A stretch of DNA of 64,000 bases from Microtetraspora fusca (lineage in GTDB: Bacteria; Actinomycetota; Actinomycetes; Streptosporangiales; Streptosporangiaceae), in contig NZ_BBYK01000040.1 in the NCBI RefSeq assembly GCF_001570365.1, positions 1-64,000 of the forward strand. Direction: 5' to 3'. The notes under the pieces were generated by a model, which had not been told where the DNA came from, did not search any database, and saw nothing but the letters and a program-made list of their open reading frames with translations. Of the stretch, positions 1 to 64,000 are shown piece after piece. Position 1 is the first letter of the stretch, and every line of letters begins with the position of its first letter. The position numbers and the translations under genes were made by a program.

Positions 1-55
1 ATGTTCGCATTTTACTAGCCCTTTGCCTAATCGGTAAGCGAAAGGAGAACGTCGT

Positions 56-153
56 GAGCGCTTCGCGCTCTGGGCTGTCCCGGCTCCGCCGGGCCACCCC
101 TTGTGGGGTCCGGATTCCTCCCGGCCCTGAAGGACCGGGCTTCCTCCGGAGGT
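56..153 (-). mobile_element. Remnant resembling an IS200/IS605-type right end / omegaRNA scaffold
   Basis: Five hairpins follow one another here: 56-70 (GAGCGC/GCGCTC), 79-93 (CCCGGC/GCCGGG), 96-109 (ACCCC/GGGGT), 120-139 (CCCGG/CCGGG with an inner CCT/AGG pairing) and the palindrome CCTCCGGAGG at 143-152. Read on the minus strand the order matches the 3' end of actinobacterial tnpB genes: a GGAAGCCCGG-type stem, a TTCAGGG loop, then CCGGGAGGAA. No tnpB or tnpA coding sequence is visible between it and the permease gene, so it looks like a solo end or scar. An AAAGGAG-like site (40-46) and a GTG at 54 lie just before it and may be the truncated start of another gene. The family assignment is from recognition only. 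Confidence 0.45.
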
Positions 154-222
154 TTCGGTGAGAGACCGAAGCGAACCCACCGGGAGTCACGCGGTCCGCG
201 CGCCGGCGATGGAGGAGGCACG

Positions 223-1023
223 GTGAACCTGTCGCGTACGGCACGGGCGGCGCTGTGGACGGCGCTGGTCCTGGGGCTCGGCGTCGTCTACGTCCCGCTG
301 GGCGTGGTGGTGCTGAACTCCTTCAACTCCGACCGGACGTTCGGGTGGCCGCCGCCGGGGTTCACGCTCCAGTGGTGGAGCGCGGCCTGGCGCTCCACCG
401 GCGTGCGCGACGCGCTGTGGACGTCGGTCCAGGCGGGCCTGGGCGCCACGGCGATCGCGCTCGTGCTGGGCACCATGGCGGCGTTCGCGGTGCAGCGCTA
501 CCGGTTCTTCGGCCGGGACACCGTGTCGCTGCTGATCGTGCTGCCGATCGCGCTGCCCGGCATCGTGACGGGCATCGCGCTGAGCAACACCTTCCACTCG
601 GTGCTCGGCGTCCCGCTCGGGCTGTTCACCGTGATCGTCGGCCACGCCACGTTCTGCGTCGTGACCGTCTTCAACAACGTGCTGGCGCGGCTGCGGCGGA
701 TGGGCCTGAACGTGGAGGAGGCGTCGGCCGACCTGGGCGCGGACACGTTCACGACGTTCCGCCTGGTCACGTTCCCGATGATGCGCTCGGCGCTGCTGGC
801 GGGCGGCCTGCTGGCGTTCGCGCTGTCGTTCGACGAGATCATCGTGACGACGTTCACCGCGGGCGCCGGAGTCAGGACGCTGCCGATCTGGATCTTCGAG
901 AACCTGTTCCGGCCCAACCAGGCCCCGGTGGTGAACGTGGTCGCCGCGGCGCTGGTGATCGTCTCGGTGGTGCCGATCTATTTCGCCCAGCGCCTGTCCG
1001 GCGGCGACCCCCAGACCCGTTGA
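223..1023 (+). CDS. ABC transporter permease, PotC-like (spermidine/putrescine type)
   Basis: This encodes 266 residues, close to the usual PotC length. It is an inner-membrane permease of the binding-protein-dependent importers for polyamines and related amines. About six hydrophobic segments are visible, starting with the N-terminal ALWTALVLGLGVVYVPLGVV helix. The cytoplasmic EAA loop that docks on the ATPase is recognisable near residues 165-185 (EEASADLGADTFTTFRLVTF). The GTG at 223 was chosen because GGAGGAGG lies 5 bases upstream; a reading frame extends further upstream but only through the hairpin array. No ATPase, second permease or binding protein is in the window. They may lie to the left, or the transporter may have been disrupted by the element at 56-153. 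Substrate is inferred from family only. Confidence 0.85.
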   Translation: MNLSRTARAALWTALVLGLGVVYVPLGVVVLNSFNSDRTFGWPPPGFTLQWWSAAWRSTGVRDALWTSVQAGLGATAIALVLGTMAAFAVQRYRFFGRDTVSLLIVLPIALPGIVTGIALSNTFHSVLGVPLGLFTVIVGHATFCVVTVFNNVLARLRRMGLNVEEASADLGADTFTTFRLVTFPMMRSALLAGGLLAFALSFDEIIVTTFTAGAGVRTLPIWIFENLFRPNQAPVVNVVAAALVIVSVVPIYFAQRLSGGDPQTR

Positions 1024-1039
1024 GCCCGGCCTCCTCCGC

Positions 1040-2860
1040 TCAGGAGCGGGTGGCCGAGGTCCAGGAGGCGTACAGGTCGGCGTAGACGCCGGGCTGGTCC
1101 ACCAGCTCGGCGTGCGGGCCGCGCTGGACGATCCGGCCGTGCTCGAAGACGATCACCTCGTCGGCTGCCTCGGCCGTCGAGAGGCGGTGCGCGATCGACA
1201 CGGCCGTACGCCCCCGGGTGATCCCGTCCAGGGCCCGCGCCAGCCGTACCTCGGTGGCCGGATCCACGGCGGAGGTGGCCTCGTCGAGGAGCAGCAGGTC
1301 GGGATCGGCGAGGTAGGCGCGAGCGAGGGCGACGAGCTGCCGCTCCCCCGCCGACAGGGACTCGCCGCGCTGGCCGACCGGGGTGTCGAGGCCGGCGGGC
1401 AACCCCTCCAGCCAGTCGGTGAGCCCGAGCTCGGTCAGCGCCAGCCGGATCTCCTCGGTGGTCGCGGACGACCGGCCGAAGCGGATGTTCTCCTCGAGGG
1501 TGGCGTCGAAGAGGAAACCGTCCTGGGGCACCATGACGATCCGCTCGCGCAGCGAGGAGAACCGCACGTCCCGCAGGTCGGCGCCGTCCACCAGGACCTG
1601 GCCGGACACCGGGTCCATGAGGCGGGTGAGCAGCTTGGCGAAGGTCGTCTTGCCCGAGCCGGTCTCGCCCACCACGGCGACGCGGGTGCGCGGCGGGATG
1701 TCCACCGTCACGTCGTGCAGGACGGGCGCGCCGCCCGGGTAGGAGAAGCCGACGCCCTCGAACGAGACGGAGATCGGGCCGCGCGGCAGCGTGACGCCGT
1801 TCTCCGGGTCGGCCACGTCGGCCGGGGAGTCGAGCACGCCGAGGACGCGCCGCCATCCGGCGATGGCGTTCTGCGCCTCGTTCAGGACCTCGGTGGCGGT
1901 CTGCAGCGGGCTGATGAACAGCGTGATCAGGAAGAGGAAGGCGACCAGCCGCCCGGCGCTGATCGCGCCGTCCAGGCCGAGCCGTACGCCGAGCAGGACC
2001 ACGCCGGCCAGGGCGATCGAGGCGACCAGCTCCGTGATCGGGAAGGTGAGGCCGACCGTCTTCTGCGCCCGGGTCTGCGCCTCGCGCTGGCCGTTCACCG
2101 CGGCGTCGATGCGCGCCGCGGTGCGGTCCTCCGAGCCGTACGCCCTGATCACGGCGCTGCCGACGACCGACTCGCTGACGGCGGCCAGCATGTCGCCGGT
2201 GCGCTCGCGGACGGCGGTGTAGCGCCGGGCCACCAGCCGCTGGAAGCGCGGCAGCAGGAACACCAGGGGGAGGAAGCAGGCCCACACCAGAAGCGTGAGC
2301 TGCCAGGAGTAGACGGCCATGACGACCGTCGCGATCACGAGCTGCCCGCCCGCGACGACGACCATCAGCCCGCCCCACTGCATGAACGTGCTGATCTGGT
2401 CCACGTCGCCGGTCACCCGGGAGACCATGGAGCCGCGCCGCTCGCTGTTCTGCGTGAGCACGGACAGGTCGTGCACGTGCCGGAACGCCTTGGTCCGCAG
2501 CGTGGCCAGGCCCGACTCGGTGGCCCGGTAGAGCCGGACGTTCATGAGGTAGCCGGCCAGGGCGGTCAGCACCACGGCGATCGCGCACAGCACGACGGCG
2601 TTCCTGATGAACGGCACGTCGGGCGCGTCGCCGCGCAGGCCGCGGTCGATGACCTGCTGCACCGCGATCGGCACGATGACCTTGCCGAGCGTGGCGAGCA
2701 CGGCGAGGACCATGGTGCCGCCCAGGCCGCGGCGGAACTCCGGCGACAGGCGCATGCCGTGCCGTATGGTCTCCAGGGCCGATCGCTCGGCCGCCCGTAT
2801 GCCGCCGGGCTCGTCGCCCTCCCGCTCGACGGCCTCTCGCTCCTGTGTCACGGCGGTCAC
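1040..2860 (-). CDS. ABC exporter half-transporter, canonical ATPase subunit
   Basis: A 606-residue type IV (exporter) half-transporter: an N-terminal six-helix transmembrane domain (about residues 50-330), then a nucleotide-binding domain. Visible motifs are Walker A GETGSGKTT, signature LSAGERQ, Walker B LLLLDEATS with the catalytic Glu, and the H-loop His in SIAHRLST. The GTG start at 2860 overlaps the TGA of the upstream gene as GTGA, so translation is coupled. The partner upstream has a degenerate ATPase site, so the two probably form a heterodimeric exporter of the BmrCD/TM287-288 kind, acting on drugs, lipids or peptides. The substrate cannot be told from sequence. The gene converges on the permease at 223-1023 with only 16 bases between stops. 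Confidence 0.92.
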   Translation of the reverse strand: MTAVTQEREAVEREGDEPGGIRAAERSALETIRHGMRLSPEFRRGLGGTMVLAVLATLGKVIVPIAVQQVIDRGLRGDAPDVPFIRNAVVLCAIAVVLTALAGYLMNVRLYRATESGLATLRTKAFRHVHDLSVLTQNSERRGSMVSRVTGDVDQISTFMQWGGLMVVVAGGQLVIATVVMAVYSWQLTLLVWACFLPLVFLLPRFQRLVARRYTAVRERTGDMLAAVSESVVGSAVIRAYGSEDRTAARIDAAVNGQREAQTRAQKTVGLTFPITELVASIALAGVVLLGVRLGLDGAISAGRLVAFLFLITLFISPLQTATEVLNEAQNAIAGWRRVLGVLDSPADVADPENGVTLPRGPISVSFEGVGFSYPGGAPVLHDVTVDIPPRTRVAVVGETGSGKTTFAKLLTRLMDPVSGQVLVDGADLRDVRFSSLRERIVMVPQDGFLFDATLEENIRFGRSSATTEEIRLALTELGLTDWLEGLPAGLDTPVGQRGESLSAGERQLVALARAYLADPDLLLLDEATSAVDPATEVRLARALDGITRGRTAVSIAHRLSTAEAADEVIVFEHGRIVQRGPHAELVDQPGVYADLYASWTSATRS

Positions 2861-4662
2861 GCCACGACCTCCTCGTCGCTGTCGATCGCGGCCCGCTCGG
2901 CCTCTTCCCTCTCGTACGCGGTGACGAGGACGCGGTAGCCCTCGCAGCGGCCGAGCAACTCCTCGTGGGTGCCCTGGTCGACCACGGCCCCGTGCTCCAG
3001 GTAGACGACCTCGTCGGCCAGCGCGATGGTCGCCATCCGGTACGCCACGACGACCACCGTGGAGCGGGCCGAGCCCTCGCGCAGGCCGTGCAGGATGCGC
3101 TTCTCGACCTGCGGGTCCACGCTGGAGGTGGCGTCGTCGAGGATGAGCAGGCGGGGCTCGCGGACCAGCGCACGGGCGAGGGCGACGCGCTGCCGCTGCC
3201 CGCCGGACAGCGTGGCCCCACGCTCGCCGACGTGCGTGTCGAGTCCCCCGGGGAGCGCGGCGATGAAGCCGTCCGCCTGGGCGAGCCGCAGCGCCGCCCA
3301 GACCCGCTCGTCGGGGATGTCCCGGCCGAGCGTGATGTTGCCGCGCACGCTGTCGTCGAAGAGGAACGTCTGCTGGAGGACGAGCGCGACCGACCCGCTC
3401 ACCTCGCCGCGCGCCGCGTCGCGCAGGTCGGTGCCGTCCACCCGCACCGCGCCCCGGTCGGGGTCGATCAGGCGGCCGAGGAGCTGGGTGAGCGTGGACT
3501 TGCCCGCCCCCGTCGGGCCGACGATCGCGACGGTCCTTCCCGGCGCGACGTCGAAGCCGACCTCGCGCAGCACCGGGGCCTGCGGGTCGTAGCCGTAGGT
3601 GACCCCGCTCACCCCGATCTCGGCCGGACCGTCGCCGTCCAGCCTGGCGGTGCCGTACTCCATGGAGCCGGTGGCGTCGAGCACGTCCTGGACGCGCGTC
3701 CAGCCGACGACGCTGCGCGGCAGCTCGGCGAGCACCCAGCCGAGCGCGCGGATCGGGAAGGCGAGCAGCGTGAACAGGTAGGCGACCTGGATCAGCTCGC
3801 CCGCGACCATGCCGCCGCTCTCCAGCCGGAGCGAGCCGACGAGGAGCACGGCGAGCACGCCGAGGGTGGGCAGGGCCTCCAGCATGGGGTCGAACAGGCC
3901 GCGCACCTTGCCGACGGCGATGTTCGCGTCGCGCAGTTCGTCGGCCTTGGCGCGGAACCTGGTGGTCTCGGCGTCCTCCCGGCCGAGGGTCTTGACGACG
4001 AGGGCGCCGTCGAAGCTCTCGTGCGCGATCTCGCTGACCTCGGCGCGAAGCTGCTGCGCCCGGGTCGCCAGCGGGGACAGTCTGCGCTGGTAGACCAGGT
4101 TGAGCACCGCGATGGCCGGAAATATCAGGAAACCGACGATGGCGAGGACCGGGTCCGTCAGGAGGATCGCCACGGCGGCCGTCACCAGCATCACGACGAC
4201 GCCGACGGCCATGGGCAGCGGCGCGAGCGGCGACCAGGCGGCCTCGGCGTCGGAGCTGGCGTTGGAGAGGAGCTGGCCGGTGGGATGCCGGTGGTGCCAG
4301 GCGAGCGGGAGCCGCAGGTACTGCCGGGTGACCGCGCGCCGCGACGTGGCCTGCATGCGGTACTGCATGATGCCGGCCAGGATGCGCCGCCCCATGATGC
4401 CGAGCGCCTTGAACAGCGCGACCCCGACGATCAGCAGCGCGGCGGTCGCCAGGGCGCCGGCGCTCGTCCGGCCCTCGTGGAAGGCGGGCAGCACGACCTG
4501 GTCGGTGGCCCGGCCGAGCGCCCAGGAGGAGGCGACGGTCATCACGCCGTACAGGCCGCTGGAGAGCACGGCGGCGGTGAAGACGCGCGGCTCCGTCTTG
4601 ATGGCGACACCGATGACCTTGAGACCCTGACGCATGACGGCGGTTGACACCTTGGACGGCAC
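2857..4662 (-). CDS. ABC exporter half-transporter with degenerate ATPase site
   Basis: A 601-residue exporter half: transmembrane domain (about residues 20-320) plus ATPase domain. Walker A (GPTGAGKST) and signature (LSGGQRQ) are intact. The Walker B catalytic position reads LLILDDATS (Asp instead of Glu), and the H-loop reads VAYRMAT (Tyr instead of His). This is the usual signature of the degenerate half of a heterodimeric exporter. Its partner is the next gene, coupled by a 4-base GTGA overlap. The GTG at 4662 is preferred over an ATG 30 codons upstream because an AGGA-type ribosome site lies about 8 bases before it, and the protein then starts at the usual place before helix 1. It diverges from the gene at 4909. 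Confidence 0.9.
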   Translation of the reverse strand: MPSKVSTAVMRQGLKVIGVAIKTEPRVFTAAVLSSGLYGVMTVASSWALGRATDQVVLPAFHEGRTSAGALATAALLIVGVALFKALGIMGRRILAGIMQYRMQATSRRAVTRQYLRLPLAWHHRHPTGQLLSNASSDAEAAWSPLAPLPMAVGVVVMLVTAAVAILLTDPVLAIVGFLIFPAIAVLNLVYQRRLSPLATRAQQLRAEVSEIAHESFDGALVVKTLGREDAETTRFRAKADELRDANIAVGKVRGLFDPMLEALPTLGVLAVLLVGSLRLESGGMVAGELIQVAYLFTLLAFPIRALGWVLAELPRSVVGWTRVQDVLDATGSMEYGTARLDGDGPAEIGVSGVTYGYDPQAPVLREVGFDVAPGRTVAIVGPTGAGKSTLTQLLGRLIDPDRGAVRVDGTDLRDAARGEVSGSVALVLQQTFLFDDSVRGNITLGRDIPDERVWAALRLAQADGFIAALPGGLDTHVGERGATLSGGQRQRVALARALVREPRLLILDDATSSVDPQVEKRILHGLREGSARSTVVVVAYRMATIALADEVVYLEHGAVVDQGTHEELLGRCEGYRVLVTAYEREEAERAAIDSDEEVVA

Positions 4663-4850
4663 GCGGTGGGTCCTCTCGATCGTGGCGGCGCGGTACGACC
4701 GGCTCGCCCTACTGCTGTTTCCGGCCGGTATGCGGTCTTCCCGGACGGGCATCCGAGACGTTACCCGCCTTCGCGGCGCCCCGTATCCGTCCCCGGACCG
4801 ACACCTTCCCAGGCATTTGGTCCTAGATACTCCTTATCATCCTGATCAAT

Positions 4851-4862
4851 CGGAATATTCCG
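4851..4862. promoter_or_regulatory. 12-bp perfect palindrome in the divergent intergenic region
   Basis: CGGAATATTCCG is a perfect palindrome in the 246-bp AT-richer gap between the divergent exporter operon and the TIGR03085 gene. Its position about 50 bases before the GTG at 4909 would suit an operator acting on one or both promoters. No regulator gene is adjacent. The functional role is inference. Confidence 0.3.
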
Positions 4863-4895
4863 GGCGGCGCGATGATCCCTGTCGTCCGGCGGGAC

Positions 4896-4901
4896 TAGGC
4901 T
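4896..4901 (+). promoter_or_regulatory. -10 box TAGGCT of a leaderless transcript
   Basis: TAGGCT ends 7 bases before the GTG at 4909 and no Shine-Dalgarno sequence is present. The predicted transcription start falls on or next to the first base of the start codon, giving a leaderless mRNA. Confidence 0.5.
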
Positions 4902-4908
4902 CGGGGCC

Positions 4909-5544
4909 GTGACCCACTCCCGCTCCGAACGTGCCGCGCTCTGCGACCTGCTGGACGACCTCGGCCCCGACGCGCCGACGCTCTGCGCGGGCTGGACGAC
5001 CGCCGACCTCGCCGCCCACCTCGTGGTGCGTGAGCGCCGTCCGGACGCGCTCCCCGGCATCGGGATCGGCGCGCTCGCGCCGTACACCGCGTCCGTGCAG
5101 GAGCGGTTCAAGGCCCGCCACTCCTACCCCGAGCTGGTCGACCTCGTACGGCAGGGCCCCCCGAGGTGGACGCCGTACGGCCTGGTCCCGGGGATCGACG
5201 AGCTGGTCAACACGGTGGAGATGTTCGTCCACCACGAGGACGTCCGCAGGGCGCGCCCGGACTGGGAGCCCAGGGAGCTGCCCGCCGGCCTGGACGACGT
5301 GCTGTGGCAGCGGCTGCGCTCGATGGCCCGGCTGTTCTTCCGCGGGTCGCCGGTGGGCGTGGTGCTGCGCCGTACGAACGGGGAGAAGGCCGCGGGCCGC
5401 ATGGCCGAGCCGGCCGTCGTGGCGGTCGGTGACGCGCAGGAGCTGATGTTGCTGGCCTTCGGCCGCCAGGCGCACGCCCGGGTGTCCTACGAGGGCGACA
5501 CCGCCGCCGTGACCCTGCTCCGTGAGGCGCGGCTCGGCATGTGA
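4909..5544 (+). CDS. TIGR03085 family metal-binding protein
   Basis: A 211-residue soluble protein of the actinobacterial TIGR03085 group, related to the DinB/mycothiol-dependent maleylpyruvate isomerase fold. The N-terminal helix pair carries LCAGWTTADLAAHLVVRER with the first putative metal ligand His37. A second cluster, NTVEMFVHHEDVRRA, contains His108 and His109. These fit a three-His metal site as in DinB-like thiol transferases. No catalytic activity has been fixed for this family to my knowledge, so mycothiol-dependent chemistry is inference. The GTG start has TAGGCT 7 bases upstream and no ribosome site. It is a single-gene unit between the divergent exporter operon and the small genes at 5707. 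Confidence 0.85.
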   Translation: MTHSRSERAALCDLLDDLGPDAPTLCAGWTTADLAAHLVVRERRPDALPGIGIGALAPYTASVQERFKARHSYPELVDLVRQGPPRWTPYGLVPGIDELVNTVEMFVHHEDVRRARPDWEPRELPAGLDDVLWQRLRSMARLFFRGSPVGVVLRRTNGEKAAGRMAEPAVVAVGDAQELMLLAFGRQAHARVSYEGDTAAVTLLREARLGM

Positions 5545-5609
5545 CCCGAGACCGGGGCCTTCCGCCCTGCCCCTCCGATATCCGGGGACTCCTCACGAAA
5601 CACGCACAT

Positions 5610-5675
5610 ATCACGACGTGATGCGGCAGCATGAGGGCCAGCGATCGGAGAAGAAAGGAGGGCGGCGCCCCCTCC
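5610..5675 (+). promoter_or_regulatory. Inverted repeat and SD-sequestering hairpin before the small-protein genes
   Basis: ATCACGACGTGAT (5610-5622) is a 6+1+6 inverted repeat that could be an operator. Downstream, GGAGGG (5657-5662) pairs perfectly with CCCTCC (5670-5675) over a 7-base loop. That hairpin includes the only Shine-Dalgarno-like sequence before the gene at 5707, but it lies about 45 bases from that ATG. A regulatory role is inference. Confidence 0.25.
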
Positions 5676-5706
5676 CCCGCCACGTCGGGGCCGCGCCGTA
5701 GCTCTG

Positions 5707-5871
5707 ATGAACGTGAAGAAGCTCCTGACCTACGCCGCGATCGCTTTCGTGGCCTTCTACCTGTTCACCCAGCCCAGGGGGGCCGCCGCCGCGGTCCGGG
5801 GGGTGTTCGACAGCATCGGGACCGGAGCCGAGCGGCTGTCGGCGTTCTTCACGTCTCTGTTTTCTGGCTGA
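5707..5871 (+). CDS. Tiny single-pass membrane protein, first of a tandem pair
   Basis: This encodes 54 residues. MNVKK is followed by a hydrophobic segment (about residues 6-20, LLTYAAIAFVAFYLF), then TQPRGAAAAV and an amphipathic C-terminal helix with VFDSIGTGAERLSAFFTSLF. The paralogue at 5973 shares the plan VKKxLTYAAIAFVxFYLxxQP...VFDxxxTGAxRLxxFFTxx, so selection on the protein is credible. Likely topology is a short positive N-terminus in the cytosol and a C-terminal amphipathic helix along the membrane. No good ribosome site precedes the ATG. Similar 50-residue proteins occur in other actinomycetes from memory, but I know no assigned function. Confidence 0.7.
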   Translation: MNVKKLLTYAAIAFVAFYLFTQPRGAAAAVRGVFDSIGTGAERLSAFFTSLFSG

Positions 5872-5912
5872 AGAGTTAGCCCCCGGAAGGGCCTCCTGGC
5901 CTCCTGGCTAGT

Positions 5913-5918
5913 TATGAT
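5913..5918 (+). promoter_or_regulatory. Candidate -10 box TATGAT
   Basis: A near-consensus TATGAT lies between the two small-protein genes, 54 bases before the ATG at 5973. It suggests that the second gene has its own promoter. No convincing -35 is seen 16 to 18 bases upstream. Confidence 0.35.
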
Positions 5919-5972
5919 CATTCCCGTCGCTGGGTATGTACCGCCGGGAAACTGACTGCAGGAGGCCCCCCT

Positions 5973-6134
5973 ATGCAGGTCAAGAAGGTTCTTACGTACG
6001 CGGCCATCGCGTTCGTGGTCTTCTACCTCTACAGCCAGCCAGCCGCCGCCGCAGGCGCCGTGAAGGGTGTGTTCGACACGGTGAATACGGGAGCGAGTCG
6101 ATTGGCGACGTTCTTCACGACAGTTCTGGGGTGA
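5973..6134 (+). CDS. Tiny single-pass membrane protein, second of a tandem pair
   Basis: This encodes 53 residues, clearly paralogous to the gene at 5707: MQVKK, hydrophobic LTYAAIAFVVFYLY, then SQPAAAAGAV and VFDTVNTGASRLATFFTTVLG. GGAGG sits about 8 bases before the ATG, a good start signal. One transmembrane helix and a short amphipathic tail are predicted. Conservation between the copies is strongest in the basic N-terminus, the helix, the QP turn and the VFD...TGA.RL..FFT tail. The stop codon is inside a 7-bp hairpin (6131-6147). Function unknown. Tandem duplication suggests hetero-oligomers or dosage, but that is speculation. Confidence 0.75.
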   Translation: MQVKKVLTYAAIAFVVFYLYSQPAAAAGAVKGVFDTVNTGASRLATFFTTVLG

Positions 6135-6178
6135 GGTAGGACCTCACGGTGATACCCGGCCACGACAGTGCGGCCGGG
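6131..6178 (+). terminator. Two hairpins after the small-protein pair
   Basis: GTGAGGT/ACCTCAC (6131-6147, 3-base loop) covers the stop codon of the second small gene. CCCGGCC/GGCCGGG (6155-6178, 10-base loop) follows. There is no U-run, as is common in actinomycetes. The remaining gap up to 6446 (about 310 bases from the stop) shows no gene or other structure that I can support. Confidence 0.45.
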
Positions 6179-6446
6179 ACGGCGCGGCCGGATTCCTCCG
6201 GCGGCGCCTCCGCCTGCGGTGATTCCGCGGCGACGCTCACGGGATCGCCCGTGCGCGAGGGTGTTTCGTCGTGCCCGCTCCGTGGTCGTCGGTTCTCTCA
6301 TCGGCTCGTCGGCGCTGGCTCCCCCGGCACGGTTTCCCACGTGCCCAACCGGCCCGAGAAGGTCGCCGCCGCGACCCGCGCGGATCGAGGCGGCGCTCCG
6401 CGAGCCCACCCGCCGGCCGTCCGGCCGGCGGTGTGACACTGGACGA

Positions 6447-7295
6447 ATGACCTCTGATCTCATCGCTGTGACCGGGGCGACCGGTCAGCTCGGGCGGCGC
6501 GTGGCGCACCGCCTCGCCGTCGCCGGCGTGGACCAGCGCCTCGTCGTCCGCGACACGTCCCGCGCGCCGGACCTGCCCGGCGCCCACGCGGTCGCCGCGG
6601 CGTACGAGGACGCGGCCGCGCTGCGGGCCGCGCTCGACGAGGTGCAGACGCTGTTGCTGGTCTCCGCCACGGAGACGGCCGGCCGGGTGGCGCTGCACAC
6701 CTCGGCCGTCGACGCCGCGCTCGACGCGGGGGTGTCCAGGATCGTGTACATCTCGTTCCTCGGCGCCGCTCCTGACGCGACCTTCACGTTCGCCCGCGAC
6801 CATTGGCACACCGAGCGGCACATCAGGGAGAGCGGCGTCAGGTTCACGTTCCTGCGCAACAGCCTCTACATGGACCTGGTGCCGTACTTCGCCGGAGAGG
6901 ACGGCGTCATCCGGGGCCCGGCCGGGCAGGGCCGGGTCGGCATGGTGGCGCGCGACGACATCGCCGACGTGGCCGCCGTCGTCCTGCGCGAGCACGGGCA
7001 CGACGGCGTGACGTACGACGTGACCGGGCCGCGGGCGCTGACGATGGCCGAGGCGGCGGAGACCATCACCCGGGTCACCGGCAGGCCGACCCGCTACCAC
7101 GCCGAGACGATCGAGGAGGCGTACGCCTCCCGGGCCCGCTACGGCGCGCCCGAGTGGGAGGTGGCGGGCTGGGTGACGTCGTACGCCGCGATCGCGGCCG
7201 GAGATCTGGACGTCGTCACCGACACCGTGGGGAAGATCGCCGGCCATCCGCCGATGAGCTTCGCCGAATACCTGCGCACGACCTCGGCCGTCTGA
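6447..7295 (+). CDS. NmrA/QorB-like NAD(P)-binding atypical SDR
   Basis: This encodes 282 residues with an N-terminal Rossmann nucleotide site VTGATGQLGRRV (about residues 7-18). The protein follows the atypical SDR pattern of NmrA, HSCARG and the QorB (YtfG) quinone reductase group. The YISFLGA segment is present, but the classical YxxxK catalytic pair is not. It could reduce quinones or act as a redox sensor; sequence does not decide. There is no ribosome site before the ATG. GACACT ends 6 bases upstream, so a leaderless mRNA is possible. It converges on hisF, from which an 11-bp hairpin (7279-7309) separates it. Confidence 0.85.
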   Translation: MTSDLIAVTGATGQLGRRVAHRLAVAGVDQRLVVRDTSRAPDLPGAHAVAAAYEDAAALRAALDEVQTLLLVSATETAGRVALHTSAVDAALDAGVSRIVYISFLGAAPDATFTFARDHWHTERHIRESGVRFTFLRNSLYMDLVPYFAGEDGVIRGPAGQGRVGMVARDDIADVAAVVLREHGHDGVTYDVTGPRALTMAEAAETITRVTGRPTRYHAETIEEAYASRARYGAPEWEVAGWVTSYAAIAAGDLDVVTDTVGKIAGHPPMSFAEYLRTTSAV

Positions 7296-7309
7296 CCGGG
7301 CCGAGGTCG
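7279..7309. terminator. Bidirectional hairpin between the SDR gene and hisF
   Basis: An 11-bp perfect stem (CGACCTCGGCC with GGCCGAGGTCG) with a 9-base loop spans the stop codon of the SDR gene and sits 15 bases from the hisF stop. It would work for both convergent transcripts. Confidence 0.6.
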
Positions 7310-7323
7310 CGCACCGGGTTCAC

Positions 7324-8094
7324 CTAACGCACGGGATGGCCGGCCGCGCGGAGGGCGTCCTTCACTTGGGCGATCTTCAGCTCGCCGAAGTGGAAGACAC
7401 TCGCCGCGAGCACGGCGTCGGCGCCCGCCTCGATGGCGGGCGCGAAGTGCTCCAGCTTCCCCGCGCCGCCCGAGGCGATCACCGGGACGGTGACCGCGGC
7501 GCGTACGGCGCGGAGCATCTCCAGGTCGTAGCCGTCCTTGGTGCCGTCGCCGTCCATGGAGTTGAGCAGGATCTCCCCCACGCCGAGCTCCTGCGCGCGG
7601 CGCGCCCACTCGACCGCGTCGATGCCGGTGCCGCGGCGACCGCCGTGCGTGGTCACCTCGAAGCCGGAGGGGGTGGGCGGCCCGTCCACGACGCGGCGGG
7701 CGTCCACCGACAGCACGACGCACTGGGCGCCGAAGCGCCGGGACGCCTCGGTCAGCAGCTCGGGCCGGGCGATGGCGGCGGTGTTGATCCCCACCTTGTC
7801 GGCGCCCGCGCGCAGCAGCCGGTCCACATCCTCGACCGTGCGCACGCCGCCGCCGACGGTCAGCGGGATGAAGACCTGCTCGGCGGTGCGGCGCACCACG
7901 TCGAGCATGGTCTCGCGGCCGCCCGAGGAGGCGGTGATGTCGAGGAAGGTCAGCTCGTCGGCGCCCTCGGCGTCGTAGCGGCGGGCCAGCTCGACCGGGT
8001 CGCCCGCGTCGCGCAGGTTCTCGAAGTTGACGCCCTTGACCACCCGCCCGGCGTCCACGTCCAGGCAGGGGATGACGCGTACCGCCACCGTCAC
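7324..8094 (-). CDS. hisF: Imidazole glycerol phosphate synthase cyclase subunit
   Basis: A 256-residue (beta/alpha)8 barrel that takes ammonia from HisH and turns PRFAR into imidazole glycerol phosphate plus AICAR. The N-terminal [18 protein letters not shown] holds the first catalytic Asp (Asp12). The second is in the [10 protein letters not shown] strand, and the phosphate loops GGGV and SGGAGK are visible. It is the last gene of the leftward his operon. The GTG start overlaps the ridA stop as GTGA. The partner hisH is upstream, separated by priA and ridA. hisI and hisE are not in the window. Length and motifs are normal. Confidence 0.97.
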
Positions 8095-8507
8095 GGTGCC
8101 TCACCTCCCGGGTCCTCGCGCGTCCCGTCGCCCAGGTACGCCTCGACCTCGACCTCGACCAGCATCCGGGGGTCCACGAGCCCGGCCACCTGGACGCTGG
8201 TGCAGGCGGGCCGGACCGCGCCGAAGACCTCGCCGTGCGCCCGGCCGACGACGTCGAAATCGTCCGCCTTCACCAGGTATATCCGAGTACGGACGACGTC
8301 CTGCACGCTGCCGCCCGCCTTGCCGACGGCGTCGAGCGCGATGCCGATCGCGGTGAGCGTCTGCCGGTAGGCGTCGCCGACGTGCCGGACCTCGCCGTCC
8401 ACGGTGGCGGTGCATCCGGACACCCACACGCGTGAGCCGGCGACCACCGCGCGGGCGTAGCCGTACCGGTCCTCCCACGGGCCGCCGGAGAAGATCCTGG
8501 TGCTCAT
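8091..8507 (-). CDS. RidA/YjgF/YER057c family protein
   Basis: A 138-residue member of the Rid superfamily, small trimeric proteins whose founding member hydrolyses reactive enamine/imine intermediates from PLP enzymes. The fold is recognisable from [24 protein letters not shown], the central [23 protein letters not shown] and the C-terminal [11 protein letters not shown]. In RidA an Arg in the VVRTRIY strand binds the substrate carboxylate, and the Arg is present here. It is wedged between priA and hisF with 4-base overlaps on both sides, so it is made with the histidine enzymes. It may clean up imines formed by HisC or other PLP enzymes, or act on a his intermediate; both are inference. Confidence 0.9.
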
Positions 8508-9229
8508 CGGGCGCTCACCTCCGCCAACGCCTCTTCCAGGGTGAACGCCTGGGCGTACAGCGCCTTGCCCACGATGGCACCCTCGACGCCGTCGGGCACG
8601 AGGCCGGCCAGGGCGCGCAGGTCGTCCAGCGACGACACGCCGCCACTGGCGATCACCGGCCGCTCGGTGCGGCGGCAGACCTCACGAAGCAGGTCGAGGT
8701 TGGGACCGCGCAGCGTGCCGTCCTTGGTCACGTCGGTGACGACGTAGCGCGGGCAGCCCTCCGACTCCAGCCGGTCGAGCACCTCCCACAGGTCGCCGCC
8801 CTCCTGGGTCCAGCCACGCGCCGCCAGGGTGGTGCCGCGCACGTCGAGCCCGACCGCGATGCGGTCGCCGTGCTCAGCGATGATCTTGGCGCACCAGGCG
8901 GGGTCCTCCAGGGCGGCGGTGCCGATGTTGACCCGGCGGCAGCCGGTGGCCAGGGCGGCCGCAAGGGAGGCGTCGTCGCGGATCCCGCCGGACAGCTCGA
9001 CGTCCACGTCCAGGGCGCCCACCACCGAGGCCAGCAGCTCACGGTTGCCGCCGCGGCCGAAGGCGGCGTCCAGGTCCACCAGATGGATCCACTCCGCGCC
9101 GGCCTCCTGCCAGGCGAGCGCCGCGGCGAGCGGGTCGCCGTACGAGGTCTCCGTGCCCGCCTCGCCCTGCACCAGGCGAACCGCCTGGCCGTCGGCGACA
9201 TCAACGGCGGGAAGCAAAACGAGCGACAT
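8504..9229 (-). CDS. priA: Bifunctional HisA/TrpF isomerase PriA
   Basis: A 241-residue barrel. In actinomycetes this enzyme isomerises both ProFAR (histidine pathway) and PRA (tryptophan pathway). Catalytic acids are Asp10 (LLPAVDV) and Asp170 (VTDVTKDGT). The dual-substrate features of PriA are visible: Arg18 in QAVRLV, and the RGWTQEGGD loop with Arg138 and Trp140 that swings between substrates. No trpF is nearby, in line with PriA serving both routes. The ATG at 9229 follows a 150-base gap after hisH that holds hairpins. The stop overlaps the ridA start as ATGA. HisA alone is the alternative name. Confidence 0.95.
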
Positions 9230-9300
9230 CAGTCAGGACCTCCGGTCAAAGAACGACGGTGACGGGCACCTGGATCAGCGGAATCGACGGGCACGGGGAC

Positions 9301-9372
9301 GGCGGGCACGGCGGCCCGCCGTCGCGCGGCGGCCTCCCCCTCACGGCGCTCCGGGGCTCGCGCGGGGAGGCC
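9301..9372 (-). terminator. Paired hairpins in the hisH-priA gap
   Basis: Between hisH and priA lie two stems: GGCGGGC/GCCCGCC (9301-9320) and GGCCTCCCC/GGGGAGGCC (9331-9372). The rest of this operon is joined by overlaps, so this 150-base spacer stands out. It may cause partial termination or processing between the upstream and downstream his genes. No promoter was recognised in it. Confidence 0.35.
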
Positions 9373-9379
9373 GGCCGGT

Positions 9380-10021
9380 TCACAACGTGCTCAGCCAGTT
9401 GGAGAGAAGGACGGCTCCGGCGTCGCCGGACTTCTCGGGGTGGAACTGGGTGGCCATGAGCGGCCCGTTCTCGACGGCCGCGACGAACGGCACGCCGTGC
9501 TCGGCCCAGGTGACCAGCGGGGCGGGGAAGCCCGGTCCCGGGGTGAGCTGCCACTCGCGCACCCCGTAGGAGTGGACGAAGTAGAACCGGGTGTCGGCGT
9601 CGAGCCCGCGGAACAGGACGCTTCCCTCCGGGGCGGACACCGTGTTCCAGCCCATGTGCGGCAGCACCGGGGCGTCCAGGCGCTGGACGACGCCGGGCCA
9701 CTCGCCGCAGCCCTGGGTGTGGACGCCGTGCTCGACGCCCTTCTCGAAAAGGATCTGCATGCCGACGCAGATGCCGAGGACGGGCCGGGCCGCAGCCAGC
9801 CGGCGGGCGACGATGCGGTCGCCCTGGACGCTCTTCAGCCCCGCCATGCAGGCCGCGAACGCGCCGACTCCCGGGACGACCAGGCCGTCCGCCTCGAGGG
9901 CCGCGTCGTGGTCGGAGGTCACCGTGACGTCGGCGCCGGCGCGGGCGAACGCCCGCTCGGCCGAACGCAGGTTGCCCGAGCCGTAGTCGAGGATGACGAC
10001 CCGCTTCGCTACTGCCACCAC
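9380..10021 (-). CDS. hisH: Imidazole glycerol phosphate synthase glutaminase subunit
   Basis: A 213-residue class I glutamine amidotransferase that feeds ammonia to HisF. The nucleophile Cys85 is in VLGICVGMQ, and the His/Glu pair is in [10 protein letters not shown]. The oxyanion strand PGVGAF is present. GTG codons at 10021 and 10018 are both possible starts. Each overlaps the end of the small membrane ORF (10009-10161), so translation is probably coupled. hisF is three genes downstream. Length and motifs are standard. Confidence 0.96.
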
Positions 10022-10161
10022 AAAACCCCCGCGGTCAGCGCCAGCGCGGCTCCCGCGCCGGTGATTATGGCGAGTCCCTTCAGGCCCTGCCGTACGGCGG
10101 AGATGACCCCGCCGATCAGGAAGAGCCCCACGAAGATCATGCCGACGGACGCGAAAGTCAT
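10009..10161 (-). CDS. Small two-helix membrane protein in the his operon
   Basis: This encodes 50 residues. Helix 1 is near residues 4-20 ([17 protein letters not shown]). A short basic loop SAVRQGLKG follows, then helix 2 near 30-48 ending GVLWWQ. The ATG overlaps the hisB stop as ATGA, and its TAG lies 13 bases inside the hisH start region. That is stronger support than length alone, since it bridges hisB and hisH by coupling. I recall a comparable small ORF at this place in other actinomycete his clusters but know no function. A hairpin topology with the basic loop in the cytosol is expected. Confidence 0.7.
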
Positions 10162-10775
10162 AGCACGCCCTTGGTGCTCGGCACGCCGGTCGCGCGCGGG
10201 TCCCGCTCCGACGCCTCGCGCAGCGCGCGGGCGAGGGCCTTGAACTGCGCCTCCACGATGTGGTGCGCGTTGCGCCCGTACGGCACGTGCACGTGCAGGC
10301 AGACCGCGGCCTGGGCGACGAACGACTCCAGGATGTGCCGGGTCATGGTCGTGTCGTAGTCGGGGCCGATCATCGGGGCCATGCCCTCGGGCTCGGTGTG
10401 CACGAGGTACGGCCGGCCGGACAGGTCCACCGTGACCTGGGCGAGCGACTCGTCGAGGGGGCAGGCCGCGGTGCCGAACCGCCGGATGCCCGACTTGTCG
10501 CCCAACGCCTCGCGGAACGCGGCGCCCAGGGCGAGCGAGGTGTCCTCGATCGTGTGGTGGGAGTCGATGTGCAGGTCGCCCTGCGTCTTGACGGTCAGGT
10601 CGAACAGCCCGTGCTTGCCGAGCTGCGTCAGCATGTGGTCGAAGAACCCGACCCCGGTCGCCACGTCGACGACGCCGGTGCCGTCGAGGTTGACCTCGAC
10701 CAGCACGGACGTCTCCTTGGTGGCGCGCTCGACCCGCCCGACGCGGTTCGCGCCCGCAACGCGCGCCTCACTCAT
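10158..10775 (-). CDS. hisB: Imidazoleglycerol-phosphate dehydratase
   Basis: A 205-residue monofunctional HisB that dehydrates IGP to imidazole acetol phosphate. The manganese ligands sit in the repeated motifs [42 protein letters not shown] and [20 protein letters not shown]. The phosphatase half of the enterobacterial enzyme is absent, as expected in actinomycetes. The ATG overlaps the hisC stop as ATGA, and the stop overlaps the next small ORF the same way. Confidence 0.97.
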
Positions 10776-11890
10776 CCGAGGACCCCCTCCAGAGCGGCCC
10801 GGAAGGCCGCCATCTCATCACCGGTCCCGATCGACACCCGCAGCCAGCCGTCCGGACCGGTCTCCCTGATCAGCACGCCGCGTTCGAGCACGCCCTCCCA
10901 AACGGCGTGCCGATCCGGAAACTTACCGAATAGCACGAAATTGGCGTCGGAGTCTGCGACGGAGAGGCCACGTTGCCGTAGCCAGTCCACCGTCGCGTCC
11001 CGCTCGGCCCGCAGCGCGTCCACCGTGCCGAGCAGCTCCGTCCGGTGCGCGAGCGCGACCCGGGCCGCGGCCTGCGTCAATGTGGACAGGTGGTACGGCA
11101 GGCGGACCAGCAGCAACGCGTCGATCACGGCGGGGTCGGCGGCGAGGTAGCCGAGGCGGGTGCCCGCCATGGCGAACGCCTTGGACATGGTGCGCGTGAC
11201 GATCAGCCGGGGGTTGCCCGGGAGCAGCGACAGCGCCGAGGGCGTACCGGTGCGGGCGAACTCGGCGTACGCCTCGTCCACGACGACCATGCCGGGCGCG
11301 GCGGCGAGGATGCGCTCGATCACCCGCAGCGGCAGCGCCGTGCCGGTGGGGTTGTTCGGCGAGGTTAGGAACACCACGTCGGGGCGGTGCTCCTCGATCA
11401 CGCGGACGGCCCGCTCCTCGTCGATCGCGAAGTCCTCCTCGCGCGCCCCGTCGATCCACCGGGTGGCGGTGACGCCCGCGATGATCGGGTGCATGGAGTA
11501 GGACGGTTCGAAGCCCATCGCGACGCGGCCGGGGCCGCCGAACGCCTGCAGGATCTGCTGGATGACCTCGTTGGAGCCGTTGGCCGCCCACACCTGCCGG
11601 GCGGTCAGGCCGTGGCCGAGATGGTCGGCGAGGTCCTTGCGCAGGTCGAGCGCGTCCCGGTCGGGGTAGCGGTTGAGCGTCGCCGCGCCCTGCCGTACGG
11701 CCCGGGCCAGGTCGTCGACCAGGGCCGGCGAGGGCGGGTAGGGGTTCTCGTTCGTGTTGAGCCGGACCGCCACGTCGAGCTGAGGGGCGCCGTAGGCGGT
11801 CTTGCCCCGCAGGTCGTCCCGGATGGGCAGGTCGTCGAGCGTCGTCACCGCTGTCGTCACGTTCTCTCGCTGGTCGTCCCGGGCCGTCAC
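10772..11890 (-). CDS. hisC: Histidinol-phosphate aminotransferase
   Basis: A 372-residue fold-type I PLP enzyme that transaminates imidazole acetol phosphate with glutamate. [13 protein letters not shown] near residue 35, [17 protein letters not shown] and the Schiff-base lysine segment [15 protein letters not shown] are all visible, as is the C-terminal WLRVSIGT substrate-carboxylate Arg. The GTG start at 11890 overlaps the hisD stop as GTGA. The open frame continues upstream only as a shadow within hisD. Other aromatic substrates are possible in actinomycetes, but the operon context fixes the histidine role. Confidence 0.96.
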
Positions 11891-13194
11891 GAGGGGATCC
11901 CCCAGTCGAACCGGGCGCGTACGGCGGCGCCGTGCGCGGGCAGGTCCTCGGCGTCGGCGAGCACGCACACGTGGGGCGCGGCGCCGGCCAGCGCCTCCCG
12001 GCTGTACTCGACGACGTGGATGCCGCGCAGGAACGTCTGCACGGACAGCCCCGAGGAGTGGCAGGCGCAGCCACCGGTCGGCAGCACGTGGTTGGAGCCC
12101 GCCATGTAGTCGCCGAGGGACACCGGGGAGTAGGGCCCGACGAAGATCGCTCCGGCGTTGCGCACCCGGGCGGCCACCGCCGCCGCGTCCGCCGTCTGGA
12201 TCTCCAGGTGCTCGGCGGCGTACTCGTCGACGACGCGCAGCCCGTCGTCGAGGGAGGAGACGAGGACGATGCCGGACTGGCGGCCGGAGAGCGCCTCGGT
12301 GATGCGCTCGGAGTGGCGGGTGGCGGCGACCTGGCCGGGCAGCTCCTTCTCGACCGCGTCGGCGAGCTCGGGGCTGGTGGTGACGAGGACCGACGCGGCG
12401 ATCACGTCGTGCTCGGCCTGGCTGATCAGGTCGGCGGCGACGTGGACGGGGTCGGCGGTCTCGTCGGCGAGGATGGCGATCTCGGTGGGGCCCGCCTCGG
12501 AGTCGATGCCGATGCGGCCCTTGAGCAGCCGCTTGGCCGCGGCGACCCAGATGTTGCCGGGGCCGGTGACCATGGTGGCCGGCGCGCACTCCTCGGTGCC
12601 GTAGGCGAACATCGCCACGGCCTGGGCGCCGCCGACGGCGTAGACCTCGTCGACGCCGAGCAGGGCGCAGGCGGCGAGGATCGTGGGGTGCGGGAGCCCG
12701 CCGAACTCCTTCTGGGCGGGCGAGGTGACGGCGAGGGAGTCGACCCCGGCCTCCTGGGCGGGCACCACGTTCATGACGACGCTGGACGGGTAGACGGCCC
12801 GGCCTCCCGGCACGTACAGGCCGACGCGGTCGACCGGGACCCACCGTTCGGTGACCGTGCCGCCCGGCACGACCCGGGTGGTGGTGTCGGTGCGGCGCTG
12901 GTCGCGGTGGACCGCGCGGGCCCGCCTGATCGACTCCTCCAGGGCGGCGCGCACCGCCGGGTCGAGGGCGGCCAGGGCGCGGCCGAGCTCCTCCACCGGG
13001 ACCCGGGTGGACTCCAGCTCGACGCCGTCGAATCTCGCGGTCAGCTCCCGTACGGCTGCCGCGCCGCGATGGCGCACGTCCTCACATATGGGCCGCACCT
13101 TCTCCAGGGCGGCCTCGACGTCGAGCTCGGCGCGGGGCAGCACATCGCGCAGGTCACCGGGCAGGGAACCGCGCAGATCGATACGGGAAATCAC
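11887..13194 (-). CDS. hisD: Histidinol dehydrogenase
   Basis: A 435-residue zinc enzyme that oxidises histidinol to histidine in two NAD-dependent steps. Visible motifs are [23 protein letters not shown], the [12 protein letters not shown] loop, [14 protein letters not shown] with zinc and base residues, and AEHLEI. It is first in the leftward his operon. The GTG at 13194 was chosen because TAGACT (13206-13201) ends 6 bases before the GTG at 13200 and 12 before 13194; a transcript starting at the usual -10 distance begins at 13194 itself. The GTG at 13200 is the alternative and adds two residues. No ribosome site is seen. Confidence 0.95.
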
Positions 13195-13200
13195 CCTCAC

Positions 13201-13206
13201 AGTCTA
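13201..13206 (-). promoter_or_regulatory. -10 box TAGACT of the his operon
   Basis: Read on the minus strand, TAGACT is followed by six bases and then the GTG at 13194. This geometry predicts a leaderless his operon mRNA. No good -35 is visible. Confidence 0.5.
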
Positions 13207-13275
13207 CGGACGGCGGCGGGACGATCGCTTTCGGTCCAGCATGCGGACAGCGCGTTGCGTGCTGGTGACCGACTA

Positions 13276-13304
13276 TTGACATCTTTCGGTCACTAATCCA
13301 CACT
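13276..13304 (+). promoter_or_regulatory. Promoter of the DeoR gene
   Basis: A consensus -35 TTGACA (13276-13281) is followed after 17 bases by CACACT (13299-13304). The first operator-like repeat lies in the spacer and the second begins at the -10, so bound regulator would block RNA polymerase. Confidence 0.5.
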
Positions 13305-13335
13305 TTCGGGCAATAGCAGTCAATTTCGGTCATCA
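13284..13335 (+). promoter_or_regulatory. Triple DeoR-family operator repeats at 20-bp period
   Basis: Three direct repeats, TTTCGGTCACTA (13284), TTTCGGGCAATA (13304) and TTTCGGTCATCA (13324), start exactly 20 bp apart, about two helical turns. An isolated TTTCGGTC lies at 13229. DeoR/GlpR-type repressors bind TTTCG-like repeats as tetramers. The last repeat reaches within four bases of the ATG at 13339, so autoregulation is likely. Confidence 0.6.
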
Positions 13336-13338
13336 GGG

Positions 13339-14112
13339 ATGATGCTCATGCTTCCGGCCCAGCGCCACCAGCGCATCGTCGAGGCACTGTCGCAGGCCGG
13401 CACGCTGCGCACCGAGGACCTGGCCGAGCAGCTCGGCGTCTCACACGAGACCGTCCGCCGCGACCTGGCGACCCTCGAACGGCGCGGCCTGCTGGCCCGC
13501 GTACACGGCGGCGCCACGGCGGTCACCTCCGGCACCGGCGAGGAGTCCTCCTACCTGGAACGCTCCACCGCGCAGGCCGAGGCCAAGGCGGTCATCGGCG
13601 CGCAGGCGGCCCAGGTGCTCCGGCCGGGCCAGACGGTGATCATCGACGTGGGCACCACGGCCGTGCAGGCGGCGCGGGCGATCCCGCCCGGCTTCCGCGG
13701 AGTGGTGGCGACGTGCTCGCTGCTGGTCGCCGCCGAGCTGGCCGGGCGGCCGGGCGTCGAGGTGCTCGTCGCCGGCGGCCGGGTCAGGCAGGGCGACCTC
13801 GCGGTCTCGAACGCGCAGACCGTGGCGTTCTTCCAGGACCTGCGGGCCGACGTGGCGCTCCTCGGCTCCGGCGGCCTGACCGCGGGCGCCGGGCTGACCG
13901 ACTACTACCTCGACGAGGTCGCGACGAAGCGGGTCATCCTCGCGAACACGGCGCGCACCTATGTGCTGGCCGACAGCACGAAGCACGGCAGGGTCGCCGC
14001 CTACCGGGTGTGCGGCCTGGACGGATTCTCCGGTCTCATCACGGACCGGGAACCGCCCCCCGAACTCGCATCCGCCCTGGTCAGAGCGGATGTGGAGGTA
14101 ATAAGGCCGTAA
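13339..14112 (+). CDS. DeoR/GlpR-family transcriptional regulator
   Basis: This encodes 257 residues. The N-terminal winged helix-turn-helix (residues 7-60) has the DeoR signature QLGVSHETVRRDLATLERRGLLARVHGGA. The C-terminal sugar-phosphate-sensing domain (about 75-235) shows DVGTTAVQAARAI, VLVAGGRVRQGDLAVSNAQTV, DVALLGSGGLTAGAGLTDY and VLADSTKHGR. DeoR proteins usually respond to a phosphorylated sugar or polyol made by the kinase they control; here that would be the product of the FGGY kinase two genes downstream. ATGs at 13339, 13342 and 13348 are all possible. It is co-oriented with the transport and oxidation genes that follow. Confidence 0.92.
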   Translation: MMLMLPAQRHQRIVEALSQAGTLRTEDLAEQLGVSHETVRRDLATLERRGLLARVHGGATAVTSGTGEESSYLERSTAQAEAKAVIGAQAAQVLRPGQTVIIDVGTTAVQAARAIPPGFRGVVATCSLLVAAELAGRPGVEVLVAGGRVRQGDLAVSNAQTVAFFQDLRADVALLGSGGLTAGAGLTDYYLDEVATKRVILANTARTYVLADSTKHGRVAAYRVCGLDGFSGLITDREPPPELASALVRADVEVIRP

Positions 14113-14182
14113 ACTCGGCCCGGCGGCGCGGCCACGCCGCCGGGCCCGGACCGCTCACTTTCTTCGCAGCAGGAGACGATCC

Positions 14183-15676
14183 ATGTCCCATCGTTCCACG
14201 CCCGCGCCCGGGGTCACGACCGGGAGCGACAGCGCCGCCGACGAGGCGATCTCGCACGCGGGATACTCCCAGCAGTTCAAGCGCACCCTGAAGTCGTTCG
14301 AGTCCTTCGCGGTCGCCTTCTCGTTCATCTCGATCACCACCGGCCTGTTCTCGACGTACGGCACCGTGCTCGGCAAGGGCGGACCGGCCGGCATCTGGAC
14401 CTGGCCGATCGTGGGCGCGGGCACCGTGATGGTGGCCCTGGTCTACGGCATGCTCGCCAGCCGGATCCCGCTGTCCGGATACAGCTACCAGTGGGCGAGC
14501 CGGCTGGCCTCGCCGGTGCTCGGCTGGTGGTTCGGCTGGGTGTCGTTCGCGTTCCTCGCGATCGTCGCCGTCGCGGTCGACTACGGACTCGCCCAGACGG
14601 CGCTGTTCCCGCTGTTCGGCTGGACCTACACCCCGCTCAGCGGCGCGCTGGTCACCGCGGTCGTGCTTCTCGTGCAGATGGTGCTCATCATCTGGTCCAC
14701 GCCCATCACCACCAAGATCAACAACCTGGCGGTGAGCGCGGAGATCGTCGCGATGATCGGGCTCACTCTGCTCATCGCCGGGTTCGCGATCTTCGGCGGC
14801 CACGCCGAGTGGTCCAACCTGACCTCGACCGGCGTCGCCTCGCAGGACGGCTACTTCGGCTGGCTGGGGCCGTTCATGCTCTCGGCCCTGCTCGGCGCGT
14901 TCACCCTGGTCGGCTGGGAGTCGGCGGCCAACCTCGCCGAGGAGACCATCAACCCCAAGAAGGTCGTCCCCCGGGCCATGGTCCGCGCGATCCTGCTCAG
15001 CGTCGCCATCGGCATGGTGTTCCTGATCGTTGTCACCGCCGCGCTCGGCACGGACGTCGCGGGCGTCACCGCCTCCTCCGCCCCCGTCGCCCAGGTCGTC
15101 GAGAACGTGGTCGGCGCCGGCGTGGCGCGGGCCTTCCTCGTCGTCGTGAGCGTGGCCATCTTCGCCTGCGGCCTGGTCATCATGGTGAGCTGCAGCCGGC
15201 TCGTGCACGCCATGGCCCGCGACGGCCGGGTGCCGTGCTCCGCCGCGCTGAGCCGGGTGCCGCGCGCCACCGGCGGCCCCACCTGGGCCACCGTCGTCGC
15301 CGCCGGCGCCTCGATCCTGATCGTCCTCACCTTCTCCGGCAACGCCGACGCCCTGGGCGAGCTGCTCGGCGCGGGCACGCTGATGCCCGCCATCCTGTAC
15401 GCCGGGACCGTCGCGCTCTACCTCGGCACCCGGCGCAAGTACCGCCCGCAGCCGGACGACTTCCGGCTCGGGAAGTGGGAGAAGCCCGTCGTCGCGGGCG
15501 CCGTCGTCTGGCTGCTCATCGAGCTGAGCATCTTCCTGATCCCGTCCGACTTCCGCATGGCGCAGCTCTACGCGCTCGGCTCCCTGGTGCTCGGCGCCGT
15601 CGTGTTCCTGATCGTCTGGGCCACCCGCAGGGACCGGCTGACCGCCGAGCCCGGCATGGGGGTGGACGCGCTGTGA
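14183..15676 (+). CDS. APC-superfamily permease (amino acid/choline transporter-like)
   Basis: A 497-residue permease with about twelve hydrophobic helices. The region SFESFAVAFSFISITTGLFSTYGTVLGKGGPAGIW is typical of APC helix 1. GWESAANLAEETINPKKVVPRAM matches the conserved loop of the amino acid/choline transporter group, whose members carry GABA, choline and other amines. A charged N-terminus of about 40 residues precedes it. CAGGAGACGATCC supplies the ribosome site. The stop overlaps the kinase GTG as GTGA. An amine permease feeding a glycerol-kinase-like enzyme is unusual, since glycerol operons normally carry GlpF, so the substrate may be a nitrogen-containing polyol or amino alcohol. 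That is inference. Confidence 0.88.
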   Translation: MSHRSTPAPGVTTGSDSAADEAISHAGYSQQFKRTLKSFESFAVAFSFISITTGLFSTYGTVLGKGGPAGIWTWPIVGAGTVMVALVYGMLASRIPLSGYSYQWASRLASPVLGWWFGWVSFAFLAIVAVAVDYGLAQTALFPLFGWTYTPLSGALVTAVVLLVQMVLIIWSTPITTKINNLAVSAEIVAMIGLTLLIAGFAIFGGHAEWSNLTSTGVASQDGYFGWLGPFMLSALLGAFTLVGWESAANLAEETINPKKVVPRAMVRAILLSVAIGMVFLIVVTAALGTDVAGVTASSAPVAQVVENVVGAGVARAFLVVVSVAIFACGLVIMVSCSRLVHAMARDGRVPCSAALSRVPRATGGPTWATVVAAGASILIVLTFSGNADALGELLGAGTLMPAILYAGTVALYLGTRRKYRPQPDDFRLGKWEKPVVAGAVVWLLIELSIFLIPSDFRMAQLYALGSLVLGAVVFLIVWATRRDRLTAEPGMGVDAL

Positions 15677-17118
15677 CCACCGTTCTCGCCATCGACCAGG
15701 GGACGTCCGGCACCAAGGCCGTCGTCGTCGGGCCGGACGGCGCCGTCCTGGCGCTCGCCGAGGTGCCCGTACGGCCGGCGTACCTGCCCGGGGGCCGGGT
15801 CGAGCAGAACCCGCAGGAGCTGCTCGACTCGGTGCTCGCGGCGGGCCGCCAGGCGGTCGCGCAGGGGGGCCGGCCGATCGACGCGGTGACCCTGGCCAAC
15901 CAGGGCGAGACCGTGCTCGCCTGGGACCCGCTGACCGGGCGGCCGCTGACGACCGCGCTGGTGTGGCAGGACCGCCGCGCCGAGGACGTCTGCGCCGAGC
16001 TGGCCGACCAGGCGGACAGGGTCGCGGAGCTCACCGGGCTCGTGCTCGACCCGTACTTCTCCGCGCCCAAGATGGCATGGATCCGGCGCAACCTCACCTC
16101 CGAAGGGGTGGTGACCACCAGCGACACCTGGCTGATCCACCATCTGACCGGCGAGTTCGTGACCGACGCCTCCACCGCGAGCCGGTCGCTCGTGCTCGAC
16201 CTGGACGTCGTGGACTGGAGCCCCGAGCTGCTGCGCCTGTTCAAGCTCGACGGCGAGCGGCTGCCGCGGATCGTCGCGTGCGACGAGGTCGTCGGCACCA
16301 CCCGGGCCTTCGGCGGGGAGATCCCCGTCGGCGGCCTGATCGTGGACCAGCAGGCCGCCCTCCTCGCCGAGGGCTGCCTGCGGCCCGGCGAGGCCAAGTG
16401 CACGTACGGCACCGGCGCGTTCCTGCTCGCCAACACCGGCGAGCGCGCCGTGCGGTCCACCTCCGGCCTGACCACCTCCGTGGCGTGGCGGGCCAGGGGC
16501 GGCACGCCGTACTGCGTGGACGGGCAGGTCTACACGGCGGCGTCGGCGGTGCGCTGGCTCGGCGACCTCGGCTTCATCGGGGGCGCCACCGACCTGGACG
16601 CGATCGCCGCGCCCGACAGCCAGGGCGCGCTGTTCGTCCCCGCGCTCGCCGGGCTCGCCGCGCCCTGGTGGCGGCCGGACGCGACAGCCTCGTTCCTCGG
16701 CATGACGCTGTCCACCCGGCCCGGGCACCTGGTGCGCGCCGTGCTGGAGGGCGTGGCCGCGCAGGTGGCCGACCTCGCCGAGGTGGTCGCCCGCGACCTC
16801 GGCGCGTCGCTGACCCGGCTGCGGGTGGACGGCGGCCTCACCCGGTCGGCCACGCTGATGCAGGCGCAGGCCGACCTCGCCCAGATGCCGGTGGACGTCT
16901 ACCCGTCGCCGCACGCGACCGCGCTCGGCGCCGCCGCCATGGCCCGGCTCGCGGTCGATCCCGCGCTGGGCCTGGAGGAGGCGGTGCCCGCGTGGACGCC
17001 GTCCATGACGTACGAGCCGCGCTGGACGGGCGAGCGGGCCGCCGAGTTCCTGGCCCGATGGCGCCGGGGCGTGGACGCGGCCATGGACAGGGCGGATCTG
17101 ACGGGGAGTGAGGCATGA
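15673..17118 (+). CDS. FGGY-family kinase, GlpK-like with altered substrate site
   Basis: This encodes 481 residues, aligning along its length with glycerol kinase: IDQGTSGTKAVV (phosphate 1), VWQDRR, DPYFSAPKMAW, the catalytic VDQQAAL (Asp225), TYGTGAF (phosphate 2) and RVDGGLTRSATLMQ (adenosine). In E. coli GlpK glycerol is held by Arg83, Glu84, Tyr135 and Asp245. Here the NQRET motif reads NQGET, so the Arg is Gly78 while Glu79, Tyr128 and Asp225 remain. A ligand larger or charged differently at that hydroxyl is likely. It is coupled by GTGA to the permease and by ATGA to the flavoprotein. Plain glycerol kinase is the fallback call. Confidence 0.88.
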   Translation: MTTVLAIDQGTSGTKAVVVGPDGAVLALAEVPVRPAYLPGGRVEQNPQELLDSVLAAGRQAVAQGGRPIDAVTLANQGETVLAWDPLTGRPLTTALVWQDRRAEDVCAELADQADRVAELTGLVLDPYFSAPKMAWIRRNLTSEGVVTTSDTWLIHHLTGEFVTDASTASRSLVLDLDVVDWSPELLRLFKLDGERLPRIVACDEVVGTTRAFGGEIPVGGLIVDQQAALLAEGCLRPGEAKCTYGTGAFLLANTGERAVRSTSGLTTSVAWRARGGTPYCVDGQVYTAASAVRWLGDLGFIGGATDLDAIAAPDSQGALFVPALAGLAAPWWRPDATASFLGMTLSTRPGHLVRAVLEGVAAQVADLAEVVARDLGASLTRLRVDGGLTRSATLMQAQADLAQMPVDVYPSPHATALGAAAMARLAVDPALGLEEAVPAWTPSMTYEPRWTGERAAEFLARWRRGVDAAMDRADLTGSEA

Positions 17119-18578
17119 ACACGCGGCAGATGAGGTACGGCCCGCTGCCGGTCGAGAGGGTCGACGTGGCGGTGATCGGCGGCGGGGTCGTCGGCGCCGC
17201 CGTGGCCCGGGCGCTGTCGGCGTACGAGCTGTCGGTCGCCCTGGTCGAGGCGCGTGCCGACGTCGGCGACGGCACGAGCAAGGCCAACACGGCCATCCTG
17301 CACACCGGGTTCGACGCCAAGCCCGGCACGCTGGAGTCCCGGCTGGTACGGCGCGGCTGCGAGCTGCTCGCCGACTACGCGACCAAGACCGGCATCCCGG
17401 TCGAGCGCACGGGGGCGGTGCTGGTCGCCTGGACCGAGGAGGAGCTGGCCGCGCTGCCGGGGCTGGCCGCCAAGGCGGCCGAGAACGGCTACGAGCGGTG
17501 CGAGATCGTCGACGCCGAGGAGGTCTACCGGCAGGTCCCGGCGCTGGCGCCGGGCGCGCTCGGCGGGCTGACCGTGCCCGACGAGTCGATCATCTGTCCG
17601 TGGACCACCACGCTGGCGTTCGCCACGGAGGCGCTGTCCCGCGGGGCGTACCTGCTGCTCAACACCAGGGTCGAGGGCGTCGAACCGCCCTCCGGCACGG
17701 CTGACACGGTATTGCGGACCAGCCGGGGCACGCTGCGCGCGGGCTGGGTCGTCAACGCCGCCGGGCTCGGCTCGGACGTGATCGACGGCCTCTTCGGGCA
17801 CAAGCGGTTCACGGTCACCCCGCGCCGGGGCGAGCTGTTCGTGTTCGACAAGCTCGCCCGGCCGATGGTGAACCGGATCGTGCTGCCGGTGCCCAGCTCG
17901 CGCGGCAAGGGCGTGCTGGTCAGCCCGACGATCTACGGCAACATCATGCTCGGCCCGACCGCCGAGGACCGGGACGACCGGACCGACACCTCCACCTCCG
18001 AGGACGGCTTCGCGTTCCTGCTGGAGAAGGGCAGGAAGCTGATGCCCGCCCTCCTGGAGGAGGAGGTCACCGCCTCGTACGCGGGCCTGCGCGCGGCCAC
18101 GGAGCACGGCGACTACCAGGTGTTCCTGGACGCCGGGCAGCGCTACCTCGTGCTCGGCGGCATCCGCTCGACCGGCCTCACGTCGGCCATGGCGGTGGCG
18201 GAGCACGCGCTCGGCCTGCTGGGCGAGGCCGGGCTGCGGCTCGACGCCAAGGCGACGCTGCCGGACCCGCCGCGGATGCCCAACATCGGCGAGGCGTTCC
18301 CGCGCCCCTACGAGCGCGCGGACCTCATCGCCGAGGACCCGGCGTACGGCACGGCCGTGTGCTTCTGCGAGCGGGTCACCGAGGGGGAGATCAGGGACGC
18401 GCTCGCCTCGCCCATCCCGCCCGCCGACATCGACGGGCTGCGCCGCCGTACGCGGGCGCTGATGGGCCGCTGCCAGGGCTTCTTCTGCGGAGCCGAGGTC
18501 GAGAAGCGCCTGTGCGCCGGGGTGGCGCGGGAGCACGGGGAGAACGGGGACACCGAGAAGACGGGGGAAGCGCAGTGA
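17115..18578 (+). CDS. GlpA-like FAD oxidoreductase with C-terminal [2Fe-2S] BFD domain
   Basis: This encodes 487 residues. The DAO-type flavoprotein domain (about 1-380) opens with VDVAVIGGGVVGAAVARAL and has GTSKANTAILHTGFDAKPGT and GGIRSTGLTSAMAVAEH near its end. A BFD-like domain follows with Cys416, Cys418, Cys453 and Cys458 (CxC-x34-CxxxxC), suited to a [2Fe-2S] cluster. This architecture occurs in anaerobic-type glycerol-3-phosphate dehydrogenases and in the Thermotoga/Clostridium gene neighbourhoods where GlpK, this protein and an NAD(P)/FAD oxidoreductase are neighbours. Here it would oxidise the phosphorylated product of the FGGY kinase and pass electrons to the next gene product. 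Coupled on both sides by 4-base overlaps. Confidence 0.88.
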   Translation: MNTRQMRYGPLPVERVDVAVIGGGVVGAAVARALSAYELSVALVEARADVGDGTSKANTAILHTGFDAKPGTLESRLVRRGCELLADYATKTGIPVERTGAVLVAWTEEELAALPGLAAKAAENGYERCEIVDAEEVYRQVPALAPGALGGLTVPDESIICPWTTTLAFATEALSRGAYLLLNTRVEGVEPPSGTADTVLRTSRGTLRAGWVVNAAGLGSDVIDGLFGHKRFTVTPRRGELFVFDKLARPMVNRIVLPVPSSRGKGVLVSPTIYGNIMLGPTAEDRDDRTDTSTSEDGFAFLLEKGRKLMPALLEEEVTASYAGLRAATEHGDYQVFLDAGQRYLVLGGIRSTGLTSAMAVAEHALGLLGEAGLRLDAKATLPDPPRMPNIGEAFPRPYERADLIAEDPAYGTAVCFCERVTEGEIRDALASPIPPADIDGLRRRTRALMGRCQGFFCGAEVEKRLCAGVAREHGENGDTEKTGEAQ

Positions 18579-19843
18579 GCGGCACGAACGGCGTCGCGTC
18601 GGACGTCACGACCGAGAGCCCGGACGTCGCCGTCGTCGGGGCCGGGCCGTCCGGACTGACCGCGGCACGGGAGCTCGCGGCCTCGGGGCTGGACGTGCTG
18701 GTGCTCGACCGGGAGCGGCAGGCCGGGGGCATCCCCCGGCACAGCGACCACACCGGGTACGGCCTGCGCGACCTGCGCCGGGTCATGAACGGCCCGGCGT
18801 ACGCGCGGCTGCTCGCCGAGCGGGCGGTCGAGGCGGGCGCCCGCGTGCGGACGTCGGCGATGGTCACCGGCTGGGCCGGGGAGCGCTCCCTCGACGTCAC
18901 CACCCCCGAGGGCCGGATCCGGGTGGACGCCAGCGCGGTCGTGCTGGCCACCGGCGCCAGGGAGCGGCCCCGTACGGCACGGCTGGTGCCGGGCGACCGG
19001 CCGCCCGGGGTGATGAACACCGGCCAGCTCCAGAACCTCGTCCACCTGCACCACCGCGAGGTCGGCACGCGGGCCGTGATCGTCGGCGCGGAGCTGGTGA
19101 GCTGGTCGGCGGTGCTGACGCTGCGCGAGGCCGGGTGCCGCACCGTGCTGATGACGACGGAGCACCCGCACGCGGAGTCCTACGCCGCGTTCAGCGTGCC
19201 GGGCCGGGCGGTGCTGCGGGTGCCGGTGGCGACGCGGACCCGGGTGGCCCGGATCATCGGGCACCACGCGGTGGAGGCGGTCGAGGTCGAGGACCTCGCC
19301 ACCGGGGCGCGGCGCACGGTGCCGTGCGACACGGTGATCTTCACGGGCGACTGGATCCCCGATCATGAGCTGGCCCGCGCCGCCGGCCTCGCCCTCGACC
19401 CCGGCAGCAAGGGGCCGCTGGTGGACAACGCGCTGCGCACCAGCCGTCCGGGCGTCTTCGCGGTGGGCAACCTGGTCCACCCGGTGGACACCGCCGACGT
19501 CGCGGCGCTGGACGGCCACCACGTGGCCCGGCACGTACGCGACTACCTGGCGGGCGTCCTGCCGCAGGGTCCGGGCATCCCGCTGCGGGCGGAGGCGCCG
19601 TTCACCTGGGTGTCCCCCGGGCTGATCCGTCCCGGAGCGGGGACGCCTCCGCGCGAGCGGATCCTGCTGTGGTCGGCCGAGCAGCGGCTCGTCGCCCGGG
19701 TCGAGGTGACGCAGGACGGACGGCGGATCGCCCGCCGTACGCTCCCTTGGCCGGTCTCCCCCGGCCGGGTCTTCCGCGTGCCGTCGTCGCTGCTGTCCGG
19801 CGCCGATCCGCACGGCGGCCCGATCACCATCGCGCTGGCGTGA
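18575..19843 (+). CDS. FAD/NAD(P)-dependent oxidoreductase, GlpA partner type
   Basis: A 422-residue pyridine-nucleotide-type flavoprotein: FAD-binding VAVVGAGPSGLTAARELAASG, GGIPRH, ATGARERPRTARLVPGDRPPG, a second nucleotide fold from about residue 165 (TRAVIVGAELVSWSAVLTL), then GVFAVGNLVHPVDTADVAALDGHHVA. The GAELVSW segment lacks a clean GxGxxG, so NAD(P) binding there may be weak. In the related Thermotoga-type clusters this protein follows the GlpA-like enzyme and is followed by a DUF1667 gene. DUF1667 is absent here. The final 90 residues are extra to the core fold. GTGA overlap with the previous gene. The likely role is the electron-transfer partner of the upstream dehydrogenase. Confidence 0.86.
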   Translation: MSGTNGVASDVTTESPDVAVVGAGPSGLTAARELAASGLDVLVLDRERQAGGIPRHSDHTGYGLRDLRRVMNGPAYARLLAERAVEAGARVRTSAMVTGWAGERSLDVTTPEGRIRVDASAVVLATGARERPRTARLVPGDRPPGVMNTGQLQNLVHLHHREVGTRAVIVGAELVSWSAVLTLREAGCRTVLMTTEHPHAESYAAFSVPGRAVLRVPVATRTRVARIIGHHAVEAVEVEDLATGARRTVPCDTVIFTGDWIPDHELARAAGLALDPGSKGPLVDNALRTSRPGVFAVGNLVHPVDTADVAALDGHHVARHVRDYLAGVLPQGPGIPLRAEAPFTWVSPGLIRPGAGTPPRERILLWSAEQRLVARVEVTQDGRRIARRTLPWPVSPGRVFRVPSSLLSGADPHGGPITIALA

Positions 19844-19848
19844 CCGAC

Positions 19849-19885
19849 GGCCCGCCTCCGCCACGGAGCACACCGGGGGCGGGCC
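19849..19885 (+). terminator. Hairpin ending the permease/kinase/flavoprotein operon
   Basis: GGCCCGCC (19849-19856) pairs with GGCGGGCC (19878-19885) just after the stop of the last flavoprotein gene. It has no U-run. Confidence 0.5.
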
Positions 19886-19910
19886 CCCATCGCGCGCACG
19901 GCGCGAAACC

Positions 19911-20042
19911 TCAGCCCAGGCTGTGCCGTACCCAGACGTTGGGCTCGACGTAGGAGGCGTAGTCGTGGTCCGGAACGCAGCGGACCGGCACGAGCGCCTG
20001 CGGCACCTCCACCCAGCCGTCGGCGTAGAACCGGATTTCCGG
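19911..20042 (-). pseudogene. 3' remnant of an unidentified gene
   Basis: On the minus strand an open frame of about 43 codons ends at the TGA 19913-19911 and is bounded upstream by the MFS stop codon (20045-20043), in the same frame. It has GC-rich third positions and a protein-like composition (WVEVPQALVPVRCVPDH, then YASYVEPNVWVRHSLG), unlike neighbouring noncoding sequence. No start with a ribosome site is present. It reads as the C-terminus of a deleted gene. I do not recognise the family. Confidence 0.45.
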
Positions 20043-21434
20043 TCACGCCCGGGAGCGGGACGCGCGGGCGGTCAGGCAGCCGAACACGGCGATCAGGGCG
20101 AAGCCGAACAGCAGGTAGTGCGCCGAGCGGAGGGTGGACGGCTCCCCGAGGTTGACCAGCACCCCGGCGAGGGCGGAGCCGAAGGCGCTGGCGATGAGCT
20201 GCACGGTGTTGATCGCCGTGGTCGCCCGGCCCGCCTCCTCCTGGTCGTCCGTGCTGCCCATCACCGCGGTGGCCAGGTGCGGGAAGGCCATGCCGATCCC
20301 GGCTCCGGCGATCATGTACGTCACGATCCACAGGATCATGGTCGGCCCGCCGGCGTTCTCCGCCTGCAGGAGCCCGGTGAGCGCCAGGCCGGTGGCGAGC
20401 ACGGCGGGCCCGGCGACGCGGATCCGCCGGATCGTCGCCGGGCGGACGGCGTTGGCGCTGAGGAACTGGGCCGTGGACCAGCCGAGCGACAGCGCGGCGC
20501 CGAGGAACCCGGCCGCCAGCGGCGCCAGGCCGCCGAGCCGCTGCCCGAACAGGGGGATGAAGGTCTCGGCGGTGGAGCCGATCGCGAGGACGACGATCGT
20601 CAGATAGATCCACTTCAGCGGCGAGCCGCCCGAGAACGTCAGGGCGGGCAGCACCCGGACCTCCGCGCGGCGCTCGTGGAGGAGGAACAGCGCGACCAGG
20701 GCGAGCGCGCCCGCGACGGCGAGCGCGGTGAACGCTCCGCGCGGCAGGACGCCGGCCAGGCTGATCAGCGCCGCCGCCCCGGTGAGCAGGGCCAGCGACG
20801 TCCCGGGAATCGGCCCGGTGGCGACGCCGCGTTCGCCACGCGGCAGCGCCCTGGGCACGATGAAGGCGATCGCCACGGCCAGGGCCGCGAGCGCCCCGAA
20901 CGCCAGCCGCCACGCGCCGATCTGGGCGAAGAGCCCGCCGAGCGCGGGCCCGACGAAGGCCCCGATCCCCCACATCGCCGACACGAGGGCCGCGCCCCTG
21001 GTCCAAAGGTGCGGGGGCAGGGCGGAGCGCATGACGGCGAGCCCCAGACCGGCGAGGAGCCCGCCACCGAGGCCCTGGATCGCGCGCCCCGCGAGCAGGA
21101 GCTCCATCATCGGGCTCGCCGCGCAAATCACGGTGCCGAGCGTGAAGGCGCCGAACCCCGTCAGGTACGCGCCGACGGCCCCGCGCGACGCAAGAATCCT
21201 GCTGACGAGCATCGAGGAGATCACCGAGGCGATCAGGAAGACCGTCGCGTTCCAGGCGTAGAAGCGTTCCCCGCCGATGTCGCGCACCGCGGTCGGGAGC
21301 AGGCTGGTGGTCACGTAAACGTTGATCGCGTAGAGGGCGACCCCGCCGGCGAGGACGACGGACGTCCCGATATGTCCAGGGCCGAGCAGCTCGCGCCAGG
21401 TCCCGACCCTGGTGCCGTCATCAAGCAAAGTCAT
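20043..21434 (-). CDS. MFS efflux transporter, SoxR-controlled
   Basis: A 463-residue major facilitator protein with at least 12 hydrophobic segments. The antiporter-like motif GRAIQGLGGGLLAGLGLAVM and the A-like loop RILASRGAVGAYL suggest the DHA2 drug-export group. It diverges from the soxR fusion gene. Its promoter has TTGACC and TAAGGT separated by 19 bp with a SoxR box between them, the layout of SoxR-activated promoters. The predicted transcript starts at the ATG, so it is leaderless. In actinomycetes SoxR answers redox-cycling pigments and quinones directly, and exporters are usual targets, so this is probably an efflux pump for such compounds. Confidence 0.88.
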   Translation of the reverse strand: MTLLDDGTRVGTWRELLGPGHIGTSVVLAGGVALYAINVYVTTSLLPTAVRDIGGERFYAWNATVFLIASVISSMLVSRILASRGAVGAYLTGFGAFTLGTVICAASPMMELLLAGRAIQGLGGGLLAGLGLAVMRSALPPHLWTRGAALVSAMWGIGAFVGPALGGLFAQIGAWRLAFGALAALAVAIAFIVPRALPRGERGVATGPIPGTSLALLTGAAALISLAGVLPRGAFTALAVAGALALVALFLLHERRAEVRVLPALTFSGGSPLKWIYLTIVVLAIGSTAETFIPLFGQRLGGLAPLAAGFLGAALSLGWSTAQFLSANAVRPATIRRIRVAGPAVLATGLALTGLLQAENAGGPTMILWIVTYMIAGAGIGMAFPHLATAVMGSTDDQEEAGRATTAINTVQLIASAFGSALAGVLVNLGEPSTLRSAHYLLFGFALIAVFGCLTARASRSRA

Positions 21435-21441
21435 GCCAGGG

Positions 21442-21472
21442 ACCTTAGAATCTCAAGCGCACCTGAGGTCAA
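21442..21472 (-). promoter_or_regulatory. SoxR-type promoter with 19-bp spacer and SoxR box
   Basis: On the minus strand, -35 TTGACC (21472-21467) and -10 TAAGGT (21447-21442) are 19 bp apart. The dyad TCTCAAG-CGCA-CCTGAGG (plus strand, 21451-21468) lies in the spacer and resembles CCTCAAG-N4-CTTGAGG. Overlong spacers that need the MerR-type activator are the hallmark of SoxR regulation. Seven bases separate the -10 from the MFS ATG. Confidence 0.7.
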
Positions 21473-21483
21473 CTGGAGGTCCG

Positions 21484-22275
21484 GTGAACCGGAGATCCGA
21501 TGAATTGCTCTCCGTCGGCGACGTCTCGCGCCGCACCGGTGTGGCCGTCTCCGCGCTCCACTACTACGAGCAGCTCGGGCTGATCTCATCACAGCGGACC
21601 GCGGGGAACCAGCGCCGCTATCCGCGGCACATGATCCGGCGCGTCTCCCTGATCCTGGTGTCGAGGCGGCTCGGCATCTCACTGGCCGACGTGCGCGAGG
21701 CGTTCTCCGGCCTGCCGCACGACCGGGCGCCGAGCCCGCGCGACTGGGCGCGGATCTCCCGCCGCTGGGACGACCGGCTGGCGGCCAAGAGGTTCGAGAT
21801 CGAGCAGCTTCGCCGCGAGCTTCTCGGCTGCATCGGATGCGGCTGCCTGTCGATGACGTCGTGCACCCTCCTGAACGCGCAGGACGTCCTTGGAGGGCGG
21901 GGCCGCGGGCCGCTCCGGCTGGGAACGGACCACCTGGAGCTCTCCGCCGGGGCGCCCGGCGGCGAGCCCGAGGACCACCGTGCGGACGGCGACCTGACCG
22001 ACGACGAGTGGGCGCGGCTGCGGCCGCTGCTGCCGGAGCCGGAGCCCGGCGGCCGGGGGCGCAGGCGGCGCGACCAGCGCCAGGTCGTCGACGGGATCCT
22101 GTGGCGCACCCGCACCCGGGCGCCCTGGCGCGACCTGCCCGAGCGGTACGGCCCCTGGCAGACCTGCTACGAGCGGTACCGGCGGTGGGTCGACGACGGC
22201 ACCTGGCCCCGCGTGCTGGACCACCTCCACCGGCCCGGCGCTGCCTCGGCAATTTCCAGACAGGACGTCTGTTAA
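21484..22275 (+). CDS. soxR: SoxR regulator fused to a DUF4096/IS5-type transposase N-terminal domain
   Basis: This encodes 263 residues. Residues 9-75 are the MerR winged helix (SVGDVSRRTGVAVSALHYYE), followed by a coiled dimer helix. The [2Fe-2S] motif is Cys116-x2-Cys119-x-Cys121-x5-Cys127, diagnostic of SoxR. The usual protein ends near residue 145. Here a linker leads to residues 171-249, which match the N-terminus of IS5-family transposases (LTDDEWARLRPLLPEP, VVDGILWRTRTRAPWRDLPE, YGPWQTCYERYRRWVDDGTW). No DDE catalytic domain follows. GGAGG lies 4 bases before the GTG. It may be a captured transposon end or a recruited DNA/protein-binding domain. It is divergent from its likely target. 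Confidence 0.88.
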   Translation: MNRRSDELLSVGDVSRRTGVAVSALHYYEQLGLISSQRTAGNQRRYPRHMIRRVSLILVSRRLGISLADVREAFSGLPHDRAPSPRDWARISRRWDDRLAAKRFEIEQLRRELLGCIGCGCLSMTSCTLLNAQDVLGGRGRGPLRLGTDHLELSAGAPGGEPEDHRADGDLTDDEWARLRPLLPEPEPGGRGRRRRDQRQVVDGILWRTRTRAPWRDLPERYGPWQTCYERYRRWVDDGTWPRVLDHLHRPGAASAISRQDVC

Positions 22276-22304
22276 TTAATTCGAGCCGCCGGAACCGGAT
22301 GCCC

Positions 22305-22310
22305 TACCCT
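22305..22310 (+). promoter_or_regulatory. -10 box TACCCT of a leaderless transcript
   Basis: TACCCT ends 7 bases before the GTG at 22318. There is no ribosome site. An AT-rich stretch (22271-22281, GTTAATTAATT) lies just upstream. Confidence 0.45.
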
Positions 22311-22317
22311 TCCAGAG

Positions 22318-22818
22318 GTGAGCAAGGCCAAGAGCAAGGGCGGGCAGGGAACGCCGGCGACCGTGGCGCTGGCGAAGGCGGCGGTGGAGTTCACCCTCCA
22401 CCCGTACGAGCACGACGCCGGCGCGCAGGCGTACGGCGAGGAGGCGGCGGACGCGCTCGGCCTGCCGTACGAACGGATCTTCAAGACGCTGGTGGCCGAG
22501 ACCGAGGTCGGGCTGGCGGTGGCGGTCGTCCCGGTCGCGGGCAAGCTGGACCTCAAGGCGTTCGCCGCGGCGCTCAAGGGCAAGCGGGCCGCGATGGCGG
22601 ACGCGGCCAAGGTCGAACGGGTCACCGGATACGTCGTCGGCGGCATCAGCCCGCTGGGACAGCGCAAGCGGCTGCCCACGGTGGTGGACGAGTCGGCGCT
22701 CGGCTTCGAGACGATCTTCTTCTCGGCCGGGCGGCGCGGCCTGCAGATCGAGACCGCCCCGGCGAACCTGATCGCGCTGACCGGGGCCGTCACCGCCCCC
22801 ATCGGCAAAATCGGCTGA
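22318..22818 (+). CDS. ybaK: YbaK/EbsC-type aminoacyl-tRNA deacylase (Cys-tRNA-Pro type)
   Basis: A 166-residue trans-editing protein that removes wrongly attached amino acids from tRNA, typically cysteine from tRNA-Pro. Conserved elements are YGEEAADALGLPYERIFKTLV (with the catalytic Lys in FKTL), AVVPVAGKLDLKAFAAAL, the GYVVGGISPLGQRKRLPTVVDE loop and GRRGLQIETAP near the C-terminus. Length is normal for the family. Translation probably starts leaderless at the GTG. It lies between the soxR fusion and an amidase with no overlap to either. Confidence 0.93.
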   Translation: MSKAKSKGGQGTPATVALAKAAVEFTLHPYEHDAGAQAYGEEAADALGLPYERIFKTLVAETEVGLAVAVVPVAGKLDLKAFAAALKGKRAAMADAAKVERVTGYVVGGISPLGQRKRLPTVVDESALGFETIFFSAGRRGLQIETAPANLIALTGAVTAPIGKIG

Positions 22819-22909
22819 TCCGCCTCGGCGAACCTTGCCATCGCGGAGCGAGGGGCGGTTCCACGAGACTCGGAGGTCCGGCCGCACGACCGTCGATGGG
22901 GGCAGCACG

Positions 22910-24301
22910 ATGACCGACCCGCACTACCTGACCGCCACCGAGATGTCGCGGCTCCTGCTGTCGAAGCAGGTCAGCGCGGTCGAGCTGGCCGAGGCACACC
23001 TGCGCCGGATCGAGGAGGTCAACGGCCGGGTCAACGCGATCGTCACCCTGACCCCGGAGCGGGCGCTCGACCAGGCGCGGCGGGCCGACGAGGCGCTGGC
23101 CCGGGGCGAGGTCCTCGGCCCGCTGCACGGGCTGCCGGTCGCGCACAAGGACCTGGTCGACACCGCCGGGGTGAGGACCACGTACGGCTCCCGCCTGTTC
23201 GCCGACCACGTTCCCACCGAGGACGACCTGCTGGTCCGGAGGGTCCGCGCCGCCGGCGGCGTCATGATCGGCAAGACGAACACGCCGGAGTTCGGCACCG
23301 GCTCGCACACGGTCAACGAGGTGTTCGGCCTCACCCGCAACCCGTACGACCTGGAAAGGAGCGCGGGCGGCAGCAGCGGGGGCGCCACCGCCGCGCTGGC
23401 GTCCGGCATGGTGCCGCTCGCCGACGGCTCGGACATGGGCGGGTCGCTGCGCAACCCCGCCTCGTTCTGCAACGTCGCCGGGCTGCGCCCCACGCCCGGG
23501 CGGGTGCCGTCCCTGTCGCGGCAGGCGGCCTGGTTCACGCTGGGCGTTCCCGGGCCGATGGCCAGGACGGTCGCCGACCTGGCGCTGTTCATGCGGGCGA
23601 TCTCCGGCTTCGACCCCTGCTCGCCGTACGCGGTGCGCGAGGGCGGCGAGGTGTTCGGCGCGAGCCTGGAGATGGACGTCACCCGGGTCAGGATCGCCTA
23701 CAGCCCCGACCTCGGCGGCCTGCCTGTGGACCCCGAGACCGCCCGGCTCACCGCCGAGGCCGCCGGGACGCTGTCGGAGATGGGGGCCCGGGTGAAACTG
23801 GTCGACCTCGACCTGTCCGACGCCGAGGACTGCTTCCGCGTCCAGCGGGCGTGGTTCTACGCGCTCAATTACGGCGACCTGTCCGGCGTCGGCCCCAACG
23901 TGGCGTGGAACGTCGAGCGGGGCCGCGAGGTCACCGGCGCCGACCTCGCCCGCGCGGAGCGGCTCCGCACCGCGCTCTACCACCGGATGAACGCCTTCTT
24001 CGACGAGCACGACTTCCTGATCGCCCCGGTCAGCCAGGTGCCGCCGTTCCCCGCGGACGACCCGTACGTCACGGAGATCGCCGGGCAGCCGATGCCGGAC
24101 TACCTGGCGTGGATGCGGTCCTGCTACTGGATCAGCGTGCTGTCGGCCCCGGCGATGTCGGTGCCGTGCGGGTTCACGTCCGATGGGCTGCCGGTCGGCC
24201 TGCAGATCGTCGGCCGCCCGTGGGCCGACCTGGACGTGCTGCGCCTCGGCCTGACGTTCGAGCGGGCCACCCGCCGCGGTGAGCGGCGCCCGCCGCTCTG
24301 A
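22910..24301 (+). CDS. Amidase-signature family hydrolase
   Basis: A 463-residue Ser-cisSer-Lys hydrolase. The catalytic Lys is in GLPVAHKDLVDTAG, the glycine-rich AS loop is SAGGSSGGATAALASG with the cis-Ser, and the nucleophile Ser is in DMGGSLRNPA. Family members hydrolyse amides such as indoleacetamide, nicotinamide or glutamine in GatA; the C-terminal substrate region here is not diagnostic. It is not GatA by context, since no gatB or gatC is near. GGGGGC precedes the ATG by several bases. It converges on the membrane protein gene at 24309 with 7 bases between stops. Confidence 0.9.
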   Translation: MTDPHYLTATEMSRLLLSKQVSAVELAEAHLRRIEEVNGRVNAIVTLTPERALDQARRADEALARGEVLGPLHGLPVAHKDLVDTAGVRTTYGSRLFADHVPTEDDLLVRRVRAAGGVMIGKTNTPEFGTGSHTVNEVFGLTRNPYDLERSAGGSSGGATAALASGMVPLADGSDMGGSLRNPASFCNVAGLRPTPGRVPSLSRQAAWFTLGVPGPMARTVADLALFMRAISGFDPCSPYAVREGGEVFGASLEMDVTRVRIAYSPDLGGLPVDPETARLTAEAAGTLSEMGARVKLVDLDLSDAEDCFRVQRAWFYALNYGDLSGVGPNVAWNVERGREVTGADLARAERLRTALYHRMNAFFDEHDFLIAPVSQVPPFPADDPYVTEIAGQPMPDYLAWMRSCYWISVLSAPAMSVPCGFTSDGLPVGLQIVGRPWADLDVLRLGLTFERATRRGERRPPL

Positions 24302-24308
24302 CCGGACG

Positions 24309-24869
24309 CTAGCCGACGTCGGCCTGGCCCGCGTCGGCCCCGGCCGGCTTCTCGGCGGCGCCCTCGCGGTAGCTCAGCACGAATTCGAGCACCCAGAACA
24401 CCCCGGCGGCCAGGAGCGCCCAGATCAGCAGCACCCCGTGCGCGGTGAGGCCGAGCGAGACGCTGGTCCGCAGCCCGCCCGGACCAGCGGCCTGGATCGT
24501 GGTGCCCGCCGCCGTCGAGCCGACCTGGGAGGCGACGTACGCGCCGAGCAGCCCGCCCCCGGCGAGCCCGAGCACGGCTCCGACGGGGGCGCGCCCGCGC
24601 GCCAGGAAGTACCCGACCGCCCCCGAGGCCAGGCCGAGGGCGCCGGTGACGATGGCGAACCAGCCGTCGGCGGCGATGAGCGTCTGCGACTCGGCGTCGG
24701 CGAGGAACGGGCCCGATTCGGTCAGGACGAACGTCGACGTGGGCGCGGTCGCCGACCACGCGAACCCGGCCGCCACGCCGAGCGCCGTCAGCGCCAGCAG
24801 CGTCACCGCGAACGTGGTCAGTTCCTCTCTCAGATGCCGCACCGTCCCGATGCTACCGGCGTCGTCCAT
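24309..24869 (-). CDS. Multi-pass membrane protein, DUF2567-like
   Basis: A 186-residue membrane protein. Helix 1 is near residues 16-38 (LTTFAVTLLALTALGVAAGFAWSAT). A large outer loop carries the polar FVLTESGPFLADAESQTLIAADG segment, and three further helices run to about residue 165 before a charged tail. This layout resembles actinobacterial DUF2567 proteins, but I give that from memory only. GGGAG lies 6 bases before the ATG at 24869, which decides the start. Function unknown. It is divergent from the MurA paralogue, across a 226-base gap that holds a hairpin element. Confidence 0.65.
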   Translation of the reverse strand: MDDAGSIGTVRHLREELTTFAVTLLALTALGVAAGFAWSATAPTSTFVLTESGPFLADAESQTLIAADGWFAIVTGALGLASGAVGYFLARGRAPVGAVLGLAGGGLLGAYVASQVGSTAAGTTIQAAGPGGLRTSVSLGLTAHGVLLIWALLAAGVFWVLEFVLSYREGAAEKPAGADAGQADVG

Positions 24870-24984
24870 AGTGCTCCCGCCCTCAGCCGGGGGGTGGAAC
24901 GGTCTCTGCCGGGCGGGTGGACGGGCTGAAACGCCTGTGGAGGGCAGGTAAAGCCACCCACCCGGTGGCACCGCCCGGCGAGGC

Positions 24985-25055
24985 AGGAAGCCTTGGAGGC
25001 GCCGCTTGACGAGGCACGAGCCGAATCCCCGGCCCTGTGGCCGGGGAGCGCGTCA
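24985..25055 (+). mobile_element. Possible second IS605-like end scar
   Basis: In the gap before the MurA paralogue, CCCCGGCC-CTGT-GGCCGGGG (25027-25046) is preceded by a CGAAT and followed by AGCGCGTCAAC. The order (AAT, CCCC stem, GGGGAG, GTCAAC) recalls the tnpB-type right end. No transposase gene is near. It may be an ordinary hairpin. Confidence 0.25.
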
Positions 25056-25083
25056 ACGACGCGGGACACAGGTGAAACGCGGT

Positions 25084-25089
25084 TAGTCT
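25084..25089 (+). promoter_or_regulatory. -10 box TAGTCT of a leaderless transcript
   Basis: TAGTCT ends 6 bases before the GTG at 25096 and no ribosome site is present. Confidence 0.5.
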
Positions 25090-25095
25090 TGCCAC

Positions 25096-26400
25096 GTGAG
25101 TGAAGAGGTGTGGCACATCGAACCGTCCGGACCGCTGCGCGGCGACGTCGAGGTGCGGGGGTCCAAGAACGCGGTCTCCAAGCACATGGTCGCGGCCATG
25201 CTCGGGACCGGTCCAAGCACGTTGCTCAACGCGCCCGAGGTCGGCGAGGTCGGCCTGACCGCGGCCATGCTGGAGGCGCTGGGCATCCACGTGGAGATCA
25301 CGCCGGGCGAGATCACCATCGAGCGGGGCGCCGAGATCCGGCCCCGGGTTCCGGAGGAGTACACCGGGCTCAACCGGATCCCGATCCTGATGCTCGGTCC
25401 GCTGCTGCACCTCGCGGGCGAGGCGTTCGTGCCGCTGGTCGGCGGCGACCCGATCGGGCGGCGGCCGGTCAACTTCCACGTGGAGGCGCTGCGCCTCATG
25501 GGGGCCGAGATCGAGGTCGGCGAGACCGGCATCACCGCCAAGGCGACCCGGCTGCGCGGCAACCGGATCACGCTGCCGTACCCCAGCGTCGGCGCCACCG
25601 AGACGATCCTGATGAGCGCGGTGCTCGCCGAGGGCAAGACCGTCATCAAGGGCGCGGCGATGGAGCCCGAGGTGGTCGAGCTGGCCCTGTTCCTCCAGCG
25701 CATGGGCGCGATGATCGAGATGAGCCCCGACCGGCGCATCGTGATCGAGGGCGTCGAACGGCTGCGCGGCGCCTCCACCTGGCTCGCCGGCGACCGCATC
25801 GAGGCGTTCTCCTACCTGGTGGCCGGGCTGGTCACCGGCGGCGAGGTCCGGGTGCACGGCTGCCCGCAGGACCGGCTGGTCACCGCCATCACCACGCTGG
25901 CGCGCATGGGCGCGCGGTTCGACATCACCGACGAGTGGCTGACCGCCTCCGCCCCCGCCGGCCTGCGGGCGGCGGCGGTGCAGACCGACACGCACCCGGG
26001 CTTCATGACCGACTGGCAGACCCCGCTCATGGTGCTGTTCACCCGTGCAGACGGCATGTCCGTGCTGCACGAGACCGTCTTCGAGAACCGGCTCGTGTAC
26101 GTCCCGGCGCTGCAGAAGATGGGCTGCGAGATAGAGGTGTTCGCGCAGTGCCTGGGCGGCCCGGCCTGCCGCTACCACGACAGCAACGCCAAGCACTCGG
26201 CCGTCGTGCGCGGCGTCTCCAAGCTGCGCGGGGCCGACGTCACGCTGCCCGACATCCGCGCCGGGTTCTCGGCGGTGCTGGCGGCGGCGGTCGCCGAGGA
26301 CACCTCGACGCTGCGCGGCGTGAACCACATCGAGCGGGGGTACCACCGGCCGTTCGAGCAGTTCAACTCCCTCGGCCTGAAGATCCGCAGGGGGAAGTGA
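25096..26400 (+). CDS. UDP-GlcNAc 1-carboxyvinyltransferase (MurA) paralogue with Asp at the Cys position
   Basis: This encodes 434 residues of EPSP-synthase fold. Lys24 in GSKNAVSK, Arg122/Arg123 in GRRP, Asp in TDWQTP, DIRAG and the HIERGYHR segment match MurA, which transfers enolpyruvate from PEP to UDP-GlcNAc in the first wall step. The active-site loop reads VGGDPIGRRP, so Asp118 stands where E. coli has Cys115. The same Cys-to-Asp change makes mycobacterial MurA insensitive to fosfomycin. A LNRIP...LMLGPL segment and a Cys pair (QCLGGPAC) differ from typical MurA. It is not in the dcw cluster, so another murA copy may exist. A GTG start with leaderless geometry is likely. Confidence 0.85.
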   Translation: MSEEVWHIEPSGPLRGDVEVRGSKNAVSKHMVAAMLGTGPSTLLNAPEVGEVGLTAAMLEALGIHVEITPGEITIERGAEIRPRVPEEYTGLNRIPILMLGPLLHLAGEAFVPLVGGDPIGRRPVNFHVEALRLMGAEIEVGETGITAKATRLRGNRITLPYPSVGATETILMSAVLAEGKTVIKGAAMEPEVVELALFLQRMGAMIEMSPDRRIVIEGVERLRGASTWLAGDRIEAFSYLVAGLVTGGEVRVHGCPQDRLVTAITTLARMGARFDITDEWLTASAPAGLRAAAVQTDTHPGFMTDWQTPLMVLFTRADGMSVLHETVFENRLVYVPALQKMGCEIEVFAQCLGGPACRYHDSNAKHSAVVRGVSKLRGADVTLPDIRAGFSAVLAAAVAEDTSTLRGVNHIERGYHRPFEQFNSLGLKIRRGK

Positions 26401-26455
26401 CCTCCTCCCCGAGCCGATCCCAGCCCGAGACTTTGCCCGGAATTCGGTAAAAGCC

Positions 26456-26487
26456 CCGCGCGCCCTCGTTCCGCGAGCGGCGCGCGG
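26456..26487 (+). terminator. Hairpin between the MurA paralogue and the PBP gene
   Basis: CCGCGCGCC (26456-26464) pairs with GGCGCGCGG (26479-26487), with extra CTCG/CGAG pairing inside. It ends the first transcript just before the separate promoter of the PBP gene. Confidence 0.5.
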
Positions 26488-26490
26488 TCG

Positions 26491-26496
26491 TAGTCA
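26491..26496 (+). promoter_or_regulatory. -10-like TAGTCA before the PBP gene
   Basis: TAGTCA ends 7 bases before the GTG at 26504. No ribosome site is visible, so a leaderless transcript is likely. Confidence 0.35.
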
Positions 26497-26503
26497 TGAC
26501 CTT

Positions 26504-28822
26504 GTGACGAATCGACTCGCGTACGCCGGCGCCCTCGGAACGGCCGGCGCGCTCGGCGGCGTCCTGGTCGCCACCATGGCCCTCCCGCTAGTGGGCGGCG
26601 TCGGGCTGGGCGCCAAGGAGGCGGCGAGCGGCTTCACCGAGGAGCTGCCCACTCCGCCGGAGGACCCGCTGCCGGAGATGACCCGGGTGCTGGACCGGCA
26701 CGGCAAGCAGATCGCCCAGTTCTACACGCAGAACCGGCAGTCGGTGCCGATCGGCCGGATCGCCCCGGTGATGCGGCAGGCGATCGTCGCGATCGAGGAC
26801 GCCCGCTTCTACGAGCACGGCGCCCTCGACGTCCGGGGCACCTTCCGGGCGCTGGTGACCAACGCCCAGGCGGGCGGCATCCGGCAGGGAGGCTCCTCCC
26901 TCACCCAGCAGTTGGTGAAGAACCTCCTGGTCAACCACGCCGAGACCGACCAGGAGCGGCGGCTCGCCCAGGTGCAGAACGTCGACCGCAAGCTCACCGA
27001 ACTGCGGTACGCCCTGGCCCTGGAGCGCAAGTACACCAAGGACCAGATCCTCGAGCGCTATCTCAACATCGCGTACTTCGGGGCCGGCGCGTTCGGCATC
27101 CAAGCGGCGGCGCAGCGGTTCTTCGGGGTTGACGCGTCCCAGCTGACGCTGTCCCAGGCGGCGACGCTGGCCGGAGCGGTGCGCGCGCCGTACACCACCG
27201 ACCCCTCGCTGGGGGACCGGCAGCGGCAGGCGCTGCGCGAGCGGCGCGACCTTGTGCTGGAACGGATGGAGGAGCTCGGCGTGATCCGCCCGGCCGCGGC
27301 GCGGGCGGCCAGGTCCAAGCCGCTGCACCTCGACATGCAGTCGGCCGGCGGCGGCTGCGGCCAGAGCCGCTACCCGTACTTCTGCCTGTACGTGCAGCAC
27401 GAGATCCTGACGAACCCCGCGTTCGGCTACACCACGACCGACCGGGAGCGGACGCTGCGGCGCGGGGGCCTCGTGCTGCGCACCACCCTCGACCCGCGGG
27501 CGCAGCGCTCCGCCGAGCGGGCCATCGCGGCGCGGGTCGCGCCCACCGACCACGAGGTGGCGGCGGAGGCGATGGTCGAGCCCGGCACCGGCCGGATCCG
27601 CGCCCTCGCCGCGAGCAAGCACTACGGCAACAACCCCGGCGATCGCAAGAACGGGCCCAACACCACCTACAACCTGCCGGCCGACCAGGCCCACGGCGGC
27701 GGGCAGGGCTTCCAGGCGGGCTCCACGTTCAAGGCGTTCACCTTGGCGACCGCGCTGTCGCAGGGCTGGCGGTTCGGGCAGGGGTTCGAGACGCCGGGCC
27801 GGTTCGTCCCGCGTGAGGGGTACACCGACTGCTCCGGCAAGCCGGTGAACGACCCGCACGCGCGGATCTTCAACGCGGGCGGCGAGGGCTCCGGCGGGCC
27901 GTACAGCCTGGAGCTGGGCACGTGGAAGTCGGTGAACATCTTCTTCATGAAGCTGGAGCGCCGGGTCGGGCTGTGCAACGTCGTCAAGACCGCGCGCAGG
28001 CTCGGGATCGAGCGGGCCGACGGCGGTCCGCTGCGCGAGGTGCCCACCTTCACCCTCGGCGTGAACGAGATGGACCCGACGACCGTGGCCGCCGCCTTCG
28101 CCGCCTTCGGGGCCCGCGGGCGCTACTGCCGGCCGGTCGCCATCACGGAGATCGTGGAACGCGACGGTACCCGCGTCCCGGTCCCGCCGAGTTGCTCGCG
28201 GGGGCTGGAGCCGGAGGTCGCGGACGCCGTCAACCACGTGCTGCAGGGCGTCTTCACCCGGGGCACGATGCACGGGCAGTCGATCGGACGGCCGGCCGCG
28301 GGCAAGACCGGGACGAACAACGGCTACACCTCGGCGTGGTTCGCCGGGTACACGCCGGACCTGGCCGCCGCCGTCAGCGTCGGCGACATGCGCGGCTCGT
28401 ACCGGTTCCCGCTGACCGGGGTGACGATCGGCGGACAGTACTACGGATCCGTCCAGGGCGCCTCGCTGCCCGGCCCCATCTGGGTGAAGTCGATGATCGG
28501 GGCGCTCCAGAAGACCCCGCCGAGCGAGTTCGTCCGGCCGGACATGGCGAGGTTCGGCGGCGGCTTCACGCCCGGCCTCAAGGAGATGCAGGAGGCCGCG
28601 CGCAAGAAGGCGCTGGAGGCCCGGCGCAGGGCTGAGCTCAGGGCGCACCGGGGCCCGCACGACCGGAACCTGCCGGACCTCTTCCAGCTCCTTCGTGGGG
28701 CCCAGCAGGCGCTGACCGGCGAGCAGGCGCCGCCGGCCGACCAACCGGTCCCGGCGCCGCCCGATCCCGCGATCGAAGGGCCGGGCCTGGCCGAGCCGCC
28801 CCGCCTCATCCCGCGCCGATAG
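26504..28822 (+). CDS. Class A penicillin-binding protein (transglycosylase/transpeptidase)
   Basis: A 772-residue bifunctional wall polymerase. An N-terminal membrane anchor (about residues 8-35) precedes the GT51 domain, with catalytic Glu98 in VAIEDARFYEHG, then GGSSLTQQLVKNL and the EKxYTKDQILERYLNIAYFG block. The transpeptidase domain has the nucleophile in GSTFK (Ser407, Lys410), SVN, and KTGT at 601-604. A Lys/Arg/Ala-rich and then Pro-rich C-terminal tail follows. It polymerises lipid II and cross-links stem peptides outside the membrane. It is a single gene after the MurA paralogue and ends at a strong bidirectional hairpin facing dnaE. Confidence 0.94.
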   Translation: MTNRLAYAGALGTAGALGGVLVATMALPLVGGVGLGAKEAASGFTEELPTPPEDPLPEMTRVLDRHGKQIAQFYTQNRQSVPIGRIAPVMRQAIVAIEDARFYEHGALDVRGTFRALVTNAQAGGIRQGGSSLTQQLVKNLLVNHAETDQERRLAQVQNVDRKLTELRYALALERKYTKDQILERYLNIAYFGAGAFGIQAAAQRFFGVDASQLTLSQAATLAGAVRAPYTTDPSLGDRQRQALRERRDLVLERMEELGVIRPAAARAARSKPLHLDMQSAGGGCGQSRYPYFCLYVQHEILTNPAFGYTTTDRERTLRRGGLVLRTTLDPRAQRSAERAIAARVAPTDHEVAAEAMVEPGTGRIRALAASKHYGNNPGDRKNGPNTTYNLPADQAHGGGQGFQAGSTFKAFTLATALSQGWRFGQGFETPGRFVPREGYTDCSGKPVNDPHARIFNAGGEGSGGPYSLELGTWKSVNIFFMKLERRVGLCNVVKTARRLGIERADGGPLREVPTFTLGVNEMDPTTVAAAFAAFGARGRYCRPVAITEIVERDGTRVPVPPSCSRGLEPEVADAVNHVLQGVFTRGTMHGQSIGRPAAGKTGTNNGYTSAWFAGYTPDLAAAVSVGDMRGSYRFPLTGVTIGGQYYGSVQGASLPGPIWVKSMIGALQKTPPSEFVRPDMARFGGGFTPGLKEMQEAARKKALEARRRAELRAHRGPHDRNLPDLFQLLRGAQQALTGEQAPPADQPVPAPPDPAIEGPGLAEPPRLIPRR

Positions 28823-28830
28823 GTCACGGC

Positions 28831-28864
28831 CCCGGCGTGTCCACTGAGGTGTGGACGCGCCGGG
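28831..28864. terminator. Bidirectional terminator between the PBP gene and dnaE
   Basis: A 14-bp stem (CCCGGCGTGTCCAC with GTGGACGCGCCGGG, one T-G wobble) and a 6-base loop lie between the convergent stops of the PBP gene and dnaE. Confidence 0.7.
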
Positions 28865-28885
28865 ACCGCCGTGGGCGGCGCTGCC

Positions 28886-31800
28886 TCAGGCGAGGCAGGC
28901 GGGGCCGAGCAACTGCTTGAGGTCGCCCATGAGGGCCGGAGACGGGGTGACCCGGAGCCGGTCGTCGAGGCGCATGACCGTGGTGCGCGGCCCGTTGTGC
29001 ACCTGAAGGTGGACCTCCGTGGTGCCCGGGTGCGTGGTGAGCACCTCCTTGAGCCGTCCCACGACCGGCGGCGTGCAGCGGGCGACCGGCATGCTCACCA
29101 CCAGCGGCCCGCCCGCCTCCACGGTGAGGTCGGGCGCGGCGACCTCCATCGCGATGATCTTCGCGACGTCCTCGCGCTTGTCCACCCGCCCCTTGACGAA
29201 GACGATCGCGTCCTCGGCCAGGATCGTCGCGCACAGCTGGTACGTGGACGGGAAGATCATCACCTCGATGGCGCCTTCCAGGTCCTCCAGTTGGGTGAGG
29301 ACCCAGGTGTCGCCCTTCTTGGTCACCTTGCGCTGCAGCCCGGACAGGATGCCGCCGACCGTGACGATCTGGCCGTCGGGGCGGCTCTCGTCCTGCAGCG
29401 ACGCGATCGAACAGTCGGCCCCCGAGGCGAGGATGTGCTCGACGCCGAGCAGCGGGTGGTCCGAGACGTACAGGCCGAGCATCTCGCGTTCGAACTGCAG
29501 CAGGGTGGTCTTGTCCCACTCCCCCGGCGGGATCTGCACGTCGAAGGTCTGGTCCTCGCCGCCGTCCACCGCGCCGAACAGGGAGTCCTGCCCGATCGCC
29601 TCGTTCTTCTTGATGTCGATGATCGCGTCGACCGCCTGCTCGTGGACCATCACCAGGCCCTTGCGCACGTGGCCGAACGAGTCGAACGCGCCGGCCTTGA
29701 TCAGCGACTCGATGACCCGCTTGTTGCACACGATCGCGGGGACCTTGCGCAGGAAGTCCTTGAAGTCGGTGAAGCGGCCCTTCTCCTTGCGCGCGGCGAT
29801 GATGCCGTCCACGACGTTGCCGCCGACGTTGCGGATCGCCGAGAGCCCGAAGCGGATGTCGGACCCGCGCGGGGTGAAGTCGAAGTCGGAGTCGTTGACG
29901 TCCGGCGGGAGCACCTTGATGCCCATGCGGCGGCACTCGTTGAGGTAGAGCGCCGACTTGTCCTTGTCGTCCTTGACCGACGTGAGCAGGCCCGCCATGT
30001 ACTCGGCCGGGTAGTTGGCCTTGAGGTAGGCGGTCCAGTACGAGACCAGCCCGTACGCGGCGCTGTGGGCCTTGTTGAACGCGTAGTCCGAGAAGGGGAC
30101 CAGGATGTCCCAGAGGGTCTTGATGGCAACGCCGGAGTAGCCGTTGTCCTTCATGCCCTTTTCGAAGTTCTCGAACTGCTTGTCCAGCTCGGCCTTCTTC
30201 TTCTTGCCCATCGCGCGGCGCAGCAGGTCGGCGGCGCCGAGCGAGAACCCGGCCACGCGCTGCGCGATGGCCATGACCTGCTCCTGATAGACGATCAGGC
30301 CGTACGTCGTGCCGAGGATGTCCTTCAGCGACTCCTCGAACTCGGGGTGGATCGGGGTGATCTCCTGCTGGCCGTTCTTGCGCAGCGCGTAGTTGGTGTG
30401 CGAGTTCGCGCCCATCGGGCCGGGGCGGTAGAGCGCGCCCACGGCGGAGATGTCCTCGAAGTTGTCCGGCTTCATCAGCCGCAGCAGCGACCGCATGCCG
30501 CCGCCATCGAGCTGGAACACGCCCAGGGTGTCACCCCGCCCGAGCAGCTCGTACGTCTTGCGGTCGTCAAGGGGGAGCTTGAGCAGGTCGATGGCGGACC
30601 CGCTGTTCGCCTCGATCATCTTCAGGCAGTCGTCGATGATCGTGAGGTTGCGCAGGCCCAGGAAGTCCATCTTGAGCAGGCCGAGCGTCTCGCAGGTCGG
30701 GTAGTCGAACTGCGTGATGATCGCGCCGTCGGAGTCCCTGCGCATGATCGGGATGTAGTCGGTGAGCACCTCGGACGACATGATCACGCCCGCGGCGTGC
30801 ACGCCGGTCTGCCGGATCAGGCCCTCCAGGCCCTTGCCGAGGTCGATCGTGGCCTTGACGTCCACGTCCTCCTCGTACAGCTTGCGCAGCTCGCCGGCCT
30901 CGTTGTAGCGAGGGTGATCCGAGTCGAAGATCCCGGAAAGCGGGATGTCCTTGCCCATCACGGCGGGCGGGAACGCCTTGGAGATCCGGTCGCCCAGCGC
31001 GTACGGGTAGCCCAGGACGCGGCCCGCGTCCTTGACGGCGGCCTTCGCCTTGATCGTGCCGAAGGTGGCGATCATGGCGACCTTGTCCGCGCCCCACTTC
31101 TCGGTGACGTACCGGATGACGTCACCGCGCCGACGCTCGTCGAAGTCGATGTCGACGTCGGGCATCGAGACGCGCTCGGGGTTGAGGAACCGCTCGAAGA
31201 TCAGGCCGTGCGGCAGCGGGTCGAGGTCGGTGATGCCCAGCGCGTACGCGACGAGCGAGCCGGCCGCGGAGCCACGGCCCGGACCGACCCGGATGCCGTT
31301 CTCCTTGGCCCACATGATGAAGTCCGCGACCACGAGGAAGTAGGACGGGAACCCCATCTGGAGGATGATCCCGATCTCGTACTCCGCCTGCCTGCGGTGC
31401 TCCTCGTCGTATCCCTCGGGCCAGCGGCGGTCCATGCCGGCCCAGACCTGGGCGCGGAAGTAGCCCTCCTCGCTCTCGCTCTCGGGGATCGGGTAGCTCG
31501 GCATCAGGTTCTTGAAGCCGAACATCCCGGACGGATCGACCTTCTCGGCCACCAGCAGCGTGTTGCGGCAGCCCTCCTGCCAGAAGTCGGAGGAGTCGAC
31601 GCCGCGCATCTCGTCGGCGGTCTTGATGTAGTAGCCGGAGCCGTCGAAGCGGAAGCGGTCGGGGTCGGAGAGCTGCTTGCCGGTCTGGATGCACAGGAGG
31701 GCGTCGTGCCCGGCCGCGTCGGACTCGTACGTGTAGTGGGAGTCGTTGGTGACCAGCGGCGGGATGCCGAGCTCGCGGCTGATCCGGATCAGGCCGTCGC

Positions 31801-32404
31801 GGACCCGGCGCTCGATGTCGAGGCCGTGGTCCATGACCTCCAGGAAGTAGTGCTCCTTGCCGAAGATCTCCTGGTATCTCGCGGCGGCCTTGAGCGCCTC
31901 GTCGTACTGGCCGAGGCGCAGCCGGGTCTGGACCTCCCCGGAGGGGCAGCCGGTCGTCGCCATCAGGCCGTCGGCGTGCTCGGCGAGCAGCTCGGCGTCC
32001 ATCCGCGCCCACTTGCGGACGAACCCCTCCGTGTAGGCCCGGGACGAGAGCTTCATCAGGTTGCCCAGGCCGGTCTTGTTCCGGGCCCAGATGGTCATGT
32101 GGGTGTAGTAGCCGCCGGCCGAGACGTCGTCGCTCTTCTGGTGCGGCTCGCCCCACAGCACCGGCTTCTTGCGCATGCGCGACTCGGGCGCGACGTACGC
32201 CTCGATGCCGATGATGGGCTTGACCCCGGCGCCGGTGGCCTGCTTGTAGAAGTCGTAGGCGCCGTGCATGTTGCCGTGGTCGGTGATCGCGATCGCGGGC
32301 ATGCCCAGCTCGCCCACGAGTTTGAACATCTGCTTCAGGCGCGCCGCACCGTCGAGCATCGAGTACTCGGTGTGGACGTGCAGATGCACAAACGAATCAC
32401 CCAT
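28886..32404 (-). CDS. dnaE: DNA polymerase III alpha subunit
   Basis: The 1172-residue replicative polymerase. The N-terminal PHP domain starts [19 protein letters not shown], and its proofreading-type metal motifs are largely kept. The catalytic acidic triad lies in [12 protein letters not shown] near residue 415, followed by fingers and the tandem HhH region. An OB fold (about residues 990-1070: [21 protein letters not shown]) and the tau-binding tail complete DnaE1. The size and OB motif separate it from DnaE2. A weak GGGG lies before the ATG, and TAGGCT occurs at 32451-32446 on the same strand as a possible -10. It is downstream of the DAHPS-CM gene by 112 bases and may be transcribed separately. 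Confidence 0.97.
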
Positions 32405-32516
32405 GTGACCCCCAACTTCCCGGCGTCTCGCTTCCTGCGCGTCAGAGCCTACGCGCGATTCACCCCACCGGTTACAGCGGACACGTAGATCTCTCCGGCA
32501 TCAGCGCGGGGGTCAG

Positions 32517-33479
32517 TCAGGCCCGTGCACGCTCCTCTTCCGCGAGGTGGAGACCGGCCTCGATCACCGCGTTCATGACCGGGGCGAGCCGTGCCTCGCC
32601 CAGCCGGGGGGCGCGGTGCGCCATGGCCGCGACCAGGCGGCGCTCCCGCTCCATGTCCCGCCCGGCGAACCCGCCGACCGGCTTGAGCCGCTGCACCGTG
32701 CCGGCCAGCGCGACGCGCCGCTCCAGGATGGTGGCGAGGGTCGCGTCCGCCCGGTCGATGGCGGCCCGCGCCCCGGCGAGGGTCCGCGGGGCCTCCTGCC
32801 GTACGAGCGCGGCCAGCACGGTCGCGGCCTCCGTCGCGGCGGCGACGGCGGCTCGCGGCGCGTCCGGCGCGAGCAGCAGGCCGTCGGCTCCGGCCGCGAC
32901 GGCCGCCCCCGCGAGCGCGGCGTCGTGCCCGAGGGCGGCGAGGACCGGGCGGCCCGACCGCTCCCCCGCCGCGCGCATGAGCGCGAGGTCGAGCACCGCG
33001 GCCGAGGCGTGCGTACGGCTCCCGCTCTCGCACAGGACCACCTGGTCGTTGCCCTCGGCCACGCAGTAGTCGATGATCGCCAGCCACTCGTCCAGGGTGG
33101 CGGCGGGGCCGCGCTGCACGACCACGGGGAGGCCGAGCCCGGCCACCGCGCGGACCAGTTGGAAGTCCTGCATCCAGGCCGCCCCCACCAGCACGCCGTC
33201 CGCGCCGGCGGCGACCGCGTCGAGGTCGGCGGCCGAGAACGGCTCGACGAGCAGCGGTCCGCGCCGGCTCGCGCGCGCCTCGGCGATCGCCTCGCCCGCG
33301 GACCGGCGGCCGTGGCCTCCGCGCAGGCTGATCCAGCGGGCGTCGTCGCCGCCGATCACCGCGACCGGCAGCCCCTCCCCCACCGACAGGGCGCCGATCC
33401 GTACGGCGGCGCGGGTCTCGGCGGCCCGCGCGGGCTGGGACGCGGCGGACTCTGGCGTCGCGGCGGCGGTCTGGGACAT
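32517..33479 (-). CDS. DAHP-synthase-like barrel fused to a chorismate mutase domain
   Basis: This encodes 320 residues. Residues about 40-235 follow class I-beta DAHP synthases in order (ADGVLVGAAWMQDFQLVRAV, LPVVVQRGPAATLDEWLAIIDY, GNDQVVLCESGSRTH, AGADGLLLAPD). Several catalytic and metal positions are changed: KRG reads QRG, CERGIRT reads CESGSRT, the DPSHA metal loop reads LGHDA, and KPRTxPYSFQG is missing. Residues 240-315 are an AroQ-type chorismate mutase helix bundle (ARAAIDRADATLATILERRVALAGTVQRLK). So the barrel may be inactive or regulatory and the CM active. GAGGAG lies 5 bases before the ATG. An upstream Tyr/Phe leader peptide and terminator imply control by aromatic amino acids. 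Confidence 0.75.
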   Translation of the reverse strand: MSQTAAATPESAASQPARAAETRAAVRIGALSVGEGLPVAVIGGDDARWISLRGGHGRRSAGEAIAEARASRRGPLLVEPFSAADLDAVAAGADGVLVGAAWMQDFQLVRAVAGLGLPVVVQRGPAATLDEWLAIIDYCVAEGNDQVVLCESGSRTHASAAVLDLALMRAAGERSGRPVLAALGHDAALAGAAVAAGADGLLLAPDAPRAAVAAATEAATVLAALVRQEAPRTLAGARAAIDRADATLATILERRVALAGTVQRLKPVGGFAGRDMERERRLVAAMAHRAPRLGEARLAPVMNAVIEAGLHLAEEERARA

Positions 33480-33526
33480 GTCGGCTCCTCGGATAGGCCG
33501 GCCCCTGGACCGGCTCGTTGACAACG

Positions 33527-33553
33527 AAAAAGGCAGAGACGCTCGTCTCTGCC
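33527..33553 (-). terminator. Attenuator terminator of the DAHPS-CM leader
   Basis: On the minus strand GGCAGAGAC-GAGC-GTCTCTGCC (9-bp stem, 33553-33532) is followed by five T residues (33531-33527). It is a rare classical intrinsic terminator in this genome, and it lies inside the 5' leader, 48 bases before the gene start. Confidence 0.8.
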
Positions 33554-33554
33554 T

Positions 33555-33615
33555 CAGCCGGCTCCGGATGGTCGCTAGATCACGCGCCTGCGACCGGCCC
33601 TCCCGGAGCCGGCTG
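33555..33615 (-). promoter_or_regulatory. 13-bp perfect inverted repeat linking leader peptide and terminator
   Basis: CAGCCGGCTCCGG (minus strand, 33615-33603, in the leader-peptide coding part just after the Tyr/Phe codons) is perfectly complementary to CCGGAGCCGGCTG (33567-33555), directly before the terminator. A ribosome stalled at the aromatic codons would cover the first arm and free the second. The exact antiterminator partner is not resolved by eye. Confidence 0.6.
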
Positions 33616-33639
33616 CGTAAACGTGAAATAGCGAGCCAT
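33580..33639 (-). CDS. Aromatic leader peptide (Tyr-Phe-Thr-Phe)
   Basis: A 19-residue peptide, MARYFTFTQPAPGGPVAGA, encoded in the leader of the DAHPS-CM gene. Three of its first seven residues are Tyr or Phe. AAGG lies about 7 bases upstream of its ATG. Its stop is 27 bases before the terminator hairpin. This is the plan of ribosome-mediated attenuation: low charged tRNA-Tyr or tRNA-Phe stalls the ribosome and prevents termination. An overlapping alternative ATG at 33643 gives a different peptide that also has Phe and Tyr codons, but with poorer spacing. Confidence 0.65.
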   Translation of the reverse strand: MARYFTFTQPAPGGPVAGA

Positions 33640-33716
33640 GCATCGACCTTACCAGCCATGCTCCGCGAACCGGACCGATCCGTCTCAGATATCGGACACA
33701 CCCTTATCCGGCCGGG

Positions 33717-33744
33717 TTGATCCCTTTGTCATCCATGGGACGAT
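33717..33744 (+). promoter_or_regulatory. Kinase promoter, copy 1
   Basis: TTGATC (33717-33722), 16 bases, then GACGAT (33739-33744). The ATGGGACGAT segment is identical to that before the paralogous kinase gene at 40721, with the same spacing to the -35. Confidence 0.5.
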
Positions 33745-33767
33745 CTATGCGTCCAGGAGGGGATTTG

Positions 33768-35978
33768 ATGGCGCATGCGGAAGGCCGGCTGGTCGGCGGC
33801 CGGTACCACCTGATCGAGCCCATTGGCCGAGGTGGCATGGGAATCGTCTGGCGGGCCCACGACGAGCTGCTCGACCGGATCGTTGCGGTCAAGGAGGTCC
33901 GTTACGACAGCGCGATGGGCGACCAGCTCGACGAGCTCAACCGCCGGACGATGCGCGAGGCGCGCGCGGCCGGGCGGCTCACCCATCCGAATGTCGTCGT
34001 CGTCCATGACGTCATCGAAGAGGACGACCGGCCCTGGATCATCATGCAGCTCGTCCCCTCCCGCTCCCTCGGACAGGTCATCAGGGAGGACGGGCGGCTC
34101 TCGCCCGAGCGGACCACCGAGATCGGGCTGCAGGTCCTGGACGCCCTCAAGGCCGCCCACGCGCAGGGCGTCCTCCACCGTGACGTGAAGCCGGAGAACG
34201 TGCTGATCACGGACGACGGGCGGGTGGTGCTGACCGACTTCGGCATCGCGCGCCTGGAGGCCGACTCCACCATGACCAGGACCGGGCTCATCGGCACGCC
34301 CGCGTTCATCGCCCCGGAGCGGCTGCGCGGCGACCCGGCCCAGCGCGAGTCCGACCTGTGGTCGCTCGGCGCCACCCTGTACGCCGCCGTGGAGGGCAAG
34401 CCCCCGCACGATCGCGGCATGCCGATGGCGACCATGCACGCGGTGCTCAACGAGTCCCCCGCCCCCGCCGTACACGCCGGGGAGCTGCGGGTCGTGCTGG
34501 AGCGGCTGCTGGAGAAGGAGCCCGCCGACCGGCCCGGCTACGACGAGACGGCCGAGCTGCTGCGGCGCGGCGCCGCCGGTACGGCACTGCCGAAGGGCGG
34601 GTCCGCCGCGGCGGCCGGGAAGGATCCGGGCCGGCCCGGGGGCCGCGTCATCCCGGAGACGGGCCAGAGCGGCTGGGACGGCGGCGCGGGGGCGGCTCAA
34701 GCCCGGCAGCCGTACGAGCGGGCGGGTTCCGGGGCGGACGACGCGTTGTCGGATGGCGACACCGAGCCGGAGCTCCCGCTGCCCCTGCTCGCCGAGGCCG
34801 AGCCGGAGACGCCGGGCGGCGATGCGTCGCGCAGTGTGGGACCCGGTGTGAAGGGCCCCGGGAGCGCGCCGGAAACCACGGGAGCGTCGGACGACGCCGA
34901 CTCCGGCGCGGCGAAGCCCGCGCAGGAGACCAGGAAGTTCGCCGGGCCCACGCCCGGGACCGCAACGCCGGGAGCGAGAACGTCCGGAACCGGCACGCCG
35001 GGGACCGGCGCGTCCCGGGCGGCGACCCCGGCGGGAACTAGCGGGAGCGGCACGCCCGGAGCCGTGAGCGGTCCCGCCGCCGCCGGGACGGGATCGTCCG
35101 CGCCGGCCGATCGCGGCTCGTTCGAGGCCGCCACGCCGGCCCGTACGGCGCGGCCGGTCTCCGAGGTCCCGACCGCGTACTCCGCCCCCGGCGCCACGGA
35201 CTCCTCCGCGGCCGGCTCGCTGTTCTCGGCGAACCGCGGGGAGCCCGCGGCGGCGGGCGGCCAGGAGGCGACCCAGCTCAGCTCATGGAGCGGCGGGCCG
35301 GCCGCCCCGGCCCGGCGGCCGGTGCCGCTGCTGCGCGCGGCGCTGGTGATCGTCCCTGCCCTGCTGGTCGTCGCGAGCGTGGCCGGCTACATCGGCCTGC
35401 GCCAGGCGGAGCAGCAGGCCCCTCCGGTGGGCGGCGCGGGGCTGAACACCGCCGCCCCCGGGAAGAGCTCCACGGACCCCTCACGCCCGCCGACCTCCCC
35501 CTCGCCGTCGCAGACCCCCTCGCCCGTGCAATCCACCGAGATCCCGAAGGGCTGGAAGCGGTACACGGACAAGGCGGGCTTCTCGATCGCGCTGCCCAAG
35601 GGCTGGAAGGAGTACAACCGGGACAGCGGCAACGTCTACTTCCGGGGCTCCGACCGGAGCCAGTACCTGCAGATCGGCTACACCAGCACCCCCGGAAACG
35701 ACGCGCTGAAGGACTGGAAGAACCAGGAGAAGAGCGCTCGATACAGATTCGGCGGCTACAAGCTCATCGGCATCAGGAAGGTGGACTACTTCCTGGACGC
35801 CGCCGACTGGGAGTTCACCTGGCGGCCCTGGAGCGGCGATGCGCGCGTGATCAACCGCGGTTTCGTCACCGACAACCACCACGGCTATGCCATTTTCTGG
35901 AAAACGAAGGTCAAGCGCTGGAAGAAGGACTACCACTACTTCGAGACGTTCACGCGCACGTTCACGCCCGCCAAGTGA
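33768..35978 (+). CDS. PknB-type receptor Ser/Thr protein kinase, copy 1
   Basis: This encodes 736 residues. The kinase domain (about 8-265) has the GRGGMGIVW loop, Lys42 in AVKEV, catalytic Asp139 in HRDVKPEN, DFG at 157-159 and a Thr-rich activation loop TMTRTGLIGTPAF. A long Pro/Ala/Gly/Thr-rich linker (about 285-535) follows, then a transmembrane helix (LLRAALVIVPALLVVASVAGYIGL). The extracellular part ends in a globular domain of about 145 residues (PKGWKRYTDKAGFSIALPKGW...). No PASTA repeats. The same ectodomain occurs in the paralogue at 40721. AGGAGG precedes the ATG. It probably senses an envelope or extracellular cue. Confidence 0.92.
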   Translation: MAHAEGRLVGGRYHLIEPIGRGGMGIVWRAHDELLDRIVAVKEVRYDSAMGDQLDELNRRTMREARAAGRLTHPNVVVVHDVIEEDDRPWIIMQLVPSRSLGQVIREDGRLSPERTTEIGLQVLDALKAAHAQGVLHRDVKPENVLITDDGRVVLTDFGIARLEADSTMTRTGLIGTPAFIAPERLRGDPAQRESDLWSLGATLYAAVEGKPPHDRGMPMATMHAVLNESPAPAVHAGELRVVLERLLEKEPADRPGYDETAELLRRGAAGTALPKGGSAAAAGKDPGRPGGRVIPETGQSGWDGGAGAAQARQPYERAGSGADDALSDGDTEPELPLPLLAEAEPETPGGDASRSVGPGVKGPGSAPETTGASDDADSGAAKPAQETRKFAGPTPGTATPGARTSGTGTPGTGASRAATPAGTSGSGTPGAVSGPAAAGTGSSAPADRGSFEAATPARTARPVSEVPTAYSAPGATDSSAAGSLFSANRGEPAAAGGQEATQLSSWSGGPAAPARRPVPLLRAALVIVPALLVVASVAGYIGLRQAEQQAPPVGGAGLNTAAPGKSSTDPSRPPTSPSPSQTPSPVQSTEIPKGWKRYTDKAGFSIALPKGWKEYNRDSGNVYFRGSDRSQYLQIGYTSTPGNDALKDWKNQEKSARYRFGGYKLIGIRKVDYFLDAADWEFTWRPWSGDARVINRGFVTDNHHGYAIFWKTKVKRWKKDYHYFETFTRTFTPAK

Positions 35979-35986
35979 CGGGCCGG

Positions 35987-36039
35987 CTGGCCCGGCCGGC
36001 GGCCCCTGAGGGAGGAGAGGGCGCCACCGGCCGGGCCAG
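35987..36039. terminator. Bidirectional hairpin between kinase copy 1 and the M1 peptidase
   Basis: CTGGCCCGGCCGG (35987-35999) pairs with CCGGCCGGGCCAG (36027-36039), 13 bp, with a 27-base loop, between the convergent stops. Confidence 0.55.
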
Positions 36040-36044
36040 GCTTC

Positions 36045-37466
36045 TCACCAGGAGGCGGGCTTGCCCTTCTGGAAGACCCAGACGTCGAAGAAGGCGGTCA
36101 GGTTCATGCCCGACGCCTTCTCCGCGCTACGGATGAACGCGGCCGTGTCCGTGTTGCCGTGCCGGTGCTCGGCGGCCCAGTCCTTGATCAGCTTGAAGAA
36201 CGCCGTGTCGCCGATCTTGCCGCGCAGCGCGTGCAGCGTCATCGCCCCCCGGTTGTACGGCACGTTGCCGAACATGTCCACCGGGCCGGGGTCGGCCAGC
36301 ACCGTCTGCCAGAACGACGACGTCGCCGCCCGGCCGTAGTTGCTGGAGCTGTTGAACGTCTGCTGCGCCGTGGTGCCGCCGGTGTGCTCGGTCCAGAGCC
36401 AGGTGGCGTACGTCGCGAAGCCCTCGTTGAGCCAGATGTCGGACCACTTGGTCGGCGTCACGCTGTCGCCGTACCACTGGTGCGCCAGCTCGTGCGCCAT
36501 CGTGCCGACGCTCGGGGCGCTGGAGAAGATCGGCTTCGTCTGGGTCTCCAGGGCGTACCCGACGTTCGGCGCCCGGTCGATGATCGCGCCGGTGGACGAG
36601 AACGGGTACGGCCCGAAGACCGAGGAGAAGTACTCCATGATGTCCGGGATCTTGGAGACGGCGTTCGCCGACTGGGTCACCAGGCGCGGGTCCACCGCGG
36701 TGTAGATCGGGATGCCGCTCGGGGTGACCGACTCGGTGACGGTGAAGTTGCCGATCGTCACCGTGGCGAGGTACGTCGCCATCGGCTCGGCCGAGTCCCA
36801 GACGAAGGTGGTCTTGCCGTTCTGGGTCGTCTGCGAGACCAGGCGGCCGTTGCCGACCGCGGTGATCCCCTCGGGGACGGTCGCGTGGAAGGTGAAGGTC
36901 GCCTTGTCCGTCGGGTGGTCGCTGCCGGGGAACCAGGCGGGGGCGCCCTGCGGCTCGCCGGCCACGAACGCGCCGTCGTCCGTGGGCACCCAGCCCTCGA
37001 GGGAGCCGTCCGGGTCGGTGATGACCGGCGGCGTCCCGGCGTACTTCACGGTGACCGTGAAGACCTGGCCGGACTTGAGCTTCGGACGCGGCGTGACGAT
37101 CAACTCCTGGCCGTCCCGGGTGAACGCGGCCGGGTGCTTGTCGACCTTGAGCTCGCTGATCTCCGGGCCCCGGAAGTCGAGGTCGAACTGGTCCAGGTCC
37201 TGGGTCGCGACCGCGGTGATCGTCGTGACGGCGTCCATGTGCCGCGTCGCCGGGTCGTACGTGAAGGCGATGTCGTAGTGCCGCACATCGAAGCCGCCGT
37301 TGCCCTGGTCGGCGAAGTACGGGTCGCCGACGCCCGCCGCGCCGGCCGAGTACCGGGGCGCGCCCGGGGCCCCGGGGGCGGCGAGCGCGGGCTGGGCCGC
37401 CGGGGCGCCGATCAGAGCGCCGGCCGCGACGGCGAGGGCCGCGCCGCGGAGACGGGAGATTCGCAT
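36045..37466 (-). CDS. Secreted M1-family zinc metallopeptidase
   Basis: A 473-residue gluzincin with an N-terminal signal peptide (MRISRLRGAALAVAAGALIG then APAAQPALA). The beta-rich aminopeptidase N-like domain (about 50-230) precedes the catalytic domain with HELAHQW at His325 and the third ligand in WLNEGFATYATWLW. The exopeptidase GxMEN motif of typical M1 enzymes is replaced by VGYALETQT, so N-terminal recognition may differ. The C-terminal ARM-like domain is missing, giving a short enzyme. AAGGA precedes the ATG. It is downstream of the M14 gene on the same strand but separated by a 26-bp palindromic hairpin. Confidence 0.9.
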   Translation of the reverse strand: MRISRLRGAALAVAAGALIGAPAAQPALAAPGAPGAPRYSAGAAGVGDPYFADQGNGGFDVRHYDIAFTYDPATRHMDAVTTITAVATQDLDQFDLDFRGPEISELKVDKHPAAFTRDGQELIVTPRPKLKSGQVFTVTVKYAGTPPVITDPDGSLEGWVPTDDGAFVAGEPQGAPAWFPGSDHPTDKATFTFHATVPEGITAVGNGRLVSQTTQNGKTTFVWDSAEPMATYLATVTIGNFTVTESVTPSGIPIYTAVDPRLVTQSANAVSKIPDIMEYFSSVFGPYPFSSTGAIIDRAPNVGYALETQTKPIFSSAPSVGTMAHELAHQWYGDSVTPTKWSDIWLNEGFATYATWLWTEHTGGTTAQQTFNSSSNYGRAATSSFWQTVLADPGPVDMFGNVPYNRGAMTLHALRGKIGDTAFFKLIKDWAAEHRHGNTDTAAFIRSAEKASGMNLTAFFDVWVFQKGKPASW

Positions 37467-37573
37467 GAAGGTCCTTCCAGACGGTTCCGGCCGGTTGGGG
37501 GGACCCGGCCGGAACCGCCGTGCTCGGGAATGCGGGTTCAGGACGGTCCTGAGCCCGGAGAGGGTGGTCGGTT

Positions 37574-37599
37574 CCCCGGGCCGGGATCCCGGCCCGGGG
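37574..37599. terminator. 26-bp perfect palindrome between the M14 and M1 genes
   Basis: A perfect palindrome, half-site CCCCGGGCCGGGA, lies just after the stop of the M14 gene. As RNA it forms an 11-bp stem with a GATC loop and probably ends that transcript. Confidence 0.6.
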
Positions 37600-37606
37600 A
37601 CGAGGG

Positions 37607-40423
37607 TCAGCCGACGACCGAGCGCAGCGGGATGCCCGCCCCGTTCAGATCGTGGACCATGTCGCGCAGGAAGGGGTGCTCGTCGGCCGCGAGCCCCTCC
37701 GGGTTCGGGATCGTGATGTACGTCGACCCGTCCGCGGAGGCCGTCCGCGCGGTGTCGGTGTACGTCCGGACCACGGCCTCGGCCCGGCTCGCGTCGCCGT
37801 CGGCGACCTGGATCACGATGGGCCGCCACTCCCCGGCGAGGTCGTCCGCCGGGGCCGTGGCCGCGTCCGCGCGCAGCGCCTCCACCTTGCCGGCCGGCGT
37901 CGCCGCGAGCGTCCGCGCGGCACCGGTCTTCGCGGAGGGAAGGAGCAGCGCGTTGGCGACGAGATGGATGCCGTTCTCGTTGTACGCGCGGAACAGCGGG
38001 TTGTAGGCGAACAGCACGGCGTGCCCGGCGCCGGTCGGCTCGTCCACCAGCGCGACCGTGCCCTTCAGCGCGTCGGCCTTGGTCGTGTAGCCGTTGGACC
38101 AGAACGCGCCGTCGGACGGGTAGGTGAGGATGTTCGCGCCGGTGACGCTCGGGTTCAGGATCGGGTCGCCGTTGTTGAACTGGAAGTCCTCCGCCGGGCG
38201 GCCGAGGGCGACCTGGCTCGCGGTGTCCACGTTCACCCGGAAGTGCGAGCCGATGACCTGGTATCCCGTCGGCTTGGTCTTCTCGGTGGTGGAGGTCAGC
38301 CCCGCCGTCCTGGCGACCCGGGTGCCCTCGTTGCGCAGCCCGACGTACGTGCCGCCCGCGGCCACCCACGCCTTGAGGTTCGCCAGGCCCTGGGCGGTCA
38401 GGCCGCCGTTCGCGCTGCTGCCGTCCGGCACCAGCAGGACGCTGCGCTCGGTGAACGCCGCGGTGTTGCCGTTGACGTCCGCGGTCGTGACCGGCTTGAC
38501 GCCGAGGCCCCAGCGCTCACCGAGGACGTAGCGCGCCTCGCCGTACGAGCCGGAGGTGGTGGAGATGCCCGTGCCGGCGAACAAGCCGACGTCGGGGACG
38601 CGCAGCGGCGTCCCGGACGCGGCTCCCGCCCGGCCCTCGACCGCCACGCCGTACGAGCGGGCCAGCTTGTCGAGGTCGCCCCGGTTCACCGCGCCGGCGG
38701 GCAGGCTGACCACGCCGGTCGCGAGGTCGCGCGAGAGCGCCACGCCCTGGCCGAGGAGGCGGAACGTGAGCTCGGAGGCGGCGGCCGAGTCCATCGGGTA
38801 GGAGTAGGAGCCGTTGGTCGGGGCGGCCGAGACGACGCCACCGTCCATGCCCTTCACCGCGTCGACCTTCGGCGACAGCGCGTCGCCGGTGGAGACGGTC
38901 GCGACGCCCATCAGCAGCGGGTTGCTCCAGGACGACACGTCATAGAAGTAGGGGAACGGCACGTAGGGGTCCTGCGCGATCAGCGCCTGGATCCAGTGCT
39001 TCTGCGGCTGGTCCATCGGGATCCAGTACGCCCCGGCCGGCACCGACAGGTTCTTGACCGTACGGCCGCCGAAGACGTCGGCGTTCGGCACGGTGACCGG
39101 CTGCTTGAGGCGGTAGACCTCGACGTCCATCGCGCGCAGCCGCTCGACCAACCGCCGCACGTCGCCGATCTGGCGGTCCGGCAGCAGGAAGTACGACCGT
39201 ACCTTGACGTCCGCCACCGGGAACTGGACGGTGTTGGTCGGCTGCACGACCTCGTTGGGCTCCAGCGTGCCCGCCTTGCCCTGCTCGATCGCGGTCTGCC
39301 AGATCTTGTAGTAGCCGTCCAGGATCTCGCGCCGGTTGTCGGCCGCCCAGCCGGTCGTGGCCCACTGCGTGTTGAACTGCTGCTGCACGCGGTCCTCGAC
39401 GGCCGAGGCGCTGCCCTTCTCGAACGTCATGCCCGCCGCGCCGAAGCCGGTGGCCGGCACGGTGTCGCCGTACCCCATGTAGAACATGTCGTACGTGGCG
39501 TAGTTGAAGTAGCACTCGGTCGTGACCGCGCCGCCACAGGCGCCGTTGTAGCCGAAGCCGGCCGCGTTGGCGGCGCCGATGCGGTTGATCCAGTCCACCG
39601 GCTGCGCGGGGATCTCGTGGTGGATCGGGTCGGCGTTCGGCGGGAAGAAGTACTGCCGCCCGCCCATCTCGTGGGCGTCCACGAAGACCTGCGGCGGATA
39701 CTCCCGCAGCATCTCGATCTTGCCGCCGGTCTCCGGCTGGGTGCGGGCGAACCAGTCCCGGTTGAGGTCGAAGCCGTACTCGTTCTGGCGCCGGTTCGCC
39801 TCGCGGCCGTCCGGGTTCTGGGTCGGCACGATGACGGTGACGAGGTTCTCGTTGCGCTTGGCCACGTCGCACGAGAGACCGCCGGCCAGCTCGTACAGCG
39901 TGCGCAGCGCGGCGTCGGCCCCGCTCTTCTCACCGCCGTGGACGTTGCCCGCGATCCACACGATGGCCGGGCCGTCCTCGGCGATCCTGGCCGCCTTGTC
40001 CGCATGCAGCGACCTGGGGTCGCGCATCGAGCGGATCTGCGCGGCGATCTTCTTGAGCTGTCCCGGCACCATGTGGTGGCGGCTGGACACGATGGCGTAG
40101 GGCAGTTCCTGGCCGGTCACGCTGTGCGCGACTGTGCCGGTGACCACCCGGTCGGAGGCCCGTCCCACGGCCTCGACGTACGTCCTGATCTCGTCGGCGG
40201 TGACCGTACGGGGCTGGCCCTTGCCGAGCGGGAAGCCGAAGAACTTCTCGGGGCTGGGCACCGAGGCCACGTGGGCGCCCGGGTCGGAGACGCACTGGCC
40301 GCCGCCCGGGTCCGCGTACGCGGGCGAGCTCACCGGCGCGACGAGGGTGGCCAGCGCGAGGGCCGCCACTCCGGCGACCTTCGTGAACGTGGATCGTCCG
40401 CACATCGTTGTGCGTAACCGCAT
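37607..40423 (-). CDS. Large secreted M14-family zinc carboxypeptidase
   Basis: This encodes 938 residues. The signal peptide covers about residues 1-37 (TKVAGVAALALATLVAPVSSPAYA). The catalytic M14 domain holds the zinc motif HGGE at His162 (AGNVHGGEKSGADAA) and the NPDGREANRR and DLNRDW segments, then VDAHEMGGRQYFFPP. The rest (about 450-938) is beta-rich with a glutamine-amidotransferase-like stretch (LLVPDGSSANGGLTAQGLANLKAWVAAGGTYVGL), common in large actinobacterial M14 proteins. GGAGG lies 8 bases before the ATG. A clear promoter (TTGCCC-17-TACGAT) is 90 bases upstream. It probably degrades extracellular peptides or wall material. Confidence 0.9.
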   Translation of the reverse strand: MRLRTTMCGRSTFTKVAGVAALALATLVAPVSSPAYADPGGGQCVSDPGAHVASVPSPEKFFGFPLGKGQPRTVTADEIRTYVEAVGRASDRVVTGTVAHSVTGQELPYAIVSSRHHMVPGQLKKIAAQIRSMRDPRSLHADKAARIAEDGPAIVWIAGNVHGGEKSGADAALRTLYELAGGLSCDVAKRNENLVTVIVPTQNPDGREANRRQNEYGFDLNRDWFARTQPETGGKIEMLREYPPQVFVDAHEMGGRQYFFPPNADPIHHEIPAQPVDWINRIGAANAAGFGYNGACGGAVTTECYFNYATYDMFYMGYGDTVPATGFGAAGMTFEKGSASAVEDRVQQQFNTQWATTGWAADNRREILDGYYKIWQTAIEQGKAGTLEPNEVVQPTNTVQFPVADVKVRSYFLLPDRQIGDVRRLVERLRAMDVEVYRLKQPVTVPNADVFGGRTVKNLSVPAGAYWIPMDQPQKHWIQALIAQDPYVPFPYFYDVSSWSNPLLMGVATVSTGDALSPKVDAVKGMDGGVVSAAPTNGSYSYPMDSAAASELTFRLLGQGVALSRDLATGVVSLPAGAVNRGDLDKLARSYGVAVEGRAGAASGTPLRVPDVGLFAGTGISTTSGSYGEARYVLGERWGLGVKPVTTADVNGNTAAFTERSVLLVPDGSSANGGLTAQGLANLKAWVAAGGTYVGLRNEGTRVARTAGLTSTTEKTKPTGYQVIGSHFRVNVDTASQVALGRPAEDFQFNNGDPILNPSVTGANILTYPSDGAFWSNGYTTKADALKGTVALVDEPTGAGHAVLFAYNPLFRAYNENGIHLVANALLLPSAKTGAARTLAATPAGKVEALRADAATAPADDLAGEWRPIVIQVADGDASRAEAVVRTYTDTARTASADGSTYITIPNPEGLAADEHPFLRDMVHDLNGAGIPLRSVVG

Positions 40424-40514
40424 GATCTTTTCCTCCGGGGGGTAAGAGGTGCTGCTTCTGCGGGTGATGGCGTGGAGAAGGCGATAGTTGCGACGAAAGT
40501 GAAAGATTGACCGG

Positions 40515-40543
40515 ATCGTATAAGTCTGGAATAAAGCGGGCAA
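40515..40543 (-). promoter_or_regulatory. Promoter of the M14 peptidase gene
   Basis: On the minus strand TTGCCC (40543-40538), 17 bases, then TACGAT (40520-40515), within an AT-richer stretch of the 297-bp gap between the divergent M14 and kinase genes. The predicted leader is about 85 bases. Confidence 0.55.
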
Positions 40544-40667
40544 GAGATAACAAAGTTGCAATTCGGGACGACCGAATGGGTGTACAAGCCGCCCGGCCGC
40601 GTCCCCCGCCCCGATCCGTGACGCCGTCCGGTCCCGATCAAGCGTCGTTCGGCGCTCTCTTCGACTG

Positions 40668-40695
40668 CTGACACGCTCCCGAGCTATGGGACGAT
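40668..40695 (+). promoter_or_regulatory. Kinase promoter, copy 2
   Basis: CTGACA (40668-40673), 16 bases, then GACGAT (40690-40695), with ATGGGACGAT identical to the promoter at 33717-33744. Confidence 0.5.
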
Positions 40696-40720
40696 TCAGG
40701 GGTTTCGAGGAGGGAGCCTG

Positions 40721-42580
40721 GTGGAGGCGGGGCGTCGTGTCGCGGGCAGGTACCAGCTGCTCGAACCCATCGGCCGGGGAGGCATGGGCGTCGTCTGGCA
40801 TGCTCACGACGAGCTGCTCGCTCGCGCGGTCGCCGTCAAGGAGGTCCTCTACCAGCCGATGAGCGAGGAGGACCGGGCGGCCTTCAACCGCCGGACCATC
40901 CGCGAGGCCCGCGCCGCCGGCCGCATCTCCCACCCCAACGTGATCGTCGTCCACGACGTGATCGAGGAGGACGGCCGCCCCTGGATCATCATGCAGCTCG
41001 TCCGCTCCCGCTCCCTCGGCCAGGTGATCCGCGAGCACGGCCCGCTCGCCCCCGAGCGCGTCGCCCACATCGCCCTCCAGGTGCTCGACGCGCTGCGCAC
41101 CGCGCACGCCGCCGGAGTGCTGCACCGCGACGTCAAGCCGGAGAACGTGCTCCTCACCGAGGACGGCCGGGTGGTCCTCACCGACTTCGGCATCGCGACC
41201 ATGTCGGAGGAGTCCGGGCTCACCATGACCGGCGTCGTCACCGGCACCCCCGCGTACCTTCCTCCGGAGCGGCTCAACGGCGATCCCGCCACCCCCGAGT
41301 CCGACCTGTGGTCGCTCGGCGCGACGATCTACGCCGCGGTCGAGGGCCGGGCGCCGTTCGACCGGACCTCGTCCATCGCCACCATGGCGGCCGTCCTGCA
41401 CAACGAGCCGGATCCGGCCCTGCGGGCCGGCCCGCTCGCACCCGTCATCGAGGGCCTTCTCAACAAGGACCCGGCGCGGCGCATGGGCGCCGTCGAGACC
41501 ACCGAGCTGCTGCGGGCGGCGGCGTCCGGCACGCCCTTACCGGGCCGCACGCACCGGCCCGAACCGTACCCTCCGGCCGGAGGGTCCTCCACCTCCGGAC
41601 CCGTCGCCGTGACCGGGGCGCACGCGCCCTCCCCGGTGGGCGAACCCCGCCCGTACGCTCCGGGCAACACGCCCGCGCCCTTCGGCGCCGCGACCGGCGT
41701 GCCGGGCGCCCCTCCGGCCGGCGGGCCCCCGGTGACGGGCGACCACGCCGCCGGCCCCGGCGCCCTGCACGGCTCGGTCGGCCCCGGGGGCACCGCGGAC
41801 ACTCACACCGCGGGCGGTCCCGCCGCCGTCCAGGGAGCCGACTCCGGGCCGAGGACGCTTCCGCCGTGGGGTGAGGCGACGACCGGCCATCCGCCGGCCC
41901 AGCCGGCCCCGGCACCGACTTCACCCCCCGCCCCGCGGCGCTCGACCCGGCGGGTGGCGTTGCTCGCCCTCCTGCCCGTGCTGCTGGCCGGTGTCGGCGC
42001 CGGCGGCTGGTACGGCTACCGCGCCCTCGTGGCGGACTCCCCCATCGTGCCGTCGCCGTCCCCGACCACGCCGACCGGCTCGCCCACCCTGACGGCGTCG
42101 CCGACGACGTCACCGGCGGCCAGGCTGCCGCGCGGCTGGGCGACGCGCCACGACTCGCTGGGCTTCTCGATCGCCGTCCCCCAGAGCTGGACCGAGGACC
42201 GTACGGCGACCTCGGTGACCTTCCGTCCGCCCGGGTCCAAGGGCAGCTACCTCAAGGTCGACTTCACGAAGTGGGTCGACACCGACGAGGATCCGATGCT
42301 CCACATGCAGCAGTTATCGGACAACCCGAAGACCACGGCCTCCTTTCCCGGCTACGAGCGGCTCAACCTGCGTTCCGTGGTCTTCCAGCGGCTCCCCGCC
42401 GCCGACTGGGAGTTCACCTGGCAGTCGCAGCAGGGGGCGATGCACGTGCTCGACCGTTCCTTCGTCACCGCCGACGGGCGCGACGTGGCGATCTACTGGC
42501 AGACCTCCGACAGCCGCTGGGCCCAGGACGGCCAGCCCTACTTCGCCTGGTTCACCAAGACCTTCCGCGCGACCCCCTGA
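40721..42580 (+). CDS. PknB-type receptor Ser/Thr protein kinase, copy 2
   Basis: A 619-residue paralogue of the kinase at 33768. The kinase domain (about 5-262) has GRGGMGVVW, Lys40, HRDVKPEN with Asp137 and DFG. A Pro/Gly-rich linker (about 275-405) and a transmembrane helix (VALLALLPVLLAGVGAGGWYGY) follow. The ectodomain (about 465-619) repeats the plan of copy 1: RGWATRHDSLGFSIAVPQSW ... AADWEFTW ... VLDRSFVT ... FAWFTKTFR. GAGGAGGGAG lies 4 bases before the GTG. The two kinases bracket the leftward M14 and M1 peptidase genes, which suggests a shared envelope theme. Partners are unknown. Confidence 0.92.
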   Translation: MEAGRRVAGRYQLLEPIGRGGMGVVWHAHDELLARAVAVKEVLYQPMSEEDRAAFNRRTIREARAAGRISHPNVIVVHDVIEEDGRPWIIMQLVRSRSLGQVIREHGPLAPERVAHIALQVLDALRTAHAAGVLHRDVKPENVLLTEDGRVVLTDFGIATMSEESGLTMTGVVTGTPAYLPPERLNGDPATPESDLWSLGATIYAAVEGRAPFDRTSSIATMAAVLHNEPDPALRAGPLAPVIEGLLNKDPARRMGAVETTELLRAAASGTPLPGRTHRPEPYPPAGGSSTSGPVAVTGAHAPSPVGEPRPYAPGNTPAPFGAATGVPGAPPAGGPPVTGDHAAGPGALHGSVGPGGTADTHTAGGPAAVQGADSGPRTLPPWGEATTGHPPAQPAPAPTSPPAPRRSTRRVALLALLPVLLAGVGAGGWYGYRALVADSPIVPSPSPTTPTGSPTLTASPTTSPAARLPRGWATRHDSLGFSIAVPQSWTEDRTATSVTFRPPGSKGSYLKVDFTKWVDTDEDPMLHMQQLSDNPKTTASFPGYERLNLRSVVFQRLPAADWEFTWQSQQGAMHVLDRSFVTADGRDVAIYWQTSDSRWAQDGQPYFAWFTKTFRATP

Positions 42581-42619
42581 CCCGCGCCCCGGCGTACGGC
42601 CGGCCGGGAACATGAGAAA

Positions 42620-42645
42620 GGCCCGGCCCCGAGGGGAACCGGGCC
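42620..42645. terminator. Bidirectional hairpin between kinase copy 2 and the RluA-type gene
   Basis: GGCCCGG-CCCC-GA-GGGG-AA-CCGGGCC, with a short A-run on the left that gives a U-run for the leftward transcript. Confidence 0.6.
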
Positions 42646-42661
42646 GGACGGCGCGGGCGGG

Positions 42662-43591
42662 TCAGCTCTCGAAGCCGACGATGTCCAGGGCGCGGGCCAG
42701 GTCCTCCGGGTACGGGCTGGTGAAGGAGACCCACTCCCCCGTGGACGGGTGCTCGAAGGCCAGCGAGACCGCGTGCAGCCACTGCCGGGTCACGCCGAGC
42801 CGCGCGGCCAGCGTGGGGTCGGCGCCGTACATGAGATCGCCCACACAGGGGTGCCGCAGCGCCGACATGTGGACCCTGATCTGGTGCGTACGGCCGGTCT
42901 CCAGCTTGATGTCGAGCAGCGACGCCGCGCGGAACGCCTCGACGGTGTCGTAGTGGGTGACCGACTCCTTGCCGCCCGCGACGACGGCGAACCGGCCGTC
43001 GCCGGAGGGGTGGCGGTCGATGGGCGCGTCCACGGTGCCGCGCAGCGGGTCCATGTGGCCCTGCACCAGGGCGTGGTAGCGCTTCTCGACGGTGCGCTCC
43101 TTGAACGCCCGCTTGAGATGGGAGTAGGCGAACTCGCTCTTGGCGACCACCATGGCGCCCGTGGTGTTCGCGTCGAGGCGGTGGACGATGCCCTGCCGCT
43201 CCGCGGCGCCGCTGGTCGCGACGGTGTGGCCGGCTCCCAGCAGCCCGCCGATCACGGTGGGGCCGGTCCAGCCGACCGTCGGGTGCGCGGCCACCCCGAT
43301 GGGCTTGTCCACGACCACGATGTCGTCGTCCTCGTACAGGATGCCCATGCCGGGCACCGGCTCCGCGACGGGCATCGGCGCCGACGGCGGCGGGGGGATC
43401 GTCACGTCGAGCCAAGCCCCGGCCTGTACCCGGTCCGACTTGGCGGCGATCGAGCCGTCCACGAGCACGTCGCCGGAGGCGATCAGTTCGGCGGCGCGGG
43501 TGCGGGAGAAGCCGAACAGCCGGGCCAGGGCGGCGTCCAGGCGCTCGCCCTCGAGACCCTCGGGAACCGGAAGACTGCGCTGCTCACCCAT
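42662..43591 (-). CDS. RluA-family pseudouridine synthase
   Basis: This encodes 309 residues. An S4 RNA-binding domain (about 12-70, [31 protein letters not shown]) precedes the catalytic domain with the Asp nucleophile in [36 protein letters not shown] and HPCVGD complete the RluA/RluD signature. It isomerises uridines, probably in 23S rRNA; the exact target (RluD-type or RluC-type) cannot be fixed. It follows lspA with an 8-base overlap, the lspA-rluA pairing widely seen in bacteria. Confidence 0.94.
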
Positions 43592-44153
43592 TGGACTTCT
43601 CCTCCCCGGTCTGCTCGTCGCCCATCTGCCGCGTGCCGTCCACCTGGTAGCCGCGCCAGGCGAGGAAGACGGCGAGGATGCCGCCGCACACGATCGCCGA
43701 GTCGGCCAGGTTGAACACGGGGAAGCGGGTGACGGGGAAGACCTGGAGGAAGTCGACCACGTGCCCCTGCAGCGGGGCGGGCGCCCGGAAGATCCGGTCG
43801 GTCAGGTTGCCGAGCGCGCCGCCGAGCAGCAGGCCCAGCGTGATCGCCCAGGGCAGGCTGCGGAGTTGCCGGGCCGTACGGAGGATGGCGCCGACCACTC
43901 CGAGCGCGATCACGGTGAAGACGATCGTCATCCCGGTGCCGATGCTGAACGCGGCGCCCGAGTTGCGGATGACGTTCAGCACCAGCACGTCGGGGATGAC
44001 CTCCACCGGCTCCTTGCCCTCGAGGAAGGCCACGACCAGGGTCTTGGTCACCAGGTCGAGGGCGTACGCGAGGACCGCGACCACGCCGAGGAGAGCGATC
44101 CTCCGCGCGCGGACGGTGCCGTCGGCGGTCCTCGCGTCGGTCTGGTCGCTCAG
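43584..44153 (-). CDS. lspA: Lipoprotein signal peptidase, probable CTG start
   Basis: A 189-residue membrane aspartyl protease that cuts prolipoprotein signal peptides after lipidation. Four helices are visible. Signature parts are [31 protein letters not shown] (first catalytic Asp), HVVDFLQVF and [15 protein letters not shown] (second Asp). Start choice is unusual. No ATG or TTG fits. A CTG at 44153 overlaps the preceding dksA-type stop as CTGA, and GGGAGGAG lies about 5 bases upstream of it. The alternative GTG 8 codons further upstream has no ribosome site. The frame stays open 32 codons upstream inside the neighbour gene. Confidence 0.92.
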
Positions 44154-44545
44154 CGGCGCTCCTCCCGCTGCTTGCACGCTACGCACAGCGTCGCCCTCGG
44201 GAACGCTCGAAGGCGTTCCTTGCCGATCGGCTTGTGGCACGATTCGCACACTCCGTAAGTCCCTGCGGCGATGCGGGCGATCGCCCGCTCGTTCTGCGCG
44301 AGCAGGTCGCGCGCATTCAGGGTAAGGGCGATCTCGCGCTCCCGCTCATACGTCTTCGCGCCCGCGTCCGCCGGATCGTCCCCGGCGCCCTCGCTGGCGT
44401 CCCCGGACGCGAGCTGCTCCTCGGCGCGGGAGATGTCCGCGACGAGTTCCTCGGTCTCGTGCCTGAGCCGCTCCCGGACCTCGGCGAGCTCTTCTTCGGA
44501 CCAGGTCTCTTCACTGGTGGCGGGTCTCGCCGCACGCGTCGTCAT
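44150..44545 (-). CDS. TraR/DksA-family zinc-finger protein
   Basis: This encodes 131 residues. A charged coiled-coil (about 20-90: [30 protein letters not shown]...) is followed by a C4 zinc finger, [28 protein letters not shown]. DksA-type proteins insert the coiled-coil into the secondary channel of RNA polymerase; many actinobacterial members lack the Asp pair at the tip and their action differs. AGGAGG lies 6 bases before the ATG at 44545. It is the first gene of the dksA-type, lspA, rluA-type operon. The gap to its right up to about 45060 (over 500 bases) contains no gene that I can support. Confidence 0.9.
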
Positions 44546-45065
44546 GAGGGCCTCCTGTTGTAAGGCGCAGTGATCAAACACATGAGCAGTCCGGGCAGCT
44601 TAGGACGCGCAAAACCGCTCGGCAATCGACGCGCCGGGCGTTTTACCTGCCCCATAAGCGAACGTTGCACCCGTTCCTCCGGTGAACGACGTACCCGTCC
44701 GGCGAGTGGACCCCGACCGCGCGCGGCCCGCGCGCCCGGCCCGCAGGCGAGCGCCGCTTTCCGCGAACCCGTCATCGTTCCCCTCGATCTCCTCAGCCCT
44801 GCCCCGGCCTTTCCCCGCGTACGTTTCCCCCCGCGTGCGTGGCCGCCGGATGCCCCCCGCTCACGGCCCCGGGAAGCGAAGGCGACGGCCGCGAGGGCCG
44901 TCTCCGTCGTCCTGCAACCCCTGCCGTCCTGAGGGCACACCCTGACAACATCGCGGTGTCTCGGTATGTTCCGCCCGTGCGGTCCCCGGGGCGACGCGGC
45001 CGTACGGTGATCCCCGGGGGAAATTCGGGAAGCTGGCACCGGGGTCTCTGCGTTATCGTTTTAGT

Positions 45066-45290
45066 TCGCAAGGCGTTGATGGGGACGAGTAGCTCCGTAC
45101 CCACTCGCAGGAGCGACCCGGGGACGGTGCGAGCCCGGGGCGAGTCACGGAGCGAAGATCACCCCGGAGCCGCCGGAAGAAAGGCGCGAAGCCGAGTAGA
45201 CCCGGCAGCGACACGAATGAGAGGGCCTGCCCCGAGGGGCGGGTCAAGAAGGGTGGTACCGCGGAGCCGGGTCCGGCTTCGTCCCTTCAC
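45066..45290 (+). ncRNA. ileS T-box riboswitch (translational type)
   Basis: A T-box leader. GGGGACGAGTAG near 45080 is the usual 5' element. A short stem I contains CCGGGG (45135-45140) paired with CCCCGG (45162-45167), next to the specifier ATC (45158-45160), which reads Ile. The T-box core GGGTGGTACCGCGG is at 45251-45264 and AAGGG/CCCTT closes the bulge helix (45249-45285 region). There is no terminator with U-run; GTGGAGG before the ATG lies just downstream, as in actinobacterial T-boxes that free the ribosome site on binding uncharged tRNA-Ile. Outer boundaries are approximate. Confidence 0.92.
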
Positions 45291-45325
45291 GCCATGTCAA
45301 CCACGCGTGGAGGTCCCGCCCGACG

Positions 45326-48300
45326 ATGTCTTCCCATTACTTCCGCTCTCTTCCCGCGCAGGTCGACCTGCCGGCCCTCGAACGCGAGGTCCTCGAACGC
45401 TGGCGGGACGGGAAGGTCTTCGAACGCTCCCTGGAGCAGAACTCCGGCGGCCCGTCCTGGGTGTTCTTCGAGGGCCCGCCCACGGCGAACGGCATGCCGG
45501 GCGTCCACCACATCGAGGCGCGCGTCTTCAAGGACGTCTTCCCCCGCTACAAGTCGATGCGCGGCTACCACGTCCCGCGCAAGGCCGGCTGGGACTGCCA
45601 CGGCCTGCCCGTCGAGGTCGCCGTCGAGAAGGAGCTCGGCCTCTCCGGCAAGCCCCAGATCGAGGCGTACGGCATCGCCGAGTTCAACGCGAAGTGCCGC
45701 GAGTCCGTCCTGCGGCACGTGGACGCGTTCGAGGAGATGACCGAGCGGATGGGCTACTGGGTGGACATGTCCCAGGCCTACCGCACGATGGACCCCCAGT
45801 ACGTCCAGGCCGTCTGGTGGTCGCTCAAGACCATCTGGGACAAGGGCCTGCTGTTCCGCGACTTCCGGATCACGCCGTACTGCCCGCGCTGCGGCACCGG
45901 GCTGTCGGACCACGAGCTCGGCCAGCCGGGCGGGTACGAGACCGTCTCCAGCCCCTCGGTGTACGTCCGGATGCCCGCCACCTCCGGCCCGCTGGCCGAA
46001 ATGGGCGCGTCGCTGCTGATCTGGACCACGACGCCGTGGACGCTCGTGTCCAACACGGCCGTGGCCGTGCACCCCGACGTGACCTACGTCGCGGCGCGCA
46101 CCGGCGGTGAGATCCTCGTGGTCGCCGAGCCGCTGCTCACGCGGGTCCTCGGCGAGGACGCCGAGGTGGTCGCGACCTTCAGCGGCAGGGACCTGGAGCG
46201 CACCGCCTACCGCCGCCCGTTCGACCTGGTCGCCTTCCCCGAGGAGGGCGCCGACGGGCAGAGCCCCGCCGCCCACTACGTCGTGCTCGGCGACTATGTC
46301 ACCGTCGAGGACGGCACCGGCCTGGTCCACCAGGCGCCCGCCTTCGGCGCCGACGACATGGCCGTCTGCAAGCGGTACGGCATGCCGGTCGTCAACCCGA
46401 TCGGCCCGGACGGGCGTTTCCTCGCGGACGTCCCGCTGGTCCGCGGGATGTTCTTCAAGGACGCCGACGAGCCGCTGACCGACAGCCTGCGCGAGCGCGG
46501 CCTGCTGTTCCGTGGCGGCCACTTCGAGCACAGCTACCCGCACTGCTGGCGCTGCCACACGCCGCTGCTGTACTACGCGCTCCCCTCCTGGTACATCAGG
46601 ACCACCGCGATCAAGGACGAGCTGCTCGCCGAGAACGAGCGGACCAACTGGTTCCCCGGCACGATCAAGAACGGCCGGTACGGCGAGTGGCTGCGCAACA
46701 ACGTGGACTGGGCGCTGTCGCGGTCCCGTTACTGGGGCACCCCGCTGCCGCTGTGGGTCTGCTCCGAGGACGACTCCCACGTCACCTGCGTCGGTTCCCT
46801 GAAGGAGCTCGGCGAACTGGCCGGGCGGGACGTGTCCGCGCTCGACCCGCACCGCCCCTACGTGGACGACGTCGCCTTCCCCTGCGGACAGTGCGGTGCC
46901 GAGGCGAGGCGGGTCCCCGACGTCATCGACGTCTGGTACGACTCGGGCGCCATGCCGTTCGCCCAGTGGGGCGCGCCGCACGTCGACAAGGAGACCTTCG
47001 AGCGCTCCTACCCGGGTCAGTTCATCTGCGAGGCCATCGATCAGACCCGTGGCTGGTTCTACTCGATGATGGCCGTGGGCACGCTGGTCTTCGGCCGCTC
47101 CTCCTACGAGAACGTGCTCTGCCTCGGCCTGATCCTCGCCGAGGACGGCCGCAAGATGAGCAAGCACCTCGGCAACGTGCTGCAGCCCATGCCGCTCATG
47201 GAGCAGCACGGCGCCGACTCCCTGCGCTGGTACATGGCGACCTCCGGCTCGCCGTGGGCGCCCCGCCGGATCGGCCACGCCGCGCTCGAGGAGATCATCC
47301 GGAAGGTCCTGCTGACCTACTGGAACACGACGTCGTTCTTCACCCTGTACGCCAACGCCGAGTCGTGGTCGCCGTCCAGGGTGGGCGAGGCCCCGCCGCG
47401 CGCCGAGCGCCCGCTGATCGACCGGTGGGCGCTGGCCGAGCTGCACCGGACCGTCGCCGAGGTGACGGCGTCCCTCGACGAGTTCGACACCGCTCGAGCC
47501 GGCCGCCGGCTGACGGAGTTCCTGGACGACCTGTCCAACTGGTACGTCCGGCGCTCCCGCCGCCGGTTCTGGTCCGGCGAGGCCGCCGCGTTCGCCACGC
47601 TGTACGAGTGCCTGGAGACCGTGACGCGGCTGATGGCCCCGCTCGTGCCGTTCCTCACCGACTACGTGTGGGACGTGCTGCGCGGGGTGGACGCGCCGCA
47701 ATCGGTCCACCTGTCCACGTGGCCGGAGGTGGACGAGGCGGTGCTCGACCCGGCCCTCTCGGAGCAGATGGCGCTGGTCCGCCGCCTGGTGGAGCTCGGC
47801 CGTTCGGCCCGCGCCTCCTCCTCGGTCAAGACCCGCCAGCCGCTGGGCCGCGCGCTCATCGGCGCGCCCGGCTGGGCCGCCCTGCCCGGTGAGCTGCGCG
47901 AGCTGATCGCCGACGAGCTGAACGTGCAGACGCTTCAGGACATGTCCGGATTCTCGGCTGATCTGGTGACGTTCACCGTCAAGCCGAACTTCCGCTCCCT
48001 CGGCAAGCGGTTCGGCTCGCAGACCAAGCTGGTCGCCGCCGCGGTCGGCGCCGCCGACCCCGCCGCGCTCGCCCAGGCCCTCAGGTCCGGTACGGCCGCC
48101 ACGGTCGAGGCCGGCGAGCTGGGCACGGTCGAGCTCGGGCCGGACGACGTGATCGTCACCGAGCAGCCGCGCTCGGGCTGGGCCGTGGAGACCGGGGCGG
48201 TGGACACCGGCACCGGCGAGACCGTCGCGCTCGACCTGGAGATCACCGACGAGCTGCGCCGGGCAGGCCTGGTCCGCGAGGTCATCCGCCTCGTCCAGGA

Positions 48301-48511
48301 CGCCAGGAAGTCCACCGGGCTCGCGATCACCGACCGGATCGAGCTGTGGTGGTCCGCGCGCGGCGACGACCTGGCCGCGGCCCTCCGCGAGGGAGGCCGG
48401 ACCATCGCCGACGAGGTCCTCGCCACCGCGTTCACCGAGGGCTCCCAGGACGGCCTGCCCCGGCACGAGGACGACGACCTCGGGCTGGTCTTCCAGCTCC
48501 GCCGCGCCTGA
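45326..48511 (+). CDS. ileS: Isoleucyl-tRNA synthetase, type 2 with GVHH signature
   Basis: A 1061-residue class I synthetase. The usual HIGH motif position reads PGVHH (Gly59-Val60-His61-His62), a GXHH form. KMSKH is at 610-614. The editing domain contains LIWTTTPWTLVSNTAVAVHP. WDCHGLPVE, GYWVDMSQAYRTMD and YPHCWRCHTPLLYY are typical. Type 2 (eukaryote-like) IleRS enzymes resist mupirocin, and the GXHH variant has been linked to even stronger resistance (established knowledge, not tested here). Expression is governed by the T-box upstream. A run of two strong hairpins follows the stop. Confidence 0.97.
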   Translation: MSSHYFRSLPAQVDLPALEREVLERWRDGKVFERSLEQNSGGPSWVFFEGPPTANGMPGVHHIEARVFKDVFPRYKSMRGYHVPRKAGWDCHGLPVEVAVEKELGLSGKPQIEAYGIAEFNAKCRESVLRHVDAFEEMTERMGYWVDMSQAYRTMDPQYVQAVWWSLKTIWDKGLLFRDFRITPYCPRCGTGLSDHELGQPGGYETVSSPSVYVRMPATSGPLAEMGASLLIWTTTPWTLVSNTAVAVHPDVTYVAARTGGEILVVAEPLLTRVLGEDAEVVATFSGRDLERTAYRRPFDLVAFPEEGADGQSPAAHYVVLGDYVTVEDGTGLVHQAPAFGADDMAVCKRYGMPVVNPIGPDGRFLADVPLVRGMFFKDADEPLTDSLRERGLLFRGGHFEHSYPHCWRCHTPLLYYALPSWYIRTTAIKDELLAENERTNWFPGTIKNGRYGEWLRNNVDWALSRSRYWGTPLPLWVCSEDDSHVTCVGSLKELGELAGRDVSALDPHRPYVDDVAFPCGQCGAEARRVPDVIDVWYDSGAMPFAQWGAPHVDKETFERSYPGQFICEAIDQTRGWFYSMMAVGTLVFGRSSYENVLCLGLILAEDGRKMSKHLGNVLQPMPLMEQHGADSLRWYMATSGSPWAPRRIGHAALEEIIRKVLLTYWNTTSFFTLYANAESWSPSRVGEAPPRAERPLIDRWALAELHRTVAEVTASLDEFDTARAGRRLTEFLDDLSNWYVRRSRRRFWSGEAAAFATLYECLETVTRLMAPLVPFLTDYVWDVLRGVDAPQSVHLSTWPEVDEAVLDPALSEQMALVRRLVELGRSARASSSVKTRQPLGRALIGAPGWAALPGELRELIADELNVQTLQDMSGFSADLVTFTVKPNFRSLGKRFGSQTKLVAAAVGAADPAALAQALRSGTAATVEAGELGTVELGPDDVIVTEQPRSGWAVETGAVDTGTGETVALDLEITDELRRAGLVREVIRLVQDARKSTGLAITDRIELWWSARGDDLAAALREGGRTIADEVLATAFTEGSQDGLPRHEDDDLGLVFQLRRA

Positions 48512-48519
48512 CGGCGCCC

Positions 48520-48551
48520 CTGTGGGTCCCCGCTCCGGCGGGGACCCACAG
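48520..48551. terminator. Strong hairpin after ileS, first of two
   Basis: CTGTGGGTCCCCGC (48520-48533) pairs perfectly with GCGGGGACCCACAG (48538-48551), 14 bp, with a 4-base TCCG loop, 9 bases after the ileS stop. Confidence 0.75.
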
Positions 48552-48588
48552 TCCGGCCTCGGCATCTCACTCACCCTGACCAACGTGA

Positions 48589-48636
48589 AAAACCCGGCGG
48601 CGGGGACCCCTGTTCGGGTCCCCGCCGCCGGGTTTT
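48589..48636. terminator. Strong bidirectional terminator, second of two
   Basis: A perfect 21-bp stem, left arm 48589-48609 and right arm 48616-48636, with a 6-base loop. The arms begin with AAAA and end with TTTT, so both directions end in a U-run. It separates ileS from the convergent gene at 48650. Confidence 0.9.
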
Positions 48637-48649
48637 CGGATCAGGACGC

Positions 48650-49762
48650 CTACGCGGCGCAGATGGAGCAGGGGGTGAGCCCCGCGTCCTCCGCCTCCTC
48701 CGTGGTCATCGTCTCCAGTCCCCCCTGGGGGGCGGCCTTGATCAGCGGACAGCCGGCGCGGTGATACCTGCGGGTGCCGGTCATGACCATCACGACATCG
48801 GGCGAAGCCGTACCGGCCGCCTCGCCCGGCCGCACGGCCGGGTCGAAGAAGGAGCGTGGCATCGTCACAGTGGCGGAGCCGGCCGGTTCGGCGGACCCGG
48901 CGCGCCCGGGATCCGTCGTCTCGGCCGGGTCCACCGGCTCGTCGTCAATGGTCGTGCTCTCGGCAGCCGCCGAGGTGGTGTCCTCGGCGTCGTCCGCGGC
49001 CGCCGTGGCCACGGGGTCGCCCGCCGTTCCACCTTCGGTCGCGCTCTGTCCGGCGACGTCACGGGGCCGCGTGAGGCCGGGCATCGTGTCGTCCGCCGCC
49101 GCCGGTCCGGAGGCGTCGCCTGCCCCCGCGTTCTCCTCGGTGTCGGCGGCGACCCGCGCCACCGCCTCCGGGACGCAGGCGGTGCAGGGCGTGAAGCCCT
49201 CCTCGCGTGCCTCCTCGTGCGTGAGCTCCTCGGCCTCGCGACCCTGGAGCTGGCGGCAGTCCGCCAGGTGGAACCGCTTCCTCCCCGGGATGACCAGCAC
49301 GATCACGTCCGGACCGAGCTCTCGTCCCGCCGTCGCGGGCCGCGCGGGCGGCCGCTGCTGGGGGAAGGCGTGCGGCACCGGCGCCCCCGGAGGGGGAACG
49401 GCCGGGACCCCCATCATGGGATGGGTCACCGGATGAGCCGGGGGCCCGCCGAAAGCGGGATGCCCGACGTGTCCGGGAAGGCCGACCTGCCCCGGCATAC
49501 CCGGATGCCCGGGGACGCCGGCATGCGCCATCTGGGGTACGGCCGCGGCCGGGCCCTGAGGAGCCGGAACCGGTTCCGCGGCGGCACGCCCGCCGGCCGG
49601 GAACAGTTCATGGCGCCTCAGCATCGCCCCGATCAGCAAACAGACCGCGGACAGCACGCTGACCACGATCGACCACATCACGAGAAACGGCTTCGCCAGG
49701 ACCACGCCTGCGATGAGCAGGCCGATCGCGACGAGCACCAGCGCGGCACTGATAAGGATCAC
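48650..49762 (-). CDS. Membrane protein with two H-C-C-C cysteine repeats
   Basis: This encodes 370 residues. Two N-terminal helices (about 3-23 and 28-48) form a hairpin. A Pro/Gly/His-rich stretch (60-145) leads to repeat 1 (152-196: PDVIVLVIPGRKRFHLADC ... THEEAREEGFTPCTAC). An acidic Ala/Thr-rich linker follows, then repeat 2 (about 322-368: TGTRRYHRAGC ... TTEEAEDAGLTPCSIC). Each repeat has His-x3-Cys, then Cys-x2-Cys (His165, Cys169, Cys193, Cys196; His334, Cys338, Cys365, Cys368), suited to bind zinc, like the small Ada-type or HxxxC...CxxC motifs found at the ends of secreted proteins. It sits between divIVA and ileS. Function unknown. Confidence 0.75.
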   Translation of the reverse strand: MILISAALVLVAIGLLIAGVVLAKPFLVMWSIVVSVLSAVCLLIGAMLRRHELFPAGGRAAAEPVPAPQGPAAAVPQMAHAGVPGHPGMPGQVGLPGHVGHPAFGGPPAHPVTHPMMGVPAVPPPGAPVPHAFPQQRPPARPATAGRELGPDVIVLVIPGRKRFHLADCRQLQGREAEELTHEEAREEGFTPCTACVPEAVARVAADTEENAGAGDASGPAAADDTMPGLTRPRDVAGQSATEGGTAGDPVATAAADDAEDTTSAAAESTTIDDEPVDPAETTDPGRAGSAEPAGSATVTMPRSFFDPAVRPGEAAGTASPDVVMVMTGTRRYHRAGCPLIKAAPQGGLETMTTEEAEDAGLTPCSICAA

Positions 49763-49810
49763 GGGGGGAACTCCGAGAAGCGGGTCGCGCGGGTGACGCG
49801 ACCCCTCGCC

Positions 49811-50671
49811 TTACCGGCGGTCGTTGTGGGGGCCGTCGGGGGTCGGGAAAGCGCCCGAGTGAGGCGAGGGCTCCTGGCCGAAGGGGTTCGGGCTGACCGG
49901 CATCGGCTGGGCGCCCGGGGTCACGTGCGCCATGGCCGGGGGCGCACCCACGATCGGGAAGCCGCCGCTGTTCTCGGCCGAGACGTTCAGGTCCGCGAGC
50001 TGCTGCTCCAGGTAGAGCTTGAGGCGGCTGCGGTACTCCCGCTCGAAGCTGCGCAGCTCCTCCACCTTGCGCTCGAGCTCGTCGCGGTTCTGGACCAGGG
50101 TGCCCATGGCCTGACGGTGGCGCTCCTGCGCGTCACGCTCGAGCGTCTCGGCGCGGGCGCGGGCGTCGCCGATGATCTGCTCGGCCTGGCGGCGGGCCTT
50201 GCCGAGGATGTCGTCGGCCTCGCGCCGGGCGCGGGTCACGGTCTCGTCCGCCTCACGGCGGGCGTCGGCGATCGCCTGGTCGGCGGTCTGCTGGGCGAGG
50301 GCGAGCACCCGGGCCGCGGTGTCCATGTTGTCCTCGGCGGGCGGCATGCCCATGCCGACGGGGACGGGCTCGGGGCGGACGGGCTCCGGAGGCTTGATGG
50401 GCTCGGGCTGCGGCACCATCATCTCGGGCTTCGGCTCGGCGACCGGAGCGGGGGCCATCTGCATGCCCCCGGCCATGTTCATGCCGCCCGGCACTTTGCC
50501 GCGCATGCACTCGGCCAGCTTCGCGCGAAGCTCCTCGTTCTCCTGGATGAGGCGGTCGAGTTCCGCCTCTACCTCGTCCAGGAAAGCGTCGACCTCCTCC
50601 TCGTCGTACCCAGGCCTCAGCCTGGTGGTACTGAATTGCTTGTTCCGCACATCGGCGGGCGTCAGCGGCAT
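49811..50671 (-). CDS. divIVA: DivIVA/Wag31 polar growth protein
   Basis: This encodes 286 residues. The N-terminal membrane-curvature domain LTPADVRNKQFSTTRLRPGYDEEEVDAFLDEVEAELDRLI is the DivIVA signature. A Met/Gly/Pro-rich linker (about 58-120) is followed by a long coiled-coil (about 125-235, ARREADETVTRARREADDILGKARRQAEQIIG...) and a Pro-rich tail. In filamentous actinomycetes DivIVA marks tips and branch sites and organises wall growth. AAGGAG lies 7 bases before the ATG. It is the last gene of the leftward division cluster, 49 bases after yggT. Confidence 0.96.
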   Translation of the reverse strand: MPLTPADVRNKQFSTTRLRPGYDEEEVDAFLDEVEAELDRLIQENEELRAKLAECMRGKVPGGMNMAGGMQMAPAPVAEPKPEMMVPQPEPIKPPEPVRPEPVPVGMGMPPAEDNMDTAARVLALAQQTADQAIADARREADETVTRARREADDILGKARRQAEQIIGDARARAETLERDAQERHRQAMGTLVQNRDELERKVEELRSFEREYRSRLKLYLEQQLADLNVSAENSGGFPIVGAPPAMAHVTPGAQPMPVSPNPFGQEPSPHSGAFPTPDGPHNDRR

Positions 50672-50720
50672 GTGAGTCTCCTTGGCGCGCTTGGAGTCTG
50701 TCCGGAGGGACGGTTCCCGA

Positions 50721-51008
50721 TCAACGAAGCGCGGACGCGACTTGGATCAAGACCAAGACCACAATGAACAGCACTGTGAAGCTCAGGTCAAAGGCCACCG
50801 TACCCAACCTGAGGGGCGGAATGAAACGGCGGAGAAATTTGAGAGGCGGGTCGGTCAGTGTGTAAGTGACCTCCGCCACTACCAGGACGACCCCGGAAGG
50901 TCTCCAGGAGCGGGCAAAGAGCTGCACCGTATCAAAGATCATTCTGCCGATCAGCAGAACGAGGTAGAGAGAGAGTACAGCGACCAAGATCTCACCTACG
51001 ATCCCCAC
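50721..51008 (-). CDS. YggT-family membrane protein
   Basis: This encodes 95 residues. Helix 1 (about 3-25, IVGEILVAVLSLYLVLLIGRMIF) and helix 2 (about 68-92) flank a loop with the conserved PLKFLRRFIPPLRLG of the YggT/YlmG family. The protein is usually next to sepF and divIVA, and in plastids and bacteria it is linked to nucleoid or division-site organisation. A weak GAGG lies before the GTG at 51008. Here it lies 83 bases after sepF. Confidence 0.9.
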   Translation of the reverse strand: MGIVGEILVAVLSLYLVLLIGRMIFDTVQLFARSWRPSGVVLVVAEVTYTLTDPPLKFLRRFIPPLRLGTVAFDLSFTVLFIVVLVLIQVASALR

Positions 51009-51091
51009 GGTCGAGCCTCACCCCCATCCTGTTCCGCAGTCTCCGGTCCCCTTGGGCACCGCTGAGCCGGTCACTGTTCATACATGGAACT

Positions 51092-51622
51092 CTAGCTCTG
51101 GTTGAAGAAGCCGCGTTCCGCGATTCGGGCCTTGTCCTCGGCGGTCACCTCGACGTTGGCTGGGGACAACAGGAACACCTTGTTCGTAACACGTTCGATG
51201 CTGCCGTGTAGGCCAAAGACGAGACCTGCCGCGAAATCGACAAGACGCTTGGCGTCGCTGTCGACCATCTCCGTAAGGTTCATGATGACCGGAGTGCCCT
51301 CCCGGTAGTGCTCCCCGATCGTGCGCGCCTCGTTGTACGTGCGGGGATGGAGGGTCGTGATCCGTGCCAGATCGGTCGTACGCCGCTCGAGCACGGTGGT
51401 CGAGGGTCGAGGCGCCGGGATCGACGCGTCACCGTCCTCGTCGTGCTCCTGAGACGCCGCTTGCCCGCCCTGCCCCCCGGCGGAGAATCCGCGGCGCGCC
51501 GACTCGTAGTCGTCGTCGGCGTAGTCCTCGTCGTTCGCGTACTCGGTCACGTACCTGTCGTCGTAGCGGTCGTCCTCCACGAGACCGAGGTAGACCGCCA
51601 TCTTGCGCATCGCGCCGGCCAT
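51092..51622 (-). CDS. sepF: Cell division protein SepF
   Basis: This encodes 176 residues. The N-terminal amphipathic membrane-targeting helix [17 protein letters not shown] is followed by a long acidic linker ([20 protein letters not shown]...). The C-terminal SepF fold carries [64 protein letters not shown]. SepF ties FtsZ filaments to the membrane; actinomycetes lack FtsA and ZipA. GGAGG lies about 10 bases before the first ATG; the ATG four codons on is an alternative. The 207-base gap to yggS shows no gene. Confidence 0.96.
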
Positions 51623-51829
51623 CTCTCGTCGTCCTCCGTGTCACCGGGTCGGTCGCCGTACCACGCCGGTCGGTCCTGCCTGGCAGTCCCGGCCGGTTCG
51701 GCCCGGCTCCCTCCCCCTCATGCCTTCTAGGTCCCTTTTGGAAGGCCAGGGCGGTAGCCGTACCCCCGTGGAGCTGACCGCTGATCGACCTCTACCTGGA
51801 TGCGGACACCAAGGTCCACTTGGGGGACA

Positions 51830-52552
51830 TTACCTGACGAAGGGCTTTCTGCGGCCGAGCAACGCCGTACCGACACGCACGTGTGTCGCGCCGTTCGCGA
51901 TCGCCTCGTCAAGGTCACCACTCATCCCCGCCGATACAACGTCCGCCCCCGGGTGATCGTTCCGGAGCGTGCGGGCGATTTCCGCGAGACGGGCGAAGGC
52001 GGGACCGGGGTCCCGCCTGAGCGGCGCGACCGCCATGACGCCCCGCAGCCGCAGGTTCTCGGCCCGGGCGACGGCCTCGGCGAGCTCGGGGACGTCGGCG
52101 GGGGCCACCCCTCCGCGCTCCGCCACGCCCCCCGAGGCGGGCGCGGCGGGGTCGAGCGACACCTGCATGAGACAACCGATCTCCCGGCCCGCCCGGACCG
52201 CCTCGCGACTCAGCGCGTCCACCAGCCGCACCCGGTCCACCGAGTGGACCAGGTCGGCGTAGGCGACCACCGAGCGGACCTTGTTGGTCTGCAACTGGCC
52301 GATGAAATGCCAGGTGAGGCCCAGATCTGCGCATTCGGACGCCTTGGGGGCGGCCTCCTGGTCGCGGTTCTCGCCGACGTCCCGCACACCGAGCCCGGCG
52401 AGCAGGCGTACGTCGGAGGCGGGGTAGGTCTTGGTCACCGCGATGAGCGTGATCTCGGAAGGGTCCCGGCCGGCGGCACGGCAGGCGTCGCGGATGCGCG
52501 CCTCCGTCGCGGCCAGGCCCGCCGCGAGCTCCTCGCGTCGTGCGTCGTTCAC
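51830..52552 (-). CDS. YggS-family PLP homeostasis protein
   Basis: A 240-residue single-domain alanine-racemase-fold barrel. The PLP lysine is in TLIAVTKTYPASD (about residue 41). VGENRDQEA, TWHFIGQLQTNK, the MQVSLDP strand and SAGMSGDLDEAIANGATHVRVG are typical. YggS proteins bind PLP without a known reaction and buffer free PLP. It follows ftsZ by 22 bases. The pgeF/ylmD gene usually found between them in actinomycetes is absent. A GTG start is used. Confidence 0.95.
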   Translation of the reverse strand: MNDARREELAAGLAATEARIRDACRAAGRDPSEITLIAVTKTYPASDVRLLAGLGVRDVGENRDQEAAPKASECADLGLTWHFIGQLQTNKVRSVVAYADLVHSVDRVRLVDALSREAVRAGREIGCLMQVSLDPAAPASGGVAERGGVAPADVPELAEAVARAENLRLRGVMAVAPLRRDPGPAFARLAEIARTLRNDHPGADVVSAGMSGDLDEAIANGATHVRVGTALLGRRKPFVR

Positions 52553-52574
52553 TTGTACTCGCGTGTGGGGGAGA

Positions 52575-54008
52575 TCACTTCAGGAAGTCGGGCACGTCGA
52601 GCTCCTCCTCCTGCTCCTCGAACACCACCGGCCGGCGGCTGGCCGGCTGGCTGACGCGCGAGGTGATCGGAGTCGGCGGCTCGGGCGTGGGGCGCGGGAT
52701 GGAGAACGGAGCGGTGCCCGACACGCTCTGCTCGGCGCGCGGGCTCTCGGACGCGCTCTCCCTGGGGAACGCCACCGGGCGCTCGGGGTCCTCCGGCACG
52801 GACACCGGCGTCACCGCGGGCTTGGGCGGCTGCACCGCCTCGGGCTCCGGGGCCGGAGCCGGAGCCGCGACCGGGGTGACCGGCATGGACGGCGCGGAGA
52901 CCGGCCGGACCGGAGCGGGCTGCTCCGCGCGCGGCTCGGGCTTGGCCGGGGCCGCCGCGGGGGCGGGACGGGCGGGCGCCGAGGCCGCCGGACGGGCGGG
53001 CTCGGGCCGGGCGGGCTGCGACCGGTTCGCGGCCTGGGGCGGCGCGGCGGGCTTGGCCGGGGTCGGCTCGTCGAAGCCCGCCGCGATGACCGTCACCCGC
53101 ACCTCGTCGCCGAGGGCGTCGTCGATCACCGTGCCGAAGATGATGTTGGCGTCCACGGCCGCCGCGTTGGACACGAGCTGGGCCGCCTCGTTGATCTCGA
53201 ACAGGCCCAGGTCGGAGCCGCCCGCGATCGACAGCAGCACGCCGTGCGCGCCGTCGATGCTGGCCTCCAGCAGCGGGCTGGACACCGCCATCTCGGCGGC
53301 GGCGACCGAACGGTCGTCGCCGCGGGCGTGCCCGATGCCCATCAGGGCGGAGCCCGCGCCCGACATGACGGACTTGACGTCGGCGAAGTCCAGGTTGATC
53401 AGACCGGGCGTGGTGATCAGGTCGGTGATGCCCTGCACACCGGACAGGAGCACCTGGTCGGCGGCCTTGAACGCGTCCAGCACGCTGACCTGCCGGTCGG
53501 AGATGGACAGCAGTCGGTCGTTCGGGATGACGATCAGCGTGTCCACCTCCTCGCGGAGGGTCTCTATGCCGGCCTCGGCCTGCATCGCCCGGCGCTTGCC
53601 CTCGAAGCTGAAGGGCCGGGTGACCACGCCGATGGTCAGGGCGCCGAGCGAGCGCGCGATGTTCGCCACGACCGGGGCGCCGCCGGTGCCGGTGCCGCCA
53701 CCCTCGCCCGCGGTGACGAAGACCATGTCCGCGCCCTTGATGACCTCCTCGATCTCCTCGCGGTGGTCTTCCGCGGCCTTGCGGCCGACCTCGGGGTTGG
53801 CTCCGGCGCCCAGGCCGCGCGTGAGTTCGCGGCCGACGTCAAGCTTCACATCGGCGTCACTCATCAGCAGCGCCTGGGCGTCGGTGTTGATGGCGATGAA
53901 CTCGACGCCCTTGAGTCCCTCCTCGATCATCCGGTTGACGGCGTTGACTCCGCCGCCGCCGATGCCGACGACCTTGATGACCGCGAGGTAGTTCTGCGGT
54001 GCTGCCAC
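52575..54008 (-). CDS. ftsZ: Cell division GTPase FtsZ
   Basis: A 477-residue tubulin-like GTPase that forms the Z-ring. Nucleotide contacts are in [16 protein letters not shown], the tubulin signature [13 protein letters not shown] (near 107-119), and the T7-loop [11 protein letters not shown] that completes the neighbouring active site. The folded core ends near residue 318. A 140-residue Pro/Ala/Glu linker follows, and then the C-terminal peptide ELDVPDFLK, which binds SepF. The GTG at 54008 has AAAGG about 10 bases upstream. The 245-base gap to ftsQ is AT-richer and includes a TTGACA (54104-54099), so ftsZ probably also has its own promoter. Confidence 0.98.
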
Positions 54009-54098
54009 GACGAGGGGCCTTTCCGCTCGTTTGCGTTGGATGCGGGGGGTACCCGCGCTGTCTCAAAACTCTCACCCTCAAGTTGAGATTTAGAGTTA

Positions 54099-54104
54099 TG
54101 TCAA
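54099..54104 (-). promoter_or_regulatory. -35-like TTGACA in the ftsQ-ftsZ gap
   Basis: A consensus TTGACA on the minus strand lies about 90 bases before the ftsZ start, in an AT-rich stretch. No convincing -10 was found at 16 to 18 bases. A CTCAA-C-TTGAG dyad lies just downstream. Confidence 0.35.
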
Positions 54105-54253
54105 CCTGAAGATTGATACGGACAGTAGGGTTGCCCATCCCCCAGGGTCAACTAACCTCGCCGCAAGCGCCGTCCGGCGTGTCGCGGCGTGTCCGATTCG
54201 CATGCGATTTTGATCACGACTGTCCAGCGTGATCGCGTGGGTGGTGAGAAATC

Positions 54254-54922
54254 TCACTTCACCGTCACCACGTCGGGGGAGCTGATGTCGTAGGAGCGAG
54301 CCGGCCTCCGGAGCAGGGACTCCAGGATCCGTGCCTTCTCCGGGGAGCGCTCCGCGTCGCCCCACGCGGCCGTACGGCCGTCCGTCAGGCGCAGCGTGAC
54401 CGACGCCGGCGAGGGCGCGCCGACCTCGTCCACCCGCCCCCTCAGCCCGTCGGGGAGCGCCGCGAGGACGGCCAGCGCCGACCTGGTGGCGGGGTCATCG
54501 GCGACGGGCCGCTGGACGCGCAGCAGGGGGAGCCGGACGGCCGGGCCCGCGTCACCCAGGACCACGCCGTAGCGGTCCATCATCACGGCCCTCCCGTCCA
54601 CCCTCGCCAGGGCCAGGGGGGTGCGCTCGACGACGGAGACCTGGAGGGTCCCCGGCCAGGCCCGATCCACCCGCACCGACTCCACCTGGGTCAGCGCGGC
54701 GACCCGCCCGCGCACCTCATCGAGGTTCACCCGCGCCAGCGGGGTGCCCGGCGCGACCCCGGCGGCGCGCCGCACCTCGTCGGCGGGCACGCTCACGTTG
54801 CCGGTGATCCGCACGTCGCGCACCCCGAGCACCGAGGAGAAGAGGACCAGCCACGTCGCCGCGCCGACCACGCCACCCGTCAGCAGGGTCGCCAGACCCA
54901 CTCGCCAGATGGTCGTCCTCAC
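54254..54922 (-). CDS. ftsQ: Cell division protein FtsQ
   Basis: A 222-residue bitopic membrane protein. A very short cytosolic N-terminus and one helix (about 7-32) precede the POTRA domain (VRDVRITGNVSVPADEVRRAAGVAPGTPLARVNLDEVRGRVAALTQVESVRVDRAWPGTLQVSVVERTPLA), and then the FtsQ beta domain. It bridges early and late division proteins. GGAG lies 6 bases before the GTG at 54922. The cytosolic tail is shorter than in many actinomycetes. It lies 140 bases after murC. Confidence 0.95.
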   Translation of the reverse strand: MRTTIWRVGLATLLTGGVVGAATWLVLFSSVLGVRDVRITGNVSVPADEVRRAAGVAPGTPLARVNLDEVRGRVAALTQVESVRVDRAWPGTLQVSVVERTPLALARVDGRAVMMDRYGVVLGDAGPAVRLPLLRVQRPVADDPATRSALAVLAALPDGLRGRVDEVGAPSPASVTLRLTDGRTAAWGDAERSPEKARILESLLRRPARSYDISSPDVVTVK

Positions 54923-55062
54923 GTCTCACTCCGATCGGCGGGAGGCCGCGCCGAGACGGCGCGCTCGGGTGTTCGGCTCCCCACCTTGGCAGCCCGGAGG
55001 CCGTCGCACCCGGCGACTCGCCGGGACTCGCCGGCCGTCGGGCCCGCGATTCCCGGCACCGC

Positions 55063-56460
55063 TCATCCCGCGGACAGCTCCTCGACGATCAGAGGGCCGA
55101 GTTCGGTCACGTCGCCCGCGCCCATGGTGAGGACGATGTCCCCCGGCCGGGCCCGTCCGGCCACCAGCGCGGGCACCGCGGCCCGGTCCGGCGCGTACGC
55201 GACGCGATCGGCGGGCAGCGGCACCTTCCCGGCCACCAGCGCGCCGGAGACGCCCGGCTCGGGATCCTCGCGGGCGCCGTACACGTCCAGGACGATCGCC
55301 TCGTCCGCCAGGCCCAGGGCCGCGCCGAAGTCGTCGGCGAAGAAGCGGGTGCGGGAGTAGAGGTGGGGCTGGAAGACCGCGATCACCCGGCCGCTCTCCG
55401 CCACGACATCGCGCGCCGCGCGCAGGTCGGCGGCCAGCTCCGTCGGGTGGTGGGCGTAGCTGTCGAACACGGAGACGCCGTGCGCCTCGCCCTTGGCCTC
55501 GAACCGTCGCTTGGCCCCGGTGAACACCGCCAGGCCGTCCCTGATCTCGTCGAACGGCAGGCCGAGCTCCAGGGCCACCGCGAGGACGGCCGTCGCGTTA
55601 AGCGCGTTGTGCCGGCCGGGGACGGTGAGCCGGACGCTCCCGTGGCCCTCCACCGTGAACTCCAGGCCGAGCCCCTTCGGGACGATCCCGGAGACGCGCA
55701 GGTCGGCGTCGGGGGCCTCGCCGTACGTGACGACCTTGAGGCCGCGCTCCCTGGCGGCCGGCGCGAGGGCGGCGGCGCCGGGGTCGTCGGCGCAGAGCAC
55801 GAGCACCGACTCCACCCGCTCGGCGAAGCGCGCGAAGGTGTCGTAGACGGCCTGCGGCTCGCCGTAGTTGTCCAGGTGGTCGGGCTCGACGTTGGTCACC
55901 ACGGCGATGCGCGGCGCGAGCATGAGGAACGACCCGTCGCTCTCGTCGGCCTCGGCCACGAAGACCTCGCCGTTGCCCTCGTCGGCGCCGAGGCCGGTGG
56001 TGACGAGCTGCCCGCCCACGCAGTACGAGGGGTCGGCGCCGCACTTCTGCAGGGCCACGGTCAGCATGGAGGTCGTCGTCGTCTTGCCGTGGGTGCCCGC
56101 GACCGCGATGCCGTTCCGGCCGCTCATCACCGCGGCCAGCGCCGCGGCCCTCGGGATGACGCGGAGGTTCTGCCGCAGCGCCTCGCCCAGCTCCGGGTTG
56201 GAGTCGCGGATCGCGGTGGAGACGACGACGGTGTCCACGTTCTTGATGTGCGAGGCGGCGTGGCCCACGTGCACGACGGCGCCGAGCTCGCGCAGCTCGC
56301 GCAGCATCTCGGAGGTGCGGGCGTCGCTTCCGGACACCGGCACGCCGCGCTTGAGCAGGATGCGCGCGATGCCCGACATGCCGGCGCCGCCGATGCCGAT
56401 GAAGTGCACCCGTCCCAGCTCCTCCGCCGGGACGGTCCGTACGAGCTTGACAAGACTCAC
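55063..56460 (-). CDS. murC: UDP-N-acetylmuramate--L-alanine ligase
   Basis: A 465-residue Mur ligase that adds L-Ala to UDP-MurNAc. The N-terminal Rossmann motif HFIGIGGAGMSGIA binds the UDP substrate. The ATP loop is AVAGTHGKTTTTSML, the central acidic motif AEADESDGSF, and the third domain carries DSYAHHPTELAADL and FQPHLYSRT. All typical. It is 34 bases after murG in the leftward dcw cluster. GTG start. Confidence 0.97.
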   Translation of the reverse strand: MSLVKLVRTVPAEELGRVHFIGIGGAGMSGIARILLKRGVPVSGSDARTSEMLRELRELGAVVHVGHAASHIKNVDTVVVSTAIRDSNPELGEALRQNLRVIPRAAALAAVMSGRNGIAVAGTHGKTTTTSMLTVALQKCGADPSYCVGGQLVTTGLGADEGNGEVFVAEADESDGSFLMLAPRIAVVTNVEPDHLDNYGEPQAVYDTFARFAERVESVLVLCADDPGAAALAPAARERGLKVVTYGEAPDADLRVSGIVPKGLGLEFTVEGHGSVRLTVPGRHNALNATAVLAVALELGLPFDEIRDGLAVFTGAKRRFEAKGEAHGVSVFDSYAHHPTELAADLRAARDVVAESGRVIAVFQPHLYSRTRFFADDFGAALGLADEAIVLDVYGAREDPEPGVSGALVAGKVPLPADRVAYAPDRAAVPALVAGRARPGDIVLTMGAGDVTELGPLIVEELSAG

Positions 56461-56494
56461 TGGTGGTTCCCCACTCCTCGCACCGTCTTCCTTC

Positions 56495-57574
56495 TCATCG
56501 GTGGGCGATCTCCAGGACCCTGCGGGCCAGGATGTCGTCGGCGTCCTTGCGGCCCATCCGGGACGCGGCCTCGGACATCATCGCGACGCGCTCCGGGTCC
56601 TGGAGGATCGGCAGCAGCATCCGGACGATCCACTCCGCCGACAGGTCGGCGTCGTCGACCATGATGCCGCCGCCCGCCTGGACGATGGGCTGCGCGTTGA
56701 GCCGCTGCTCGCCGTTGCCGTGCGGCAGCGGGACGTACGCAGCGGGCAGCCCGACCGCGGTCAGCTCGGCGCAGGTCATCGCGCCGCTGCGGCACAGCAC
56801 GAGGTCGGCCGCGGCGTAGGCGAGGTCCATCCGGTCCACGTACGGGAGGATCACGTACTGCGGGTCGCCGGGCGGCGGCTCCATCTCGACCGTGTTCTTG
56901 GGACCGATCACGTGGAGCACCTGGATGCCCGCCGCCCGCAGCACGGGGGCGGCCTCCAGCGCCGCCTGGTTGATCGAGCGGGCCCCCTGGGAGCCCCCGA
57001 AGACCAACAGGGTGGTGCGGTCGGACTCCAGGCCGAAGTAGGACCTGGCCTTGTCCCCGAGGGAGAAGCGGTCCACCGTCACGACCTCGCGCCGCAGCGG
57101 GATGCCGACGCACTGGGCGCCCGGCAGCGCGGTCTCGGGGTGGCCGGTGAAGACGTGGTCGGTCATCCGGGCGCCGAGGCGGTTGGCGAGCCCCGGCCGC
57201 GGGTTGGCCTCGTGGATGACGATCGGGACACCGCGCCGGCGCGCCGCGAGGTAGCCCGGCGTGGCCACGTAACCGCCGAAGCCCACCAGGATGTCCGCCT
57301 GGACGCGGTCCAGGACGCCGGCCGCCGCGTTGATCGCCCCGGCGAGCCGGCCGGGGACGGTGAGCAGTTGCGGCGTGAGCGCGCGGGGCAGCGGGACGGC
57401 GGGGATCAGCGCGAGCTCGTACCCCCGGGCGGGCACCAGGCGGGTCTCCAGGCCCTTCTCGGTGCCGAGGCAGATGATTCCGATCGCCGGGTCCAGTCGG
57501 CGAAGCGCGTCGGCCAGCGCGAGCGCCGGCTCGATATGGCCGGCCGTGCCTCCGCCGGCGAGGACCACCCTCAT
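56495..57574 (-). CDS. murG: Lipid II synthase (UDP-GlcNAc transferase) MurG
   Basis: A 359-residue GT28 glycosyltransferase that makes lipid II from lipid I at the inner face of the membrane. [15 protein letters not shown] is the first G-loop, [10 protein letters not shown] the second and [11 protein letters not shown] the third. The UDP-GlcNAc site is in [10 protein letters not shown] and [13 protein letters not shown]. It follows ftsW by 36 bases. Confidence 0.97.
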
Positions 57575-57610
57575 GTCACTCCCTGCCCTCGGGTCGGATC
57601 GAGCGCCGGG

Positions 57611-58897
57611 TCATCGGCCCGCGCGGCGAGATCTCGCTCTCGCCGCGGGACGACCCAGGCCAAGCCAGCTTAAAGCCCGAGCGGCCGGTCCCGGTCCACG
57701 AGCGGCGAGGGCCTCGGCGGCTCCCGGCTCCTGTTTGGCGAACGACAACAACATGCCAAGCGCGGCGAGGGTCGGCAACAGGGCCGATCCGCCGTAGGAC
57801 ACGAGTGGCAGCGGGATGCCGGTGACGGGCAGCACGCCGATCACCGCGCCGATGTTGACGATCGCCTGGCCGGCGATCCACGCGACCGCCGCGGCGGCGG
57901 CCAGCCGGATGAACGGGTCGCTGACCCGGGAGGCGATCCGCAGCCCGGCGTAGCCGAGCAGGCCGAAGAGCGCGACCACCACGAGGGTGCCCATCAGGCC
58001 GAGCTCCTCGCCCAGGATGGAGAAGATGAAGTCGCTCTCCGCGTGCGGCACCCAGTCCCACTTCGCCCGGCTGCTGCCCAGGCCGAGGCCGAACCAGCCG
58101 CCGGTGCCCATCGCGATCTGTCCCTGCGCCGCCTGGTAGCCGTCGCCCGTCGCCGAGTCCCACACGTGCAGGAACCCGGTGAGCCGGGCCATCCGGTACG
58201 GCTCAACCATGATCATGATCGCCGTGGCGAGCACGAGCAGCGCGAGCACGGCGACGAACAGCCGCACCGGAGCGCCGACCACCCACAGCAGGGTCAGGAA
58301 GATCAGCATGAGGACGATCGTCGTGCCGAGGTCGCGGCCCAGCATGACCAGGACGGCCAGGATGGCGACGCCCGGCATGAGCGGGACCAGCAGGTGCCTC
58401 CACTCGATCAGGCCGCCCCGCGCCTTGCGCGCCAGCATGTCGGCGCCCCAGAGGACGAGCGCGAGCTTGGCCGGCTCCGAAGGCTGGAAGGTGAAGCCGC
58501 CGACGTAGATCCACCGCTGCGCGCCCAACTCCGTGGCGCCGATGAAGATCACCATGACCAGGCCGATGATCGAGAGCGCCAGCATTGGATAGCCCGCGAG
58601 CTGGAAGAAGCGGCGGGGCAGCCGCGAGCAGGCGTACATGATCGGCAGGCCGACGGCGGCCGCGCCGACCTGCCGCAGGAACAGGTAGAACGGCGAACGC
58701 CCCGGGCTGATCTGCATCGACTCGATGCTGGACGCCGACAGGACCATCATCAGCCCGAGCGCGAGCAGCAGCGCGCTGCATCCGAGGACCAGGTAGTACG
58801 AGACCAGCGGCCGCCCGAGGAGCTCCCGGAGCCTGGCCCGCCATCGGAGCGTGTCGTGCGCGTTCGCGGGCTTCTCCGCCGCCGCCTCACTCGTCAT
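57611..58897 (-). CDS. ftsW: SEDS peptidoglycan polymerase FtsW
   Basis: A 428-residue polytopic membrane protein with about ten helices. Signature pieces are the large TELGAQRWIYVGGFTFQPSEPAKLALVLWGADML, GVAILAVLVMLGRDLGTTIVL, and the C-terminal GLPLPLVSYGGSALLPTLAALGML-type block (GIPLPLVSYGGSA). Division SEDS proteins polymerise glycan strands with FtsI. A hydrophilic tail rich in Arg/Ala/Gly follows helix 10. It is part of the dcw cluster, between murD and murG. Confidence 0.96.
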   Translation of the reverse strand: MTSEAAAEKPANAHDTLRWRARLRELLGRPLVSYYLVLGCSALLLALGLMMVLSASSIESMQISPGRSPFYLFLRQVGAAAVGLPIMYACSRLPRRFFQLAGYPMLALSIIGLVMVIFIGATELGAQRWIYVGGFTFQPSEPAKLALVLWGADMLARKARGGLIEWRHLLVPLMPGVAILAVLVMLGRDLGTTIVLMLIFLTLLWVVGAPVRLFVAVLALLVLATAIMIMVEPYRMARLTGFLHVWDSATGDGYQAAQGQIAMGTGGWFGLGLGSSRAKWDWVPHAESDFIFSILGEELGLMGTLVVVALFGLLGYAGLRIASRVSDPFIRLAAAAAVAWIAGQAIVNIGAVIGVLPVTGIPLPLVSYGGSALLPTLAALGMLLSFAKQEPGAAEALAARGPGPAARALSWLGLGRPAARARSRRAGR

Positions 58898-58933
58898 ATG
58901 TGCTTTCGTCCTCGAATCCCCCGGCGTGACTGC

Positions 58934-60328
58934 TTAGCCGGAAAGCCGGCGGACCGCCCGCGCGAAGGCGTCCCCGCGCGCGCCGTACCCCGGCCACATG
59001 TCCAGCGACGCCCCGGCGGGCGCGAGCAGCACGGTGTCCCCGGGTGAGGCGAGCCGCCGGGCCTCCCCGACGACGCGGTCCATGACTCCAGTGTCTTGCC
59101 CCGGAACGTCCACGACCGGAACATTCGCGGCGTGTCGCGACAGCGCCTCCCGGATCCGCGCGCGGTCCTGGCCGAGCAGGACCGCTCCCCTGAGCCGGGG
59201 CGCCGCCCCGCGGACCAGGTCGTCGACGTCCGCGCCCTTCAACTGGCCGCCGGCGATCCACACCACGGACGGGTAGGCGGCGAGCGACGCCGCCGCGGCG
59301 TGCGGGTTCGTGGCCTTGGAATCGTCCACGTAGTCGACGCCGTCCACCGTGGCGACGTGCTGGATCCGGTGCGGATCCGGGGTGAAGGCGCGCAGGCCCC
59401 GCCGTACGGCGTCGGCGGGCACGCCGTACGCGCGGGCGAGCGCGGCGGCGGCGAGCGCGTTGGCGACGTTGTGCGGTGCGAAAGGCGTGATGTCGCCGAG
59501 GTCGGCGAGCTCCTCGGCCTCGCGCACGGGGTCGGCCACGAAGGCCCGGTCGACCAGCAGCTCCTCGACGAGGCCGAGCTGCCCGGGGCGCGGCGTGCCG
59601 AGCGTGAACCCGACGGTCCGGGCGTTCCCGGCGCGTGCCTCGCCCGGACGGTACGGCTCGGCCAGCCGCGCGCACCACTCGTCGTCGGCGTTGTAGACGA
59701 CCACATCCGAGTTCTCGAAGATCCGCGCCTTGGCGGCGGCGTACTCCTCCAGGGAGCCGTGCCAGTCGATGTGGTCGGGGGCGACGTTGAGCAGCGCGGC
59801 GGCCTGCGGCGCGAGGCTCGACGACCAGTGGAGCTGGAAGCTGGACAGCTCGACCGCCAGCACGTCGTACGGCTCGCGCACGGCCGCCGCGATCGGGACG
59901 CCGACGTTGCCGACGGCGACGGCGCGGTGCCCGGCCTCGATCAGGATCGAGGTCAGCATCCGTACGGCCGTGGTCTTGCCGTTGGTGCCGGTCAGGGCGA
60001 GCCACGGGGCGGCGGAGCCGTCCGTGGCCCGCAGCCGCCACGCCAGCTCGACCTCGCCGATCACCTCGACGCCGGCCCGTGCGGCGGCGGCCAGCAGCGG
60101 GTGGCTGGGGCGCCATCCCGGCGAGGTGACGAGGAGCGAGGCCCCGTCGGGCAGGATCGGCTCGCCGAACCGCACCTCGACGCCGAGGGGGGCCAGCTCG
60201 GCCGCGGCGGCCCGCTGGCGCTCGCCCGGGTTCGCCTCCAGGACGACGACCCGCTCCCCCATGGCGGCCAGGCCGCGGGCGGCGGCGGCGCCGGAGACCC
60301 CCAGCCCGGCGACCACGACCACGCTCAC
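58934..60328 (-). CDS. murD: UDP-MurNAc-L-Ala--D-glutamate ligase
   Basis: A 464-residue Mur ligase that adds D-Glu. [21 protein letters not shown] is the N-terminal Rossmann loop, [14 protein letters not shown] the ATP loop, VELSSFQL the central motif and [15 protein letters not shown] the C-terminal one. The GTG at 60328 is preferred because it overlaps the mraY stop as GTGA, like other pairs in this cluster. An ATG at 60343 (5 codons longer) is the alternative. Neither has a ribosome site. The gene ends 36 bases before ftsW. Confidence 0.95.
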
Positions 60329-61398
60329 TGCTTGGGCATCCATTCGAGGTAGAAGAGGCCGAGCGCGGCGGCGGCGCAGAGCGCGGCGATCAGCCAGAAC
60401 CGCACCACGATGGTGGTCTCGGCCCAGCCCTTCAGCTCGAAGTGGTGCTGGAGCGGGGCCATCCGGAACACCCGTTTCCCGGTCATCTTGAAGAAGCCGA
60501 CCTGGATCATGACCGACGCGGTGATGACCACCGGCAGGCCCGCCAGGATGACCAGCAGGAGCTGGGTGCGGGTGGTGAACGCCAGGCCGGCGATGACGCC
60601 GCCCAGGGCGAGCGAGCCCGTGTCACCCATGAAGATCTTGGCGGGCGGCGCGTTCCACCACAGGAAGCCGACCAGGGCGCCGAGCACGGCGGCGGCGACG
60701 ACGGCGAGGTCGAGCGGGTCGCGCACCCAGTAGCAGTTCGGGCCGAACGCCGTCGTGCAGCTGTTGCGCAGCTGCCAGTTGCCGATCAGCACGTACGACG
60801 CGAGCACGACGCCGGTCGCGCCGCTGGCCAGCCCGTCCAGGCCGTCGGTGAGGTTCACCGCGTTGGAGAAGCCCACGATGATGAACAGCACCCAGATCGT
60901 GAACGCCACCAGCCCGATGGAGGGCCCGAAGTCCCGCAGGAACGACAGCCGCGTCTCCGCCGGGGTGATGTCGTACGCGTTGGGGAACTGCACGCAGAGC
61001 ACCGCGAAGACCGCGCCGACGACGAGTTGGCCGAGCGCCTTGGCACCGCTGCGCAGGCCCAGGCTGCGCTGCTTGTAGATCTTGATGAAGTCGTCCAGGA
61101 ACCCGACGAGGCCGAGGCCGGTCATCAGGAACAGCACCAGCAGGGCCGACACCGTCGGCGGTTCCGCCGTCGCGGAGAAGAACGTCATCAGGTGCGCGCT
61201 GAAGTATCCGATCAGCGCGGCGATCACGATCACGGTGCCGCCCATGGTGGGGGTGCCCCGCTTGTCGTAGTGCCCCGACGGGCCTTCCTCGCGGATGTTC
61301 TGGCCGTAGCCGCGCCGGGCGAAGAGCCGGATGGCCAGCGGGGTGCCGGCCATGGACAGCAGCAGCGACACCGCGGCGGCGATGAGGATGTTCCTCAC
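60325..61398 (-). CDS. mraY: Phospho-MurNAc-pentapeptide translocase
   Basis: A 357-residue ten-helix enzyme that joins phospho-MurNAc-pentapeptide to undecaprenyl phosphate (lipid I). [13 protein letters not shown], the [17 protein letters not shown] block with the aspartate pair, the [15 protein letters not shown] segment and the [17 protein letters not shown] loop carry the catalytic Asp and magnesium residues. The C-terminal [22 protein letters not shown] is typical. The GTG overlaps the murF stop as GTGA. Confidence 0.97.
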
Positions 61399-62762
61399 CG
61401 GTCGTCACCTCCGAGCAGGGCCTCGGCGACCCGTTCCAGCGCCTCCGCCCGCGGCCCCTTCACCAGCACCACGTCTCCGGGGGCGAGCCGCGCCGACAGC
61501 TCGGCGGCGGCCGTCTCCACGTCGGGCACGTACAGCGCGCCCGGCGCGCCCGCCAGGACCGGCCCGGCGTCCTCCCCGACGACGATCAGCCCCTCCAGCC
61601 CGGCGCCCGCGGCGAGCCGTCCGAGCTCCTCGTTCAGCGCCGCGCTTTCCTCTCCCAGCTCGCGCAGCGCGGCGATCACCGCGAACTTGCGCCGGCCCTC
61701 GCCGATCACGGCGAGGCTGCCGAACGCGGCCCGCATCGAGTCGGGGTTGGCGTTGTAGGCGTCGTTGACGACGGTGACGCCGTCGGCCCGCTCGGTGACC
61801 TCCATGCGCCAGCGGCTGCGCGGCTCGGCCTCCGACAGCTCCTCGGCGATCGTCCCGACGGGGAGCCCCAGCTCGTGCGCCGCCGCTGCCGCCGCCAGCG
61901 CGTTCTCCACCGCGTGCGCGCCGTACAGGCGCAGCCGTACGGGGGCGGCGCCGGAGGGCGTGCGCAGCGTGAAGGACGCGCGGCCCCGGCCGTCGAGCGT
62001 CACGTCCTCGGCCCGTACATGGGCGTCGGCGGAGCGTCCGAAGAAGGTCACCCGGGCGCGGGTGCGGGAGGCCATGGCGGCGACCAGGGGGTCGTCGGCG
62101 TTGAGCACGGCCACGCCGTCCTCCGGCAGCGCCTCCGGCAGCTCGCCCTTGGCCCGCGCGATCGCCTCCTTGCCGCCGAACACACCGAGGTGGGCGGTGC
62201 CGACGTTCAGCACGACGCCGATCCGCGGCGGCGCGATCCGGGCCAGGTCGGCGATGTGGCCGATGTTGCGCGCGCTCAGCTCCAGGACCAGGAAGCGCGT
62301 CGCCTCGTCCGCCCGCAGCACGGTCAGCGGGTGGCCGATCTCGTTGTTGTACGAGCCGACGGGGGCGACGGTGGGGCCCATCCGGGCGGCGAGCCTGGCC
62401 AGCAGGTCCTTGGTCGTGGTCTTGCCGGCCGAACCGGTCACGCCGATGACGGTGGTGTCGGGAAGCTTGGACACCACGGCGTTCGCCAGCGCGGCCAGGG
62501 CGGCCTGAACGTCCTCCACGATCACGGCCGGCGCCTCGACGGGCCGGGTCGCGAGGACGGCGACCGCCCCGTCCGCGCAGGCGCGGGCGGCGAAGTCGTG
62601 GCCGTCCGCGCGCTCCCCTTTGATCGCGACGAACAGCGATCCCCGCTCGACGGCCCGCGAGTCGATCACGACGGGGCCGCGGATCACGGCGCGAGCGTCG
62701 GCCATGCCGGTGAGCGCACCCGAGGTGATCTCGGCGACCCGGGCCAGCGGCAACGGGATCAT
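61395..62762 (-). CDS. murF: UDP-MurNAc-tripeptide--D-Ala-D-Ala ligase
   Basis: A 455-residue Mur ligase that adds D-Ala-D-Ala. [18 protein letters not shown] is the N-terminal substrate motif, [17 protein letters not shown] the ATP loop, [10 protein letters not shown] the central acid motif and [16 protein letters not shown] the C-terminal one. AGGA lies about 7 bases before the ATG at 62762. Gap of 48 bases from murE. Confidence 0.97.
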
Positions 62763-62810
62763 GCGTCTTTCCTGCTCTCTATCACGTTGATCGGTCGGTT
62801 CGGCCGCGCC

Positions 62811-64000
62811 TCACGCACGGTGCGGCGGAGCGTCCCGCCCCGCCTCGTGCCCGGCTCGGCCTCCTCTTCTGGAGATGGCCTGGGCGACCACCTCGCGATC
62901 GTCGAAGGGGATGACCCGTCCCTCGACGTACTGCCCCTGCTCGTGGCCCTTGCCGGCCACGACCACGACGTCTCCCGGCGCCGCGCCCGCGATCGCGAGT
63001 TCGATCGCGGCGGCCCGGTCGGGCTCCACGATCACATGCGCTCGTTCGCCCTTGGGCACCCTGAGCGCTCCCTCCATCATCGCGGCCAGGATCGCGAGCG
63101 GATCCTCGCTCCTGGGGTTGTCGCTGGTGAGGATCGCGACGTCGGCCAACCTCGCGGCCGCCTCTCCCATGATCGGGCGCTTGCCGCGGTCGCGGTCGCC
63201 ACCGCAGCCCAGCACGACGACGAGGCGACCCTGGGTCACCTCGCGCAGCGAGCCGAGGACCGACTCTACGGCACCGGGCTTGTGAGCGTAGTCCACGATC
63301 GCCTGGAAGCCGACCGCACCCGGCACCCGCTCCATCCGGCCGGGCACCCCGCCGAAGGCGGAGATCCCGTCGACCGCCGCCTGGAGGCCGACGCCGGCCT
63401 CGACGAGCGCGACGATCACGCCGAGGGAGTTGGCCACGTTGAACGGGCCGGGCAGGGACACCGAGACCTCGGCCTCGACTCCCCCGGGACCGACCACGCG
63501 GAATGCGCTGCCGTCGGCGCCCAGGCGCACGTCCTCGGCCCGCCAGTCGGCCTCCGGGGCGCCCTTGGCGGAGAACGTCGTCGTCGGCACCTTGGCCCGG
63601 CCCAGGAGCTCGCGGCCGTACGGGTCGTCGATGTTGACCACGCCGACGCGGGACAGCTCGGGGGTGAACAGCTTCGCCTTGGCGGAGAAGTAGTCCTCCA
63701 GGTCGCTGTGGAAGTCCAGGTGGTCCTGGGACAGGTTCGTGAAGATCGCGACGTCGTAGAAGACCCCGTCGACGCGTCCGAGGGCGAGGGCGTGGCTGGA
63801 GACCTCCATCGCGGCGGCGGTCACGCCCTGCTCGCGCATCAACCCGAACAGCCCGTGCAGGTCGCTGGCCTCGGGGGTGGTGAGCTCCGGGGCGAACCGC
63901 AGATCGCCCGCGCGGATCTCCACGCCGCCGACCAGGCCGGTGCGGTGCCCGGCGGCCCGCAGGCCCGCCTCCAGCAGGAAGGTCGAGGTCGACTTGCCAC
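62811..64000 (-). CDS. murE: UDP-MurNAc-dipeptide--meso-DAP ligase, 5' part beyond window
   Basis: About 396 C-terminal codons of MurE are present; the gene runs off the right end. The first visible residues GKSTSTFLLEAGLRAAGHRTGLVGGVE belong to the ATP loop, so roughly 100 N-terminal residues are missing. AMEVSSHALALGRVDG, DYAHKPGAVESVL and the specificity motif SDNPRSEDP are visible. DNPR selects meso-diaminopimelate, which indicates a meso-DAP wall. The final 25 residues are Arg/Gly-rich. ftsI and the first dcw genes should lie beyond the window. Confidence 0.96.
   Translation of the reverse strand, partial: GKSTSTFLLEAGLRAAGHRTGLVGGVEIRAGDLRFAPELTTPEASDLHGLFGLMREQGVTAAAMEVSSHALALGRVDGVFYDVAIFTNLSQDHLDFHSDLEDYFSAKAKLFTPELSRVGVVNIDDPYGRELLGRAKVPTTTFSAKGAPEADWRAEDVRLGADGSAFRVVGPGGVEAEVSVSLPGPFNVANSLGVIVALVEAGVGLQAAVDGISAFGGVPGRMERVPGAVGFQAIVDYAHKPGAVESVLGSLREVTQGRLVVVLGCGGDRDRGKRPIMGEAAARLADVAILTSDNPRSEDPLAILAAMMEGALRVPKGERAHVIVEPDRAAAIELAIAGAAPGDVVVVAGKGHEQGQYVEGRVIPFDDREVVAQAISRRGGRAGHEAGRDAPPHRA

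Follow-up and report, generated by a model that had tools for sequence, protein, structure and literature searches.

The locus raises the question of which substrate is served by an operon of Microtetraspora fusca that joins a GlpK-like kinase and a G3P-type dehydrogenase to an APC-family permease. In the window, by which we mean the whole stretch of 64,000 nucleotides that was analysed, open reading frames and Pfam matches give five plus-strand genes, encoding in order a DeoR repressor, the permease, an FGGY kinase, a DAO-BFD dehydrogenase and a flavoprotein (Table 1). An earlier note had described the last four as an overlapping series, and start/stop overlaps at 15673 (GTGA), 17115 (ATGA) and 18575 (GTGA) indeed join them; its gene-family assignments are likewise upheld by the Pfam matches in Table 1. 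It had the locus start at 13229, near the promoter-operator region, and end at 19885, near a GC-rich hairpin (z −1.9) in which a T-run was not found; a scan of the window for promoter and terminator consensus sequences found nothing.

Table 1. Coordinates of the operon features within the window
Feature	Position	Strand	Basis and remarks
Probable deoR promoter	13276..13304	+	TTGACA 13276-13281, 17 bp, CACACT 13299-13304; read from sequence
Probable DeoR operator (predicted)	13284..13332	+	Three direct repeats TTTCGGKCA at 13284, 13304, 13324; 20 bp spacing
DeoR/GlpR-family repressor, 257 aa	13339..14112	+	Pfam HTH_DeoR, DeoRC
APC-family permease, 497 aa	14183..15676	+	Pfam AA_permease_2
FGGY kinase, NQGE subfamily, 481 aa	15673..17118	+	Pfam FGGY_N/C; Gly78 at GlpK Arg83 position
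DAO-family dehydrogenase, C-terminal BFD [2Fe-2S] domain, 487 aa	17115..18578	+	Pfam DAO, Fer2_BFD
Pyr_redox_2 flavoprotein, 422 aa	18575..19843	+	Pfam Pyr_redox_2

The association of these genes exceeds chance, as the kinase and dehydrogenase genes are adjacent in 104/104 non-redundant kinase relatives. The flavoprotein gene is the second gene 3′ of the kinase in 99 of them, and comparison of the kinase-plus-APC neighbourhood, the check proposed in the earlier note, places an APC gene directly upstream in 68 of the 104; 55 of these 68 APC genes overlap the kinase gene. The 104 kinases were collected by similarity to the kinase or the dehydrogenase of the window, and removal of kinases shorter than 441 aa and of copies at least 97% identical reduced the kinase rows compared from 137 to 115. 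The gene set is also present in other soil bacteria.

One reading of the enzymes is a second glycerol route, in which an atypical glycerol kinase feeds a G3P dehydrogenase and the cargo of the permease is unrelated. The nearest families are in keeping with this, being glycerol kinase and type 2 G3P oxidase, and the kinase shares the GlpK fold: whether the PDB is compared by sequence or by fold (AlphaFold model, pLDDT 91), glycerol kinases come out best, and the best 50 matches are all titled as such (31–38% identity). The score of 421 bits against the GlpK equivalog TIGR01311 nevertheless lies under the cut-off of 590, and the active site is altered. In GlpK, glycerol receives hydrogen bonds from Arg83, Glu84, Tyr135 and Asp245 and is packed against Phe270 (PMC3245297). 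Equivalents of four of these five residues are retained, as are those of Trp103 and Gln246, whereas Arg83 is replaced by Gly in 104/104 relatives, a uniformity that partly reflects kinship since the kinases were collected by similarity. Arg is found at this position in exactly the 11 GlpK-like controls, which had been chosen beforehand and from which the kinase group separates as a branch with a support of 100 in a quick tree; the residue preceding the catalytic Asp is Val in 104/104 relatives and Gly in the 11 controls. Arg83 of PfGK is paired with Glu306, and when the Glu306 and Ser308 positions are located via the EGS motif (our own mapping), the 104 relatives carry Asp and Gln, whereas the controls have Glu (11/11) and Ser (10/11). 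The Asp and Gln changes fail in six aligned proteobacterial kinases, which have Glu or Asp, and Gly, at these positions; of the changes, only Gly78 and Val224 are shared. The loss of a cation with retention of the acids fits a cationic ligand. Relatives annotated as glycerol kinase or FGGY kinase are, on the evidence assembled here, probably not glycerol kinases, and the NQGE versus NQRE mark, which separates both examined groups, could correct annotation and flux models. PA1487 is listed in PMC8151288 as an additional possible glycerol kinase, GlpK being by that account the only one characterized.

The dehydrogenase is best matched by the NCBIfam model for type 2 G3P oxidase (NF033460), although its 217 bits do not reach the cut-off of 460; its AlphaFold model is poor (pLDDT 54) and was left out of the analysis. 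H63, K265, R326 and S352, together with four Cys, are kept in 111/111 relatives and align with H51, K258, R320 and S348 of Mycoplasma pneumoniae GlpO, the catalytic and phosphate residues of that enzyme. As these His, Lys, Arg and Ser residues are retained, the substrate is likely to be a G3P-like phosphate ester. The enzyme could equally oxidize an alcohol, a point against an amino alcohol as the substrate. Unlike GlpO (PDB 4x9m), the protein has an additional BFD domain and its flavoprotein, the probable electron-transfer partner, is encoded separately, which makes a dehydrogenase more likely than an oxidase. The order of a DAO-type dehydrogenase and then a Pyr_redox-type partner is shared with GlpTk-NOX-MOX, the anaerobic G3P dehydrogenase complex of Thermococcus, Thermotoga and Clostridium (PMC11962113), whereas the present operon type differs in its lack of DUF1667, to which in our reading MOX corresponds, and in the fixed partnership of the dehydrogenase with an NQGE kinase.

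That DUF1667 is missing, as the earlier note had remarked, holds well beyond the operon: its profile finds no match in the Microtetraspora genome and, among 14 control genomes, matches only Thermotoga maritima. By tblastn it is found in 0/42 (L039–L080) and 0/80 (L122–L201) loci. A less circular test of the Gly/Arg split is provided by kinases retrieved through the dehydrogenase. The 80 dehydrogenase-related places listed comprise 14 of the operon type (that of the window included) and 66 of a glycerol type, whose dehydrogenases are 33–41% identical to ours and differ at ten discriminating positions; surroundings were retrieved for the 13 other operon-type places and for 27 of the 66. DUF1667 is detected by tblastn in 27/27 of these glycerol-type loci, and in 0/13 operon-type loci (within L202–L241) and 0/11 proteobacterial FGGY modules. 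Kinases beside DUF1667 have Arg in 5/5, whereas those of modules without it have Gly in 23/23 (12 actinobacterial, 11 proteobacterial), the actinobacterial 12/12 excluding L227, in which the module is interrupted at a contig end. GlpF is also missing from the operon, as previously claimed, and a MIP gene lies elsewhere in the genome beside a gene for an Arg-type GlpK. GlpF was rejected as a separating mark: with the genome's own GlpF as query, MIP is found in 0/40 loci of L202–L241, those of the glycerol type included, and in 1/80 of L122–L201 (L159, 237–1067, with the kinase at 7532). As glycerol-type loci are also without a MIP match, its lack near the module proves nothing. The intact G3P-site residues of the dehydrogenase suit a second glycerol route, but the lost Arg in relatives from two phyla, the APC/kinase gene overlap, the absence of DUF1667, and the separate Arg-type GlpK with GlpF all lower a plain glycerol operon, which we regard as improbable.

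The permease probably carries an amine; it reaches 196 of 740 bits with TIGR03428 and 161 of 598 bits with TIGR00907, its best NCBIfam models, and is 45% identical to the permease of an Agrobacterium module. Some other modules adjoin an amino-acid ABC, NCS1, SSF or different APC transporter, and at several loci a recognized transporter was not found adjoining the module, five of these having deoR immediately 5′ of the kinase. A CUT2 sugar ABC transporter in 3/104 loci, upstream of deoR and with the APC gene absent, and a TRAP transporter with 5/11 proteobacterial modules represent carriers commoner for sugars or acids. The three CUT2 loci, along with the extra space left by the Arg loss, could point to a polyol without nitrogen (erythritol, threitol or 1,2-propanediol, for example), but a tetrulose phosphate would require more enzymes, and outside the module the largest neighbour cluster spans at most 20/104 loci, most clusters having no functional name. 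A GlpD-FGGY-DeoC cluster with ABC genes, which we read as the erythritol type, lies elsewhere in the genome; this, and the lack of a widely linked extra enzyme, lower erythritol in particular, and a nitrogen-free polyol is altogether very unlikely.

Regulation appears to be local. The best NCBIfam model for the repressor is haloarchaeal GlpR, at 177 of 300 bits and under its cut-off, and the true deoR start may be an in-frame ATG at 13348. The consensus scan does not report the deoR promoter, whose second hexamer is weak; close relatives likewise have TTGACA followed by repeats upstream of deoR. Exact matches to the operator pair number two in the window and none in 100 shuffles, and a shorter pair pattern has two exact matches in the whole genome, both at the deoR operator. 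Of 67 relatives, 27 have CGGKCA pairs at the 20-bp spacing upstream of deoR, whereas each other spacing from 12 to 39 is seen in one of the 67 or in none. As the only exact genomic sites lie here, the predicted regulon of DeoR is probably this operon alone, and such confinement fits a pathway whose end product itself belongs to central metabolism.

The earlier note had favoured an amino alcohol or a polyol other than plain glycerol, and the comparative evidence supports this, favouring the amino-alcohol half: the Arg that binds glycerol is gone from all relatives examined, an APC permease is the commonest carrier, DUF1667 is missing, and individual proteobacterial modules adjoin eutH, eutBC or a glutamine-synthetase-like gene. 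We consider it fairly probable that a small amino alcohol is taken up, phosphorylated and oxidized by the products of the operon, and to the same degree that the substrate is an amine. The operon would then be a self-contained, DeoR-repressed unit through which a small cationic amino alcohol is used for carbon and nitrogen: the permease would import it, the NQGE kinase would place phosphate onto its primary hydroxyl, and the dehydrogenase with its flavoprotein would oxidize the phosphorylated product at C2, electrons passing from FAD via the [2Fe-2S] domain to the partner flavoprotein. Among single compounds we tentatively prefer serinol (2-amino-1,3-propanediol), as serinol phosphate would be oxidized to an imine whose hydrolysis would give dihydroxyacetone phosphate (DHAP) and ammonia, a further enzyme being unnecessary. 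Serinol is made from DHAP through serinol phosphate by RtxA (PMC3222319) and is reported to occur as an amide in Campylobacter capsules. A phosphorylative serinol pathway of Actinomycetota and Pseudomonadota, with a serinol kinase and a member of the G3P dehydrogenase family that acts on serinol phosphate and yields DHAP and ammonia, is a possibility we put forward with reserve; it would be the catabolic counterpart of the step in rhizobitoxine biosynthesis performed by the DHAP aminotransferase, masked by the glycerol/FGGY kinase label. Open-licence PMC papers yielded no literature on this operon and nothing related on serinol together with a glycerol kinase. If confirmed, the pathway would be a form of amino-alcohol catabolism in which ammonia is set free and glycolysis supplied with no ammonia-lyase involved, and its natural amino-alcohol kinase and phospho-amine dehydrogenase would be usable in biocatalysis.

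Neighbouring genes in relatives bear on the main rival, in which the substrate is ethanolamine or another one-hydroxyl amino alcohol (such as 2-amino-1-propanol): the kinase would make phosphoethanolamine and the dehydrogenase would convert it to glycolaldehyde phosphate and ammonia, an aldolase joining the former to DHAP. Two of the 11 proteobacterial FGGY modules adjoin genes of the Eut system, whose substrate class is an amino alcohol: eutH at the P. aeruginosa module, whose 705 bits exceed the equivalog cut-off of 575, and eutBC after deoR in Chelatococcus, each seen once. These fit ethanolamine at least as well as serinol, and fba and fbp, found 3′ of the APC gene in Agrobacterium, could make and then dephosphorylate a pentulose bisphosphate, although they equally fit gluconeogenesis from DHAP. 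The window's operon has no ammonia-lyase (EutBC) or microcompartment gene and follows a kinase-first logic; glycolaldehyde phosphate would require an additional enzyme absent from it, and the retained glycerol ligands of the kinase and G3P-type site of the dehydrogenase suit a three-carbon glycerol isostere, so that ethanolamine appears unlikely, if less so than glycerol. The ethanolamine reading has its amine part in common with the reading preferred here.

Further neighbours count towards the amine reading: a glutamine-synthetase-like gene is adjacent to the Paracoccus module, and DMFA2-like proteins in two actinobacterial contexts, along with genes for a C-N hydrolase and a creatininase-family protein beside the Agrobacterium module, possibly reflect amide splitting. 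In Mesorhizobium, a gene annotated as of the choline/ethanolamine-kinase family, with weak scores against named models, replaces the FGGY kinase, which also points to an amine; the dehydrogenase there is without the His and Lys and may therefore act on another substrate. The version in Rhodococcus, Gordonia and Mycolicibacterium is flanked by aldehyde dehydrogenase, DapA-like and trans-3-hydroxyproline-dehydratase-like proteins, for which we find no place in the proposed amino-alcohol pathway. Hydroxyproline, a candidate prompted by the Rhodococcus neighbours, was not generalized, as these flanking genes are seen only in L157, L182 and L197. A HAD-like gene recurs in five loci.

The arrangement proposed in the earlier note, four overlapping genes for an APC permease, an FGGY kinase, a DAO-BFD dehydrogenase and a flavoprotein following deoR, is borne out by the gene coordinates, with GTGA, ATGA and GTGA overlaps linking the four in turn. 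In curated-model scoring, none of the kinase, dehydrogenase, permease and DeoR reaches a glycerol equivalog cut-off: the kinase gives 421 bits with the GlpK model (cut-off 590), the dehydrogenase 217 bits with its top model, type 2 glycerol-3-phosphate oxidase (cut-off 460), DeoR 177 bits with its nearest, GlpR (cut-off 300), and the permease lies nearest to TIGR03428 (196 versus 740 bits) and TIGR00907 (161 versus 598 bits). Divergent ORFs read from sequence as histidine biosynthesis genes (HisA, HisH, HisB, HisC, HisD-like; 8504-13200, - strand) adjoin the operon promoter and are kept together with the operon in Microtetraspora and Microbispora loci. At 21412-22275 (+) a MerR-like ORF, by the same kind of reading, continues into an apparent insertion-sequence transposase fragment.

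Genes of the operon in the window
Gene	Positions	Strand
deoR	13339-14112	+
APC permease gene	14183-15676	+
FGGY kinase gene	15673-17118	+
DAO-BFD dehydrogenase gene	17115-18578	+
Pyr_redox_2 flavoprotein gene	18575-19843	+

Among 297 family genomes (own included), 294 hold a GlpK-like match at E 1e-60 or better; matches at least 55% identical to the kinase occur at 42 places besides the window, the next best being 45%. The dehydrogenase adjoins the kinase in 42/42 of these family loci; 41 have the flavoprotein (the exception is a contig end), 36 have deoR and 29 an APC gene, some contigs being cut. We added the best 80 loci among the matches listed in named genomes, some from species already represented in the first 42; their genera include Microtetraspora, Microbispora, Streptosporangium, Streptomyces, Mycolicibacterium, Nocardioides, Rhodococcus, Amycolatopsis and Arthrobacter, and the four best among those listed are all Microtetraspora (93-95% over the dehydrogenase). 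Removal of copies at least 97% identical and of kinases below 441 aa gave a set of 104 kinases, the window's included. The kinase is followed by the dehydrogenase at all 104 non-redundant loci and the dehydrogenase by the flavoprotein at 99, two of the other five being contig ends. The comparison of kinase and APC neighbourhoods across actinomycetes suggested in the earlier note finds an APC gene directly upstream of the kinase in 68/104, overlapping it in 55 of these 68.

According to passages of PMC3245297, glycerol in GlpK is hydrogen-bonded by Arg83, Glu84, Tyr135 and Asp245 and packed by Phe270; Arg also appears as a glycerol kinase ligand in the parts consulted of PMC2680290, where Arg83 of PfGK pairs with Glu306, and of PMC7765489. 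Unlike GlpK, 104/104 operon kinases carry Gly at the Arg position, whereas the Glu, Tyr, Asp and Phe equivalents are retained; Arg is present in exactly the 11 GlpK-like controls chosen beforehand (two from the own genome). At the EGS motif, whose Glu and Ser we take to be PfGK Glu306 and Ser308, the operon kinases have Asp283 and Gln285 versus Glu (11/11) and Ser (10/11) in the controls, and the residue before the catalytic Asp is Val224 versus Gly. A quick tree, for which the program gave a long-branch warning, sets the 104 kinases apart by a branch of support 100. All 50 best PDB matches of the kinase's AlphaFold model (pLDDT 91) are glycerol kinases. Read as the loss of a positive charge with the acidic residues retained, these changes would fit a substrate carrying a cation of its own.

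A dehydrogenase search of 396 phylum genomes gave 80 places, 14 operon-type (own included) at 51% identity or more to the window's enzyme and 66 others at 28-41%. In the surroundings fetched, for the 13 other operon-type places and 27 of the 66, DUF1667 is present at 27/27 of the latter, glycerol-type loci (one member confirmed by Pfam), versus 0/13 operon-type loci, and has no match anywhere in the own genome; the earlier observation that the operon lacks it thus holds. It is likewise found in 0/42 family and 0/80 best listed named loci. A kinase is recognised beside 5 of the 27 DUF1667 loci, with Arg in 5/5, and is readable beside 12 of the 13 operon-type dehydrogenases, with Gly in 12/12; kinases reached in this way are a less circular test of the Gly/Arg split, which on sequence gives two groups. 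In Proteobacteria, where the sample is limited to modules on plasmids with incomplete gene tables, those found through the dehydrogenase have Gly and Val before the catalytic Asp in 11/11 and no DUF1667. Over the aligned part, their kinases share 38-41% identity with the window's (own-genome GlpK, 39%). In the six aligned, position 283 is Glu or Asp and position 285 is Gly, so the changes at these two positions are not shared, which counts against a simple story.

The operon dehydrogenases share with M. pneumoniae GlpO the equivalents of His51, Lys258, Arg320 and Ser348; these residues and the four BFD-domain Cys are kept in 111/111 operon-type enzymes. Glycerol-type enzymes have the His, Lys, Arg and Ser in 27, 24, 27 and 26 of 27, respectively. 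Of ten positions that discriminate between the types, Y322 and T353 are close in sequence to R326 and S352. Because the GlpO-equivalent residues are conserved, the substrate is likely to be a G3P-like phosphate ester, in somewhat changed surroundings. Serinol phosphate is G3P bearing an amine at C2, and a DAO-fold enzyme oxidising it there would yield DHAP and ammonia with no further enzyme needed. In rhizobitoxine producers, passages of PMC3222319 have RtxA forming serinol phosphate from DHAP.

Uptake and oxidation of plain glycerol is less likely, for GlpF lies with an Arg-type GlpK elsewhere in the own genome and, as the earlier note had it, is missing from the operon. Against a neutral polyol, also less likely, stands a separate own-genome GlpD-FGGY-DeoC cluster read as erythritol-type. 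At C64:29943-49430 a MIP-GlpK pair is followed by ABC genes (sequence reading), with DeoC-like aldolase, GlpD-like and FGGY genes (Pfam), possibly an erythritol-type cluster adjoining glycerol genes. At C47:110889-125620 an FGGY kinase and a GlpD-like dehydrogenase stand in a row with another protein of 520 aa, an arrangement that may resemble the PA3024-PA3026 operon, as discussed in the part consulted of PMC8151288.

The stretch 13284-13332, which falls between a TTGACA and the start of deoR, contains three TTTCGGKCA repeats at 20-bp intervals. The repeat-pair pattern has two exact genome-wide matches, both in this region; one mismatch adds 23 matches, versus 12 for a reversed control pattern. 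Upstream of deoR in 67 relatives, CGGKCA pairs occur at 20-bp spacing in 27, at other spacings from 12 to 39 in 0 or 1, and at 40 in 11, probably reflecting a third repeat; the strict pair is missing in 40. On the exact matches and the spacing pattern, DeoR probably controls no more than this operon, and the product of the pathway would be expected to belong to central metabolism.

Ethanolamine is the main rival to serinol as substrate, because eutH and eutBC each occur once beside a module. In P. aeruginosa, deoR, dehydrogenase, flavoprotein and kinase adjoin eutH, whose product passes the EutH equivalog (705 versus 575 bits), and another APC gene; Chelatococcus has deoR, then eutBC, TRAP and module. 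Transporters of the 11 proteobacterial FGGY modules are Agrobacterium-type APC (4), TRAP (5), eutH with another APC (1) and ABC (1). In Agrobacterium the module is preceded by genes for an oligopeptide-type ABC, a creatininase-family protein and a C-N hydrolase; after it come DUF1937, an APC sharing 45% identity with that of the window, class II fructose-bisphosphate aldolase and fructose-bisphosphatase. Roseateles, Sinorhizobium and Ensifer have module, DUF1937, then this APC; a DUF1937 gene lies near 5/11 modules (L265, L268, L271, L273, L275). In Paracoccus, genes for a glutamine-synthetase-like protein, an aldehyde dehydrogenase and an alcohol dehydrogenase are followed by TRAP, deoR and the module. 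In Mesorhizobium an annotated choline/ethanolamine-kinase-family gene, scoring weakly with named models, replaces the FGGY kinase, and the dehydrogenase is without the His and Lys. Neighbours from different lineages may be unrelated.

In Actinobacteria, 36/104 loci have no APC directly upstream of the kinase. Near the module, some of these have an amino-acid ABC together with an amine-oxidase-like gene (3 loci), a DMFA2-like gene accompanied by either a CUT2 sugar ABC (3) or SSF (1), NCS1 (1), an SBP_bac_6-type ABC (1) or other APC types. These assignments come from Pfam or NCBIfam scans of one representative per type, with both L072 and L181 scanned among the four DMFA2-like cases; at the remaining loci of the 36 no transporter is recognised beside the module. 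Outside the module, no cluster of neighbours exceeds 20/104 loci. L072, L075, L078 and L181 (L072 and L181 by Pfam, the others by similarity) have DMFA2_C (dimethylformamidase-like) proteins next to the module in combination with two transporter types, which suggests an amide precursor. Rhodococcus, Gordonia and a Mycolicibacterium (L157, L182, L197; L157 scanned, the others by similarity) have the module with another APC and aminobutyraldehyde-dehydrogenase-like, DapA-like and trans-3-hydroxyproline-dehydratase-like genes. Five loci (L072, L152, L153, L155 and L166) carry, by sequence reading, a HAD-like gene close to the module, which in L153 overlaps the flavoprotein gene, and L270 has an annotated HAD family hydrolase near deoR.
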